Source: Mugil cephalus
Taxonomy: Eukaryota; Chordata; Actinopteri; Mugiliformes; Mugilidae
Reading direction: 5' to 3'
Length of the DNA: 64,000 nt
NCBI RefSeq assembly: GCF_022458985.1
Contig: NC_061783.1
Location: 11,770,913 to 11,834,912 of the forward strand
Shown here: positions 1-64,000 of the stretch, piece by piece
Layout: every line of letters starts with the position of its first letter
Numbering within the stretch: the stretch's first letter is position 1
The notes under the pieces: model-generated
The model's database searches: none
Seen by the model: the letters and a program-made list of their open reading frames with translations, nothing else
Told to the model about the DNA's origin: nothing
Program-made: the position numbers and the translations under genes

Positions 1-109
1 TTGCTCTGTAGTTTATGTTCAAAGATGTTGTCAGTTGAACAGTTAAAATATATTTAACAACTGAACTAGTTGCTAAGTAACTAGTGAGTCTATATTTCAC
101 TCTTTTCAG

Positions 110-1607
110 ACACGAGAGGAATGCAAAGATAATCATTTCCTGGGCAAACAGCGACCAGGTTCATCAGCAGTACTAAACTTTTTTTTTTTCTTTTTTTTTT
201 TTGTTCTCGTTTGTTGCTTCTTGTCTGTTACTTCTCTTAGAAGTTGAACAAAAATCTAATTTAGAAGAGACTGCAATGGTTGGAGGAAGAAGAGCCGTGA
301 GTCCTCTGGATGTGAACGTTTCCTCATCCATGGCTGCGTCTGATCTCTCTCAGTTTCCTAGAGCCGGCACAAGTCTTCTTTCTGCACAGGCAGAATTCAC
401 ACCCATACAGACACAATCTCAGTTTTCTACCGTAAATACTCCAGTCGGTCCCGGAGACGAAAGCCTCTCAGCCAGAAAGCGTCCAGCTGATAAATCTGTT
501 GAAACACGGGTCAGACCTTGCGTCACCAACCCGCTTGAAGACAGTTTGCCAGCCAAACGGAGTGACTACATGCTGCAGCCCGTTAATGAGCACAGCTCTG
601 GATCAGCCGCATCAGAGTTCACTGTTGTTCCCCCTGCTGTGACCCCCACCCCGCTGTCTCTTCAGGTCAAAGACGCAGAAACTGAATGTGAAGAGCACAA
701 CGCACACGCTGTGGACTTGTTATTGCGTCTAATATCTGTGGTCAGAAAGGAAAGAGCCAGCTCCTGTGCTAACACTTCATCTCATGGTGTGGAAGGAAAC
801 TTGGATTCAGAATCTAAAACTCAAATCAATAACACAAGATGGGAGTCTCAGGTTTTTCCGACCACTACAAAAGAAGATATAAGCCTCTGTAACTCTTCTG
901 AAGGCATGTTTTTGACAGAATCCTCTGTTCACCAACACATCGCGCCCAGCGCCAGGACTGCTTCCTCGGCCATCAGTTCATCTTTTGAGGACGGCTTGAT
1001 CGGTGGCAACTCTTTGTGCACAACGACAGCAGGTGAGTCTGTTGTTGCCACAGTACCCGTCACCACCACCGCTGCCGAGCCCAGTGTTGCTCTTCAAAAC
1101 GTCCCAGGAAATGTGAGCCCATCTGGGTCTGTTTGTGCTGCCACGACCTTTCACCCAGAGCAGATGCAAAGGTCACAAGCTGACACAGTGATTTACGGGA
1201 CACCTATTAACACCATAACAAGAGCCAGGACACACGCTGTACAACGGGTCCACACTGAGGTGAACACACTTAAAACGGGAAGCTCCAGTGACGCCTCGTT
1301 TGAAGGGTGTAGTCAATACAACCAAATGTCTCATGCTCCAAGTCAACACACAGGTTGTTTTCCTCCTTATGTTGCACCCAACATCACACCTGTCTACACT
1401 TGGGATTTAAATCCGCATGTGGTGTCTCCTTCAGCCGGGCTCTATTCTGGCCAGATTTACCCACAGCAGGGAGTCAATTACTACGGACTCCAAACATTTT
1501 GCCACAGTTTAGCAGCTCCCCGGCCCCCACAATGTGAGAGTCTGGAAATGCAGCAGCAGCATCAGCAGCAACAACATCAGCCGTTCTTATGGAGAGGTGA
1601 TGTGTGA
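110..1607 (+). CDS. Gene A, 3' end: last two coding exons of an uncharacterised protein related to gene B (partial)
   Basis: Two coding exons are supported. 110-158 lies between a cttttcag acceptor and a GT donor (49 nt, phase 0 to 1). 241-1607 lies after a cttctcttag acceptor and runs to TGA. Joined across the split Glu codon they give about 471 residues with no stop. The start and any zinc fingers lie left of the window. The large last exon is low complexity: Ser/Thr/Val-rich, then Tyr/Pro/Gln-rich, ending in a His/Gln tract (CAG, CAA and CAT codons near 1549-1580). The short exon ends near KQRP and the next begins EVEQKSNLEET, which resembles gene B at MAVK then EPSVNETS, with the same phase-1 junction before a large last exon. 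I therefore call it a tandem relative of gene B. No function can be assigned; it is probably a disordered nuclear protein. An ATG at 201 in the same frame is inside the intron and is not the start. Confidence 0.75.
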
Positions 1608-1841
1608 CCAGTGATGTAAGAGGAGATATTCAGTTCTACCACAAAGATCTGTTTAAATGTCCAGTTTTATTTCCACACGTTCAGAATGTGAAAACGTTAC
1701 ATTGTTCTATTTGTTAAGCTTTTTGTATGTTTGTTTTTCATCATACATTTGTGTTCACTCAAGTGTTTTTTTATTTTATTTTTTTAAAATGACTCTTAGC
1801 AACTCTGTGAATGTGGGAATTGTGTTAAAACTGATGTTTGC

Positions 1842-1847
1842 ATTAAA
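1842..1847 (+). terminator. Probable polyadenylation signal of gene A
   Basis: ATTAAA lies about 235 bases after the gene A stop codon, in an AT-rich 3' UTR with T- and GT-rich sequence around it. It is the first good signal downstream. Inferred from position; no transcript evidence. Confidence 0.45.
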
Positions 1848-2191
1848 GTTTGTCAGTATTTGTGAAACAGCATATTAAGCTACCGTGGGCTGTCTCCATT
1901 TATAGCAGCAGTCATTTGCTGTAGTTTCTGGAGCAGTTTTATATTGTCATTTTAATGACATTGTAAATTTGAGATATGATTTGTTTGTTTTTTCTCGCTA
2001 TCTGTTGAATTAAACCTTACAGTGTGGTAGCTGAGGACTCTGCATTTATTGTCGTAAGTTATTTTTGAAAGGTGCCCCTGAAGTCTGGAACCCACGGGCA
2101 TCATCAAACTCTGTGTTTCCTCCTTTGTGATCCTTTGAAAGGCCTTTACTGCAGCTGGCTTCAGGTGTGGCTTGTTTGTTAGTGTTTCTGC

Positions 2192-2352
2192 CTTCAGTTC
2201 TGATAAACTAGTGGGAAATTGAGGTTTAAAGAGGAAAACTGTGTGGGTAACACCCACCGGAAACTCGCTTGACCAGAAACTTTCTGGTGGGTGTTACCCA
2301 CACAGTTTTCCTCTTTAAACCTCAATTTCCCACTAGTTTATCAGAACTGAAG
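2192..2352. repeat. Near-perfect inverted repeat, 72-bp arms, 17-bp loop
   Basis: The left arm (2192-2263) and right arm (2281-2352) are reverse complements over 72 bases with one mismatch (near 2259, G against A). The spacer is 17 bases. Outside the arms the match stops at once. The right arm continues into a repeat tail (2353-2475) that also occurs, diverged and inverted, at 6245-6440. The left arm looks like a back-copy of the end of that repeat. The arms are nearly identical, so the duplication is either recent or kept by gene conversion. Confidence 0.93.
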
Positions 2353-2475
2353 AAGCTACTCGGATGAGTGGCGAAAAGTCTTCAAGAAATCCAGAAGTCC
2401 AGCTGACCTTATTCAACGCTTTTTGGCTTACCATGACCTGGATGACTGAAAACCTTCACAGACATACTGCATAAA
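2281..2475 (+). mobile_element. Terminal segment of a fish retroelement, probably Penelope-like
   Basis: This stretch holds the ordered blocks TGGTGGGTGTTACCC, AACTGAAGAAGCTAC, GGATGAGTGGCGAAAAGTC, AAGTCCAG and ACCATGACCTGGATG. The same blocks, diverged, occur in reverse complement at 6245-6440, directly after a Penelope-like GIY-YIG remnant. I infer that both are ends of the same family. The segment GGATGAG...CGAAA loosely resembles a hammerhead core, which the literature reports in Penelope-like termini. Confidence 0.5.
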
Positions 2476-2484
2476 AGCAAATTC

Positions 2485-3275
2485 ATGGTGTTTTGTAACA
2501 ATAATAAAAATTATCCAAAAGAGCAAGTTAAAATCCTTATCAGTAATGTAGAAATTGAACTAGTTCCATGTATGAAACATTTTGGAATCATCACTGAGAG
2601 CAATGTTAACTGGTCCAATCACATTAACCTAGTAACCAAAAGATCTTTGAAGATGCTGGGCTTATTGAGGGAGATATGTCCCTTAATACGTTCCTCAGTT
2701 TATCTGACTTTATACTATTTTTTTGTTCCCATTCATTAACTATTGGACGATTGTCTGGAGTGGGGGCGGGGCGTATAATACAGAAGAAATATCTTAGATT
2801 AATATCGCACTCAAATAGATAGACTCTGTCTGCACCCTGCTTTAAAAAATATAAATTACTCCCTATTAAGTGAATGTACATCAGACATGTTTATTCATAC
2901 ACAAGTATTTATATACAAAAATACTTGTGTATTTAATATTACCTTTAGAGGTCCTAAGTTATGGGATAAATCTCTGAGATCTATGTCTATGTCCTCTCAT
3001 ACTACCTTTAAAAAGCACTTATTCTTTTTTGATAGATTTTGATGTTTTCTTTCCTTTTTTTTTCTTTCCTCATTTCTAAGTAACTTTACATTCATTGCTT
3101 TTTTGTCTTTTTGAATCATATGTAGTTTTTTGTTTAGCCTGCTTGTAATATGTGTTGTATGGCTGAGAGTGGATCTCTGTACAAACCTGTAAAGGCTTCG
3201 TTCCCGCCTTGCACGGATTTGTAGTAATTTATGCTAAACCGATAAACTAAACTAAACTTTAAAAAAAAAAAAAAA
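2485..3275 (+). mobile_element. 3' end of a decayed LINE (L2/CR1-like reverse transcriptase tail)
   Basis: Forward translations show the C-terminal reverse-transcriptase region of a non-LTR retrotransposon. The block KHFGIITESNVNWSNHI is followed by KMLGLLREICP, then after stops and frame changes FRGPKLWDKSLRS and TFKKHLFFF. These match in order the end of L2-type RT ORFs (LGV-DS-L-W--H, I--LR, FRGP-LWNSLP, FKK-LK-FLL). The copy is interrupted by stops near 2739 and 2770 and is 5'-truncated. It ends in an AAACTAAACTAAACTTT(A)n tail at about 3240-3280. It is a non-functional fossil. Confidence 0.72.
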
Positions 3276-3990
3276 AAAAAACCCTTCACAAAAATAAATA
3301 AACACAGGGGCCATAAAGGGGAGTTTTTCCTGCCTCCTCTGTCTCGGGGTGCTGGTCTGGCCCCACACCCTGTTGCTGTTATCTAATCCTATATCTGTTT
3401 GGTCTTTTGCAATTATTATATAATAATAAAAAAAAATCTTGGACACACAACCAAGTCATGGTAAAAGTCTGGCTGCTACAAATAAAACTGAATAAAATAT
3501 CATTTAAAAACTAAATCTCGTGTGTGAATAAAATATTTCCCATTTTCAATAAGGCCGGACTTTTTTGTTGGGAATTGAGTGGGTGGTTCATCACGCCGTG
3601 ATGTCACCATCGCTCTATTTGGAAGAAGCTGTCCGTTTTGAGAATAGCCGGAGCTTCTGATGAAAAGATCGAATAATTTGATATCACTGAAATCAGGTTC
3701 TGGTAACGAAACACTTACGATCCCAAATCAAAATACTTAATACTACCATGGCTTATGTACACCATACCTGTGCCCTGTTACAGAAATTCCATATACCTAT
3801 ACATACAGACATAAATAGACATTTACACAATAAACAGGTTGTAAGGAAATACTGAAAGCAACCGGTCAGGGTGACCTCACACACCAGATACACCACGTGT
3901 GTGGGCGTCCCAGGTCAGTGTGACCACAACAGGAAACATCTGTCCTAGTGATTCTATTGCCAGTACAAAGTTGTGTAACTCAATGTGTCC
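3276..3990. other. Intergenic, no gene seen
   Basis: AT-rich sequence of no recognisable coding content. Short ORFs here have no family resemblance and no splice context. Confidence 0.5.
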
Positions 3991-3993
3991 CCA

Positions 3994-4099
3994 GTACACA
4001 CACACACACACACACAAACAAACATAGGCCATCAATCATCGCACACATCTATGGCTCAGCACAAAACATGTAACACACACACACACACACACACACACA
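3994..4099. repeat. Two CA-dinucleotide tracts
   Basis: (CA)n runs occur at about 3994-4014 and 4073-4099, separated by unique sequence. Simple microsatellites. Confidence 0.9.
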
Positions 4100-4147
4100 A
4101 AGGCTATTTAAACCCCACATGTTTGTCTGCTCACTGTGACAAATAGA

Positions 4148-4192
4148 TTCTGCAGAAGCGAAATTCTGCAGAAGCGAAATTCGGCTGAAGCG
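4148..4192. repeat. Short tandem repeat, 16-bp unit
   Basis: The unit TCTGCAGAAGCGAAAT occurs twice in a row, followed by a degraded third copy (CGGCTGAAGCGACAG). Confidence 0.8.
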
Positions 4193-4249
4193 ACAGGTCT
4201 GAAGCCTCCGTCTGCTTTCTCGACTTCTGTGTAAAATTGCGGGGCGAGT

Positions 4250-5230
4250 CTCCACCCTCCACAGAGGAGTCGTTTCTGTTGTTTCAAACTATTTGCACCT
4301 GTGGCCTTATCCTCTCGTTCCCTAAAATACCGTGAGAGCGAAAGGATTAGCGCTTCTCACAGGGAGGGAGGACTTCTTGATCTGACGATTCCTGCACGGC
4401 GAATGTCTGAAGGTCACCTAAAATAACTGGCTGGTGATAAGCAGGAGCTCCGTGCGGTGGAGTTTATTCTTAATAAACCAAGGCCACATCTGGAAGCCTC
4501 ACCACGCATGTCCCTGTGCAAGTCCCTTTCTTTGTTCCCGGTCTTCATGTACTTTTCTTAAAAGGCTGAATAGTGTCCAGCAGGCTGGGTTGACAACGGT
4601 TTGTGCTCATGCAAGATTAAGTACCTTGTTTTTATAGAAAACCTATGAGTTGGAAGGGAGTGTAGGAGGCCTTGGCCACGTCAACGAGGCCTCGGTGCCA
4701 TGGCATGGGAGGTACTCCCTTCTCCCAGAGAACAGATAACGTGCTTGTTACTGTGCAGCATGACATGCACTGACGATAACCTGGCATTTTGTTGAAATAT
4801 TGTTTCATTTTTCTGTCCTGGGAGCTCGTGTCACACATGAACTTGTGTGCGATTCTGTGCTCAAAATAAAGAAAACGCTGACTTCAAGATGCTCATTGCA
4901 AGAAATCTCCTCACTACTGGGTTTGTTGTCAAATAAAGCCACTTTGTCAGAGGAAACGTCTTTGCGAGTTTTATTTACAGACCGGGAGAGGAACCGGAAC
5001 CATGCACACGAGCTGCAGTCGGCAATTATTCAAACTCACTCTCCGTTTTATTTGCAAATGTTCCGCGGGTGGAAGGGGACGTACACACGGAGTAGAACCC
5101 AGAGAGGATGTCGCACCGATTGTGTGGTGACAACAAGTTTTATTTATGTAGTAGGGGGAAGGCTACTTTCTTGCATCTTACTTCTCAGAAAGGAGGTGGG
5201 AAGGTAAGGAGGAAGTGTAAACAAAGTGAA
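4250..5230 (+). mobile_element. Possible solo LTR or LTR fragment (tentative)
   Basis: This kilobase differs from its AT-rich flanks and has several AATAAA signals (about 4473, 4866 and 4932), each followed within tens of bases by T- and GT-rich sequence, as in the U3-R-U5 of a retroelement LTR. A 135-codon open frame at 4800-5207 has no recognisable domain and I do not call it a gene. I could not define TG...CA ends or a target-site duplication, so LTR identity is a guess. An unrelated repeat or an unspliced 3' UTR copy is possible. Confidence 0.28.
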
Positions 5231-5479
5231 GCGAGAGAGCGGACGTCTGCAGTTTGTTTCTAAAAAGTGTAATGTCGCAATTATCATGGACTTTCAGTGA
5301 ACTTCTGCTGAACTTATTTGGACCAACTCATATGGGCTGAAAGGTCACATGTACCTCATCTCAGCAATTAGCCTAACGAGCATGTCTTTGGAGGCGGGAG
5401 GAAACCAGGATATATGAGAACGTAAAATGCATTTCCACACACGTGGAACCAAACCGTCCCCGCTGATGTCCCCCCCCCC

Positions 5480-6162
5480 CCCATGAAGACCGAAGCCTCA
5501 ACATAGAAGTATATAGGAAACCCGCGCACACAGATCAACACCTGTTATTTGATTCACACCACCCTCTGCAACACAAACTAGGAGTCATCAGAACCCTCCA
5601 GCACCGAGCACAGACTGTTCCCACTAGACAGGAGGGCAAGGACAAGGTGGGAACACACATTAAATAAAACCTCAAAACATGTGGAAATCCCAACTGGGCC
5701 TTTCTCAAAGGCTCAAAAAGATATCACAGGAAGGACAGGGAAGAGGAGCACAGCAAAAGGAAGAAAATCACAATCCTCTACATAGCTGGTGTATCAGAGA
5801 AACTGAGGAGCAGTTTTGGTAAACACCACATCCCAGTTTATTTCAAACCTGGAAACACACTAAGACAGAAACTGGTCCACCCCAAAGACAAAACACCTAG
5901 ACAGAAACAGAGTAATGTAGTGTACGCTGTTCAGTGTAGTGAGGAATGTACGGATTTGTTCATCAGGGAAACAAAACAACCCATCCACAAACGCATGGCC
6001 CAACACAGGAGACCCAGCTCATCAGGAAACGACTCAGCAGTCCACCTCCACCTGAAGGAAAAAGGACACTCCTTTGAGGATACCAACGTCAAAGTCCTGT
6101 CCAGAGAGGACAGATGGTTTGAGAGAGGAGTTAAGGAAGCCATCTATGTCACTGTGGATTAA
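5480..6162 (+). mobile_element. Degenerate Penelope-like retroelement, 3' part with GIY-YIG endonuclease
   Basis: The best-preserved frame, 5920-6162, reads YAVQCSEECTDLFIRETKQP and continues through QHRRPSSSGNDSAVHLHL to DRWFERGVKEAIYV. This is the GIY-YIG endonuclease of fish Penelope-like elements, in which GIY corresponds to the YAV region and YIG to LFI. The second Gly and the Tyr are lost, so the nuclease is probably dead. Upstream (about 5480-5900), in shifting frames with stops, are remnants of the preceding reverse-transcriptase tail. The element is 5'-truncated and a fossil. Confidence 0.75.
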
Positions 6163-6244
6163 AACAGGGCGGCCAATATCTTCATCTTTGTACTGGTGTA
6201 ATGTGACTGTATGCATTTTACCTCACTCCTTCTTCTTTTAATGA

Positions 6245-6440
6245 CATCCAAGGTCATGGTACATCATAACAAAACGAACAAATAAAAATCTGAAATAAGG
6301 GTGACTGGACTTGTTGAGTGTCACTCATCCATGTAGCTTCTTCAGTTTTAAAAGGCTGGTGAGGAGCTGGGGTTCAAATAGGCACATCCGTGGATGTTAC
6401 CCATCAGAAAATCACATGGCTAGTGTATTTTATTCACACA
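6245..6440 (-). mobile_element. Terminal repeat of the same retroelement family, inverted relative to 2281-2475
   Basis: Read on the minus strand, this segment carries the block order seen at 2281-2475: TTTCTGATGGGTAACATCCAC, then AACTGAAGAAGCTAC, GGATGAGTG, AAGTCCAG, CCTTATT and TACCATGACCTTGGATG. It follows the GIY-YIG frame directly. It probably represents the element's terminus or an adjoining second copy. Confidence 0.5.
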
Positions 6441-6821
6441 GTTTCAGAGAAAGAATGCATCTTTCCTTGGCTACGACATCTTTAAATTCCTAAGACCTCA
6501 TTCAAAGTTCATCCGAAGACAAAGTTATTTGCCCTCTCCCTGAATGTATTACATGATAAATTGTTTCGTTGTGTGTTATTCTGTATTCTACGACGGCTAT
6601 TAGGACAGAAACACACGCACACGTGTGTCTCTACACTCGACCCGCCTCTGTTGGGGTAATTGTGTTGCCAAACTTTGCCCACGCTGTCGGTGCGCCGTGA
6701 ACGTCGCTTCGCTCATCCTTGGACCTAGAAACAAGAACTTTGACTTTCTTCAAGACGGTCTGCACCAGGAAGTAGGTGTCTGTCTTACGCTCATTACTTA
6801 ACAAAAATAATAATTTGATGT

Positions 6822-6822
6822 T

Positions 6823-6857
<35 letters not shown>

Positions 6858-6858
6858 A
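6822..6858. repeat. GTT trinucleotide microsatellite
   Basis: About eleven uninterrupted copies of TTG/GTT. A second, shorter GTT run is at about 8943-8961. Confidence 0.9.
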
Positions 6859-7563
6859 CTTGTGTACGCTTAGTGTTGACTGAAAAGTTAATGTTACAAG
6901 GTGACTAATGACGACACAGTCCCAGTCCACGGAAAAAAGAGTAGCCTGGTCTACTTACAGACCGATTTGCGTTAGTTTGTTAATTCGTCCAGCTGGGTCT
7001 GACTGTGCCAAGTGGTTAATGTCCGTACGTAAAGCTGAATGTTTGTTTGGCTGAGATGAATTGATATCACTCTCAGGAACGAGGAACGCTTCGCACAGAA
7101 AAGGAGAACTACAGATTTCAATGATTTTTTTATTTATTTTTTTTTTTTTGCCACATTATCGAAGCCACTGACTGGTAACTTTTAATGTGTGGTTGTGAGA
7201 CACAAACCGAAGAAAGCCAAAGGGAGTAATGAGTTATGGGGGGAAAAAAATAAAAAAAAAAATCAACGACATGCTTGATAATCCAGTGCATAGTGGTACT
7301 GCCGCGCCCCCTGGTGGTTATAGGTTAGTTTTAACCCACGTAGGAAATATTATACTGAAAATATCCAAAAAATAGCAACACAATGAGAAATATATAGAGG
7401 AAAAAAAACAGAAATATAAAGACATTCTGTCTTTACAATAGGGTGATGATTAAAACTGTGATTACTATAATCTGAGAAATCCAAGCCATGGTTATACTGT
7501 GTGTTTATTTTGGAGGCTGTGGTTTGTAGTAGATTTGAACTGTGTTGTAATCACAAATCAATC

Positions 7564-7564
7564 A

Positions 7565-7643
<79 letters not shown>
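7564..7643. repeat. ATCT tetranucleotide microsatellite
   Basis: Nineteen or so perfect tandem copies of CTAT/ATCT. Likely polymorphic. Confidence 0.95.
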
Positions 7644-9500
7644 GACTTTCATAATAGAAAACTTTTCAGTTGAGTACTGAATGAAGTGGCAAGTGAATGT
7701 ATACAAGAATCCTCTAACTCACAGCCTAAATAATAAAAACCTATACAAAAGGCAAGTATTATGTAGTTTTAAACAGCACACACATGCACATGAGGTGGCA
7801 ACACCTTCCATCAGCAAACTATCTTTATGGACCGTAAATGCCTAACCTAATGTACTACTAGGACAAAGGACAAAAGTACCCAGCTGCCACTATGTATCAA
7901 GCACTCACCTGTGTGGTATAATTTTGAGGCCTGTGACGTGCCAAAGAAAACGAAATGCAATGCAAAGAGATGATTATAATGTGTTATATTACATGATGAG
8001 CATTAAGCAGAAATTAGTTGACTTAGTGTTGTGAAAACATAGTATTAATTATATCTCATACATACCCCACAAGAACTTATGTGATTTGATGTAAGGGCAC
8101 ACATTATGTTGAAGATAATCACGCTCATTGCACTTGGTGAAAATCAAAGTGTGTTTGTATCAAACTTTATTATTTTAAAAAATAAAATAAAAAAATAACC
8201 TTTAGAGAGGTTTAAGAAATAAGGGTGTAAAACAAGCAAGAATGACTTTTTAAAAATTAAGATCAAAAGGAATTACGAAACTATTGGTGAAAAATAAACT
8301 AGAATAACCCCTTTTTTTAAAAAAAATAAATAAATAAATAAAAAATAAAAAAGAGAGAGGGAAGAAGTAAGAATAGAGCTGTACAGATATACACATATAG
8401 GTAAGACGGCATGGCAGGGAGGTGGGTCGCTGTGTGTCTGTGTCAGGAGGGAGGGTTGAGTGTGTGTTTATACGCAAGGGGGCGAGGAGTGATTGATTTC
8501 ACAGCACTGGGGGTATCCACAGAAACAAGGTTTGAGTGGTTGATGCACATACCATAGCTGTCAGGATAGGACAGACAAGAGGACTTGATTAACTGAAGGT
8601 GACTGTCTGTAGTGGAAAAACAACTCCTTAAATGGCACCGTTGAACCTTGCCCTTCCTCTTGTTTAAATTGACCTATATATGAGACACAGCACACGCGGA
8701 GTCTCTCACATCTTGCTTCCTGCAATGAAACCATAAAAGATACTGAATGCGTCCAGTCTCTGTGTTTCTCATCAGAATCTACATCTGTCCTGAAAGAACG
8801 AATGACCACTGTGCAGGGAAGGGTCAACTTCAAACTTTTTTTTGATGGGGGGTGGTTTCTAGAGTATCCCAACCTCCAGTGACGTCACTGGTTCCCTGAA
8901 GAGCAACACATTTTGAAGATGTAGCCCAGAGCCACGAAGTAGATGTTGTTGTTGTTGTTGTTCCAGCTGATGGAAAAATAACTTTAAGAGACTCTGGTCA
9001 AAAGTCAAAAAGCTTCTCTGGCTCTCTCCTCTGCACACACACACACAGCCTTTATCCAGATTATCTCGGTATGCGGTTTCCATGGTAACGTGAGTGTTTC
9101 CAGTCCCCTTGTCACTTGTTGATTGCAACATCCTCGGTGCAATGAGCGTTAGCAGAAGATGGGAATACATTGTAAATCCAACCTGGCTATAGGCAGATGA
9201 TTGTAAACAGTCATTAAGATGATAAATAAAGGATAATGCATAGATTATATGATTAATTGTGCCATGGTTTATACAAGCCTATCTATACATGTAACTAGTC
9301 CAAAGTTAAAGGTAAAGGTGAGCGCAGAACACAGTCAATGATGCAATTAGCGATGGAATTATGCAATCACTGAAACAGGTTGACAGACGTTCAGTAAATT
9401 TGCCTAAGGAAATACTCTTTAATTTACATAAATGACTCTTACTTATATACTTAAATTACTTTAACTTGTGTATGCAGGTGGTGTTTTCTACAGGAGCATC

Positions 9501-12500
9501 ATGCAGCCAGGTAGGGTCATTCAGTGCATACAAGCTACCATTCTTATTCTTCTTCTGTAATTACGTTTGTTTGATGCATTCTCCATTTATAGGCGTTTCC
9601 AACAAAAGCCAGCTGTTTGATTCCCTAAAGGCGTATCTGAACAATAAGAAGAGATTACAACCTATTATAGGTCCGTAGCATCAAATCCCTATGTGTTTTT
9701 TTTTTTTTTTCAGTGTGCTTTGAAATAATCCGTTATTTTTCCGTACATTTAGGCCTGAGCAGCATCGTAGAATGTGTGAAGGTGGGAAGGCAGAACAGAG
9801 AAGCGTTGTACTTCTGTGAGGTGTGCGTGTGTCGGCTGAGTAGAGTCGACATGAGGAACCACATAGCGGGAAGTCTCCACAGATTCAACTACATTGTAAG
9901 CAGTACCGGAGAACGTGGCATGATGGCAAAATTGCGCCGCTTCAGACTGTGTTTTAACGGGTGATGCTTTGCCTGACAGAAAGCCCGACACCAGCATTTA
10001 GTGTCTGAATGGCAGGAGGACTCCGACCTGTCTAAGCTGGCGTGGCCTCTCATGGAGATGGCCAAGGTGCTCGAGGCGAGGGAGGGAGCGGGGGATGTAC
10101 AGGTTTGTCATTTTGAGTCTTCCTCTGCAGTTGCAAACCAATTTCTGAGTCTGTGGGAATGCTCATTTCTTCTACTTTTGAAGTTGTTCGAGGTCGATGA
10201 CGGCGTCTACCAGAGGATGGCAACACGCAGCGAAAATGACGGTGTGTGAATACTCGCTCGTTCAAAAAGAGCCCCTCCTTTCTCACCCGTGGACATGTCC
10301 ACGTTGTGTCTATTTACAAAAGCTGTCTTTCTCTCTGCAACACCACAGCTGTGACTCTGATAAATTTCTTAAGAGATGGTCAATCTGAGAGTCACCCAGA
10401 GCCGATCGCTACATCTTCACAGTCACAGAGGATTGTGCTGCTCGCACAGAACCAGCAGCGATGGTCAGAGAAACCCCTCAAGGCTGACATAAAACCGTTC
10501 AGCTTTCTTGACGACTATACAGGAACCAAGCCTTTGATTGGTGAGCACAAAGTTGGAACTAAATGATCGTTTTTCACCATTACCATTAATGCATGTGAGT
10601 GCTTTGACATATTCCGTAGTGGTCATTTAAAGGAATAGTTTGACTTTTACGTTGATACGTTAAAGCATGCGGTATTTGAATGAGCGTAACTCACAGTATT
10701 TCGCTCTGTTGATAAAATTCACCAGGAAGTTGTCTGGAAGACCTTCGTGACATCTCAAGGGTGTAACTAACTTCGTTTTTTACCAACAAATTCCTCCAAA
10801 CAACTCTTCCTTCCTCGCTCCTCGGTCTTGCGTCGCTCCCCAACCTGCAGTTGTCATTACCATAATGGCAGCTTTTTTTTTTCTCAGAAATCGCAACTTC
10901 CCAGTGTTCAGCCACACTTTTGTCCATCTGTGAGTTATGGTAATTCAAATATGGCAAGATTTTATTTTTTTTATGTTCAGGTCTTAAAGTGTTGAGGAAA
11001 AACACTTTTTCTTGCCAAGACTTCTATGAGAAGGCTTTATATAACTGTCTCATCTCCCTATTGGAATAAGAAAGGAAGACTTTATTTTAGAAAACAAATA
11101 TTATATTAAAAAAGCCACTTATACACATTTGCAACAGGTCTTGTCCGTGTGGTTGAGTGCAGAAGTGAAGATGGCTCGTCGTATTGCTTCTTATGCCACT
11201 GTTGCCGCATCAGATCCAACAAAAAGGACATCGTTGACCACCTAACCAGCTCTTCCCACCTCGTCAACTACTTGGTTAGCTCGTTGTGAATCAGTGATCA
11301 AGACCTCTACCTTACAGAGCACGAAGGGAACGTGCTTCGTGTGACTTAAATTGAAGGAGAATGTGTTTGTGTAGATGGAAACCCGTCCGGAGCAGGTGGA
11401 GTTAATGACTGAAGCTGATAACAAAGCTAACGAACCGCTTCTTCAATCACTGGCCAAGAACGTGGAGCAAGAGGAGGGCAGAGGACAGCTGAAGGTATCT
11501 CATTTTGTTTAGGGCACAAATTATGCATGGCCCCTGCAGTGCTTAAGCTTTACATTAAGCAACTAATTTTCCGCAACGCTCGTGCTTTCACACGTCCTTC
11601 AGTTTTTTGAACGTCTCACGTCTCCAGGTAGTAAAGGCACCAGAATCCCTCTGTGCGCTTCTCACTGGCAAAAGTTACCACTGGTGTAAGTACAGATGAT
11701 TGTTTTGTTTCTGTGGCTATAAACCCTTCACCTCTTTTACTCCGACTCTGCTCTTGGGGTGTGACTCTGTGTGTAAGTACAACACTCTTGTCTTTTCACA
11801 TTACTATTATGTGACTCCATATCTTCAAAGGAAGGTGTAATTAATACTTGATGCACTAGACCCTGATGGATTTCTGCTTCAATTCAAGTAGTCAGCAAAA
11901 TATGTAGAATATATGTGTTTGCATTCAACTTGTTGTTTTGCTTACCTTTTTTCCATCTTCATTTGTAAGTATGTGTATTTGTGAAGTCTACCTCAGTTTA
12001 CTTTATCCTCCTCACAGTTTCAGTACTATCAACACAGATGTTTTTTTGGAATACACTGTTTTTTTGTATACCCCCCCGTGTTGTTTTTAATATTTTCCAG
12101 GTATCAAGATGCTGTGTGATGGATCAGCAAATACTAATATCCCAAAAAAGAGAATGGCTGTCAAAGGTGTGCGTCTTTGCAAACAACAGTTCACTTTCTC
12201 TTTTGATGATGAACTACAATTGTAATTTTATTTGTTTATGCTTTTTTGTCCAAGAGCCGAGTGTGAATGAGACTTCGGTTCGAGTCACGTCATCAAACAT
12301 GCGGCCAAGACTGACGAGAAATCAAAAGAAGAGGAACGCCAGAGCGAAGAGTACTGTGTTCAGCGTTAGCCTTCCTCTTAACAGACGTACACTGCTGCTG
12401 GAGAGGGCATCTTTCAGCATGGGCGGCTTCCCTGTGTCACCTGGACCACCTTCACCCAACTCTGAGTCTCAGTTAGTGGACTTTGAGTTAGACTGTGACA

Positions 12501-13441
12501 CTGGATCATTAGCAGCTAACAAAACTGAATGCGCTCCGGCATCTAAAACCTCACAGCTACAGCGATATCGCTACAGTGACGATGCAGGCGATGGTCAGTA
12601 CGTGCCAGAAAAAAACTTAAGAGTCACCCTGTTTCAAGATGTGAATGGTTGCGTCCGTAGTACTGACCAGTTAAGCCAGTCTGAAGACATAACGGGGACT
12701 AAAGACCATGAGGTGCAGGGGGAAATGAATGATACCAGAAAGTACAGCTCTCAAGAAATTAAGACATGGAGGAATGAAGACCTTCAGACACAAAATGAGG
12801 ACCTGTTGCCTACGCAGTGTCACTCTCAGGACTGGTCCTCTTATAATAAGGCTTTCTACACATATGAGGAGGGTTGCACGGAGCAGTGGTTCAATTCAAC
12901 AGCAAAGACTGATGTTGGAACAACAGTGGAAGAGTCGAGAGAAGAAAGTCACGGCGTCATGAGCTCAGATGCTGTTCAGCATTATAACCAACAACACCTC
13001 CACAATCAGTATATGCCAAGTAACAACACAAGTTCCCTGACGGGCGCTGTGGGGAATCATGGTTTGTCTGGTGAACTGTTGACTAATTTAAATGGGGTCA
13101 GGATGAACATACAGACTCACCCAGGAGGTCCCCTTGCTCAAAGTGGCAGCGTTATATTCCAGCCTGGAGCGCACTCACACACGGTGTACCCCAGTGACCA
13201 TGTCCAGACAGCTTCACAAAGTTATTGGACTCAATTTACAGCCTATCAAGCCGACCAAGTAGTCTCTGGGTACCCGTCTATCCCCAGCCACAATACTGGG
13301 AGTTGTACCGGTCAAGGTTTTTCCTGGATGAACCCCGACCAGAACTATCCTTATTCAGTTGGGACCAGGACGGAGTCGACTGCTTACAGCCAACCTGAGC
13401 AAGCTCTGTATTATGCAGCAAACTCTAATCTAAATTTCTGA
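9501..13441 (+). CDS. Gene B: uncharacterised protein with two matrin/U1-type C2H2 zinc fingers (11 coding exons, about 723 aa)
   Basis: Coding exons: 9501-9510, 9593-9670, 9753-9895, 9980-10102, 10184-10241, 10349-10540, 11138-11274, 11375-11494, 11628-11685, 12101-12166 and 12255-13441. All have AG acceptors and GT donors and the phases close to 724 codons including TGA. The first ATG (MQPG) follows an acceptor at 9477, so a spliced 5' leader or an upstream coding exon is possible. Residues 1-240 hold a duplicated module. Each copy has a PIIGL or PLIGL motif, then a finger (CEVC-x11-H-x5-H, and CHCC-x11-H-x5-H) ending NYI or NYL, then a helical segment and a linker. Fingers of this spacing commonly bind RNA or bind DNA weakly in the nucleus. 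The last exon (395 codons) is polar, apparently disordered, and Tyr/Gln/Ser-rich. It lies downstream of its relative gene A and about 1.2 kb before the RPRD1 gene. Function unknown; I know no symbol for it. Confidence 0.85.
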
Positions 13442-13776
13442 GTTTGTTTGGTTTCGTCAATCAAACTAGATGGTATAACTCCATTCGTGATTGCATGTGC
13501 AGTGATACTGAGGCTACAGGGACCTTCAAACCAAAATGTGTAATTTATACCTTTTGTTTTTCAAGTGAAGTTGAGAATCACAGTCGATGATACTAAGCAT
13601 CAAACTTTGGATAGCAGCTGGCTGTTATTGTTATACAAATTGTATTAGTCGACTCAGTCATCAAAGTAATTGTACATATCAAGTCTCAGTCGCTCTGATC
13701 TTTTGTTTTTTTGTCTTCTATTTCTTTTAAACCACCATGTCAGTGTTACTGCATTTATCATGTTCAACCTGTGCCT

Positions 13777-13918
13777 CAACCTCCTGAGACCCGAGCTACT
13801 GTTTGCAATGCATTTTTAATTTTCCAAGGTATTTGGGATTAGGAGGAACCAAGAAGTATAAAAACTAAGCATCTTTTTATAAAAAAACAAAACAAAAACA
13901 GGATGTAGTTTTTGAAAA

Positions 13919-13990
<72 letters not shown>

Positions 13991-14238
13991 TTTTTTGTCC
14001 TCTTGTGTCCTCACATGGACACAAGGATTATTTCACTGTATTTTACAATAAAGTCACCAATGTGTAACAAAATATAAAACTGTTTTTATTTACAGAAAAA
14101 GAATAGAAAAGTTAATAACCATAATTAAGTTTCAACCGTAGAATTTGATGAGGTTTTCTACCTTGTTCACTTTTGTCCCACGAGTGGCTGTTGAATGAAG
14201 ATGTCCCCATATAAGGACACGGGGTTCAGGAGGTTAAT
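13777..14238. mobile_element. Non-autonomous DNA transposon (MITE), piggyBac-like ends
   Basis: The left end (CAACCTCCTGAGACCC from 13778) and the right end (GGGTTCAGGAGGTTAA to 14237) are inverted repeats of about 16 bases. The right flank is TTAA and the left TCAA, consistent with a piggyBac TTAA target site with one change. The 460-bp interior has no ORF and contains a long A/TA/T hairpin. It lies in or just after the gene B 3' UTR and supplies AATAAA signals (e.g. 14048) that could end its transcript. Confidence 0.55.
13914..13996. repeat. A(n)(TA)n T(n) self-complementary tract
   Basis: About 22 A residues, then about 17 TA/AT dinucleotides, then about 24 T residues. The whole tract is a perfect palindrome by composition and would fold into one hairpin or cruciform. 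It sits inside the MITE. Confidence 0.93.
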
Positions 14239-14675
14239 AACAGGAAGGAAGAATGCACTGTATGTTTGCATGTATTATGTAAAGCAATATAGTAGCTTAT
14301 GTCATTAGTTAACGATATCTCTTTTTCTTTTTTTCTTTGTGGCGTGATAAAATTACGCGAGGTCAAATTCTAGGCCTGTGGCTTTTTTTTGCGGTAGTTG
14401 TAATTTCCGTCCGGCGTAAACGCAACATATCTACGGAAGCGCCTCTTGCAGACTGCTGCTGCAAGACAGACACCCCCCCCCCAACAACAACGTCGGTAGC
14501 TAGTTAGCACGAGCAACCAGTAATCAATGCAGCAAGGGTAGCGCATGGCATCAAATTTGGATGGAAAATAATTCCGGCAGAGGCAGATTAACTTGCTTTT
14601 GACGACACATCTGGGGGGAAACCTGAAAGCGTCCTCTCCCGGTGCCTCTCTCGACTCCCTCCTAATCTCGTCGAG
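14239..14675 (+). promoter_or_regulatory. Promoter and 5' UTR region of the RPRD1A-like gene
   Basis: Composition shifts to more GC and CpG (CCGTCCGGCGTAAACGC, CGGAAGCGCC near 14410-14450) just before the start codon at 14676, as expected of a housekeeping promoter. No TATA box is evident. Start site not defined. Confidence 0.4.
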
Positions 14676-17600
14676 ATGTCAGCTTTCTCCGAGGCTGCTT
14701 TAGAAAAGAAACTCTCCGAGCTTAGCAACTCCCAGCAAAGTGTGCAGACGTTGTCGCTGTGGCTTATCCACCACAGAAAACACTCGAAGACCATAGTCAA
14801 TGTTTGGTTCAACGAACTGAAGAAAGGTAAGGCTGCTCTGAGCTAGCTAGTCCCTCGGAGTAGACGTAGCTGACACGCTTCTTCTGCAGGGGACAGTCGT
14901 GTTAAATGTTGTAGCCGGATACTACACAGCTGGCTGCAGCTTTATTGTAAGATTAACGCCTTATTGACTTGCTAACGTATAACTTATTACACAATGGGCG
15001 TCTGCTAACGCTAGCCAACTTTACAGTGTTATCAGTTAACCGTGTTTGTGACTCTGCAGCGTTGTATTATAGTGAAGATAAGTTGTCTTTCTGTCCCCTA
15101 AGGTTTGACTAGTCGTCTTCACATGCAGATATTCTGTAAAGTGACCAAATCTCTAGTTGTGTGAACAGTGGTGTTAGTCAGTACTTTAACCCTACCCGTC
15201 GTGCAATGTATCGCGATACTTAAATGTTATCCGAGATTAATCCCTGGGTGCAGATATTACATTAAAGCTGCCACAAAGTAGGTACATTTAGTCAATAAAA
15301 GTTTCCTGACAAGCACCACGGTGGCAGTAGCAGACTTTATTTTGCGTCTACGATATGTGCTTAGTTGGATAATCCATATATAATAGCACTGCAGGCTCAC
15401 AGTTACCATGTGTTCTTATTAGATGCATACACAGCTCCCTTTAAATGCTAAACTATGCAGAATGAATTGATCTATGCTATGTGAGACATGTAAACTGTGT
15501 TACATGGAAGTAATTCATCTCTAACCCGCTAATACCTAGACGAGTAGCTGTGAGTATTTTGGGTTGCAGTTTGATGTGACTGCATTTGTATCTAATAATG
15601 ATGCACACACTGCATCTCTGGGGTGTTAGTCGGCAACCTAATGATATCTCAAGTGATTGTTGTATTTTGGGACATTGTCTGAGGACTGTAAGTAGAGTTC
15701 AGTCAGTGTTAATAGCGGTGGGAATAGAGATGGCCGTCTCCGGAGCATTGCTCTCACCCTTAGTGTTGGCTGTGACCAGTCCAACAGCAACATTAGTCCA
15801 TGAGATGACGCCTGCCCTGAAATTCAGTCCAGTGCTTTGCTTTAAAAAAAAAGGTATGATATGATCATGTTATCGGTAAATCTGCTGATGCTCCAGAACA
15901 GGCTCCACATTAATCAAAAATATCTAAATATGAGTTGAGTTAACTCTGCAAGGACATTGTTATTAATTATATATATATTTAATTTATATATATATTTTAC
16001 CCCCCTTGGGGGGTGCAGATATGTACACTCCTTAGACAGTTTAATAGGTACGCTAGTGAAAACAAATACAGTGTAATATGACAGTCCTGCGCTAAATCCT
16101 AGTTTTGTGGCTGTTATAATTTTCAGTTTATGTTAAAAAAAGCATCAGAAATGTTACTATTTTTAACTAATCCTAAATACTGTGACCTTCGTTTATGAAG
16201 TTAACATTTAGTGCAGAACTGTTAAATCAGAATGCATTTGTTTTCATCAGTGAACCTAATGAACTGTGGTTAGTCTACCATTACTTCTATATTTGTGCCT
16301 TAAAGTAACTTTTAGGTAGATAAAACCCCAAGAGAGTTCACGTAGTTACTGTTTTTGTCTAAAGTGTCAGGCAGAGCGAGTTAACCTGTTAACTTTTAAT
16401 GAATCCAAAGTACTCGAGCTTAAGTGAGGGTTTATTCAGAAAAGAGAAAATAAGTAGATGTAGCACAGCCCACTAATGAGGAAAAACATATATCCACATT
16501 TAAAAATGTAATGTCTTACATACACACACGGTACAAACTCTCTGAGCACCACATTCACATACCGTTAAGAACTGCTTCTTCTTTTTTCAACACCTGTCTG
16601 TAATCACGGCTGTATAATTCCACTGAATCATGTCTATAAACACCTACCCTAACTCATGGAGCTTATCTGTGGATAAACGGAAGAATAAACCATGCGATTT
16701 AAAGGTTGTACGTGTGTGTTTGTTCTCAGCTGTGACTCATTGCTGTTATTCAAGAGTTAAAATACAATAGTTTCTGCTATGTAAGTCGCATTCAGATCAC
16801 CTTGTAACATGGGTCCTTTTGTTTTTATTTTAATGCACGCAGCTCAGGTATCACGCAAGCTGACCTTCCTTTACTTGGCCAATGACGTCATTCAGAACAG
16901 CAAGAGGAAAGGACCAGAGTTCACCCAGGACTTTGTGCCGGTCATCGTCGATGCATTCAAACATGTGTCCAGGTGAGATCAGAGTTACAGGGTCACGATA
17001 CGAAAATAAATAGAGGAGCATTTAGTCAGATTTTGACTCGTCGAGGGGACATACTCGCGGTCCATTCATTTGCCAGTTCATTAGGAACACTAGTGAAAAC
17101 ATGCATTCTAATATAACAGTCCTGCACTAAATCTAAGTTTCACAAAGGTTATGGTATTCAAGATTTGTTTAAAATAACTGAGAGCTGTTGCTTCATCTTC
17201 GTTTTCAGTTTAGAGCTGTAACGTGTTGTATTGACACATATTTCTATTATTTTGTCAACCACAATTTCATCAGTGGGCTAGTCTGAATAATTCAATCCAG
17301 TTTAACAGCACCACAAACTACATCCTCCACAATGATCATATGGTTGAATCACTACCTTCCTGATGCTGTTTCAACATAACCTGATCATTATAACGGTCAT
17401 AAAACAGGGTTTAGTGCAGGGCTGCCATGTTAATTTGTCTTCACCGCAGCTACAATAAATCAAGTTCCTGTGTTGTTTTGAGTTTAACGGAGTAAGTGAA
17501 AGTGTACGTGCTCTTGTGTGTGCGTCTCCAGAGAGGGCGAGGAGGGCTGTAAGAAACAGCTGGGTCGGGTTTTGTCCATCTGGCAGGAGAGAGCGGTTTA

Positions 17601-20457
17601 TGAGAACAACCTCCTGGATCAGCTCTCACAAGTCCTATGTAAGTCTGAAGCTGTAAAGCTGCTGTGTGGTTTATTGCATCGAGTGCACACTTTTTCTTTT
17701 CAGCCAGTAAAGCGAACCGCTTTTATTTCAAACCCTAGATGGAGAAAAGAAGGCTAAGAAGAGGTCGTATGAAGAAATCCAACCAGATGACGAGGGCTTC
17801 GCTTCTCAGAGCTCCCCAGCTGAACCTCCACAGGTACAAAAAGTTCTGCTATAAAAATTCATGAAATTCTACTTTTTTAGCAGCACAGACGATTGATGTG
17901 TTTTATGATCAATGTACAGTTAATACAACTCTCTATTTTAATATATATCTATCTCTCTGCTGCTGTGACATGTTGTGACACGTATCATGTGTACATGTTG
18001 TCTCCTGTCCCCGCTTCCTGTCCCTGCCTGCACCTCAGACGGCCGAGTTAATTCGAGCTCTGCAGGAGCTGGAGAACGCAGCCTCTGGCGACTCAGTGTT
18101 ACGTCAGCGCATCTCCTCCCTCCCTGCTGAGGTGCAGGACACATCACTGCTTCACAGGATCACAGGTAGGAGGCAGAAATACAAAGTACTTCTGTGCACT
18201 GTATGTATTACCCACATCCCAGACCCACGGTTCACCAGAACATCTTATATAATAATGACACGTTCTTAGTGGGTAGCACAGCGAAGCTGAAGGTAATCTA
18301 GGAAATCAGGGTTTGCATCTTTGTGTGAGCAAATACCTCCTCTCCTTAAGTGCCCTTCATGTTATTGGTTTTCTATTTATTTACACTGGACCCTTGTCAA
18401 ATTCGTACCAGTATCATCTGATCCAGACAACAAAGGGATTTTACCAGTTTGTATTCATTCAAAGCCTGTAAACCATTGATGAAGTTAACTGTAGGACACT
18501 CAGGACTTACTTGGTTACAGTCAGTCTCTGATAATACAGTAGCCGTTGACATTGTGTTAGGACCGATTGATAACTTACTGGCCCTCAGCTGAACTCTCCA
18601 GAGTGACCATGTTTAAGCTCTGCTCCCTCCCCTTCCTGTGCCTTCTGTACTGTAGATAAAGAATCAGGGGAGCGTCTTTCCCGGCTGGTGGAGGAGGCCT
18701 GCATGCTGCTAGCAGACTACAGCGGCCGCCTGGCGGCAGAGATCGACGACAGGAGGCAGCTCACGCGCACACTCATGGTCTTCCTGCAGAGCCAGAAGGA
18801 CGGCTTGGCCCAGAATGAGCAGAAACTTGAAGTGCGTGAATAACTTTTTTTTTCCTTTCAATCCTAATTCGTTTATATGTGTATGTCTTGCCTGCTTCAT
18901 CTTTCTCACAAGCATCTGTTTGTCAGTCCGTGTGCTTTTCAAAGACACGTTTTGTCATGTATTTCAGCATGCTGCATGCTTTCTGTTTTTGATGCACCGC
19001 CCTACTTCTTATAGTCCGATTGTTATGTCTTCTGTTGCTACAAACGTAAGAAAAACTCCACAATAGATGCAAACTGAACCTCCCAAGTGAGGTTTTTCAT
19101 AAAACAAGGACATTTCCTTGTCCTTTGAGGCTTTTTTCACTTAGCTCTTTTTACCCAGTGTGTACTGATCATAGGGTAAGTATCTACCATCCACCTTGAG
19201 TGTTTGATCACATAAAATTAAACTGAAGATGTTCTGGTTTTCTCATAGCCATGATTTCTTTGTTGTGACAATAACTGTCCAGATTTATCCACAGGATACC
19301 AAGAGGATAAAGGATCTAACTTCTCACTTCACTCAGTCAAGATATTTGTAATAAAAAAAAATGAAAATAAAAAATGAAACTGAATTTGTGAGTGCTTTTA
19401 TTTACCTGGAAGTTATTTACCTGGATGTTTTCAATTTCAAAGATGGTCCTGGTAGAGTGGAAGATGTTATTATAATGTTATTACATGACCAACAAAAACT
19501 AAAAGAAAGATCAACATTACAGGACTCTTTCTCTAAATTATTGATTAGTATTTTTCATTTAAAAATGAAATGATTAAAATGAACGTGTAACTGTGGCCTT
19601 AGGAAATGTGGTCTACTTGCACATTTCACCTACATGCATTAGTTGTCTGACAGTAATACAATAAACACATCTTACAACTGATATATGCAGCAAAACCAGT
19701 GCAAAAACAAAACATTTAACAGACACTTAAAATATAAGGAGTGAAAAATAGTTATGAATTAGATGCAGCCGTGTTCTTTGCTGTTTGAGTTGCATACACT
19801 GATAACATTTACTTTTAAACCTTGCCTTTTTTTTTCAGACGTGCACACTACAGATGTTAAACTTAGAGTTCTTCCTCTTTCAAATATTTTAAAACACAAT
19901 CAACAAAACTACATATTTGTTTAGTTTAATTTACCTTTAATGTGTTTTACACATGAAAATGTGGGAGTGTGTAGATAAATCTCATCATAAATTTAATTAT
20001 TTAAAATAGTAGAGAGCTGAGGGTGTTAGGAACTAAGAGCTTGAACATACTTGGAAAACAATCTCCTTTTACCCACAAATAAAGTGTTGTTTTCTAATTA
20101 AACTAATTGTAAGAGATAGCACATGTTTGATGGATGACTTTAGCCAAACACGTGTCACTAAACTTAAGTTAGATCTAAAGCTAACACCCAAGAAATATAC
20201 AGTAAAAAATAATATAGCCATATATTGAATTGTTATCTTCTGAATTTAAAAAAAAAAAAAATCACTGTCACTCATTCAGACTATACAGTGTCTGAGATTT
20301 TCTGTTCCTCTTTTTTTTTTTTTTTTTTTTTTAATTAATTTTTTTGTATCTTTTTTAGGAATACAAACGCAAACTGGCACGGGTGTCCCAGGTCCGGAAG
20401 GAGCTGCGGTCGCGTCTGAACAATCTCCCAGAAGGACTCTACAATTCTTCGAACTGA
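14676..20457 (+). CDS. rprd1a: RPRD1A-like regulator of nuclear pre-mRNA domain protein (7 coding exons, 294 aa)
   Basis: Exons: 14676-14826, 16843-16972, 17532-17638, 17739-17833, 18039-18165, 18656-18831 and 20359-20457; phases close to 295 codons. The N-terminus (MSAFSEAALEKKLSELSNSQ) and LTFLYLANDVIQNSKRKGPE are the hallmark of the RPRD1 CID domain (about residues 1-130), which binds the phosphorylated C-terminal domain of RNA polymerase II. A linker and a C-terminal coiled coil follow (ESGERLSRLVEEACMLLADY, EEYKRKLARVSQVRKELRSR). In the family, RPRD1 dimers bridge CTD repeats and help recruit the phosphatase RPAP2. The EACMLLADYSGRLAAEIDDR stretch is closer to RPRD1A than to RPRD1B. The protein ends NNLPEGLYNSSN, lacking the usual conserved LPNVTG...AGD tail of about 18 residues. 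A fish-specific duplicate is not excluded. It lies between the paralogous zinc-finger genes B and C. Confidence 0.93.
16025..16135 (+). repeat. Dispersed fish repeat, copy 1 (RPRD1 intron 1)
   Basis: The string AATAGGTACGCTAGTGAAAAC, then GTAATATGACAGTCCTGCGC and TAAATCCTAG, recurs in diverged form at 17078-17165. It looks like a short interspersed or MITE-type repeat whose family I cannot name. Confidence 0.6.
17075..17460. repeat. Dispersed fish repeat, copy 2, with an inverted end (RPRD1 intron 2)
   Basis: 17078-17165 matches copy 1 (ACTAGTGAAAACATGCATTC, AATATAACAGTCCTGCACTA). The complementary end GGTTTAGTGCAGGGCTGCCA appears at about 17407-17427, so the whole copy is about 380 bp with inverted termini, suggesting a non-autonomous DNA element. 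Confidence 0.55.
18832..20358. other. RPRD1 intron 6; AT-rich, nothing coding
   Basis: Last intron of the RPRD1A-like gene. Contains A-rich and T-rich tracts (20310-20332 is a T run just upstream of the acceptor). No gene or recognisable element seen. Confidence 0.6.
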
Positions 20458-21415
20458 CTGAAGCTACCTGTCTTCACCACATGCCCTCCTGCTACTGAAA
20501 CATCCCAGCCTGTCTCTTCGATACGTGGATCAGGGGCCTCGCCACAGTCCACTGTTCAGGACTTTGAAAAGAATCTCTTTGTTTTCCCTGTATGGTGACC
20601 TGTTTATCCTTTATCATCGGGAATGTCTTTATTTCTGTCGCTGAAGCTCATCTCTTAGACTAAAACACTGTAAATTAAGATTTGTAAAGATCGGAAACAG
20701 GTCTCTCATGCTTTGCCATCCCGACCCCCGCCATCTAACATTTACAGCTTTAAAGTGGTGTGGCTGATGCTGGTGTGATATTTTTGTATTTGCAGTGTCT
20801 CAAGATGCCGCACCAGATTATACCCATTTTGTGTGATCACTCATGATAATTTGCAGTGTTTACATTTGCTGTTCCTTGTACTGTTAACATTTGTCTTAGT
20901 TACAGTTTTTCCTTTGCAGTGATCGTTCAAGCTGAAAATCATTGATTTTATGCAGTGAGATCATTAGAAAACCAGGTTCCTCAAAGCAGCCTATGTATTA
21001 TTTTCATTAAGCTTTTTCTTAGTGAAAGAAGTGTGTAAATCATCTCTTGTATGTTTTCATGTTTGCATGTAAATACGGTGGAGTTATATCTGCTCATAAG
21101 TGCTTATGATTTGTATCTGTGCCGACATGGATGTGAAATGGTCACTCAAACAAATTACTGAGGTATCTCCTACCTCCTCTGGGCTGAAATAATCAGTGAA
21201 GTGAAGATGCAAGTTTTTTCTCCCCGTTATATTTATTGTATTGCTTCATAGTTTTATTCCTAAATCTCCTAAAGGCTGTGCTGATGCCTCCCACAGCTTG
21301 AGAAGTGCCCCATTTTCCAAAGCTGAAAGATGAAAAAAAGAACCGTTTGTCATTGTAAATATGAAGCAAATGCTTCTTAGAACCAAATAAACCAAATACA
21401 CAAATCTTTGCAGTC
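20458..21415 (+). other. 3' UTR of the RPRD1A-like gene with polyadenylation signal
   Basis: Non-coding sequence continuing from the stop codon. AATAAA at 21386-21391 is the most convincing distal signal. Extent is inferred from the signal only. Confidence 0.5.
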
Positions 21416-22150
21416 CTAAAGTGTGTGCCCATTCCTTGCAAGTAAGGCATGGCTGGCAAGCTAGCAGTCTCGTGGAGGAAGGTTTACCCATTCATCCTCT
21501 GTGACCCTTGATGCCTCGCTACGTTTTGAAGGCGACTATTAGTAGGCCTGTTGTAAGGCGGTAATTTATGTTTCTGCGTTGAGCAATGTCACTACTTGTA
21601 ACTACGCGCGGATGGTCTGTGCGTAGGTCAGCGCATAACTATAAATTAGCGTTAAGGCGGCGTGCATGGAGATGGCGTTTGTATCACACGGCTTAGTGGC
21701 GGCTTGCATGCCATAGTTCAGACGTACTTAGCACACGCAAACTTATAGTAAATGTCGAACATAGGTCGCCGCGGATCTCTTGTCTGTAGCACCAATCAGT
21801 CCCAATTAAATTCCACACGGACAGCGACTTTCACTTCCGGTATTTCACCCACCATACAGGAAGTACACATTAGCTCCATCCGTCCACTGAATGCGTACCC
21901 TTTAATACAGTTCTGGTGTAAACAGGCTTCCCACCACACAGCTGATGAAATAATAAAAGCACAACGACGCTAACTCTGTAGTCTTGGCAAAGAGTTAGTT
22001 TATGCGTTGCGTGTAAAGCAAAGCAACGATTAGCTAAGATAGCTTAGTTACATCCTCTTGCCAGTTGAGCAGTTGCTAAGCTGTTAGCAACCGAATCCCA
22101 GGAGGAGACGCTAGGCTAGGTAAGGCCGGGCAAGTCAAATACCTTCAGCC

Positions 22151-25100
22151 ATGGATATCGAAACACCATACGACGAGGAGCTTGAATTCATCACATGCAC
22201 GGTAAGCAGGCTATTGTCTGACGGTTCAAGGAATATGGAAAAATGCAGCATAGATGTAATAAATCAGCGAGCTGATTGCCTCATTGCCTCGTAAGTTTGT
22301 TACTCATCTGAATCATATCACTGGATTCATACCACTACTACGAGTGTATATCTCTGTGAACCTAATAAATTGTTAGCTGACTGACACTAATGGATTTGTT
22401 TTCTCTCCAAGATCTGTGATAGGTCCATAAGAGGGGAAACTTTGTTCAAGATACACCTGACCACAGCACCACATATAAAGGTACACGCCACAAATCAGTC
22501 TGTGAACATCGTATTAAATATCAGTAATGTTACAACAACCTGTATGTGTGTAGTGAGCATGTTACTGTCACTTTTTATGCATTTCCCCTTTTTCCTCTCA
22601 AATTAGGTTCAAGATAAAATTCATTACAGGGAAGGACAAACAGCCAAGTATAAACTTTCAGGCTCTTAACAAAATCATGTCCGGGGAGTTGTTCGTTTCA
22701 AGGGCCAGTGCAGTGTTTTGATTGATTTCCTATCATCCTTTTTTCCCCCTGACCTACCTGTATAACCCAGTGCATCTTGGGATGGCCAAGATACAAATGG
22801 GTGATACAGTAAGCAGCAGATGGTTGATTCGACTCTGTAACTACCTCAATTACAAGCTTAAGGTGCTTCAATGACTCCCCTGATTTTTGTCTTTCAAACG
22901 GATAAAGGTGTGACAGTCTCACCTTCAACAGCATGTGTAAAAAACTCACATGGCATCTCTTCAACCATGGCTGAACTTTTAAGTAACTACTTGAGCTGTA
23001 TGTCTTGGTTATTTTTGAGGACTACTGTGTCTTTGAAGAGGGTCCCTTGCAGTAAGTCTATTCCAAATGAGACAAATATTGATATCAGCCTGACCTGCAA
23101 TACTTGATTCATGTTTCCGCGTGTTGTCTTGCGTAATCACATGTCGACGATTGTGATGTATACAGCCAGAACAGTGGGAGCGAGTTAGACACTGTATTTT
23201 CGAAAGCCTCACATATGGCTGAACCGCCGTTTTCTTTTTCGAGTACTTGGACTGGAGGCAACAACATTGTCACTTAGACTGATGATTCATCCTCACACCT
23301 GGAGTCTCCACAATAGCAACACTTTTCTTCAGACACCCCAATGCACTGAAGTGGTTTTTAGAATTTTTGTGCCACCAGATGTCCTGGTACCTTTAGCACT
23401 TAACATTAATCAGTCAGTCTCAAATGGAGTCAGGTCATTTGGCCAAATGACATCCTCTGGAACAATATTGCATGAAATGGTCCCCTATTAGTCCTTTTTA
23501 GGTCTGTCTCAAATGAGAAATACTTCTTAAGTTTTTCTATTCCTTCCAGACATTTGCCAACCTCAGTCCCTGTAAGATTTTTGGGCCAAGAGTTGCTGTA
23601 CTCCCAGGTTTTCTTGATGGAAAAACTCTGAAGATTCATGTTTTGGTTCGACAGCTGACATCACAGCTGACACAACACTGAAAGGAGTGCTTTCACTTTT
23701 GGTGCTGCTAAACAGTCGGGCCTAGCAGACAAATAATACACACGGACAACTAAGTCTTACAGATACTAACGCCTTATCCCCACCTTTACCAACTTGTCAG
23801 CAGCATCTTCACCTCTCTGTCTTTTTCTATAGCCACTGTGATGGTGTTTGAGCAGTCTTTTTTTTTTTGGAAGAGCTCACTGCCAAATACACAGTAACTG
23901 TAATTATATACTGAAGCAGATGTCGCCCAATCATCGGTCCAAATCTTTCGGCTGTCTTGGATTTGTGCATATTCTGCATTCCCTGTGTTCATTTTGACAT
24001 ATTTTATGTCTAATGGTAAATATTTAACATGGGATTTCGGGTCAACCCGCCTTGGCGTGCTTTCACACTTCCAACCGCCCTCTGTGAAGGGTCTCTCATA
24101 TGTCATCGTGTCCAAACGTCATCATTACACATTTAAGTGTGCCTGCTCGTCTTGTCGTTTATCAGGAGTTACTTTTTTTAATGCTTTCAGTTTGTTGATG
24201 AGCTGCTGAATGGACCAGTCAAACACCTGCTCTTTCAAAAGGCTGCTGATATTCGAATATATCACTGTGTCCTGCACAGTGCCCAATATCTGCCTCTGAA
24301 TCTCCTCTTCTCCTTGGATGCAGAGCAGCTCGCGGATGTCACGGTCCTTCCAGTGCGCTGCCATGAACAATTAAAAAAAAACAAAAGTGTGTGCCATATC
24401 ACTATACAAGCTGTATATAAACACAGTTGCGCATGCGCAGTTCACATGAAATATGGCTAATTCACCTATGTGTGTAATAACACATTTGATTTGTTTGATT
24501 GGTAAAATGGACAAAAATCTCTGCCCTTGAGAGATCGGCCTCAGGGAGACCAACAGGAAGACTGATCTTATGGGAGCAGACCAAAGCTCTGTTTTGAGTT
24601 GCTCGCAGCCCTGAGCTCCTACAATGACAGTCCGACAGGCTGTCCATTGACAACATCAGAATGCGACAGGCGGGTACATCGAAGTCATCGTGTAATTTAG
24701 CAGGTCGATGCTGGATGCCTTTTCACACTGAAGCCAAACCGAGCCACTAAAATTCCGGATCAGTGTGAAAGGAGCTCAAGAGGACGAAATGTACCTGTAC
24801 TGCACCTCAAGCGAGCAGTAGCTTTGATTAAACATTATGTGTTTAAAGAAAAACATATTTGTTTTCATATAATAACCCTTTCTCTGTCTGTAGCAGAGGT
24901 GAACTACAATCAGTGTCCTGCTTACTCAGAATTGACTGAATTAATTTTTGTTGCTCTCCTTTTATTCCTGGCAGAAAGAGGATTCTCTTGTTGCTATGGG
25001 TAAGTAGACCACATCTTCAGCAATTTGTTCTATTTGGCCCTATATATATTTACTGGCACTTAATTGACTCTACACATGAATGTAGACTCATTCTGATGTG

Positions 25101-28100
25101 TTTTAGTTGCACAAAATTAGGCCACGGAGACCCATTTGTGTCTACTAGGGTAGGTTTTCCGATTCTTGTTTGATGTTTTTTTTTTTTAAATAGAAGCCAA
25201 ACAATATCTCAAAAGCCAATGTCAGCATTAGTTTAGTTTCACAAATAAGCAAAATTGTTTTGAAACTGAAATATTTTGAAAAATAATTAATCAGAACCCT
25301 GTGAATTGGAGTAATGTTGATCCAGGAAACCAGTAGTAATACCGAGCAGATTCACATTAAATTATTTTAGGTCAAAGAAGGGCCAATATTTGTCTACCTG
25401 CTATATCTGCCAACTAATGGCCATGGACGTGGATAATGAAAGATGCAAGTAGACATGTCTGCGGCTCTATCCAGGATGCTTTGGGTAAGTTGCAGAAACA
25501 AGCAAACTGTGTGAGTGAGAACCCTGGCAGGGTGCACGTACTGGAGCCTGTCCAGGATTTTGCTGGGAACCCCGGACAAGACTCCATTCCAGTAGTCCAG
25601 ATGAGAGAAAATGAATGTGTGTATCAGGGTTTTGGCAACGGAGTCTGAGAGCGAGGAGCGGAGACGGGTGATATTCCTGAGGTGTGTTCATATTGTTAAG
25701 TTGGAATAGCTTGGTTGTCAACCAGGTTTTTATAGATAGAGGGATGGTAGGTGAATGGTGTCACAGAAATCTAGTTTGTGGTAATGCATCATCTGGCCGA
25801 GGGGGATCAGGTAGATGGTGAACAGGACAGGACCAAGGAGGATAGTGTGGTAAACTGTGTCAAAAACTGAGAGATCAAGGAGAATGAGGATGCTGATTCT
25901 GCAGGTATAAGGAGATCATTGGTTATTTTGATCATGGTGATCTCAGTGCTATGGTGTGCTCTATAGGCAGATTGCATGGGTTCGTAGAGCTCATGGTTGG
26001 ACAGATGTTGATGAAGTTGGACACTTACTGCTCTTTCCAGAACCCTGCTGATGAAAGGGATGAGATCGGGCGGGGGTTGTTGAGTTCATTGGGGTCCAGA
26101 CCAGGTTTAAGGTTTTTGAGGATGGGTGTTGGAAGCTGTTTTGAAGCTGGGGGGAAAGATGCCAGATGCTAGAGAGGAATTGATTATGTCAGTGATGAGT
26201 GTGGAAGCAGGCCTTCATCAGTGGAGTTGGCAGCAGACATGTAGAGGCTAGTATTTGATACCAGCCTTGAAACTTGGCAAGTTCATGGACATTCATGGAG
26301 CATCGGAGGTGAAGTGGGCCAACTGACAGTAGACTGCTCAGTGCCAGGGGCACACTGAGAGGAGAAGGGTTAGATGCTAGGAGTTCTTGATGCATGGCAT
26401 CAACGTAAACCACAAAAAAGTTGAGGAACTTGGGAGGGGGAGGGCAGAGCAGGTGGTTAATGTTGGCAGACAATGTTCTGACATGGTTTTACTGAGAGCT
26501 GATGAGGGAGCAGTAGTATTTAATCGTGGTCTCAAAGAGCTCCAGAAGGCCAGACGGTGGAAAGTGAGGCCATTTTCTTTTTTTTTTTTAGAAACCCTCT
26601 CTAACCTGCAACCTGAAGGAGATGGCTTGGGGTTCGAGGAGGGGCATGGGGATAGCACAGCATTATAGTGGGCACCAAGACCAGCAGGGAAGGTATCAGG
26701 GGAGGTCTGGGCTATGTGGGTCAGGAGCAGGTTTGACAAAACCAGTGGACTTACTGATTGGATTTCCCTAAAGGAGATGGGGTCCAGGGCACTGTGAGGA
26801 CAGCGCCCTAATGGGGACAAGAAGGGTGAAGATAATGGCATGATGGTTAGATACCACCATGTCCAAGCGCTGCTGATGAGAGGGTTGGGTGCCAATAGAG
26901 CAAACTAAGTCCAAAGTGTGATCTTTGGCCTGGGTGGAGCCCCATCTGGAGGAATCCTTATGGATGTTGAAATCCCCGAGCAGGAGTGTGGATGGAAACC
27001 TAGAGCAGAAGGATGTCAGAAGCTCAGTGATCTCAGACAGAAGGGTGGTGGAGGCCTTGCAGGGATGAGGACAACCAGGAGCTGAGGAGACCCAAGGAGT
27101 GAGAATGAGATACATTCAAAGGATGATGTGTTTGGAACAGGGACCTCCTTGACTTGTATGTCATCTGGGTGTGTAACTACCAGTCTACCGCCATGGCCGA
27201 ACAGGGTTTCCGGAGATGCACCTAACTCAGGGAGTGACTTTGTTGAGGGTAAGAGCAACTGCGAGGAGACGGCAGGGGTGCACATGGGGTTTGTTGTGAT
27301 GACATTGATGTCCTGCACAGGAGTATGCCAATGAGATGACAGGAATGGAATTAGCAGAGACTGAGTAAAATTTGTGTTGCGATGCCCTATGAATGTAGCG
27401 GGGACGTCGCAGTAGTCCAACTGATTACATGACATCCAAGCAGATGGATCCTGCCAAGCATGCAAGATTCTGGAGAGCAAGAGAGGAGTATTTGAGCACC
27501 TTGTCTGCAGCAGCAGCAGGTATAGAGGTGACATGGATGGGGGAATAAACTCACCAATAGTCCAGGTACTGAGTCTGCTAGCAGGTGACCTGAAAAAGCT
27601 GGGAGGAGGAGATCAGGGCTACAGATCCAGGAGATGGAAAAACTGGAAGGTTGGTAGCTTGTCAGCAAGAATAGAAACTGCTACAAAAAGCCTCAAACAA
27701 CAACGTGTGCACGTTGGCCAACCTGCACCCTGGAGAGGCTTGTTCCAGCAATCTTGATGAGTCCTAAAGAAATGTCCTGAAGAAAATTGTACCTCCCTGT
27801 TGATGTAAGTAAAGCAAAATGTTATGATCTACGTGTTCAAAGAAACTACGGGAGATCCTTCATAGAATTGTCTACAGTTAGTTGTGCATTTGTAGCATTT
27901 CTGCCAGATTTCTGGATGTGTAGATACATGAAGATGTTACTGGGGTTGCTTGAACCTGGACATCAAAAGTGCTGGAATTCAAATGGAACAACCCACCACT
28001 GTAACACAACCACAATGTGCAAGAACCTCATTAAAGAATAACTGCCGCATTTCGACATCATGTGAGACAGCAGCGCCAGTATTTGGACTATCACAGTGGG

Positions 28101-31100
28101 TTTTCTGTGATTCTTATTCAGCGGTTAGTGCCTGGAAGTCGCCGTTTGGTCCTCACCTTTTCTTTTTCAGACAAGGCCTCAAGAAAAACTGCCTTGAGAA
28201 AATCACTGTTCTCAAAAAACAAAGTTAAAACAAAGAACTGCTTAATCCCACGGTTGCCATTCAGACACACAAGGAGCAAACCTGGAAAAATGGGCCGACA
28301 CCTTTGCTGTACCGGGAAGCAGTTTTGGGGGTTAGATGCCTTGTTCAAGGGTACTTCAACCTTGAATTCATCATTCATCTGAACCAGTGGCCCAATGGTC
28401 CCAAGTCCACTTCCCTATCCACTAGTCCACAAGCTACAGGATTATCAAATGTAGCATTCCTCAGATGTTTGCACTCTACAAGGATTAGATTATATTTGAT
28501 GATATTTAAAAAAAACAAACAAAGAACTCTGCATTGTTTTCTTTTTTTAACCATCAGTGTCGGGTTTTACAGGGCAAGCTGTCAGACGGCAACATGTGCC
28601 TGAATTTACAAACATTGTACAATATCTGGATTACCTGAAGCTGGATGAGCCCATCATTGGTGAATAACAAATTTCCGAACATTTGTTACTGAATACCACA
28701 TCAATTTGATCAAATTTGACTATTCCTTTTATGTTTTTAGGGTTGACTTTTTTGGAGGAAGTGCCATCTAATGACCCGGCGAGCCCCAACTACTCATGTG
28801 AGCTGTGTCATCTGACCGCAAACATGGCCGAAATGGTCCGTCATGTCATTGGACGTAAACACAGGCAGAAATATGTGGTAAAGCACTGTAAACATTTTTA
28901 GGAAGCTCCAAGAAGACATTTTTGTGTTTCAGCTCTTTTGCATTTTCAGTAAGATGATAACATGAAATGTTTATGTAGGAACTAAAACGGCAGGACTTGG
29001 TGACCTGGGATAAACAATCCCTTTCAACCCAAGGAGGAAAAGTGATGCGAGCCAGAGCAGAAATAATAGAGAGACAGGATGGACGAGGAACTCCAAAGAT
29101 GGTAAGTATGGGTAACTAGACATGTTAAATATTCTCTTTTTCAAAATGTAATTGTGAGAGTAACATGCATTTGGTTAACTTTTGTGCGTTTCAGTTAATG
29201 GTGAAAAAGAGGACTGACACCAAATTGAACATCTCAAGAGGTACATTCATCCAGTGAATTCAGTTATCTATCAAGGTAAGCCCAACACATTTACAGTGAT
29301 GTTAATGCCATATCTATCAATTCTCAAGGCCCCCCAAGGCAGAACCAAAACAGAGACGGAAGGATCCCACTGAGAACCCCACACGATGTTCCACCACTCT
29401 TACCAGAACTAAAGGACTACCAGAGTAAGATCTCTCCCCGAAGGATGTATCCCCCAGATTACCCAAACACACCCACTTTCCATCCAGATGTACCGAACAT
29501 GGACAGAGACAGACCGTCCCGATGGGAGGACTCCCTTAGACAGGACAGAACGGCAGAGGAGGTGCAAAAGGCAGATTACAGGGAAAGAAGTACGTATAGA
29601 GAAGATCGCTTGGACTCTGATTATCGTCGTCAGTATGAAGGAGATTATGTTGAAGAGCCACGAAGAAGTGTAGTTCTCAAGCCAGACGATGATTCCAGAC
29701 ATGATTACAGGGAGGCTCCTTGTGCAAAGTATTACCCCGGGGAAAGATCTTACCCAGAAAGAGATCCTTTGAAGGAGTTCTACACCGAGGAAGTAAACCG
29801 AGCGCAGGTTCGTTCAGCTAAGAGCGCAGAGTTTCAGCCCTCCAAGCTCGGGTACCCTGAAGGCGATAAACAACAGTGGCCGCTGGAGAGAGACTCTGGT
29901 AGACATGATCCCATGAACAGAGCAGGAAGGCAGGGATCAAGGGAACCAGAAGACAAATGGAGGAACTTTACCCCACCAGCGGAGAGTGACCGATCACGGG
30001 ACCATTTGTTTAGTGTAATCAGAGATTATCATCATAAAATGGGAGGACCATATCAAGAGGATAAAATTGACAGCCCGGGGCCTAGCAGAGCAGCAGCCCC
30101 TACCACGCAGAGCCGAGCAGAAGCAACCAGGACCTTCTCTGACATCCCTGAGCCATTCAGGCGTTTCCTGACAGGGGCCGATAATGAAGAGTCACGCGGT
30201 AAAAGGAAAAGAAAGAGTCGTTTCTCTGACGCCACTCCAGAGGAACTAGAAATGACAAAGGAGATGTGAGTGCTAAGATGGTGGGCTAGTAAGTTCTAAA
30301 CGGAAATGTTGTATGTGCTTTTTTTTTTTTGACGTGTTTGATTTTTGCTTTCAGTTTAAGGAATGAACACGGACCTCCAAATCCAAAGTTTGGTGGTGAT
30401 TCTAGAGCAGTTACTGGATCACTGAGACCCGAATTCAGCGGAGCGCAGTATTCGGACCACATGAGAAAATCACAGGTAATTAGCCAAAATAGGCTGTTCT
30501 GGTTAACTGTTATTGCCTAATATCTTACACCCCTGATTAATCAGTTGTGTACACTAACTCTTGAACTGATGTTGGGCTGGTTCCTTTTTTTTTTTTTTAG
30601 AGTCCAAATTATTCTGATAGCTACCAGAGAGGAAGCTCTGAGTCAGATGGTGTCTTTGATATGCTGGTAAGATCATGAATTACGAACATTTATTACAGCT
30701 TGTGATTTGTTTATTTTACAACAGCTCACAGATCATGTCTTTTTCCTGCTAGAGAAACATCGACATCGAGAACGCAGAAGAGGCTGACTTCCTGAAGAAC
30801 AAACTTTTCAGCCTCCTGAAAGAATTCAAGAGCAAAAAGTTGGAGAAAGTGGTGGTATGTGTCTTTTTTGTGGCCAATTCTTGGCCTCTTTGCAGAGCAG
30901 CAGAGATGAATTGAACAAGCGTTTCTTTGAGTTGCAGCAGACAAACCGACAAAGTATGGGCAGCATGTCAAACGATTACACGCAGCCACCTAGACAAGAC
31001 CAGTATGAGAGAACCCTACGAGAAGATTCAGACCGTAGACCATCAGAAGACCTCTACTCCAGAGACGATAACAGGAGAGGCTGGAAGCAGTGGGAGCACG

Positions 31101-32281
31101 TGCCCGAGCAACGCCCCCAGGAATACCACCATCCAGAACGTGGGGAACCCAGACACTCGAGCAGAAGCCGTTTTGAAGGTCTGATGCATGACATTTCTGT
31201 TTCAGACCACACATTAAAAGCGTTAGTCAACACAATCGATACAAATTAAATACTGCTACTAAAGACTGCCATTAGTTTTGGTTCATAGTTGGAAGGTAAT
31301 AATTAGGGCTGTAGTGTGTTGGTTGCATTCTGCAATCTCACCACTAGATGCCACTCAATCCTTTGTACACATCAGTGTTCTTGATTTCATTAGTAAATCA
31401 AATTCATCTGTAAAATCTGACAAAATCAGACCTTTATTTATTCATCTCTCGTATTATTGAGTGTACTACCACCTTTGCAACCTGTACTTCCTGGGTCTCA
31501 AGTCTCCCACTTTTGGAGGATTCCTCTTGAAAATGGAAATAGCAGGCAAACACTGTTTGCCCCTTTTCTCTGAGCCCACTTTACTAAGCGTAGTATTTCT
31601 CTCAAGCTTCTAAGTTAGTTCCAAGCTCATTGATAGTGGACATAAAGTGATATTCTCTCAGAGTAATCGCAGGTTTTGTCGATCACGTTAATCGTGGCTT
31701 CCACTTAGACAGGTCTTGTACACATAGGATTTAATTATTTTAGTAGAATATTTCTGTCGAGAGTTGTGCAGAAGCTGTTTTATATGGATTAAAGGCCAGT
31801 ATATCAGATATTTAATGGAATGTCTTCAATAAGTGTGACAAGTGGTCTTATTTGACAAAGCATTCTTCACTAAAACCACGCTTTGTGTTAAGTAGTTATA
31901 TTGTGTGTACCCAAAAAGCATACATAGTTGTTCAACTTGTGATTTTCACATGATTATGATGATCAATAAACTACAAATTCTGTTTGTTCTGCCAGCAGTC
32001 ATTTTCCTTCCGCTGTGTTTCATTTAAGGTGTTTTCATCTTGTCTTTCTTTCAGAGGATTTTGGGGGCCATTTAGATCAACGCCCTTCTTATTCTGAAAG
32101 GTTTCAAGAACCCAGACGCCCACAGGACTACCAACCTGCTGCTCAGGAGTTTTTTGACTCCCGCTCTTCTCAACCTCCCCTCCAAACGGACCTAGGACCC
32201 AGGATGAATAGGGGCTCCCGTTACTCTAACAACCTGGACAAAATCACCTCCACCCTGCTGGAATTTGTGTCAAGGAAGTAA
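22151..32281 (+). CDS. Gene C: uncharacterised matrin/U1-type zinc-finger protein, RS/RD-like (13 coding exons, about 762 aa)
   Basis: Exons: 22151-22201, 22412-22480, 24975-24999, 28558-28659, 28741-28877, 28979-29101, 29195-29240, 29329-30265, 30355-30475, 30601-30666, 30753-30854, 30896-31178 and 32055-32281. Phases close to 763 codons with the stop. The start MDIETPYDEELEF leads straight into finger 1 (CTIC-x12-H-x5-H), split by intron 1. Residues about 50-175 hold the cassette shared with gene B: DEPIIGL, finger 2 (CELC-x11-H-x5-H) and a basic helical stretch. Exon 8 (312 codons) is rich in Arg, Asp, Glu and Tyr and ends with KRKRKSRFSDATPEE, a U2AF-ligand-like motif. Residues from exons 11 and 12 (NAEEADFLKNKLFSLLKEF) look helical. 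The C-terminus is LDKITSTLLEFVSRK. Probably a nuclear RNA-associated protein; this is inference. The exon at 24975 is only 25 nt and is chosen because it alone restores frame. Confidence 0.83.
22700..23785 (-). mobile_element. Decayed repeat DNA upstream of the Harbinger-like remnant
   Basis: Fragments of open frame on the minus strand with many stops lie between gene C exons 2 and 3. They adjoin the SANT-like remnant and may be the rest of that transposon, but I could not recognise a transposase motif. Confidence 0.3.
23786..24370 (-). mobile_element. PIF/Harbinger-type remnant encoding a Myb/SANT-like protein
   Basis: The minus-strand frame at 24125-24370 begins HWKDRDIRELLCIQGEEEIQ, continues through QRQILGTVQDTVIYSNISSL and ends QQLINKLKALKK. 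This is the trihelix Myb/SANT-like DNA-binding domain carried as a second ORF by Harbinger-type transposons in fish. The segment 23786-24115 continues it in a shifted frame. No terminal inverted repeats identified. It lies antisense in gene C intron 2. Confidence 0.6.
25430..27780 (-). mobile_element. Antisense L2-type LINE, decayed but long
   Basis: On the minus strand, reading from about 27780 down to 25430, fragments occur in the order of an L2 ORF2. The endonuclease region has SSFECISFSLLGSPQLLVVL, then LLLGDFNIHKDS (the catalytic GDFN motif) and DHTLDLVCS. RT-related fragments follow, then near the end SGVPSKILDRLQYVHPARVL, matching the LDYCN-LL-GLP---LDRLQ--QN-AARVLT block. Frameshifts and stops interrupt it, so it is inactive. 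It makes up most of gene C intron 3. Confidence 0.75.
28300..28440 (+). repeat. Short dispersed fish repeat
   Basis: The motif GGGGGTTAGATGCCTTGTTC followed by AAGGGTACTTCAACC resembles a widespread fish repeat core (GGGTTAGGTGCCTTGCTC AAGGGCAC). Family not assigned. Confidence 0.4.
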
Positions 32282-32461
32282 CTGTTATCATCGGCATTAT
32301 TTCCATAACAGTTCTACAAAACTAAAAGTACGCAAATGTAAATGAATACTTTTGTTGAAAAAATATTTTAGGTTAAATGTTCCTTCTTTTTTTTCTCAGT
32401 TATTTGCTCTACATATTTGTCAGGAATTTAGTTCATGAACTGTTCACATGTTTATATGAAC

Positions 32462-32467
32462 ATTAAA
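32462..32467 (+). terminator. Probable polyadenylation signal of gene C
   Basis: ATTAAA about 180 bases after the stop codon of gene C, followed by T- and GT-rich sequence. The nfyc promoter begins only about 400 bases later. Confidence 0.55.
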
Positions 32468-32859
32468 GCATTTGTTTACTGCAACTGTCTTTTACTTTAA
32501 TTTAATCTGTTTTTGTTTTAGAGCTAAAAACAAGGAAAACTATGACATATTTTATCATATCAGTTCCAGTTATCAGTGGTGTCCATATCTTACACTGTAA
32601 CATGTTACAACTTGGAATTGATGTATTTTTCTCTCAACTGGGTCAAGCCACGTAAAAAATACTTGCAGTTTCAGTCGTTCTCTTATATATTAATCTACTA
32701 ACTATTTCTAACGAGGCAATGCATAGCTTTTGCTCCTTTACTGCAATCATACTTATTATTTTTTAAGTTTATTCGTTCAGTGAATTTAATTGAACCGTAA
32801 TCCATCAGAGGACGTTGTTTCTGAGGGAACGTAACTATGACGCAGTCGCGCTTGTGCGT

Positions 32860-32962
32860 ACGACTCTTTCCGGTTCAATGGCAGCCATCTTGTTTCCCCT
32901 TGCTAGCTAAATAAAATAAATAATACGCTGAGCCGGACTTCACTTCGAACCCGTAAAAGAAA
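32860..32962 (+). promoter_or_regulatory. nfyc: Putative core promoter and non-coding first exon of nfyc
   Basis: An ETS site (TTTCCGGTT, 32867-32875) lies immediately before a YY1 element (GCAGCCATCTTG, 32881-32892). This pairing is typical of TATA-less housekeeping start sites. A strong donor (AA|GTGAGTAA) follows at 32963. Splicing from here to the acceptor at 43802 would add only 11 bases before the nfyc ATG. No other gene in the window lacks a promoter here. Other first exons in the 10.8-kb intron are possible. Confidence 0.5.
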
Positions 32963-33070
32963 GTGAGTAAAATTAAAATTAATTTATGTGTAGAATGTTT
33001 ACGTGAAAGTTGTCCGTGTTGGGTGGAAGTAGGGGCCATCTCTGCACTTCTTTTCATGTGCCATTCTTGA

Positions 33071-33358
33071 CCAATAGACGATTGTTTTGGAAGATGAACA
33101 TAGGCGCCATTTCCCTCCCCGCTCTCTGAGGCGCTTATTGGTGGCCCGCTGAAAGCATCCCGGGCGGTGAGGAAACTAACGTTTTGTGTCCACCATTTTG
33201 GCTCTCGTCTGTATGGTCGTCAAACGGATTGGCTATTTCTGTCGGACCCCGAATGGCGTCAGTTGCAGAACGAACTTAGCCCTAAAAACCTTGATTGGTG
33301 GAATCTAGTCCGAGGTTTGATTGGTCTGAAGGACAGATCCAAACGTTGTCTTTATTGG
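33071..33358. promoter_or_regulatory. Cluster of six CCAAT boxes (NF-Y sites)
   Basis: CCAAT at 33071 and ATTGG (reverse CCAAT) at 33137, 33228, 33294, 33320 and 33354. Several have good flanks: TTTGATTGGTCT at 33317-33328 is a full NF-Y consensus in reverse. Six in under 300 bases is far above chance. They lie just inside the putative first intron of a gene encoding an NF-Y subunit. Confidence 0.6.
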
Positions 33359-36300
33359 TTAGACTGTTTCTTCCTAGCTCTGCAAAGCTTTGCAAACTTT
33401 CATATGATGGCAGGACACGTTGTCAGTTGTGATTAAAATCACACACTGCGGATAGTCACCAGTGTGCATCTCGTACAAGCTAACATTAACTTCACTAACG
33501 TTAGCACGAAGTCACGATCAACAATGACCATCGTAACGTTAGCCAGTAGTGCTAAATGTCTGTGCCTGTCCTGAATGCTTAGCCGTGGATATGTCAGAGT
33601 TTAGCCCTATAATTATATCCCAGTGTTCACGCTTGTTTTTATCGACGTTAGTGTAATTGATTATTAAACCTTGACTTCTCCCTGGTAGCCTCGGCTGTAG
33701 CATTGTTTTCAGTGTCTCCTGCTAGCCACTTTGTTTGCCCTGTCTTTTAATGTTTAATGGGGCGACAGAGTTAAAGTGCAACACGGTGCTAATATCTGAG
33801 GTGTTAAAGAACAAAGTTGCCCTGGTCACGGTGCATATTCCGACCTCCGTATTTCTATAGAAATTAAGTGTCTCTTTGTTTCTTATTCAGGTCAGTAACT
33901 AAATCCCCACACTAGCAGCTACACTGAGCTCCATGGTTTAGGGCTGAAACTACACTTTAAACATACAGAAACCTTATTATTGAGGTGTACGATATAAAGA
34001 AAATAATAGTCTCTATCATATCCCCTGTGAATAAAAGACATTCAGGTGTGGTTCAGCATTTTCTGTTCCTGCAGCAGAGGAGACAAATAATCTGTACTAT
34101 ATCATAGTCTTACACACTTTATAGTTCAGTTAATTTATTACTCTGGACTATGTACATTCATTTTTGTGCGTTTTTTTTTTTTTTTAATCTAGCGGCCACG
34201 TAATCTTTGTAATGAGTGGAGTATTAAACTCTTCAGAGAGCTAAATATGAGTGACCCGGCTTACTGTGTAGTTTTGCAGGTGGGCATGTGTTTTGCATGT
34301 TTGTGGATGAATGCTTGGCTTGGCTTGGCTACCCAGAGGTTGCTGTGTGTTTATGAAACCCAACTTCTGCTTGGTGCATGTTTATCTCCAAACAGCGTCA
34401 GTGAGAGCAAACATGTCCCAGCTACGGGCAGCACAAGTCATGGGAAGGTCTCATTTGTATTGTGACCTTGCCAGGTGTCATTACTGAGGCATTTTCGGTA
34501 GCCAGAATGCACCAGCGGAGAGAGCTGCCCTGGCATGGCAGCCATAGTAAAGAGATTAATCTTTGTGCGGCTCCAATCTACTCATTAACTGGATGTCTCT
34601 AGTACCTGTATTAGTCCCTATGCTGTTCACAAAAATAGAAAAGGGAACATTTAGCTTTGTTTCTCTTGAGTCTCTATCTTGCTCTCACCCCCTCCCTCCA
34701 CTTGTTCTACCCCTCCCATCCTGTAACAACTCTCCTCTCTGTCCTTCTCCATCCTTCCTGTTCCCCTCCCCCCCTAGGTTTTTCATTGATGGGGCAGGTT
34801 TGCTCTCTTCCTCTCTATCTTAAGCTTGTATTCCACACTACAGTAGGGATTTGCAGTCATATGCAGCGTAAACTTAAGACAAAACCACAGCTCTTTTGCT
34901 TCTAAATACTTAACTATCTAAAGCTTTTCGTGTCTTAATGAGTTTGCATATCAGATATGGAATCATTTATCTATCCTGCAGTGCATTACACGCAGGTCAT
35001 GCATACCGAGCAGCGATGACCTGCCCTGATGTTGTAAAGCCATGGTTTTCAGCGCACAAGTATGCACATTAAACCGGAAGCCCTTTAACAAGAAGGGCAT
35101 TGTATGACATTGCTGACGTGTTTTTCTGATGATGTTTTAATTGTGGAAGTTGCTGTGAGCATAGTTTTCGGGGTCAGGACAACAATGTCTTTGTTTACAG
35201 ATTTTAACCCGCATCTCTTAAATGTTGTTTACGGTGTCAACAAAAACGTCGAGAGTCAAATGCACTCTCCTCTTCCCCCCTTCTTCCACAACTTCTATCC
35301 AGTCAGCTGATCTTATCTGTTTTGTACACAGCTTCTGCAATGATCTGCTCTGCTGCAATTAGTCTTTGTGTAAACTTAAGTGACACCCTAGTTAAAGTTT
35401 CATGGGATTAATGTTGCAACTGCGGTAAGTTGTATAACCAAATGTTCCCATGAGTCATAAATTAGTTGAAAAGGGTATAATTTATCTAATTTATATTCTG
35501 AACAGATAATGAGTGACCGTGCATGTGGACAAATTTGTTCTTTTTTTTTTTTCAGCATAATATTAACAGTACAATGAAACTCATTATAACAGCTAGGATG
35601 GTTAGAGGCTAGATGTTTGCTGTGTCTACCTGTGACTGTGAGCAAGGAGAAACGAGAGAGCAAGGACAAAATGTGCGCGCGTGTGTGCGTGTAAAGGCCG
35701 CGCACACGTTTGAGACAGAGAGTCTGCCTAATATGCTTTTGTACTTTAAATCATGTGGATGCAACATGCGGCATCCATTCTGGCACTTGAGTTAGCCAGT
35801 GAGGTCCAGCACGGCTGCCTGCATCACTGCGCTGTCAGCCTGTAGCGGCAGAGAGGAGGCGGAGCGGAGGGAGACATTTAGTTTGACATTGTAAATAAGC
35901 AGAGACCAGTTGTCAGAGAGCAGCCCGTGGAGCCTTCCTCATCCGTCCAGCAGCAGGACAGGCAGGCACCGCTCGAGGACAAACAATGCAGAGGCAAGCC
36001 GCTACTAGCACACCCTCATGCACTCCCTGGAGAGCTTTCCGCAACTTTATTCGCTCTTTTTCGCGTATTCTCGTCTCTACTCCCTCTTCCTCTTTTCTTT
36101 TCCCTGACCCCTATCCTGCAGCTCAAGGTAACTTAGAGCAGGAAGTTGGCTATCGGTAAAAGGGGGTTGGGCGGAGGAAGGAGGTGGAGCAGGGGATGTG
36201 TCACGGCTGACTGGTGTGTGCAGCGTCCAATAGCTTAGGAGGACACTGTGTTCTCACTGGCTGCGAGAGCCGGAGGGAGGTGCGAGCCGGGTGTGAGGCG

Positions 36301-37730
36301 GGGTTTGAGTATCATGTAGCATGCTAGATTGATTACTCTTGAATGTTAAAGGGGAAGGAGGCTAGAGATTTTTGTCTGTGAGTCGGGAGTGCCGCTCTAC
36401 TCTTTGCCTGTTGTTGCCTGCTGCTGTGCTGGTCTTCTGTACCATCTCACCCAGTTCTCTGTATCCGGCCAGGGGTCAGCTCAAAGGCAAACATATGGGA
36501 CACAGGCTAAAGCGAGGGAGAAGGGCTGGAGAGTCAAAGGAAAGAGAGGAGGTCAGCAAGTTGAGAGGACTTGCTAAAGAGAGAAAACAGGAGATACAGG
36601 GGCTGTGTGTCTAGGTACGAGGACGTTGGGGTGCTGTTGAAGGAGACAGGGCAATGTGTAAAGGGAGAGTGGGAGAGAGAAGGGGGAGGGGTAGAAGAAG
36701 GGGGGGCTTGCTCTTCACTGTGTGTCCGGGCTTAGAGTCTTTTTTAAAGCCGTCCAGTGGAGCCAGAGTGCCTTTTGTCTGTTGATACGATCAGGGGACT
36801 GGAGGAAGTGGAGGAGCATGAGAGAGTTTTTCAGTCAACCTCTGTTGCTCGCTGCTGCTTTCAAGGAGACTTGGACAGGGCTCTCTGTTTCCCTCTGCTC
36901 TGCCGTGCTCCGACAGGGCAGACCGTTCACCATGAAGGGCACAGGGGTAAGTGCAAGAGCTAAAAACACGCACGCATAGAGAGAAGACCTGTCAAGTTAA
37001 GTTGCTTTGAGTTTCTGAATAAATAGTTAATTTCTCTTCACTTTTGCATGTCTGTTTGTCTGTCTGTCTCTCCATCACGCTCTGCAGAGATGAGACACTG
37101 TCTGTCCTTTACAGCCGTCCTCAATCCCCCTCCCTCTCCTGTCCTGTAGTACTCTCCTTGAGAGACTGGTGTTGTGCGTTTTCTGTGTGTGTGTGTATCT
37201 TTTATCCATACGTGCCCTTCACTTGTCACTTCAGAGCAGCATTGATGGTTTTAGAGAACAACCTTTAGACATCGTTTTGTCCTCAGAGTAACTATACTCG
37301 GTGAAATATTTGTGCCTTTACGTGTCACCTGTCTTGACTTTCTACCAACCATGCACACAAACACACACTTCAGCACTTAGTCAGTGCCTTGTTATCGACT
37401 GTATGAAAGTGCACGGCTGCCAGATAATGACTTTGTGCTCTTCAGTGTCTCGGCTGTGTTAATGTCCTGGGGGGGCCTGTGGCCACAGCGCCTCGGGGTG
37501 CTGGTTGAAACCCCAGCTTCCCCCCCCCCCCCCCCCCGATGTCCTTGTTAACATTTTAGCGCCCAACACTGACGCAGAGCCCGAGCAGCAAAGAAGGGGC
37601 ATCCATGTTGAAAGAAAGGAGATTTGTGGCACACGGAGAACTCTTAAGAAGATAACTCCGTGCTGTTGTCACTGTGGGTGTCAGGGGGTCCCCAGGGGTT
37701 GGAGGTGCAGCTGGTTGTAGTGACCTCAGG

Positions 37731-37765
<35 letters not shown>

Positions 37766-40700
37766 ACCTCCACCGCCCCTCCCCGACAGTGCCAGACGCC
37801 CAGATGGGACGGACTGTCAGCCTGTCAGCTCCGGGCGAGGAGGAGGCTAATAGTTTGATCTGATCTCTTCTGATGGAATCTTTGGAGGGTGCCTCTTCTC
37901 TCACTTGCCTCCGACTCCCTTCCTCTCTCTCCTCCCCTGCTCCCTAATTGAAAGTTTCCATTGGTGCCTCTGACAAAACAAAGTCCCGTTGGGGAAAAGG
38001 AAAGAGAGAGAGGGAGCGAGAGAGATTGAGAGAGGGAGACTAAAAATAACTCTTAAGTTGAAGCCCTTGCTGCCAAATCCCAGCGTTGGCTGCTGTCTGC
38101 ATGAGATTTGAATATCATCCGTGCCCTGTGTTGTGCGAGGGGAGGAAAAAAGTAAACGAAACACGCCAACCGCTCACACATAACCAGGCCTTTCAGCTTA
38201 TCAATAAGGTGACCACTGCCGCCGCACGTTCGCTCTTTTGCCCTTGGCCGCACTGTTTTTACATGTGTACACTGTCACTAAAGACACCGTGCGAGCAGCC
38301 GGGGGGAGTCGGCTGTGTCCCGGCTTGTAATATGCAGGTACCTTAGGCCCTGCCTACTTTGACGACAGAGACCGGGCCTAGCGCTGGATGAAGGTCACAG
38401 GAATGCGAGATTGACTCCTGCAGTCTCTCTGTCAGCAGCGAGAAAGGAAACATGCAGAGGGAGATGTGAGGACACGGAGGAAGTGAAATTCAAAGCAGAA
38501 TGAAGAGCACAAATAAAAAAGTACAGTATGCGTCGCTTCTCGTAAAGAGCACGCAGCCTGAACCGCCGGGGTCACTTAAGTGCTGCAGTGAAAGTTGAAA
38601 AACCTGTCCTTTTCTATCCTCCCCCTCTCCCTCCCCTTCTCTCTTTCATCTCTCCCTCTCTCTCCCTCCTCCCTCTCTGGTTTCTCTCTCTCCTCTGTTG
38701 AATGACCTTGGGAGATCAGTGACTAGTACTTCCTGGAGTTGGCTTGAAGCAGAACCAAGGGCAAAGTTTGCAGGGCCGTTTGGTCGGCTCGCTCGGCCCG
38801 GCCACGCCAGGGTGATGTTGCACTGCGGGTCACAACGGGCACGTCCTCCTGCAAAACCCCTGCGCGTTCTTTTTTTAATCACAACCCATTTGTGCCAACA
38901 TCTGTGAAAATGTTGTGCATACAACGAGTAGTTAATCTGTAATTCCTGACTGGGAACTTCTTGTTTTTTGTTTGAGTAGATCATTTACCCCGCATGCTGT
39001 ACCCACGCCAGTTTGTTTCTGTGCGGTGTTTGTGATTGGGTTCATTGAGGTGAGTGCTTTAGTAGTTCAGAACCTGTATACAATGTGATTTCAACCTTAT
39101 TTATAGTCATGATTTAAAATGAATGTTTGCTAATCTGACAGTTGTTACTGTATAGGTTGTGTTTATTCTCTCTGTTTGACTACACTCAATTAGAACTGAA
39201 ACCGATAACACGTCCAGGTTTATAGAAATGTAGCATAAATAGAGTTGCGTTTGTTTTTCTGCTTGGGGCGCGACTTAAGATGTGGCAGACTTCCCCCTCT
39301 CAGTAACCTTGCTTCACGACTGCCCAATCACTGACACTTTGACACGGCAGCATGTGGAAAATTGACCTCTTGTTCAAGATGTGTCTGTGGAGCAATGAGC
39401 ATCCCAAAAGTTGGGAAAAGCATGTCTTAATCATTTATAATGAAACCAAGCGGCCCAAATCAGTGCGTGTTGGTACGTCGTTACTCTTTGTACAGCCGGA
39501 TATTTAAAACTGTGACAAGTCCCGACACAGAAGGTTATTTTGAGGTCACGATATGGGGAAAGAAATTTCCCTTGTTGACACATTTACTCTTGTAACTTTG
39601 CTGATATGATTAGTTTTTGGCTCTATATCTAAACAATCATGTAACAATGTATTATATACTGGGTTGGGGAAAAAAGAGAGGTTGTTAACTGAACTTTTGT
39701 ACTGCTTATACATGTAACATGTAATGTTTGCTTTAATTTGTTACACCCGACACAGATTCTTTTATTTATTTTGTTGTTGGTCACATCAACTCAGCGCCTA
39801 TGTGCTTAAATCCAAAGTGTCAGTCCAGCTTGAGGGACCGATGCGGAATGAAACGACTACTTCTTCACCACAGTGACAGTGATACTGAAACACCTCAGGG
39901 AAAAGTTCACTCTTCGGTCTCAAACGGACCTTCGGGTCGTCCTAAACTGCCTCTTTCGACTACACTCAGCAAAATTTAGCTCAGTTTGCGCCAATCTCCG
40001 GGTCATTAAGAGGGCAATTGACGACAGAACGTCACGTCTAAACTTAACGGCAATTAAATAATTCAGCTATTATCTCTTTTTAAACGACGACAACATGGAC
40101 GTTTACTGTTTTTTTGCTGGATCTTTTGCATCTTCCCTCTTTGCCTTCTCACTTATCCCAAAGAGCAAATGAAAAGACCCACAGCTAAGTGATGCTATCT
40201 TGTTGTTTTTTCCGGTCCTCTGCCTTCCTGGTTGGACTGATCCAAGGTCCCATCAGGTTTATTTGGACAGGAATTGAAGGCTCGTGTAAAGTGGTGTGAT
40301 GTCAGAGTTGCAGCGAGTTGCCAGTGCTGCTACGAGTGGCCACTTGATGTGACGTGCCAGAAAGCGCGGGCGGGGGAGAGTGGCGGAGGGGTGGTGGGGG
40401 GGTATGGATGAGGCAGAACAAGAGAGGAGAGATGCAGGACCTTGCTGGCAGAACAACATTAGCGCTGATTCAGCTGCTGCAAACAGAGCAGCATCGACTT
40501 TCTCAGAGAAGTTGGACGAGGGGGGATCAGGTAAAAGTAAGTCAGACGGAGGAATAGAGAAGCGCACACGGGTGACACTGACGAGAGATGCAGAGACGCT
40601 AAAGGAGGAAGAGCAAGTTGCATAGTTGGACGAGGCCGGCATAGCGCAAACATTTTGTCCCTCAGAGACACACACACACACACACACACAGACACACACA

Positions 40701-42915
40701 GACACAAGCGCAGTTCGTAGGAAACCCAACACCGGCATTTGTCTGTCTGGATGACCTGATGAAGGACAACAGAGCTGCAGGGAAGAGGAGATGAGAGCAG
40801 CGCACAACAACACCGTGTACCCTACTATAGCGTACAGTAGCGGCTCAGAGGAAGAGATGAGCTCGTCAAGTTCATTGCGCAGTATGTTCAAAAATAGTAA
40901 GTTCACATCAGGCGTAATGCATTCGCAGCATTTTTTGACACTTTATCTTGAGTGAATTAAATTGCTCACAACAAGAAGTCACACGGGGACCGGGCTAACA
41001 AACTTAAGCAAATTCTTTAGTGCAAATTTCCATTTAAGTAATGCTGCAATTATACATATGACAGAGCTTAAATACAGGCAAATAGTGCTTATCAGTGCAG
41101 ATAGAGACATCTTAACTCTTTCTCTCTGTTGCCTGCATCAACCTCCATGCACTTCACATCTCTTCTAATGTTTATTAGCTGTTTTGGAGTTTGAAAGATT
41201 CCCACTCGTGTTTGAAAAGACCAGGCGTAGACCATAAAAGGTGTTGCACCCTGTCAGCAGAAGACATTATGTTCTGCACTTGTGTGTCAGACATCGACGG
41301 GCTCCCACGCAAACTTTCCATTGATGCAAAACCGAGGGGAATATGGTAATATTGGTGTACTGTAGGTAGAGCGTGCTAGCTAGCTGGGGGAACAATGCTC
41401 AAGGGCGTGTTGATACTTAACCCTCCTCTTCACATATGTTGTTCTGCTTTTCTCCCCTCTCTCACGCTTCGGCCTGCCTCTCGTCACACTTTCTTTTTCA
41501 TTTCTTCTCACATATTGACTTCCCCTCCTCCTTCCGCCGGTCTGCTTACTGTGTGGTTTTGTATTTACATTGAAGGTCATGGGGTCAGGAAGAGGGGGTT
41601 GCGGGTGTGTGTGTGTGATTTAATAATAGCACTGCCCTCCGAGTGTTTTCAAAGAAGACACAGGAGTTTAGGAGAAGTGAGGTGCACGTAAGAGGAGAAG
41701 ACGACGAAGGAGACATTTGGCGTGTTTTCTTTTTTTATCAGTTGAATCATTTGCTGCTTCAAGTAATCTATTCTGCGGTTTTTATTTATGGGCTATAGCA
41801 TTGTAACCATGGTTATTAGCCTGGTGGTCATTTGTAATGTTAAGCAATTTCCCTAATTATTTCTTATCAAGCCACCAGTTGGAGAGAGCTACACAAGCCG
41901 CCCGGCGCACAGCGCAAACACAGACACACAAGGATGTCTTGTTCACATTTATCACAAGATCAAGTGCCGATAAGGTCGCTAACGCTGCGTTTAGCCGCAG
42001 AAGCAAATAGCTTTTCCCTGCTCTTGTTTTGCTCACCCCTGTTTGTGCGGCCGGCAGAGGTCACCTACCGTGCAGCTGAGAGAGAGAGAGAGAGAGAGAG
42101 GAAAAAACTACAATTCCCATCAGTGATTTCCGGGCCCTGCGGTATGCCGGGATTGTTCAGGATGCTGCAGGTTTTCAGTCAACCTTGAAATGCAACTGGA
42201 CACTGGAGCGTCAGACAGGGAAGGGGAGACACTGTCAAGGTCAATCACTAGCCTGGCATGCCACAGCTACAAACGGCCTGATTGATTTATATAAAGCACC
42301 CCCCCCCCATCCCAACCCTCACCCGGCATTCTGTCTTATTGATTCAGGCTACTGTCTGTTGAAAACTGGACACGACAGGATTATTTAGTCACTTCTACAA
42401 CTGCCAGTAAAGCAATATTTCCTGTCGAAATAAATCAATCAATCGAAGGGTCTGCATGAATCAGTGAATTATCAGTTTTTTAAGTATTTACAGCTGCACT
42501 TGTTGGAGGAGCTGCTGCGGACCCCCCAAGTCAAAACAATCGCTTACAACAAAGTTGTAACAGAACTTAGTGGAGGGACACGTAGGACGGAGTGTTTTGA
42601 AAGGCTGTCTTTTGTATTGTGTTGGCCTGTCAGCTGGACCTGGGATGGAGCCATTCACGCTGGCTGGCCCAGAGTGAGAAAAGAAAGAGAAGATAAAGAG
42701 GAGACCCCCCTCCCCTCTCCCCAACACTCTGTCTTTGTAGTGTCATGTCTCCCTTTCTCCCCGTCTTTCTGTCTTGTTTGACCCACATAGCTGGTTTGCA
42801 CAGCGTTCTGGCTGTGGCCCTGTCTGTCTCTTACCTCCCCCTGTTAAAGCCTTTGGCACTTTGTCTTAGCGCTGGATTAATGCTGAACTGGACAAGGCAC
42901 CAGTCCTCCCTCGGC

Positions 42916-42947
<32 letters not shown>

Positions 42948-43802
42948 AACACATCTCGTTTCTCTTGAGTAGCTCCACACACTCATCTCTTGTTCTCCCC
43001 CCACCCCTCCTCGCATTTCTTTTTCTCCTCCTCCTCCTTTCTGCCGAATCTTTTAAACGGCGAAGGGAAAGAGTGCGATCGAGACACTCCAAACTCTACA
43101 TGCTCAGACAGGCAGGCCAATATTCCCCCAGCAGATTCCTGGCATGCCATAGTAACCTGCTGGATCCTCTTTCAAACCTCCAGACTGCTTGTAGGAGCAC
43201 TGGCTCTCATGTCTACACACATGTGTTGGCAATAGTTTGTTTCACTTAACAACTTGTGGATGTTTTCGTGAGCTTGCGTCTCTGTGTGCGCTCACAATCT
43301 GTCAGTTTCTCTAGGCCGCAGACGCACCTGGGTCTCCTAGATCTGTGGCTGTAGCATTGTCCTCATTGCGCGGGGTCACCAGCAGCAATTGATTTGCACG
43401 TGGTGCGCTTGTGTTTGTGGAGGAGCTGCAGCTGTGTGCCGAAGGTGAGACAGCCATTCATAACCAGGGAGCGTGCAGCCAGTCTGGTGGTGGGTTCTTG
43501 GGCATGTCAGCAGCCCACGAGGACAAGAATAGAAGCCAGTCTGGGTTCTATTTTAGATTTCAGTGTATTATAATTATAGGCTGCGATAGGATATGTGGTT
43601 CTGACACACGGGAAGAGCTCTGGGCAGAACAGGATTGGTTTGGACTGACTTCATAGTCCGTGTCCTGGTGTCTTTTGTCTTTGACCTGCCCTGACCCTCT
43701 CTGAATCTCCGTGTCCGTCTCACTTTTCTTTCCTGTTTCGGATTTTCTAATAATTCACCATTTGCTTACACCTAAATTATTTTCTGTCCTCCTTCCTTGC
43801 AG
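33359..43802. other. nfyc: nfyc intron 1; simple repeats, possible alternative first exons, no coding gene
   Basis: About 10.4 kb with no protein-coding exon. GC-rich patches with donor-like ends occur at 35820-36127 (CTCAAG|gtaact) and 36700-36946 (GGG|gtaagt) and could be alternative non-coding first exons. Simple repeats: (CA)n at 40668-40690, (GA)n at 42079-42100, (CA)n at 42918-42950. Nothing else recognised. Confidence 0.5.
37520..37765. repeat. Two long poly-C tracts
   Basis: 18 C residues at 37520-37537 and 34 at 37732-37765, about 200 bp apart. The complementary strand is poly-G and could form G-quadruplexes. Length in the assembly may be unreliable. Confidence 0.9.
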
Positions 43803-43813
43803 CCAAGTAGAAG

Positions 43814-46800
43814 ATGTCCTCAGATGGCTTTGGAGCCGGGAGCAGCGATGCCCAACAAACCTTGCAGTCCTTCTGGCCTCGCGTCATGGAGGAGATCAGG
43901 AACTTGACTATGGTTCGTTATAGCTTCTCAAACATAACACACACAAAAATGGAAAAATTCCTTCTAACTGAATATCCCTCTGTCGTCTTCAGAAGGATTT
44001 CCGTGTGCAGGAGTTGCCTCTAGCTCGAATCAAGAAAATCATGAAGTTGGATGAGGATGTAAAGGTGAGAGGAGAATAAGTCGATAAGTGTGAAATAAAT
44101 ATCAAAATCATTGGAATGTATGCACATGAGAAATTTGATCAATAAAAGGATGAAAATATGGTGATTTTAGCCAGGTCATGGTGGCTTATTTTCATTTCTG
44201 TGTTTGCTTCTGCTGATATAAATGATGTTAATACCTTAAAGCTTGATGAGAAATGTTCCTTAGTTTAGCACTTGTCATGTATTGCGGTCACGGTCAATGG
44301 CCTCTTGAGTTCAACCCACTCGCCGACTCTATATGCTTTGATTAGAGTCTAGAGTCTAACAAATTTTATTTTTGCTTCAACACAGTAAAAGTATATCAAA
44401 AGGTCAAGGATCGTTTTGCAGAATTACAAAGCTCATTACGTAGCACAGAGCTGTTAATGTGACCTGACGTTGCAGCCTTTAGAAGCAGCTGTTGACCCGC
44501 TTTTAGTTTAGATCAGTCAGTTGTAGATTTGAATCACTTGTTGACCTATTTTTGGTGTAATTTGTAGTAAAATGCCACCAGAGGTACAGTCATTTAACAC
44601 CTTCATTTCATTTAGTTTAAAACATATGAAAGCAGTCATTTCAAACACCTCTTGAGATCTCCCTTCAGATCTGTTCAGGGCCATAACGAACACACCCAAC
44701 TCTTGCCAAATAGGTAGTTAAGGCTCATGGGTGACTTACATTACTTTTTCACCGATGCGCCGGATTATCTGACGGGAGTGTTCATGGAAAGCCTTAGAAC
44801 ATGCGTGTGTGTGCTTGGACACGTCGCGTCACGAGTGCTATCCCCTTAGTTAAGCAGCAGCAGCAGCTTAAAGCAGTAAAGAGATCAGGAGATCATCAAC
44901 ATATGAGGAAAAGACCCTTCTGCCGGCCCTGACACAGCAGCTTTTACAGCGGCTTGGCGCTAACGCGGCCCATCTTGAACATTTAAGCTTCACATTTTGA
45001 GACGATGCAATAATAATTATACAGCAAATTGACTTAGTAATTTACCACCTGACAAAAGTAAAGAGAAGCTGCTGGGTTAGATGGTAACACTCGGTTGTAA
45101 TGAAATTAATAAAAAAAAGTTAAAACATTTTGAATAATTTCCTGATGTAAATCTGCACCTAAACCAATAATTGCATCGTCGTTCTTAACACGTGAACGCA
45201 CTTATTGCTTTTTTTTTGCCGCGCATTGATTTTAATGTAGCCACTTGTGACTCAGGTCTTGAGTGATTCACATTATTGCGGATGCGTGATTGATAGTCTG
45301 TGGGTGTATTTAACCAGGTGTAACAATATCTCCTCTGTGCAGATGATCAGTGCGGAGGCTCCGGTCCTGTTTGCCAAAGCGGCTCAGATCTTCATCACAG
45401 AGCTCACCCTCAGAGCGTGGATCCACACCGAGGACAACAAGAGGCGCACACTGCAGGTCAGATCCACACTCCAGATGCGGGAACTCCTCTCCTGTTTTTC
45501 CTTTTTATACCACCTCTTCTGTCCTATTTGTTGGGGCGTTCCTGCTGTGATGGTCACCCTTTCATGCTCTTTCTGCCACCTTTTTCTTTTTAACTCTTCT
45601 CCAACACTTTCGCCTCAATCGGCTTCCTTGTCGGTTTGTTGTTTTCCTTTCGCTAAGTGCTTGTGTGTATACAAGCAGCAGCCCCATACCAGCATCCCCT
45701 TGAGGTCTCTCTCTCTCTGTTAACTTCTTTCTCCCTCCACTGACTTTAAAAGCAAAGCTGGGCGGGCGCTGGTGACCCACTTTTCTCCCCCCCTTGTGCC
45801 ATTTCGCCTGCTCGGCCGTCCCAAAGTTGAATAAGAGGGACTCTGGGAAGATAATAGAGAATAAAGAGGCAGATAACGTGAAAGCGTTGATGGAAACGGT
45901 TGGTTTAGAGCTCGTCTCACCTGTATGTCAAGACTATGGAGCAGAGCATGAAAGCCTTTAAGTCCGCTTTATACATTCACATACCTCCGAGAGATTAGCA
46001 GCCGGTGGATATATGTGTTTGCAAACACAGGTAGAAATAGAGGCTGGAAAAAATATGAAGGAAGGGGGAAGGCCTAATTTGGAAATCTGCTCACTCTATT
46101 ATAGTCTTGGCCTATCTCCCTCTCTCTAATGACAGCCACATTTCCTTAATGCTCCGTGTTGTTAGACTTCCACACTACATGCTTGAAATAGAAACTTCAT
46201 CTAGCGCGTGAATGCGCACATGTTAATTACATTTTACACCACAGATGACGCATTAGGCACATGTGACGTACGTGTGATGTTTTTTTTTTTTTTTGCCTAA
46301 GCCGGGGGAAAGCAGGACCCTCCAATAACACGAGCACAGGAGCCCGAGTCCTATTGTGAAGGGGGCACGCCAATTGGCGTCACCATAGCGACGCTCATCA
46401 ATAGAACAAGTGTAGATGTGACCTGATGTTACCAGATATTAATCAAGCCACTATAAATAGCCTCTAGTGCAGGGAGGGCCACAATGGGGGGTCCTGACAG
46501 CCAATATCCTGTGGAAAATTCCACAGAGACAGCGCAGCGCTGTGGATATAGGAAGGGATATAGAAGCGGCGCGTGTGTTCACGAGGGCAGGAAATGTCGC
46601 TCCCGTTTATTTCCACTCATCTCATACGCACGGATTTGTAGTTTTATTGCGAGGATTGTTGATTTTATTAACCTATTTACCTTTAATGACTGTTTGTTAA
46701 AATAGAAAGTAGATTAACTTTAATTTTATATGTCAAGAACTTGAACAGATTATCGTTTAATTATCTCATTGTTTATTCAGCCGATAGTTTTCTTACTTAA

Positions 46801-49800
46801 TCTCAGTTCCCCCTGAAATGACACATTAGCATATTTTGTTGTGTTTGCTCAGCATCAAGAAACTCTGATATATTTACATAACCAAGAAACTTTAGAAGTT
46901 GTAATGAGTGAATATTTCACACATTGGCTTGAAAAGGGACTTCTCAGATTAATCTGTTAAATCATTTCACTCTTATTAACTAATCAGTGGAGCTCTAAAC
47001 TTGGGCTCTTTTCTTTTGCATTTAGTTGTTAGGCAAACACCTGCTCAGTGCTACTGGAAAGTGGGAACAGTATTTCAGTCCCACTGTATCTTCTCATGTG
47101 GCTCTTTTGCGGGAGATGACCTCAGACCTTGAGGCGTGTTTATATATAGGTTGTTGCACAAATAGAATCAGCATCAACTCTGACCTCGCCGCCTGACCTT
47201 CTGTGTCTTTCATGCTTGCAGAGGAACGACATCGCCATGGCGATAACAAAGTTCGACCAGTTCGACTTCCTGATCGACATCGTGCCCCGGGACGACCTGA
47301 AGCCACCGAAACGACAGGTATGGAAAGCGGAGAGCGCTCTCAGCCTCATCGCGGTCTTATCACCCGAACAGCCTCAGGAACACAGCCGGCATCTCAGACA
47401 CTTTCTTTAAACATTACGACAGGATAAAGAGCTAATCATCTGGGTATTCATCTGAGGTACTTTTCCATTGTTGGCAACCTGGAGGTGCTGTAAACATCCT
47501 TGACTGGAAGCTGGGGTTTTCATAACGAGGGCTTTCAGTCGGATGTTTGCAGCATCTCATTGCCTCAGACAGCCAGAAGGAACCCAAGTGAAGTTTTCAC
47601 CATAAATATCATATCCTGATGGGATAATAAGTACAGTAAATGAAAATGGCACATAATATAGAAGCAGAAGATTGATGGGCAGCATAAAAAAAATTTAGTG
47701 TACCAGACGGAGGAGTGAGATATTTAAATTTGTTGTCAAGTAGACTGTCTCCAGGCATGTAAACATCCTACACTCTCAGCTGTGTTGTCATGGAGCTGGG
47801 AGAGGGGTGTTTACGCTTCTGGTGATGGAGAAACCTCACGGAGATGAAGCCCTGCTCATTAGTCAGTTATGAGGCAGACCCACACGGGTCAGCGTGTACC
47901 AATAACCTAATGTGTGATAACTCTAAGACTTGGATTCAAGCGGTTAAACCAGAAAGTAAACTAAATGTCATCATCAACATTTCTGTGGCTGACCGAAGAC
48001 GAGGACGCAGCATAAATCAGTCCATACATAAATCAGTTATTATCATATTATTAATTACTAATGATCGCGGACAGAGTCTCTAGTTTAAATTGCTTCATGT
48101 TGATAAACCCAAACACATATCATCATGTTCAACTTCGCATGCCTCCAGACATGCAGTGTATGTTATTGACCAGTATGATGCTTGTAATGGATCTTACATC
48201 CAGATTACATTACTCCTCCCCAGCCACATCCCATCAGTTATTCATCAGACCTGCTCTCCTCTACAGTTACACTCCCAAAAATAATTCATGGAGATGTAAT
48301 GGACTGATAGGCCTCCGATGTGTGTGTGTGCATGTGTGTGTGCGTGCCTGTCACATCTTCAGGAGGAGATGCGTCAGACGGTAGCTCCAGCAGAGCCGGT
48401 GCAGTACTACTTCACTCTGGCCCAGCAGCCTGGAGCCGTGCAGGTGCAGGGCGCACAACAGGGCCAGCAAACCGCCACACAGACAGCCGCCACCATCCAG
48501 CCCGGACAGATCATCATCGCACAGCCACAGCAAGGACAGGTACTACTGACATCTTGTTGTTGTTGTTTTTTTTCTCTCTCACAGGATTGTTCAAAGCAAA
48601 ATATAACGGACAAATGTGAAAACGTAAAGAAGCATCAAGTCAATACAATCTCAGTTGGATTTTTATAGCTCTGGGCTGGATTACACACAAAAACACACAC
48701 CTAAGCTGCTTTGGTGTGTGTATATGTGTTTGTGTAACACCTGAAAAATTACTTCTTCCAAGAAGTAGCACATTGCAACTACACCCAGTCCTGGGAATCC
48801 CACTGCAAACAGGCTTTTTAGTGGGTCATCCTGCATGGCTTTATTGATATTAGTCTAAGCTCACATTTAGGAGTTGACCACTCTCCCACCAGCAGGAATA
48901 ACAGGACCTCGAAACACACCCAGCGCACACTGACACATGTGCACGGCCTCTCGACGTATCGCTGCAGAGGAAACACGTGAACTGCTAAACAGAATATTCT
49001 CTGATCTCCCATTTACTTGTGTTATGTACTTGTGCGATCAGTCAATTTAATGCAGGGGCTTAACTAAAGGTTTATTATGGTAGAAATGTATAATAAGTGA
49101 AGTAAGTGAAGTGCACAACAAAAAAAAGGGGACAAAAGAAACATTTCGGTGCATAAAAACTTTTCAGGTCTTTTTCTATATGTGTTCATCTCATGTGTAC
49201 AACTGTATAAAATCTGCAAATCACTTGATTTTAATTTAACCAAGTCACACAAAAAAACACAACATTTTCCTAAAAAGCTCTTCAGTCCTCAGGCTTAAAA
49301 TGTTCTCGCCACCCAGCGAGACAACAGCAAACACGCGTATTTAGGGATACCATTCAGTTGCCTCGCTTTCTAATTATTTCATTCCTACTACTTTTCTGCT
49401 AAGCAGCCTTTTCTCTCCGGTTTGGCCTCTGCGTGTCATGTGGCAACGGTGCTGGGCTGCTGTGGTGCTTCCTGCTGCTTCAGCAGACTGCCTTTAGCTG
49501 AGCTGTCATACTTGTTTAGACCTGGCCTGATTCACTGTCCTGCTCCTGCTGCTGCAGTCCCAAGTCGCACTTTGACGCTCACCTTATGTAGACTCCATCA
49601 AAGGCCATTTTCTAGGTTAGCACTTTTAAAGGTGGGCTTTGAAGTAGTAAGTAAAAAGGTTCAAATTAAAAGGTGCTTTTCAAATCTTGAGATCAAAGAT
49701 ACTAGTTGAATGGTCTCCCAGTGAGCCATGTTTGAAATAAAGCTTATGCAGTTCGTTGTCTACCGGCTCAGTCCTGGTGCAGCTTTGCATCCCGGCAGCT

Positions 49801-51986
49801 CCTCGTCAGAACATTCACGTCATATTATTCCCTGTTTCACTTGGTAAAAACGAAAGATCTGACCTATAAACAAAAACGACGATAGTTAGCTAGTTAGTTG
49901 TTAGCTATCAGTGTTGGACCAATTCAGTCATTTTCCCTCAGGTCAATGTCTGAGCAGTTATAAATCATAAGTACCTGAAAAACTGCAGACGGCCTGTAAA
50001 TGTATCCACGATGCATGTTTTAAATCTGACCAGACTTATAGGTTTTTCACTTCAGCTTCTTTACTTACTTGCATAATTCATAAACATGCTTCTAAATACC
50101 ATTTGCCGCTTAAACGCGTCTTTGTTTGCTGCTTAAACATTTAAGCTTTCCGTGCACACATGCCACTCATGCTTACATTTGTGTGTAGAGTTGTTGCAAT
50201 CGCTGCTGTCTCACTGTGTGTGTCTTTCTCCCATTTTCTCATTCTGTCCTATCGGCCATCAGATGTTGCAAGGTGCCACCATGCAGCAGTTACAGCAAGT
50301 GCAGGTGCAATCACAGGGCACACCCATCACGGTAAACACACATACTTTTATACGTTCCCTAACCACACACACACAAAGACGCAAAGGCGACTATATCGGT
50401 GCTGCGGCCTGGTAGGTGACCGCCGCCTACAAACCCTGCCCTGCTCAAGTGACTGAAGACTGGAGGGGTGACTGCGGCATCAGATCAGATGGCTTTTCCG
50501 GGATAATGTGACAGACAGAAGAGAAAGAGGACTTGAAACCTGCATTTTTACCTCGTGTCTTTCGTGCCTGCTTGATGATCTTTTAACAGACTTTTACACT
50601 TATGCACAATACAGAAGAACATTTTATTCCAGGGAAGTTACAGATTTCCCGACTCTTTGCTTTGTGTCAGTCATAAACAACATGCCTGTGCGAGTTACTG
50701 TTTTACGCTCGACGTTTGAGCAATGTCTTACTTTCTCTTCACTCGTCTCGCCCCTCCACCAGAGTGCACCCGTCGCCATGCAAGTGGGTGAGGGTCAGCA
50801 GGTGCAGATCGTCCAGGCTGCGGCCCAGGGTCAAGCTCAGACGGCTCAAGCCCAAGGCCAGACTATGCAGGTCATGCAGCAGATCATCACCAACACAGGA
50901 GAGATCCAGCAAATCCCGGTAAGAAACTGCGCTGTGGAAGGAATGGGCTGTAATGGTGAAAAACCCAGGTAACACAGAGAAGATGGCCACTCTTCATCTG
51001 TGTTTGCCACATGATGCGGCATCGTTAGCACTGATGGAACAAACGGGCTTTAAATTTTCACAGTTCAATTGGAGGCATGAAACTTACAAAAATGAACAAT
51101 TCGCAAGAGGAACGTGAGGCATTCTCTTTGTTGTTGTCCAGAGCAGGAAAATGGCTGTGACCTCTGCGTTCGAATGACCTTAGCTCTAAACTGAACTTTG
51201 TCTCCTCCTTGTGTTGATTCACTGCAGGTGCAGCTAAATACAGGCCAGCTACAATACATCCGTCTAGCACAGCCGGTCTCTGGAGCGCAGGTGGTGCAAG
51301 GGCAGATTCAGACTCTTGCAAACACCCAGCAGGTAATCAAAAGCTAAAACACAGCATAAACACAACAAATCTACTTGATATCAAAGTATGTAAATGACAG
51401 GTTGGTTTATATATATTTATGGTGGAACTCTTTGTTTTGTTTTCAGATCACGCAGACAGAGGTCCAGCAAGGACAACAGCAGTTCAACCAGTTTACTGAT
51501 GGACAGGTAACAATGAACAAATACAACTTTTTAGTTTTATTTTTGTTTCATTCAGTTTGTTTTCACATGGCATCTGGCTAGCATTTTTGTTGATGGCCTG
51601 TTCGCTCTGTTAGGATCGTAAACAAGATTGAAAACGCCATTAATTTAACATTTATTTAGCTAAAAAAAGATTGAGATTAAAATTAGAGTTACAATTAGAA
51701 AACCATAAGTAAACTTTGTAATAAAACCTGATGAAATATGTTTTACAAACATTTAACAAACCAAGATTTCTCCAAACTCTAGTACTTAGATGTAATCCCA
51801 TTAACATCCAACATCACACACACATCGTCTTCATCCCCCCCCCTGTCTCCGTCTCTGTCTTCACAGCAGTTGTATCAGATACAGCAGGTGACGATGCCAG
51901 CAGGACAGGAGCTGACTCAACCAATGTTCATCCAGTCCACCAACCAGGCAGGTGACACTCAGGTCACGCAGGTCACCACTGACTGA
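43814..51986 (+). CDS. nfyc: Nuclear transcription factor Y subunit gamma (NF-YC), 10 coding exons, 355 aa
   Basis: Exons: 43814-43912 (the exon itself starts 43803), 43993-44064, 45343-45456, 47222-47317, 48363-48539, 50263-50331, 50763-50918, 51228-51332, 51447-51506 and 51867-51986. All introns are phase 0. NF-YC pairs with NF-YB through a histone fold and, with NF-YA, binds CCAAT boxes in promoters. The histone fold, about residues 38-120, is intact: [40 protein letters not shown] and [20 protein letters not shown]. The rest is the Gln-rich activation domain ([57 protein letters not shown]). Exon 50263-50331 adds 23 Gln-rich residues starting [10 protein letters not shown] and is a likely cassette exon. 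The intron after exon 4 hosts miR-30e and miR-30c. kcnq4 follows downstream, as in human chromosome 1p34. Confidence 0.97.
47480..47562 (+). ncRNA. mir30e: miR-30e precursor (intronic, in nfyc)
   Basis: The 5p arm (TGTAAACATCCTTGACTGGA, 47489-47510 as a 22-mer) carries the miR-30 seed GTAAACA. The 3p arm (CTTTCAGTCGGATGTTTGCA, 47532-47553) is the conserved miR-30e-3p. Flanking GGAGGTGC and GCATCTCA extend the stem. miR-30 family members repress many mRNAs; hosting by NFYC is conserved in vertebrates. Processed from the nfyc transcript, same strand. Confidence 0.96.
47744..47828 (+). ncRNA. mir30c: miR-30c precursor (intronic, in nfyc)
   Basis: The 5p arm starts TGTAAACATCCTACACTCTC at 47758 (23-mer to 47780), the miR-30c sequence. 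The 3p arm, CTGGGAGAGGGGTGTTTACG from 47796, matches miR-30c-1-3p apart from small changes. CCAGG and CTGG close the lower stem. It lies about 200 bp after miR-30e in the same intron, as in human NFYC (miR-30c-1), so the pair is probably cotranscribed. Confidence 0.95.
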
Positions 51987-53165
51987 GCCCGAACCAAGAA
52001 CCTTCCTCCACACACACACACACACACACACAACACGCACACCAGCCCATGTGATGCAGACAGATGCTGTCGACTAAGGACGCTTGAAAATGAGGGACCT
52101 GAGATCTTGTAACACTTATTGTTTGTAATAAATTTAGTACACTGCATCAAAAACCAAAGGGACTCTGATCAACTCTTTCACAACCAGATGTGATACTGCA
52201 ACCATGTTTAAACATAATAAACTTTTTTTTTTTTTGTACTTCTGTCACATGGAGAAAATGTGCATCAGCTTCCACGGCCCCTGGCAAGTCTTTCCACGGA
52301 CAAACTCTGTTCTTTCTGTCATCACATGTCTAATATTTACACATTTTGAAAACATGTTTTATTCCTGGCACCGTTTTTGTTCTCCTCATTTGGAAGTGAA
52401 CTGAGAAAGTGTCCATCTTTGTCAACACAACCTGCTCGGGGCAGATCTGTGTTTGAAGCCGGCCACGGGATTGTTCTCCTCCTGGTTTTGTTCTTCAGTG
52501 AATGCCCTCTTCATTGTTTGTCAAGGATGTTGTTTGATGGATGAAATGAAACCACATACCTCAGATAACCCATTTTTTTTTTCCCAGCAAGGTTGATCTA
52601 TAGGATCTGGAGAAGAGATCTAAGGTTCAGTGATAATTTCATGTAGTTTCTCTGTTGTGTTGTTTTTCCCACATTGATGATGAAGCATGACTTTGTGTTG
52701 TAAGGGCTTCAAGCTGTATAGGTTAACTGTGTGTGCTCGTGTTGAAGCACCCACGCCCGTCTTCACTCTTCCATTTTGAACCTTTCATTCATTCTTTCCT
52801 CATCCCTCCGTCTGTAGAGCAGTGAGTCTCTGCCAGTTTCAGTCTTGTGCCCCGGTTTAAGTCTCATGTAAAAACACATGACTCCATCTGGAGCAAAAAA
52901 AAAAACAACAAAACAAAAAAAAACAACCCTTTTTATAGAGCTCTTTTTTCAGTACAAGTGCTTCTGTTTTGAAATGATGTTTGGGCTCATATCTTTCCCA
53001 TCATTTTTCTTTTTGTACAGTAATGAATATTATCAATGTTCTTATTATTATTGTTTTTGCATGTAGTTCAAATTGCCAGCATGACATGCAATAGGTACAA
53101 TTTTATTTTTGACATTCTTTTTTGTAAACAAACTTTGTGAGAAAAATTAAAAACCATAACTTGTC
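51987..53165 (+). other. nfyc: nfyc 3' UTR with two candidate polyadenylation signals
   Basis: A proximal AATAAA is at 52127-52132 and a distal ATTAAA at 53146-53151, the latter followed by GT-rich sequence. The UTR starts with a (CA)n tract (52008-52031). Short and long 3' UTR forms are likely. Confidence 0.55.
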
Positions 53166-56100
53166 TAAGAGTCCTGCTCTTCTTATTTGTTTTTTTGGTT
53201 GTGTGTCACGGAGCACTAATCTTTGTCATCATTGTCTTATTATAGGTGAGTTAAGCTGCTTGCTAGTATGCGGAGAGAGTAGGCAGGAGAGACACGGCAG
53301 CTCACCCAACTTGAACCAGCCCAGGCATCCTTGTCCATTTTGTTTCCAGGTAGTCACATCCCACCACTGGAGCGCAGAATATTGTTGTCTTCTATTTAGA
53401 AACGGTGGCACTGTTGCGACAAAGGATTATTTAAAACTCAATACATAGACACAGGAAATGAGCCATAGCTTTAAATATGTTGAAACTTGCTGTTTTCCAA
53501 AATGACCATAAGGGGGCACCACGGATCTAACAACTGTGAGGCACTGCTGATAAACCGTAGTTTAACTGCATTTATTCCCCTAAACAGGTTTCAGTATTTG
53601 CATTGTTTTATTGACTTTTCTCTAGCATTGTATAAATTGCATACACTGAAAACAAACCACTACTATATGAACGCCACTAATCTTATTTTTGCTCCCGGAG
53701 TGGTGAGAAAAAAAAAAGAAAAAAAAAAAAGCTTCATGTGCCACAAAGGGCAAGCGGTTAACAATAGAGTCACGAGTTATTTGGCTGGAGACTGCTCAGC
53801 TCCTTCGAGATCAGACTGCATTCCTTATCCGACCTAAATCTTAAAAGGAAGAGAAGTAATTATGCTGGAACAGAAAATTAGGTGGGCAGAGAAATTAAGG
53901 GTGCTCACAATGTCCCACTTTGCCGAAATGAAACGCCTCACATTCAGAGGCGTGTTCAAAGTCAAAGTTCAGTTGTTGCAATCACCACTCGGAGACCAAA
54001 AAAAAAAAATAGCCCAGCACTTAACTGTGACCGCTCACTGCGCTGTTATCTAGTTAATCCACGTCATTCAGAGCCACATGTAAACATAACTCAAATCAAA
54101 GGGGGGGCCCTTTTCTTAATCGACTTAATCACTGGACAATAACTGCATTAATAGGTGCAGACTCGGGCTCGGCTCTTTCTAATAACAGGAATGGGGATTG
54201 TGAGAATGTTTCGGCTTAAGTCGAGCGTGAAAAGGATTGTCCGGTGGTATTTTTCTTGGCCGGCTCGTCCGGTCAGATCAAGGCAGCTTTGACCATATGA
54301 ACTGGGGGCTGAAGCGCCTTGGCTGCGGTCTGGACCTTGTGATCGGGCACCGCAACACCGGCTCGCCAAGCCTGCGACAAACCCATAACAGGAGCGGACT
54401 TTCGCTTAGAAGGACTTTGTGTTTGATCCTCTCGTTTCTCCTTCTGGGGGTGTCAGTAGATTTCCTTTTAATTCGCATCAAACTGTAATGTAAGCTTTTC
54501 CCAGGTGATGCTGGTGAGAGAATGGTGCGACAGTGCAGTGACCCCTGTAGAGAAATTCTCTTATTGTTTATAGCTGAAATATATTGTGCATAAAAATAAT
54601 AAAAAGATTTATAATCAAAGTGTGTTAAAAATATTAATATGAGACTTATTTTGTCCCACAAACCTGTGGCAGCTCAGTATATTTTCCGGTTTTGCTCCGG
54701 ATAAAGAATACATGTGAGAGATGTGACCTTTTAAACGTGCCCTGCTAATTCTTTCATCGGCCCCACACGTAGAAACCAGCTGATATTTTTGCTGCTTTTG
54801 TGCTCGGTCTTTTTCACAATTCAGGGTTGTTTTCAACTGACGGAGGTGAGGTAGTGTCTACAGCGCGGGCTTCTCCACCCCTCCGACTATTTTTTCAGCA
54901 AAATGCGGCGTCAGCTTCGTCATTTCTGTGCGGGCAGTAAAAATAAAAACTGGTAGTAAGTTAACAAAGGCTCTTTTGACTGATCATGAATGAGCTACTT
55001 AGGAAGGTCTTTCCCCTGACGTCCTGTGATTTTCCTGACTCAGTCGCCGTGTGTGGCGGTTGACGCCAGCGTACTCGCGCAGGCCGATGGCAGATTGTCA
55101 GAGAGAAACCGCCGTTGGCTGAGGCTCCTCGCAAGTGTCTACGTGATGGTCGGGAGCCGTGCAGCTCACTGGGGGGTTCGTCCTCCAAACGCGGCCCTGT
55201 TCGACAGTGTCATTTCAACTCTCCGGAGACTTGAACCAGACTTATCACAACAACATTAACCCAGCACAACAGACGCTGTAACAACAGCTCATCTGCATCC
55301 TCCCCTCTCCTCCTCCTCCTCCTCCTCCTCCTCCTCCTCCTCCCTCTACTGAGGCTTTCCATTAATAAAGATCTGTGTTAAAGAGAAGGAAACAGATGAA
55401 AAGCAGAGGAAGAAAAAAAACAAAACACTGAATAAAGACAAACAAGCGTGCGGTCTGGGAAAGCCATTAAGTGGCGTAAGCAAACGTCCATGTGCGCAAC
55501 GGAAATAAAAGGTTTGTGGGGGTCGGACGGAGCGGGTTCGCGCTGTACTATGTGTGGTGCACAATCGCTGATGTGAGTATTTTTAAATTCCCCATATATT
55601 CCCTGAGTGGCTTGTCGGCTCCCGCAGCTCAACGGGCTCTGTGGGGCGTGAGTGAATGCTCCGAGCGAAGGAAGGAGCGCGGTGGAAAAAACAGCGGCGA
55701 GGAGAGAGAGGTGGGCATGAAGGGGACAACACAACAGACGCCTCACCAACACTGGGGCCCCTGTAATCCGCTCTGGGTCATCCCCAACTGTTATTCCACC
55801 CTCGCACAAGTCAGCGCCACCAACATCTGTGTCATCGTGAGAGCTCGTCCTCATTTGTGCCTCCAACCCGCCCGTTCCGCATTTTTACAGTCTGACCTTG
55901 CTCAGCTGTTGCGCGCTGTCACAGGGCTGCCTTTGGCCCGGAGGCCGCTCCGGATACTCTTGCCCGGCTCCGAGTGTTGATTACTGGATGAAAAGTAACA
56001 CTGAAGCAGTGCACTGTAATAGAAAGAGGGCGTGCGAGGCTCTGCCACGGCGAAACTTTGATTTTTAATCCCTGAGGGTACAGGCAGAGCCGGCCCGTCC

Positions 56101-59100
56101 GTCAACACCTTTCTCTTTCGCTTGCGCCCTGGCCCGCTCCGGACCGCTGAGAGACGGAGAGGCGGAGAGGAGGAGAGAAAAGGGAAACCGAAGGAGGAGA
56201 GGAAACCAGGCAAACAGTTGGGGTGGTAGAGGGAGATTCCCGGCACAGGATGCCACTTGATTTATGTTTAGTTGGTACCTCATCCTTTCAGCAGGAAGTG
56301 ACTGGATCCACGAGGCTCTATCGTTAGAACACCTTCCCAAATTAGACCCTCCTTTACGTCCTTTATGTCATTTATATCATCGACTATGATTGACAGGGAT
56401 AAAACCCTTTGCAGATGGTCCACTGTCGAGAAAATAACTCCATAGCTTTACTTTCCAAGTGTTTGAGAACAAGTTGTTATCTCCACGTTAACTGCTACTT
56501 ATTTCACACTTTGTACATCTACCGGCTTAAGAGCACATTTGTTTTTGCCACTGTCCTGCCACAATTTCCTGTGCACGGATATCAGATGAAGAGAAGAATA
56601 GCTTTAGCTCAGGTGGCAGCAGATATCTTCACGACACCTCGCAGCCACCTTGGTGAAAATGGACAGGGGCAAGAGTGTTGCCGATGCCTACTCTGCAGGG
56701 TAGCACTGAAGCTGCATGCTCATTGCAAAAATGTTTCCCCAGCTGATTCAACTGAGACACAGTATCAGCAGTTTCCATAGTGATCATCAGCTCATAACAC
56801 AAAAGAGAAGTCCACCTTACTCCTGTTATTAAAATACAGCTGATTTTTTAAATTTTATTTTCCCTGTTGCCATGTTAAAATTAGAAACGACCAAATATGA
56901 GACACCATAATTGTGGGGTGACAATTTTGCTCGTCTTTTTTTTTTATTATTATTATTTATTAATGACTATAATAGAACTTTAATGTGATCTGCTTTAGTA
57001 AGCTTTAATTATAACTTGATTTATCAGTTTCACGTCCACGCAAAAGGCCAATCAGTCTGTAAGATTTATACAACAAATATCATCGACAAATCACCTATAG
57101 TGAAAATAAACATTGTCCTCAGCGTCAGGCTTGATGCCGCCTCTAAAATAAAAAATCAAACATAAAACTAGTTATGTGGCAACATTTCAGACTGAGTTGT
57201 CATGTTAGTCACGCCGGTCAGTGTTAACCCATCGCCGTAAAGCACACCTGTCATCAGTTGATTCCATTTTATATCCATCAGTGAGCCCGTCAGGCTATAT
57301 ATGTGTAAGGATTAGTGATGTTAAGTTATGTAAAGGGAGAGGGCCTTGGGAATAATGTCTAGAATTGAGACTTGTGAAAGACTCCAGCTGCATTCCTGCA
57401 CGTCACTCACAGGCCCGCATGTTCCCTAAACTGCAGCATAACAATTGCTCATGCTCTGCATGAGTAAGAATTCTGTAGAACTTACACGGCGCTTTCGTGC
57501 ATGTTTAAGGCAGACGACCAGCTCCTCCGTTTGATGCAGGCAGTCAAACAAACGCCACGTTCATGTGTTCCACTTCGATCTAACAGATACAATGCGAGCG
57601 ATGAGGTTCTGGAGAAAAAGAGCAGATTTCTCTGGTTTGAAAAGCTTCACAAGAGGACCAGACCCCTCGTTAATTTAGCTTCCAGCAGGTTTACGTCTGA
57701 GCTGAGTGTGTGTGTGACTTTTAGCTGAAGTGAGCGATTAGTTTAAAGAAAAGACATCTCCGTGAATCCCCCTCGCCGTTGCTGATGTCACTTTCGGTGG
57801 ACAGACGATACGGTGGGGCGAGAAGGGAGTTTGGGGACCACCCCAGATTGCATTCTCCTGAGGCCTTCGGACAGGTGATCTCTGCACATGGCACCATGCT
57901 CCATAACCATATATATATATATATATGTGTCATAACCAAAAGCCTCTGTGTCACGATCATAGATTTAGAACCCACACAGAGGAGGAGGAGGAGGAGGCTG
58001 TGGTGTCCAGTGTGTCCCAGAACACCTGTCTGTGCTCTCCCCAACATCTATAGCCTTGGATTCATCTCATCCCATATTAAACACAACTTGACAAGTTTCC
58101 AACTTCGACAAAAAAAAAAAAAAAAAAAACTACAGTCAAACGTCGGACAAACTGCTCAGGATACACTTCAAAAGTATCCAGCGTTAACATGAACAATCTG
58201 CAGCCCTTATCAAACTTAGCAACCTCCACCAGGCGCTCCTCACTGTTCCCGGAAAGCTTCACAAAATATAAACTACTGTCTCTCTTCCTCCCCCTTTAGC
58301 CGTGTGTGCATCTCACGCTCGTGCCCATCCCGTGCGCCGAGTCCATGCCTCTCTCTTGTTTCCGCTCATCTACTCACCAGAGAGAGCGCTTGCACACCAG
58401 ATGCGGGCCCCCCTGCGGGAGTTTATTTGGCTTTTGTACGGAGTTTTAGAGTTGGTCGCCCGATTCGATTCTCGCCATCGTACTGATGTTCTTCGCTCCT
58501 GCGCGCTCCACCCCGCCTGCCGGAGCGGAGGAGCGCTGGACCACAGAGACGCGCAAGGAGGGGAGAGCGAGCCGATGTTAGCGGCTGTGACGAGGCTCAG
58601 CCCGCCAATTAAAACTACGAGAACAGCTAAGACTAACTTAATTAGGCAATTGTGGCTACTGGGGTCGGTTTAGGCAACATGGATCCTCTGCCCGAGCGTT
58701 TCCCTCGCTCGTCCCGTCGCCTTGTTTAATGTGTTATTACAGGAACAGATGCTTCCCTTGGCCGGTGCCAGTGCGATCATTTCAGCAAAGTGATGGCAGC
58801 GTACTTTCACAGTCTTCACGGAGTTAGTGCATGTGTCATTACTTCTCTGCACCCCGCTGTTTATTTCTAACACCTGGCTCTCAACAATGATCGCCGAAGG
58901 TCACGTTTCACCGCGACGCACTTCTCCAAGTATTGTGCATCTTGCTTTTTGCGACCGCGACTTGATTTGCAGATAACTTTTTGAGTCTTAGCCAAGCAAA
59001 ACCGAGACTGCAAAAGAAAGCTAAGATGACATTCAGCCTCGGTTGTTAGAGGTTAACTATGACTCGGGCAAAACTTTGCTCCGTGCGCTCCCGCGGGTGA

Positions 59101-59150
59101 TCCAGCGAAAAGCGTCAAATCATATGTAGTTTATTCGCGACGGGCTGAGC
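53166..59150. other. nfyc-kcnq4 intergenic region and kcnq4 5' flank; no gene seen
   Basis: No coding exon or RNA gene recognised. A (TCC)n tract is at 55305-55342 and a short GGA tract near 57979-57999. Composition becomes GC- and CpG-rich from about 58300, consistent with the kcnq4 promoter and 5' UTR. ORFs here are unsupported. Confidence 0.5.
55305..55342. repeat. TCC trinucleotide microsatellite
   Basis: About twelve copies of CTC/TCC, on a polypurine-polypyrimidine tract. Confidence 0.9.
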
Positions 59151-59452
59151 ATGTTAGGAAGTCCATCAAACAACGGCGGCATCAGAATGCTGGTGCCCCC
59201 GGCTCCGAACGACGACAGGCGGGTGGAGTTCGTGGCTCTCACCGCCGTCCACACGGAGAGGAGCGAGCCGTCCACGCCGGAGCGCGGACACCCGTCTCAC
59301 CGCACAGGTCTGCTGGGCACCCCGCTACCAGGACCGCCGGGACCCCGGGGCAACTCCTCCGCCTCGAGCAAGCGCTGCAGAAAGTTGCAGAATTGCCTGT
59401 ACAATGTGTTGGAAAGACCAAGAGGATGGGCGTTCATCTACCACGCATTCAT
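59151..59452 (+). CDS. kcnq4: Voltage-gated potassium channel KCNQ4 (Kv7.4), first coding exon (partial)
   Basis: Kv7 channels are tetrameric voltage-gated K+ channels; KCNQ4 carries the M-like current of cochlear outer hair cells and is calmodulin- and PIP2-regulated. This exon encodes the cytoplasmic N-terminus, 100 complete codons plus two bases, up to the start of S1. [13 protein letters not shown] and [12 protein letters not shown] align with the KCNQ4 N-terminus, and [17 protein letters not shown] is the family-wide segment leading into S1. A consensus donor follows (AT|gtaagt, phase 2). The Trp normally seen before YNVLERP is Cys here (LQNCLYN). The S1-S6 exons and C-terminus lie to the right of the window, after an intron longer than 4.5 kb. 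The start ATG is the first in frame in the GC-rich leader. Linkage to nfyc matches the human order. Confidence 0.93.
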
Positions 59453-62400
59453 GTAAGTGCATCATCATTGTTATTATTATTATTATTATTTTAAGATTGC
59501 GACTTTATTGTAATTCTGCACACGCTTTTTTCTTAGTTTCTAATGAAAAATAAACTTTTTAAAAAGTTCCATGAAGTTCCAAAGAAGACACATACTTTGG
59601 GAGAGCCTTAAATCTCCAATCCAGCGTTTTGATGATTACATGCCAGCAGCTCTTTGATGAATTTTCCAATTAACCAAGCAGAGTTGCTTATGCAGCAATT
59701 AGCCCGGTCATGTCCCATACATCATCTCAACATGTGGCCCACTGTTCAATTTCCCCTCGTCCCCGTCTCATTAAATTATCAGAGGGAATTTGGATATTAA
59801 GTGAATTTTGTCCGGATCCACATTTTTGGATTTAAGGTCATTTTTGTAAACATTGTGACTCTCTCTGTTTGGAAAGTTGACTGATGAGTCTGATGTGTTT
59901 AAATCACTCCACTACTCTAATACCTAAGTGAAAAACAACCAAAGTATCCTCCTCAACCAGATTATCTTTTGCCGCGCTGTTATCCTGACAGGTGAAGTAG
60001 GTGAACTCGCTTTGAACCTAATACAGAAGAGTTTATTAAGCCAGCAAAGCACTGGATCTCAAACTAAACAGCTCCCTCCGCGCGGAGAGTATTCAGTCAG
60101 GGCTTTAAAGTACCCTTGTGCCATATGCTTGAGAATGTATATAACATGTAAACACTGGAAAAGTATGAGCTCACTGGCAGTGGTCCCCTCTGACGCACCG
60201 ACAGTTAAAGCATGTGAAACACAGGTCGCTCATTCGATCAGGACGTGAAACCGAGCCGTCGCCGCGTGCGCGCACCAGATTTAAATGGAACCTCTTCAAC
60301 AACTGGACCGAAATCGCGGTCTGAGTTGCAGATGAACGCTGAACTGTTTAAAAGTCCAAGTTCACTCAGAGCGCATTTACTCTTTCTCAAGTGTGTCTGT
60401 ATATTTCCCCTCTCTTTCTAAGTGAAGCCCGGGACAGTGGTGCACCAGCAGCTGTGTTCCAGCTGCATCTGCGCTTGGCACATGGTGGACAGAGCATTAA
60501 GTGTGGGAGCTCCTTGGACCGGGGTGTGTTTTCCGTGTCGTTGTTTAGACAAGTACAGCTGTCCGCCTGCCAATGCCATCATGTGTTTATAGCGGAGGGA
60601 AATCCCACTGCAGGACCACGACGTTCATACATGTTCCAGTCGTATGCAGTGGCCACGGCGGTGAGAACGGGCCGGGGGGACGCCAGTCTCAGTTTGTTCT
60701 TAACCGCTCTCACTTCCATTTAGTACCTTCCTTGCTTTTCCATTCTCGTGGGACTAACCTGTCTTTGCAGCGCGCTCGGGACGCGTTGCGTACCTCTCCC
60801 AGCCGCCGCGTTTCACATTAAGGGCGATGGCCTTTACGGTGACATTCTCCCTGACATTACTGGGTGTTAGAGTGGAAAGCTGCGCTGCCATTGTTGTTAT
60901 TTCTCTGTTAGGGAGGCAGGACAGGCACTTAGAGGTCCTCAGATCATGTTTCAGATGCCATGGCCTTGTGTACAGAGCCGAACTGATTTTGAAAGTGAGC
61001 CGCTCCTGTCACGGCCTGTTTAGTGTTGCCGTCTTCAGGAACTGCAAAATATAGCGGAGACTGAAAACTTGAGGGGGGCTTTTCCGACAACAGTGGGCGC
61101 ACATATGTGCTCCAGAGTGCATCGCTCCCATGACGCTGCATCACTCTGAGCTGTGCGTTTGTTTTGATTAATTAGATGAGTGCTGCTCACCAGGTTGAGA
61201 GCGGAGCCATGTGTGAGGGAAATTAAGTCTGCGTTGATCTATTATAATTAAACTGAGCCTTACACGTCTGTGTAGGACGCCGTGCTAACTTCCCTTGATC
61301 CTTTAATTAGTCCTGCATTGTAACGGGGGACCTTGGAACAGATGCGTTGCTTCTGGAGAACCTCTTTTTTTTTTGATGGTGTACGTTGGAGTGCATATGG
61401 AAAAGGGGTGAAGAAGATCTCGTCCATATGGTCTCTCCATTCAAGTCTCACCACACTCCTCGGCGCTGTTTGCTTCTGCACAGCTGCACATGCAGCGCTT
61501 CCGTACAGAGACTAATTTTTCCAGAGATAAAGGTCTCAGATACCTTCAACACTTTCTCTTCTAGACACTACATGGTACATTCTTGTAAATGTCTGTTTCT
61601 TCGCTCCCTCCTGAGCGGTAGCAGGGCAGAAACTTGTCAAGGGGAACAATAGAGTTGTTCCCGGAAAGTTCCTTGAAAAACAAGCGGCTGTGACGAATCC
61701 TCCACAAACCAGATCGGTTGCTGAGGCGACGCCGCTGGTTTAAGCATTCGCAGAAACTCCTGAACAAAAGGTGTGCGGACTGTTTTCGAACGTTACGTGG
61801 GGCATGTCCCGTAACGCGCCTTTCACTCACCCCGCAGTAAACGCTCAAGACCTCTTTGCCGCTGAATCCAATCTTTGTTTCACCTGCAGTAAAGCTACGG
61901 CGTCAGCAGGAGGGTTGGTCAGCTTATCTGAGCGGGTTGAGTCTGGTAAAGCTTGCGTAAACATCAGCAGCCATACGAGGAGGTTTGGGATGTCGGATCT
62001 GTGTGGTTTAGACAAGTACCCCTCTGTGTTGTACTTGAATTAAGTTTGTGTGTGTTTTGATAATCTCAGTTTTTTCTAACGACAGTTTCAATTTTTTTTG
62101 ACGAGCAATTAAAAAAATATATAGTGCTCAATGGCATAAAATGAAGAAAAGAACACAACGTTCTTCACCATTTCTGCTTAATATTGGACATAAATCAATA
62201 ATTTAATTAATTTAATCTAGTGATCTCTGGGTTTCTGTCATTCGGGGGTTTGGCCCCAAAGAGTTTTTCTTGAGGCCTGAATAATTCTCTACTTTGAGTG
62301 GTTTTCTCACCAACTGGCGAAGATGGTAAAGTTTTTTTATTTTTTTTTCCGTATCTTCCGTGAGCAAAGCATTGTGTTTAAAATTTTACCTTGAATGACT

Positions 62401-64000
62401 GGAGGCAGGAAGACAGTGAAGCTTCACAGGACAGGAGAACAGGGCATATTTGAGTTGTATCGTTTTAGAGGTCTGTTAGTTCTTCAATTGATGGAGGGTT
62501 TGTGCCAAACGCTGTTGTAGCTCACACAGTCAGTCAGCGTGAGGATGTACGTCAACGTTTTTACCGGTAAGCTGTGCCAGCTTGTGCTGAGCCAGAAGAA
62601 ACAGGCCTGTGTTTGATGTCGAAGCGATGTGAACGTGATATGAGCGGGGCATATGTTAAAGTTCTTTGCATAGCAACCTCGGCCCACTAAACCTATAGTA
62701 GGTGGCTCATAACAGTATGGAAGTAGGTCAGCTTATAATTTTAGCGTGACAGAATTCAGTCATTGTCAGAAGTCATCAAAAGCCTTACTTTCTGTTTGAT
62801 GATTTTCAATCATGTCGTCATATCCCGGAAATGTTCAAGAGGTCTGTTTTAAGTTCAAAAAACACCAGTAGCAGACTAACGTTTGGCCTCTAGAAGCCCT
62901 CTAGGCCAATCTAGCCAACAAGTCTAATGTAGCGAATGCAAAGGTATAATGAAAATATAAGTTGTTAGGATTTTATAAGAAGCCACACTGAAAAGACAAA
63001 CAATTAGCAGATAATGTTTATTTACAATATGTTTTTCACAGTTTTGTGATTGAGAAGATCTGATGGTTTTCCGTCAAGCCGGTTGTAAACTTGCCCCCTA
63101 AGCTTGGCAGAAGACCAACAACATTCAGAAGGATCAGTTTCAGTGTTTTCCCTCACCTCTGACCCCTCCACCGTTTCCACCATAAGCAGTTCCACATATA
63201 GACCATCACATGAGGCCATCTGTCTTGCCGATATTAATTCATCCCAGCTGGAGGTCTTTTAAGGCCACGGAGCTCCAAAACAACCTCAGGCGATCGGTCG
63301 AAAACCAAGTCAGCCGGTAAGTCACCGAATGCCGGCTGCAGCTACCAGTGGCTGCTCGAGCTCGAGCTCGGTCTCTGACTCGGTGCAGGTTTTTGCTGGA
63401 CTTGAGCCTGAACATACAGTAAGAGTGCACAGGGTTGGACAGGAAAAGGAATCAAGACTGAGCATTGGCCGGCCAGAGTGATTGATCGGTTCAAAGGAGG
63501 GTGAAAATATACCGGTCATGTATTATTGATGTCCCATAGAGGAGGAGCAGAGACGTGGAGCACTATTATATCATGGAGGTTTTTAGAGTTGAGCTCGTGG
63601 CAGTGTCATCAGTGTGAGTGGAATAGAAAGGATCATCGGTACTAGTAGTGGTTGTATGAGGAAACCTAACTGCTCTGACGGGCCGGGAGTTTAGCTGATT
63701 TCCTCTCTTAATGTTAGTCACTGATATTAAAGCGGAACTCACAAATTTCACACTTCATCTTACTAACCATGACGAAATCTAGTTTTGAGAGGACTGAAAA
63801 TTAACGCTGGGTTAATCAGGGTCACCACAGTTACCTCAGCAGTCTGTGATATTGTAGTGATATTGGTTGGGGTTAAAATTTAAATAAAGGTTACAAGAAC
63901 GTGTTATAGCCAAAACTATAACCACGCGACTAAGTGGGAAACATACAGTTAAAATAAGATTTCTACTGATCCATCGTTCCACCCCGACCTCCTCCCTCTC
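59453..64000. other. kcnq4 intron 1; nothing coding seen
   Basis: No KCNQ exon 2 (S1-S2) signature is visible to the end of the window. Contains a short ATT repeat at about 59471-59490 and a palindromic CGAGCTCGAGCTCG at 63357-63370. Confidence 0.6.

Follow-up and report, generated by a model that had tools for sequence, protein, structure and literature searches.

The U2 snRNP protein that carries a U1-type zinc finger is a constitutive splicing factor. The fingers by which ZNF346/JAZ binds double-stranded RNA are U1-type as well. U1-type fingers are defined by a C-x2-C-xn-H-x5-H spacing (PMC6488673), the finger and the RRM of the uridylyltransferase TUT1 form one domain (PMC10415362), and the symmetrical 1-1 exon modules of metazoan exon shuffling can be gained or lost with the frame left intact (PMC6335736). 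We analyzed 64,000 nt of Mugil cephalus DNA (GCF_022458985.1, NC_061783.1, 11,770,913 to 11,834,912, forward strand), hereafter the window. It probably encodes an unnamed module built around a U1-type finger, and in one copy, cassette C, this module probably binds RNA.

Results

Exon structure of the cassettes

A preliminary description of this DNA had reported a zinc-finger cassette of four exons, present twice in gene B (B1 and B2) and once in gene C, with defined exon lengths, phases and motifs. All of these were present in the sequence. Every cassette exon is flanked by AG...GT, and in the three copies the phases run 1-1, 1-0, 0-0, 0-1 (Table 1). The P-[IL]-IGL motif is split at Gly, with the first intron preceding L, and in each finger H-x5-H-x3-Y-[ILV] reaches the donor. 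Exon 3 contains AKVLEAREGAG, AKNVEQEEGRG and AEIIERQDGRG in B1, B2 and C, respectively. The first Cys pair of the B2 finger can be read as CFLC or CHCC, and the latter restores the x11 spacing of the other fingers. The exons 4 have a common phase, but we observed no sequence similarity between them, which corrects the preliminary description on this exon. Downstream of the cassettes, Pfam gave no match for the long last exon of gene B (12257-13438) or for the long charged exon of gene C, which is probably disordered.

Table 1. Coordinates of the cassette exons and of candidate exons of genes A, B and C within the window.
Feature	Position	Strand	Remarks
Gene A, candidate last exon	177..1607	+	open frame ending in stop; 3' of finger A6
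B1 exon 1	9593..9670	+	78 nt, 1-1, ends QPIIG
B1 exon 2, finger	9753..9895	+	143 nt, 1-0
B1 exon 3	9980..10102	+	123 nt, 0-0
B1 exon 4, linker	10184..10241	+	58 nt, 0-1; unlike other exons 4 in sequence
B2 exon 1	10349..10540	+	192 nt, 1-1, ends KPLIG
B2 exon 2, finger	11138..11274	+	137 nt, 1-0; donor GTTAGC
B2 exon 3	11375..11494	+	120 nt, 0-0
B2 exon 4, linker	11628..11685	+	58 nt, 0-1
Gene B, candidate exon 3' of cassettes	12101..12166	+	66 nt, 1-1
Gene B, long last exon, candidate acceptor	12255..13441	+	open frame and stop; acceptor phase fits
C exon 1	28558..28659	+	102 nt, 1-1, ends EPIIG; alternative acceptor 28573 gives 87 nt, phase unchanged
C exon 2, finger	28741..28877	+	137 nt, 1-0; predicted strand-strand-strand-kinked helix
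C exon 3	28979..29101	+	123 nt, 0-0
C exon 4, linker	29195..29240	+	46 nt, 0-1
Gene C, long charged exon	29329..30265	+	AG/GT and phase
Gene C, candidate penultimate coding exon	30896..31178	+	
Gene C, candidate last coding exon	32057..32281	+	ends LDKITSTLLEFVSRK-stop; acceptor 32055 or 32057

Further copies

The three reported cassettes stand, but the count was incomplete, as the array continues upstream, past the edge of the window. A pattern search of the upstream 17 kb revealed seven further fingers, whose exons are assigned to a putative gene A and lie at approximately -16.1 to -1.0 kb. Together with K11, a relative on chromosome 11, there are eleven finger copies at two places of the genome. 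Full fitting exon sets could be selected for A3 and A6, with phases as in B1, B2 and C, and for K11 a set of 78/140/126/46 nt in these phases fits, some phases of these three sets having been imposed in the exon search. For A1, A2, A4 and A5 this search gave no full set. The finger exons of the A copies are open in frame, with GT five or six codons past the last His. C and K11 were paired in one tree (85/86) and the second tree gave no resolution. Likeness between the C-terminal motifs of gene C and those of the chromosome-11 gene is only slight (43 of 2000 shuffles), therefore the pairing rests on the cassette.

Protein searches of the genome pointed to nine places outside the cluster, namely K11, a gene which we take, by reading and recall, to be ZNF346-like, and seven others in which the pattern found no finger. 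Among these seven, C13:20246081 matched B2 (E 0.0185) better than K11 matched C (E 0.26), but it has three stops and no finger. Single queries missed many copies of the cluster itself, and the genome-wide number of copies is therefore a lower bound.

Similarity between the copies

The preliminary description had made its case depend on similarity outside the Cys and His positions. With the zinc ligands masked, none of 1000 shuffles exceeded B1, B2 or C in a leave-one-out profile of PxxG, finger and exon 3. Masked similarity was significant in five of six cassettes (B1, B2, C, A3, A6, K11), the exception being A3; A3 and A4 are near chance when masked. In the finger exon alone, a weak test with three sequences only, 12, 27 and 138 of 1000 shuffles did as well. 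The finger exons of the A and B copies are 13-27% identical to that of C.

We scanned 254 kb, comprising the window, its flanks and the chromosome-11 region. The strict pattern (C-x2-C-x11-H-x5-H and GT exactly five codons on) occurred nine times on the gene strands, and it was absent from the opposite strands and from 20 Markov copies. A looser pattern (x7-14, GT after 4-6 codons) recovered all 11 fingers and one unrelated His-rich frame. The x11 spacing is ungapped in 10/10 aligned fingers (A5b is x8), nine of which have GT five codons past the last His, although the fingers were located by a pattern of the C-x2-C...H-x5-H type and this test of spacing is partly circular.

The idea of cassette duplication was borne out in part. 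Masked similarity and the fitting phases of A3, A6 and K11 argue for common descent and for a unit that can be duplicated in frame. The trees speak neither for nor against a duplication inside gene B, as B1 and B2 were not resolved as sisters in either of the two. In raw scores of finger and exon 3, the best partner of B1 was B2 (82), and B2 was tied between K11 (83), B1 (82) and C (82).

Predicted fold and known families

The proposed structure prediction, carried out on the finger exon of C, was confident (pLDDT 90.7) and gave the U1-type arrangement of three strands and a kinked helix (helices 28-36 and 38-44). The closest folds were U1-type as well, namely the finger of a U2 snRNP protein and that of TUT1 with U6 snRNA. 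The N-terminal finger of TUT1 (PDB 9j8p, 8idf) superposed on C with 0.8 Å rmsd over 38-39 residues and 36-37% identity, whereas by sequence phmmer gave E 0.22 with cassette C. Identity to the U2 snRNP finger (7q4o chain 1, presumably SF3A2, and others) was 22%. For ZNF346/JAZ the rmsd was 1.4 Å over 33 residues.

By sequence, the match of JAZ with cassette C (E 9e-4) was the only one to pass E 0.001 in searches of PDB sequences; a nine-finger profile matched JAZ with E 0.049, and K11 gave no JAZ match at E up to 10 among PDB sequences. The two fingers examined in the ZNF346-like gene of the same genome have x12 spacing and a frame that runs on past the last His, with no GT five codons on. The copies here do not share this layout, as ten fingers are x11 and nine have GT five codons on. 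A Krueppel-type tandem C2H2 layout, in which short linkers join several fingers inside one exon, was rejected for B1, B2 and C, which have one finger per cassette, in an exon of its own, with exons 3 and 4 as separate exons downstream.

No Pfam family was above cut-off for B1, B2, C, A3, A6 and K11, the six of eleven cassettes that were submitted. This miss lowers the annotation and leaves the assignment to the U1-type fold standing. The prokaryote library NCBIfam gave no family for three finger exons. The preliminary description knew of no name for the module, and we likewise found none in these libraries, in PDB sequences or in the parts of the open-access literature searched. The zebrafish gene si:ch211-13c6.2 was considered as a possible counterpart of a gene here; the literature found lists its name and no more, and we do not claim a link.

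Discussion

On balance, we favour a U1-type-finger module that grips RNA in C and K11, was duplicated between phase-1 boundaries, and diverged in genes A and B. The module would comprise approximately 100 residues. Its first strand would follow the P-I-I-G-L turn, which is split by the first intron; next would be a U1-type (matrin-like) C2H2 finger whose histidine helix is kinked, then an exon that in several copies terminates in E-G-R-G, and lastly a linker that varies. In gene C and K11 the finger may use its basic helix to grip a folded RNA that is largely double-stranded, by analogy with TUT1 on the U6 telestem, and may work beside low-complexity tails. Nuclear RNA-binding proteins have tails of this sort. 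With phase 1 at both ends of a cassette, entire modules can be added by duplication in frame, and such duplication may have built the A and B genes. The A and B copies would then have diverged, and in most of them the basic helix would have disappeared, so their binding to RNA is probably weak or of another kind, or else they function in protein contacts.

It is hardly credible that the common phases are a coincidence and the copies unrelated U1-type fingers. The dissimilar exons 4 and the weak masked likeness of the finger exon alone would fit such a coincidence, but no shuffle exceeded B1, B2 or C over the longer region, the exact position of the donor in 9/10 x11 fingers did not arise in the Markov copies, and a cassette on another chromosome can be fitted with the same phases. 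It seems unlikely to us that these are conventional C2H2 fingers that bind DNA, in genes for diverged transcription factors. It is doubtful that the A copies upstream are what remains of an older array in decay, leaving B, C and the chromosome-11 gene as the sole working ones. The incomplete exon sets of A1, A2, A4 and A5 and the near-chance scores of A3 and A4 would agree with decay, while the open finger exons, their GT, and the full sets of A3 and A6 speak against it; the ligands and donor in A copies are not independent evidence, because the pattern search demanded them.

There is a limited chance that the cassettes of A and B act as protein-protein modules in which zinc only holds the fold and nucleic acid binding has been lost. 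The histidine segment is strongly basic in C and K11, and its net charge is -1 to +1 in 8/9 A and B cassettes (A5b, +2); the net charge of exon 3 is -3 in B1, -4 in B2, -2 in A3 and 0 in A6 vs +3 in C and +2 in K11. However, a single segment's charge is a rough indicator, the finger core is +5 in A5b and +2 in B1 and B2, and the predicted structure covers the C finger only. Quite improbable, in our opinion, is a vertebrate, perhaps fish-expanded RNA-recognition unit whose A and B copies diverge fast by frame-safe gain and loss of cassettes, each finger tracking a changing RNA target, e.g. viral or transposon double-stranded RNA.

Provided that the exons are expressed, they encode a protein module in repeated copies which goes unflagged by Pfam, although one copy, C, is predicted to share its fold with fingers that grasp structured RNA during splicing and RNA tailing. 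Eleven copies at two places, with phases matching in every full exon set obtained, offer a handle on gene growth by whole-module duplication. Gene C and the chromosome-11 gene are candidate uncharacterised RNA-binding proteins.

In comparison with known systems, the finger is a repeated module here, unlike the finger-RRM domain of TUT1, and, in contrast to TUT1, Pfam found no catalytic domain in the gene tails submitted. Beginning and ending in phase 1, the cassette resembles shuffled 1-1 modules; unlike the usual ones, its unit is four exons and its copies lie in adjacent genes of a single cluster. On the whole it seems to be a diverged protein module that has escaped notice rather than a new kind of system.

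Structure of the cassettes and similarity of the copies

We examined the three cassettes of the window (C14:11770913-11834912), two in gene B (B1 and B2) and one in gene C (C). The preliminary description gave their four exons as 78/143/123/58 nt (B1), 192/137/120/58 nt (B2) and 102/137/123/46 nt (C), with phases 1-1, 1-0, 0-0 and 0-1. Both lengths and phases were confirmed, and all borders were AG/GT. Each cassette encodes the split motif P-[IL]-I-G|L (PxxG, exons 1/2) and then a finger, for which the proposed spacing C-x2-C-x11-H-x5-H held, with CHCC taken as the Cys pair in B2. In each, exon 3 has A-[KE]-x-[VIL]-E together with E/D-G-[RA]-G; exon 4 is the linker. The finger pattern with its GT donor occurred 9 times in the real sequence, always on the strand of the genes (0 matches on the opposite strands), and never in 20 Markov copies; a looser finger pattern gave one off-target match.

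The preliminary description implied that the copies are alike outside Cys and His. We masked these ligands, scored each copy with a leave-one-out profile and compared the score with those of 1000 shuffles. Over PxxG, finger and exon 3, B1, B2 and C each outscored 1000/1000 shuffles when the window copies alone were used, which bears this out. When A3, A6 (upstream) and K11 (chromosome 11) were included, B1, B2, C, A6 and K11 outscored all 1000 shuffles, and A3 was not significant (187/1000 shuffles scored as high). For exon 3 alone, the six copies gave 1/1000 for B1, 0/1000 for B2 and K11, 403/1000 for C, 216/1000 for A3 and 194/1000 for A6; with just B1, B2, C and K11, each gave <=1/1000. No similarity was observed for exon 4 in any of the six copies. 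For the finger exon alone, with rows taken from a joint alignment of ten copies, seven were at <=1/1000, A1 at 19/1000, A4 at 171/1000 and A3 at 581/1000.

We filed the module as a repeated multi-exon unit built around a U1-type finger. No Pfam model reached the cut-off for B1, B2, C, A3, A6 or K11, and none matched the tails (long exons after the cassettes of genes A, B and C) even at E as high as 1. Our searches of open-access papers turned up no description of the module.

Upstream fingers

We scanned 90 kb of upstream and 40 kb of downstream flank in six frames. A finger profile built from B1, B2 and C only, with 3557 frames scored, detected A5 (E 2e-9), A6 (7e-8), A1 (2e-5), A2 (3e-5), A4 (0.025) and A3 (0.7). 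All six were also recovered by the Cys-His pattern, which demanded the zinc ligands, so that ligand retention does not count in favour of the A copies. In A1-A6 an acceptor in phase 1 and a donor in phase 0 could be fitted, these phases being imposed in the search. Full exon sets fitted A3 (63/140/120/58 nt) and A6 (75/134/126/58 nt), with exons 1 and 4 picked from right-phase candidates (for exon 4, three in A3 and eight in A6). A5b lies at the end of a long open frame, with the first intron apparently absent, and an exon 3 of 108 nt fits it. Together with B1, B2 and C, the upstream fingers make a cluster of ten on the same strand, from -16.1 to +28.9 kb.

Positions of upstream fingers and of the gene between B and C (negative numbers are upstream; genome position = 11770913 + number, one-base junction overlap included)
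Feature	Position	Basis or remark
Finger A1	-16057	Cys-His pattern and profile
Finger A2	-14900	Cys-His pattern and profile
Finger A3	-12221	Cys-His pattern and profile
Finger A4	-11047	Cys-His pattern and profile
Finger A5	-5950	Cys-His pattern and profile
Finger A6	-1128	Cys-His pattern and profile
Finger A5b	-2855	seventh upstream finger, shortened spacing C-x2-C-x8-H-x5-H
CID-domain gene between genes B and C	14676-17754 (window)	Pfam PF04818

Other features of the window and flanks

The CID-domain gene, which we take to be RPRD1-like, matched PF04818 on two exons (E 3e-12 and 4e-13), with a third slightly below the cut-off. Since it lies between B and C, C is a separate gene. One fragment of the NFYC exons (47150-50972) matched PDB NF-YC chains (E 7e-11), and glutamine-rich frames lie close to these exons. 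A translated frame at 59063-59490 is similar to a KCNQ channel exon, and frames at about -35 to -22 kb look like FKBP9/10 and a gene of the prolyl 3-hydroxylase family. Inspection of the raw sequence by eye showed a mobile-element-like inverted repeat at 2190-2360, with arms of about 60 bases or longer. The long frames at 5668-6159 (+) and 26377-27612 (-) gave the impression of mobile-element remnants; neither matched a Pfam model at E of 0.01 or less.

A relative on chromosome 11 and comparison with known fingers

We searched the fish's own genome (634.8 Mb in 24 contigs, consistent with a set of teleost chromosomes) with cassette C and obtained a match at C11:9896994-9897131 (E 0.26); the reciprocal query from this copy, K11, recovered C (E 0.033). 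The exons that fit around it are 78 nt (1-1, ending ...ECIIG|), 140 nt (1-0), 126 nt (0-0, ending ...AEVEKTEGRGQIK) and 46 nt (0-1). Phases were unused in the sequence search that found K11; the end phase of exon 1 was imposed and the exon-4 donor was selected for having the phase expected there. The tree built from ten finger exons paired C with K11 (support 85/86, not starred), and the remaining forks were all weak. The tree of six finger and exon 3 sequences resolved no fork and gave a long-branch warning for C and K11. By raw score, the best partner of C was K11 in both sets (71 and 94). Grouping of B1 with B2 was not resolved by either tree or by raw scores.

The charge of the histidine segment was +4 in C, +3 in K11, +2 in A5b and -1 to +1 in the other eight copies. 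The TUT1 finger, one of the closest folds to the predicted C finger, grips the double-stranded U6 telestem (PMC10415362). A TUT4-dsRNA model has basic residues of kinked helices that could contact RNA (PMC6488673). By analogy with these fingers, we infer that C and K11 may bind RNA, and that such binding would be weakened or altered in most A and B copies.
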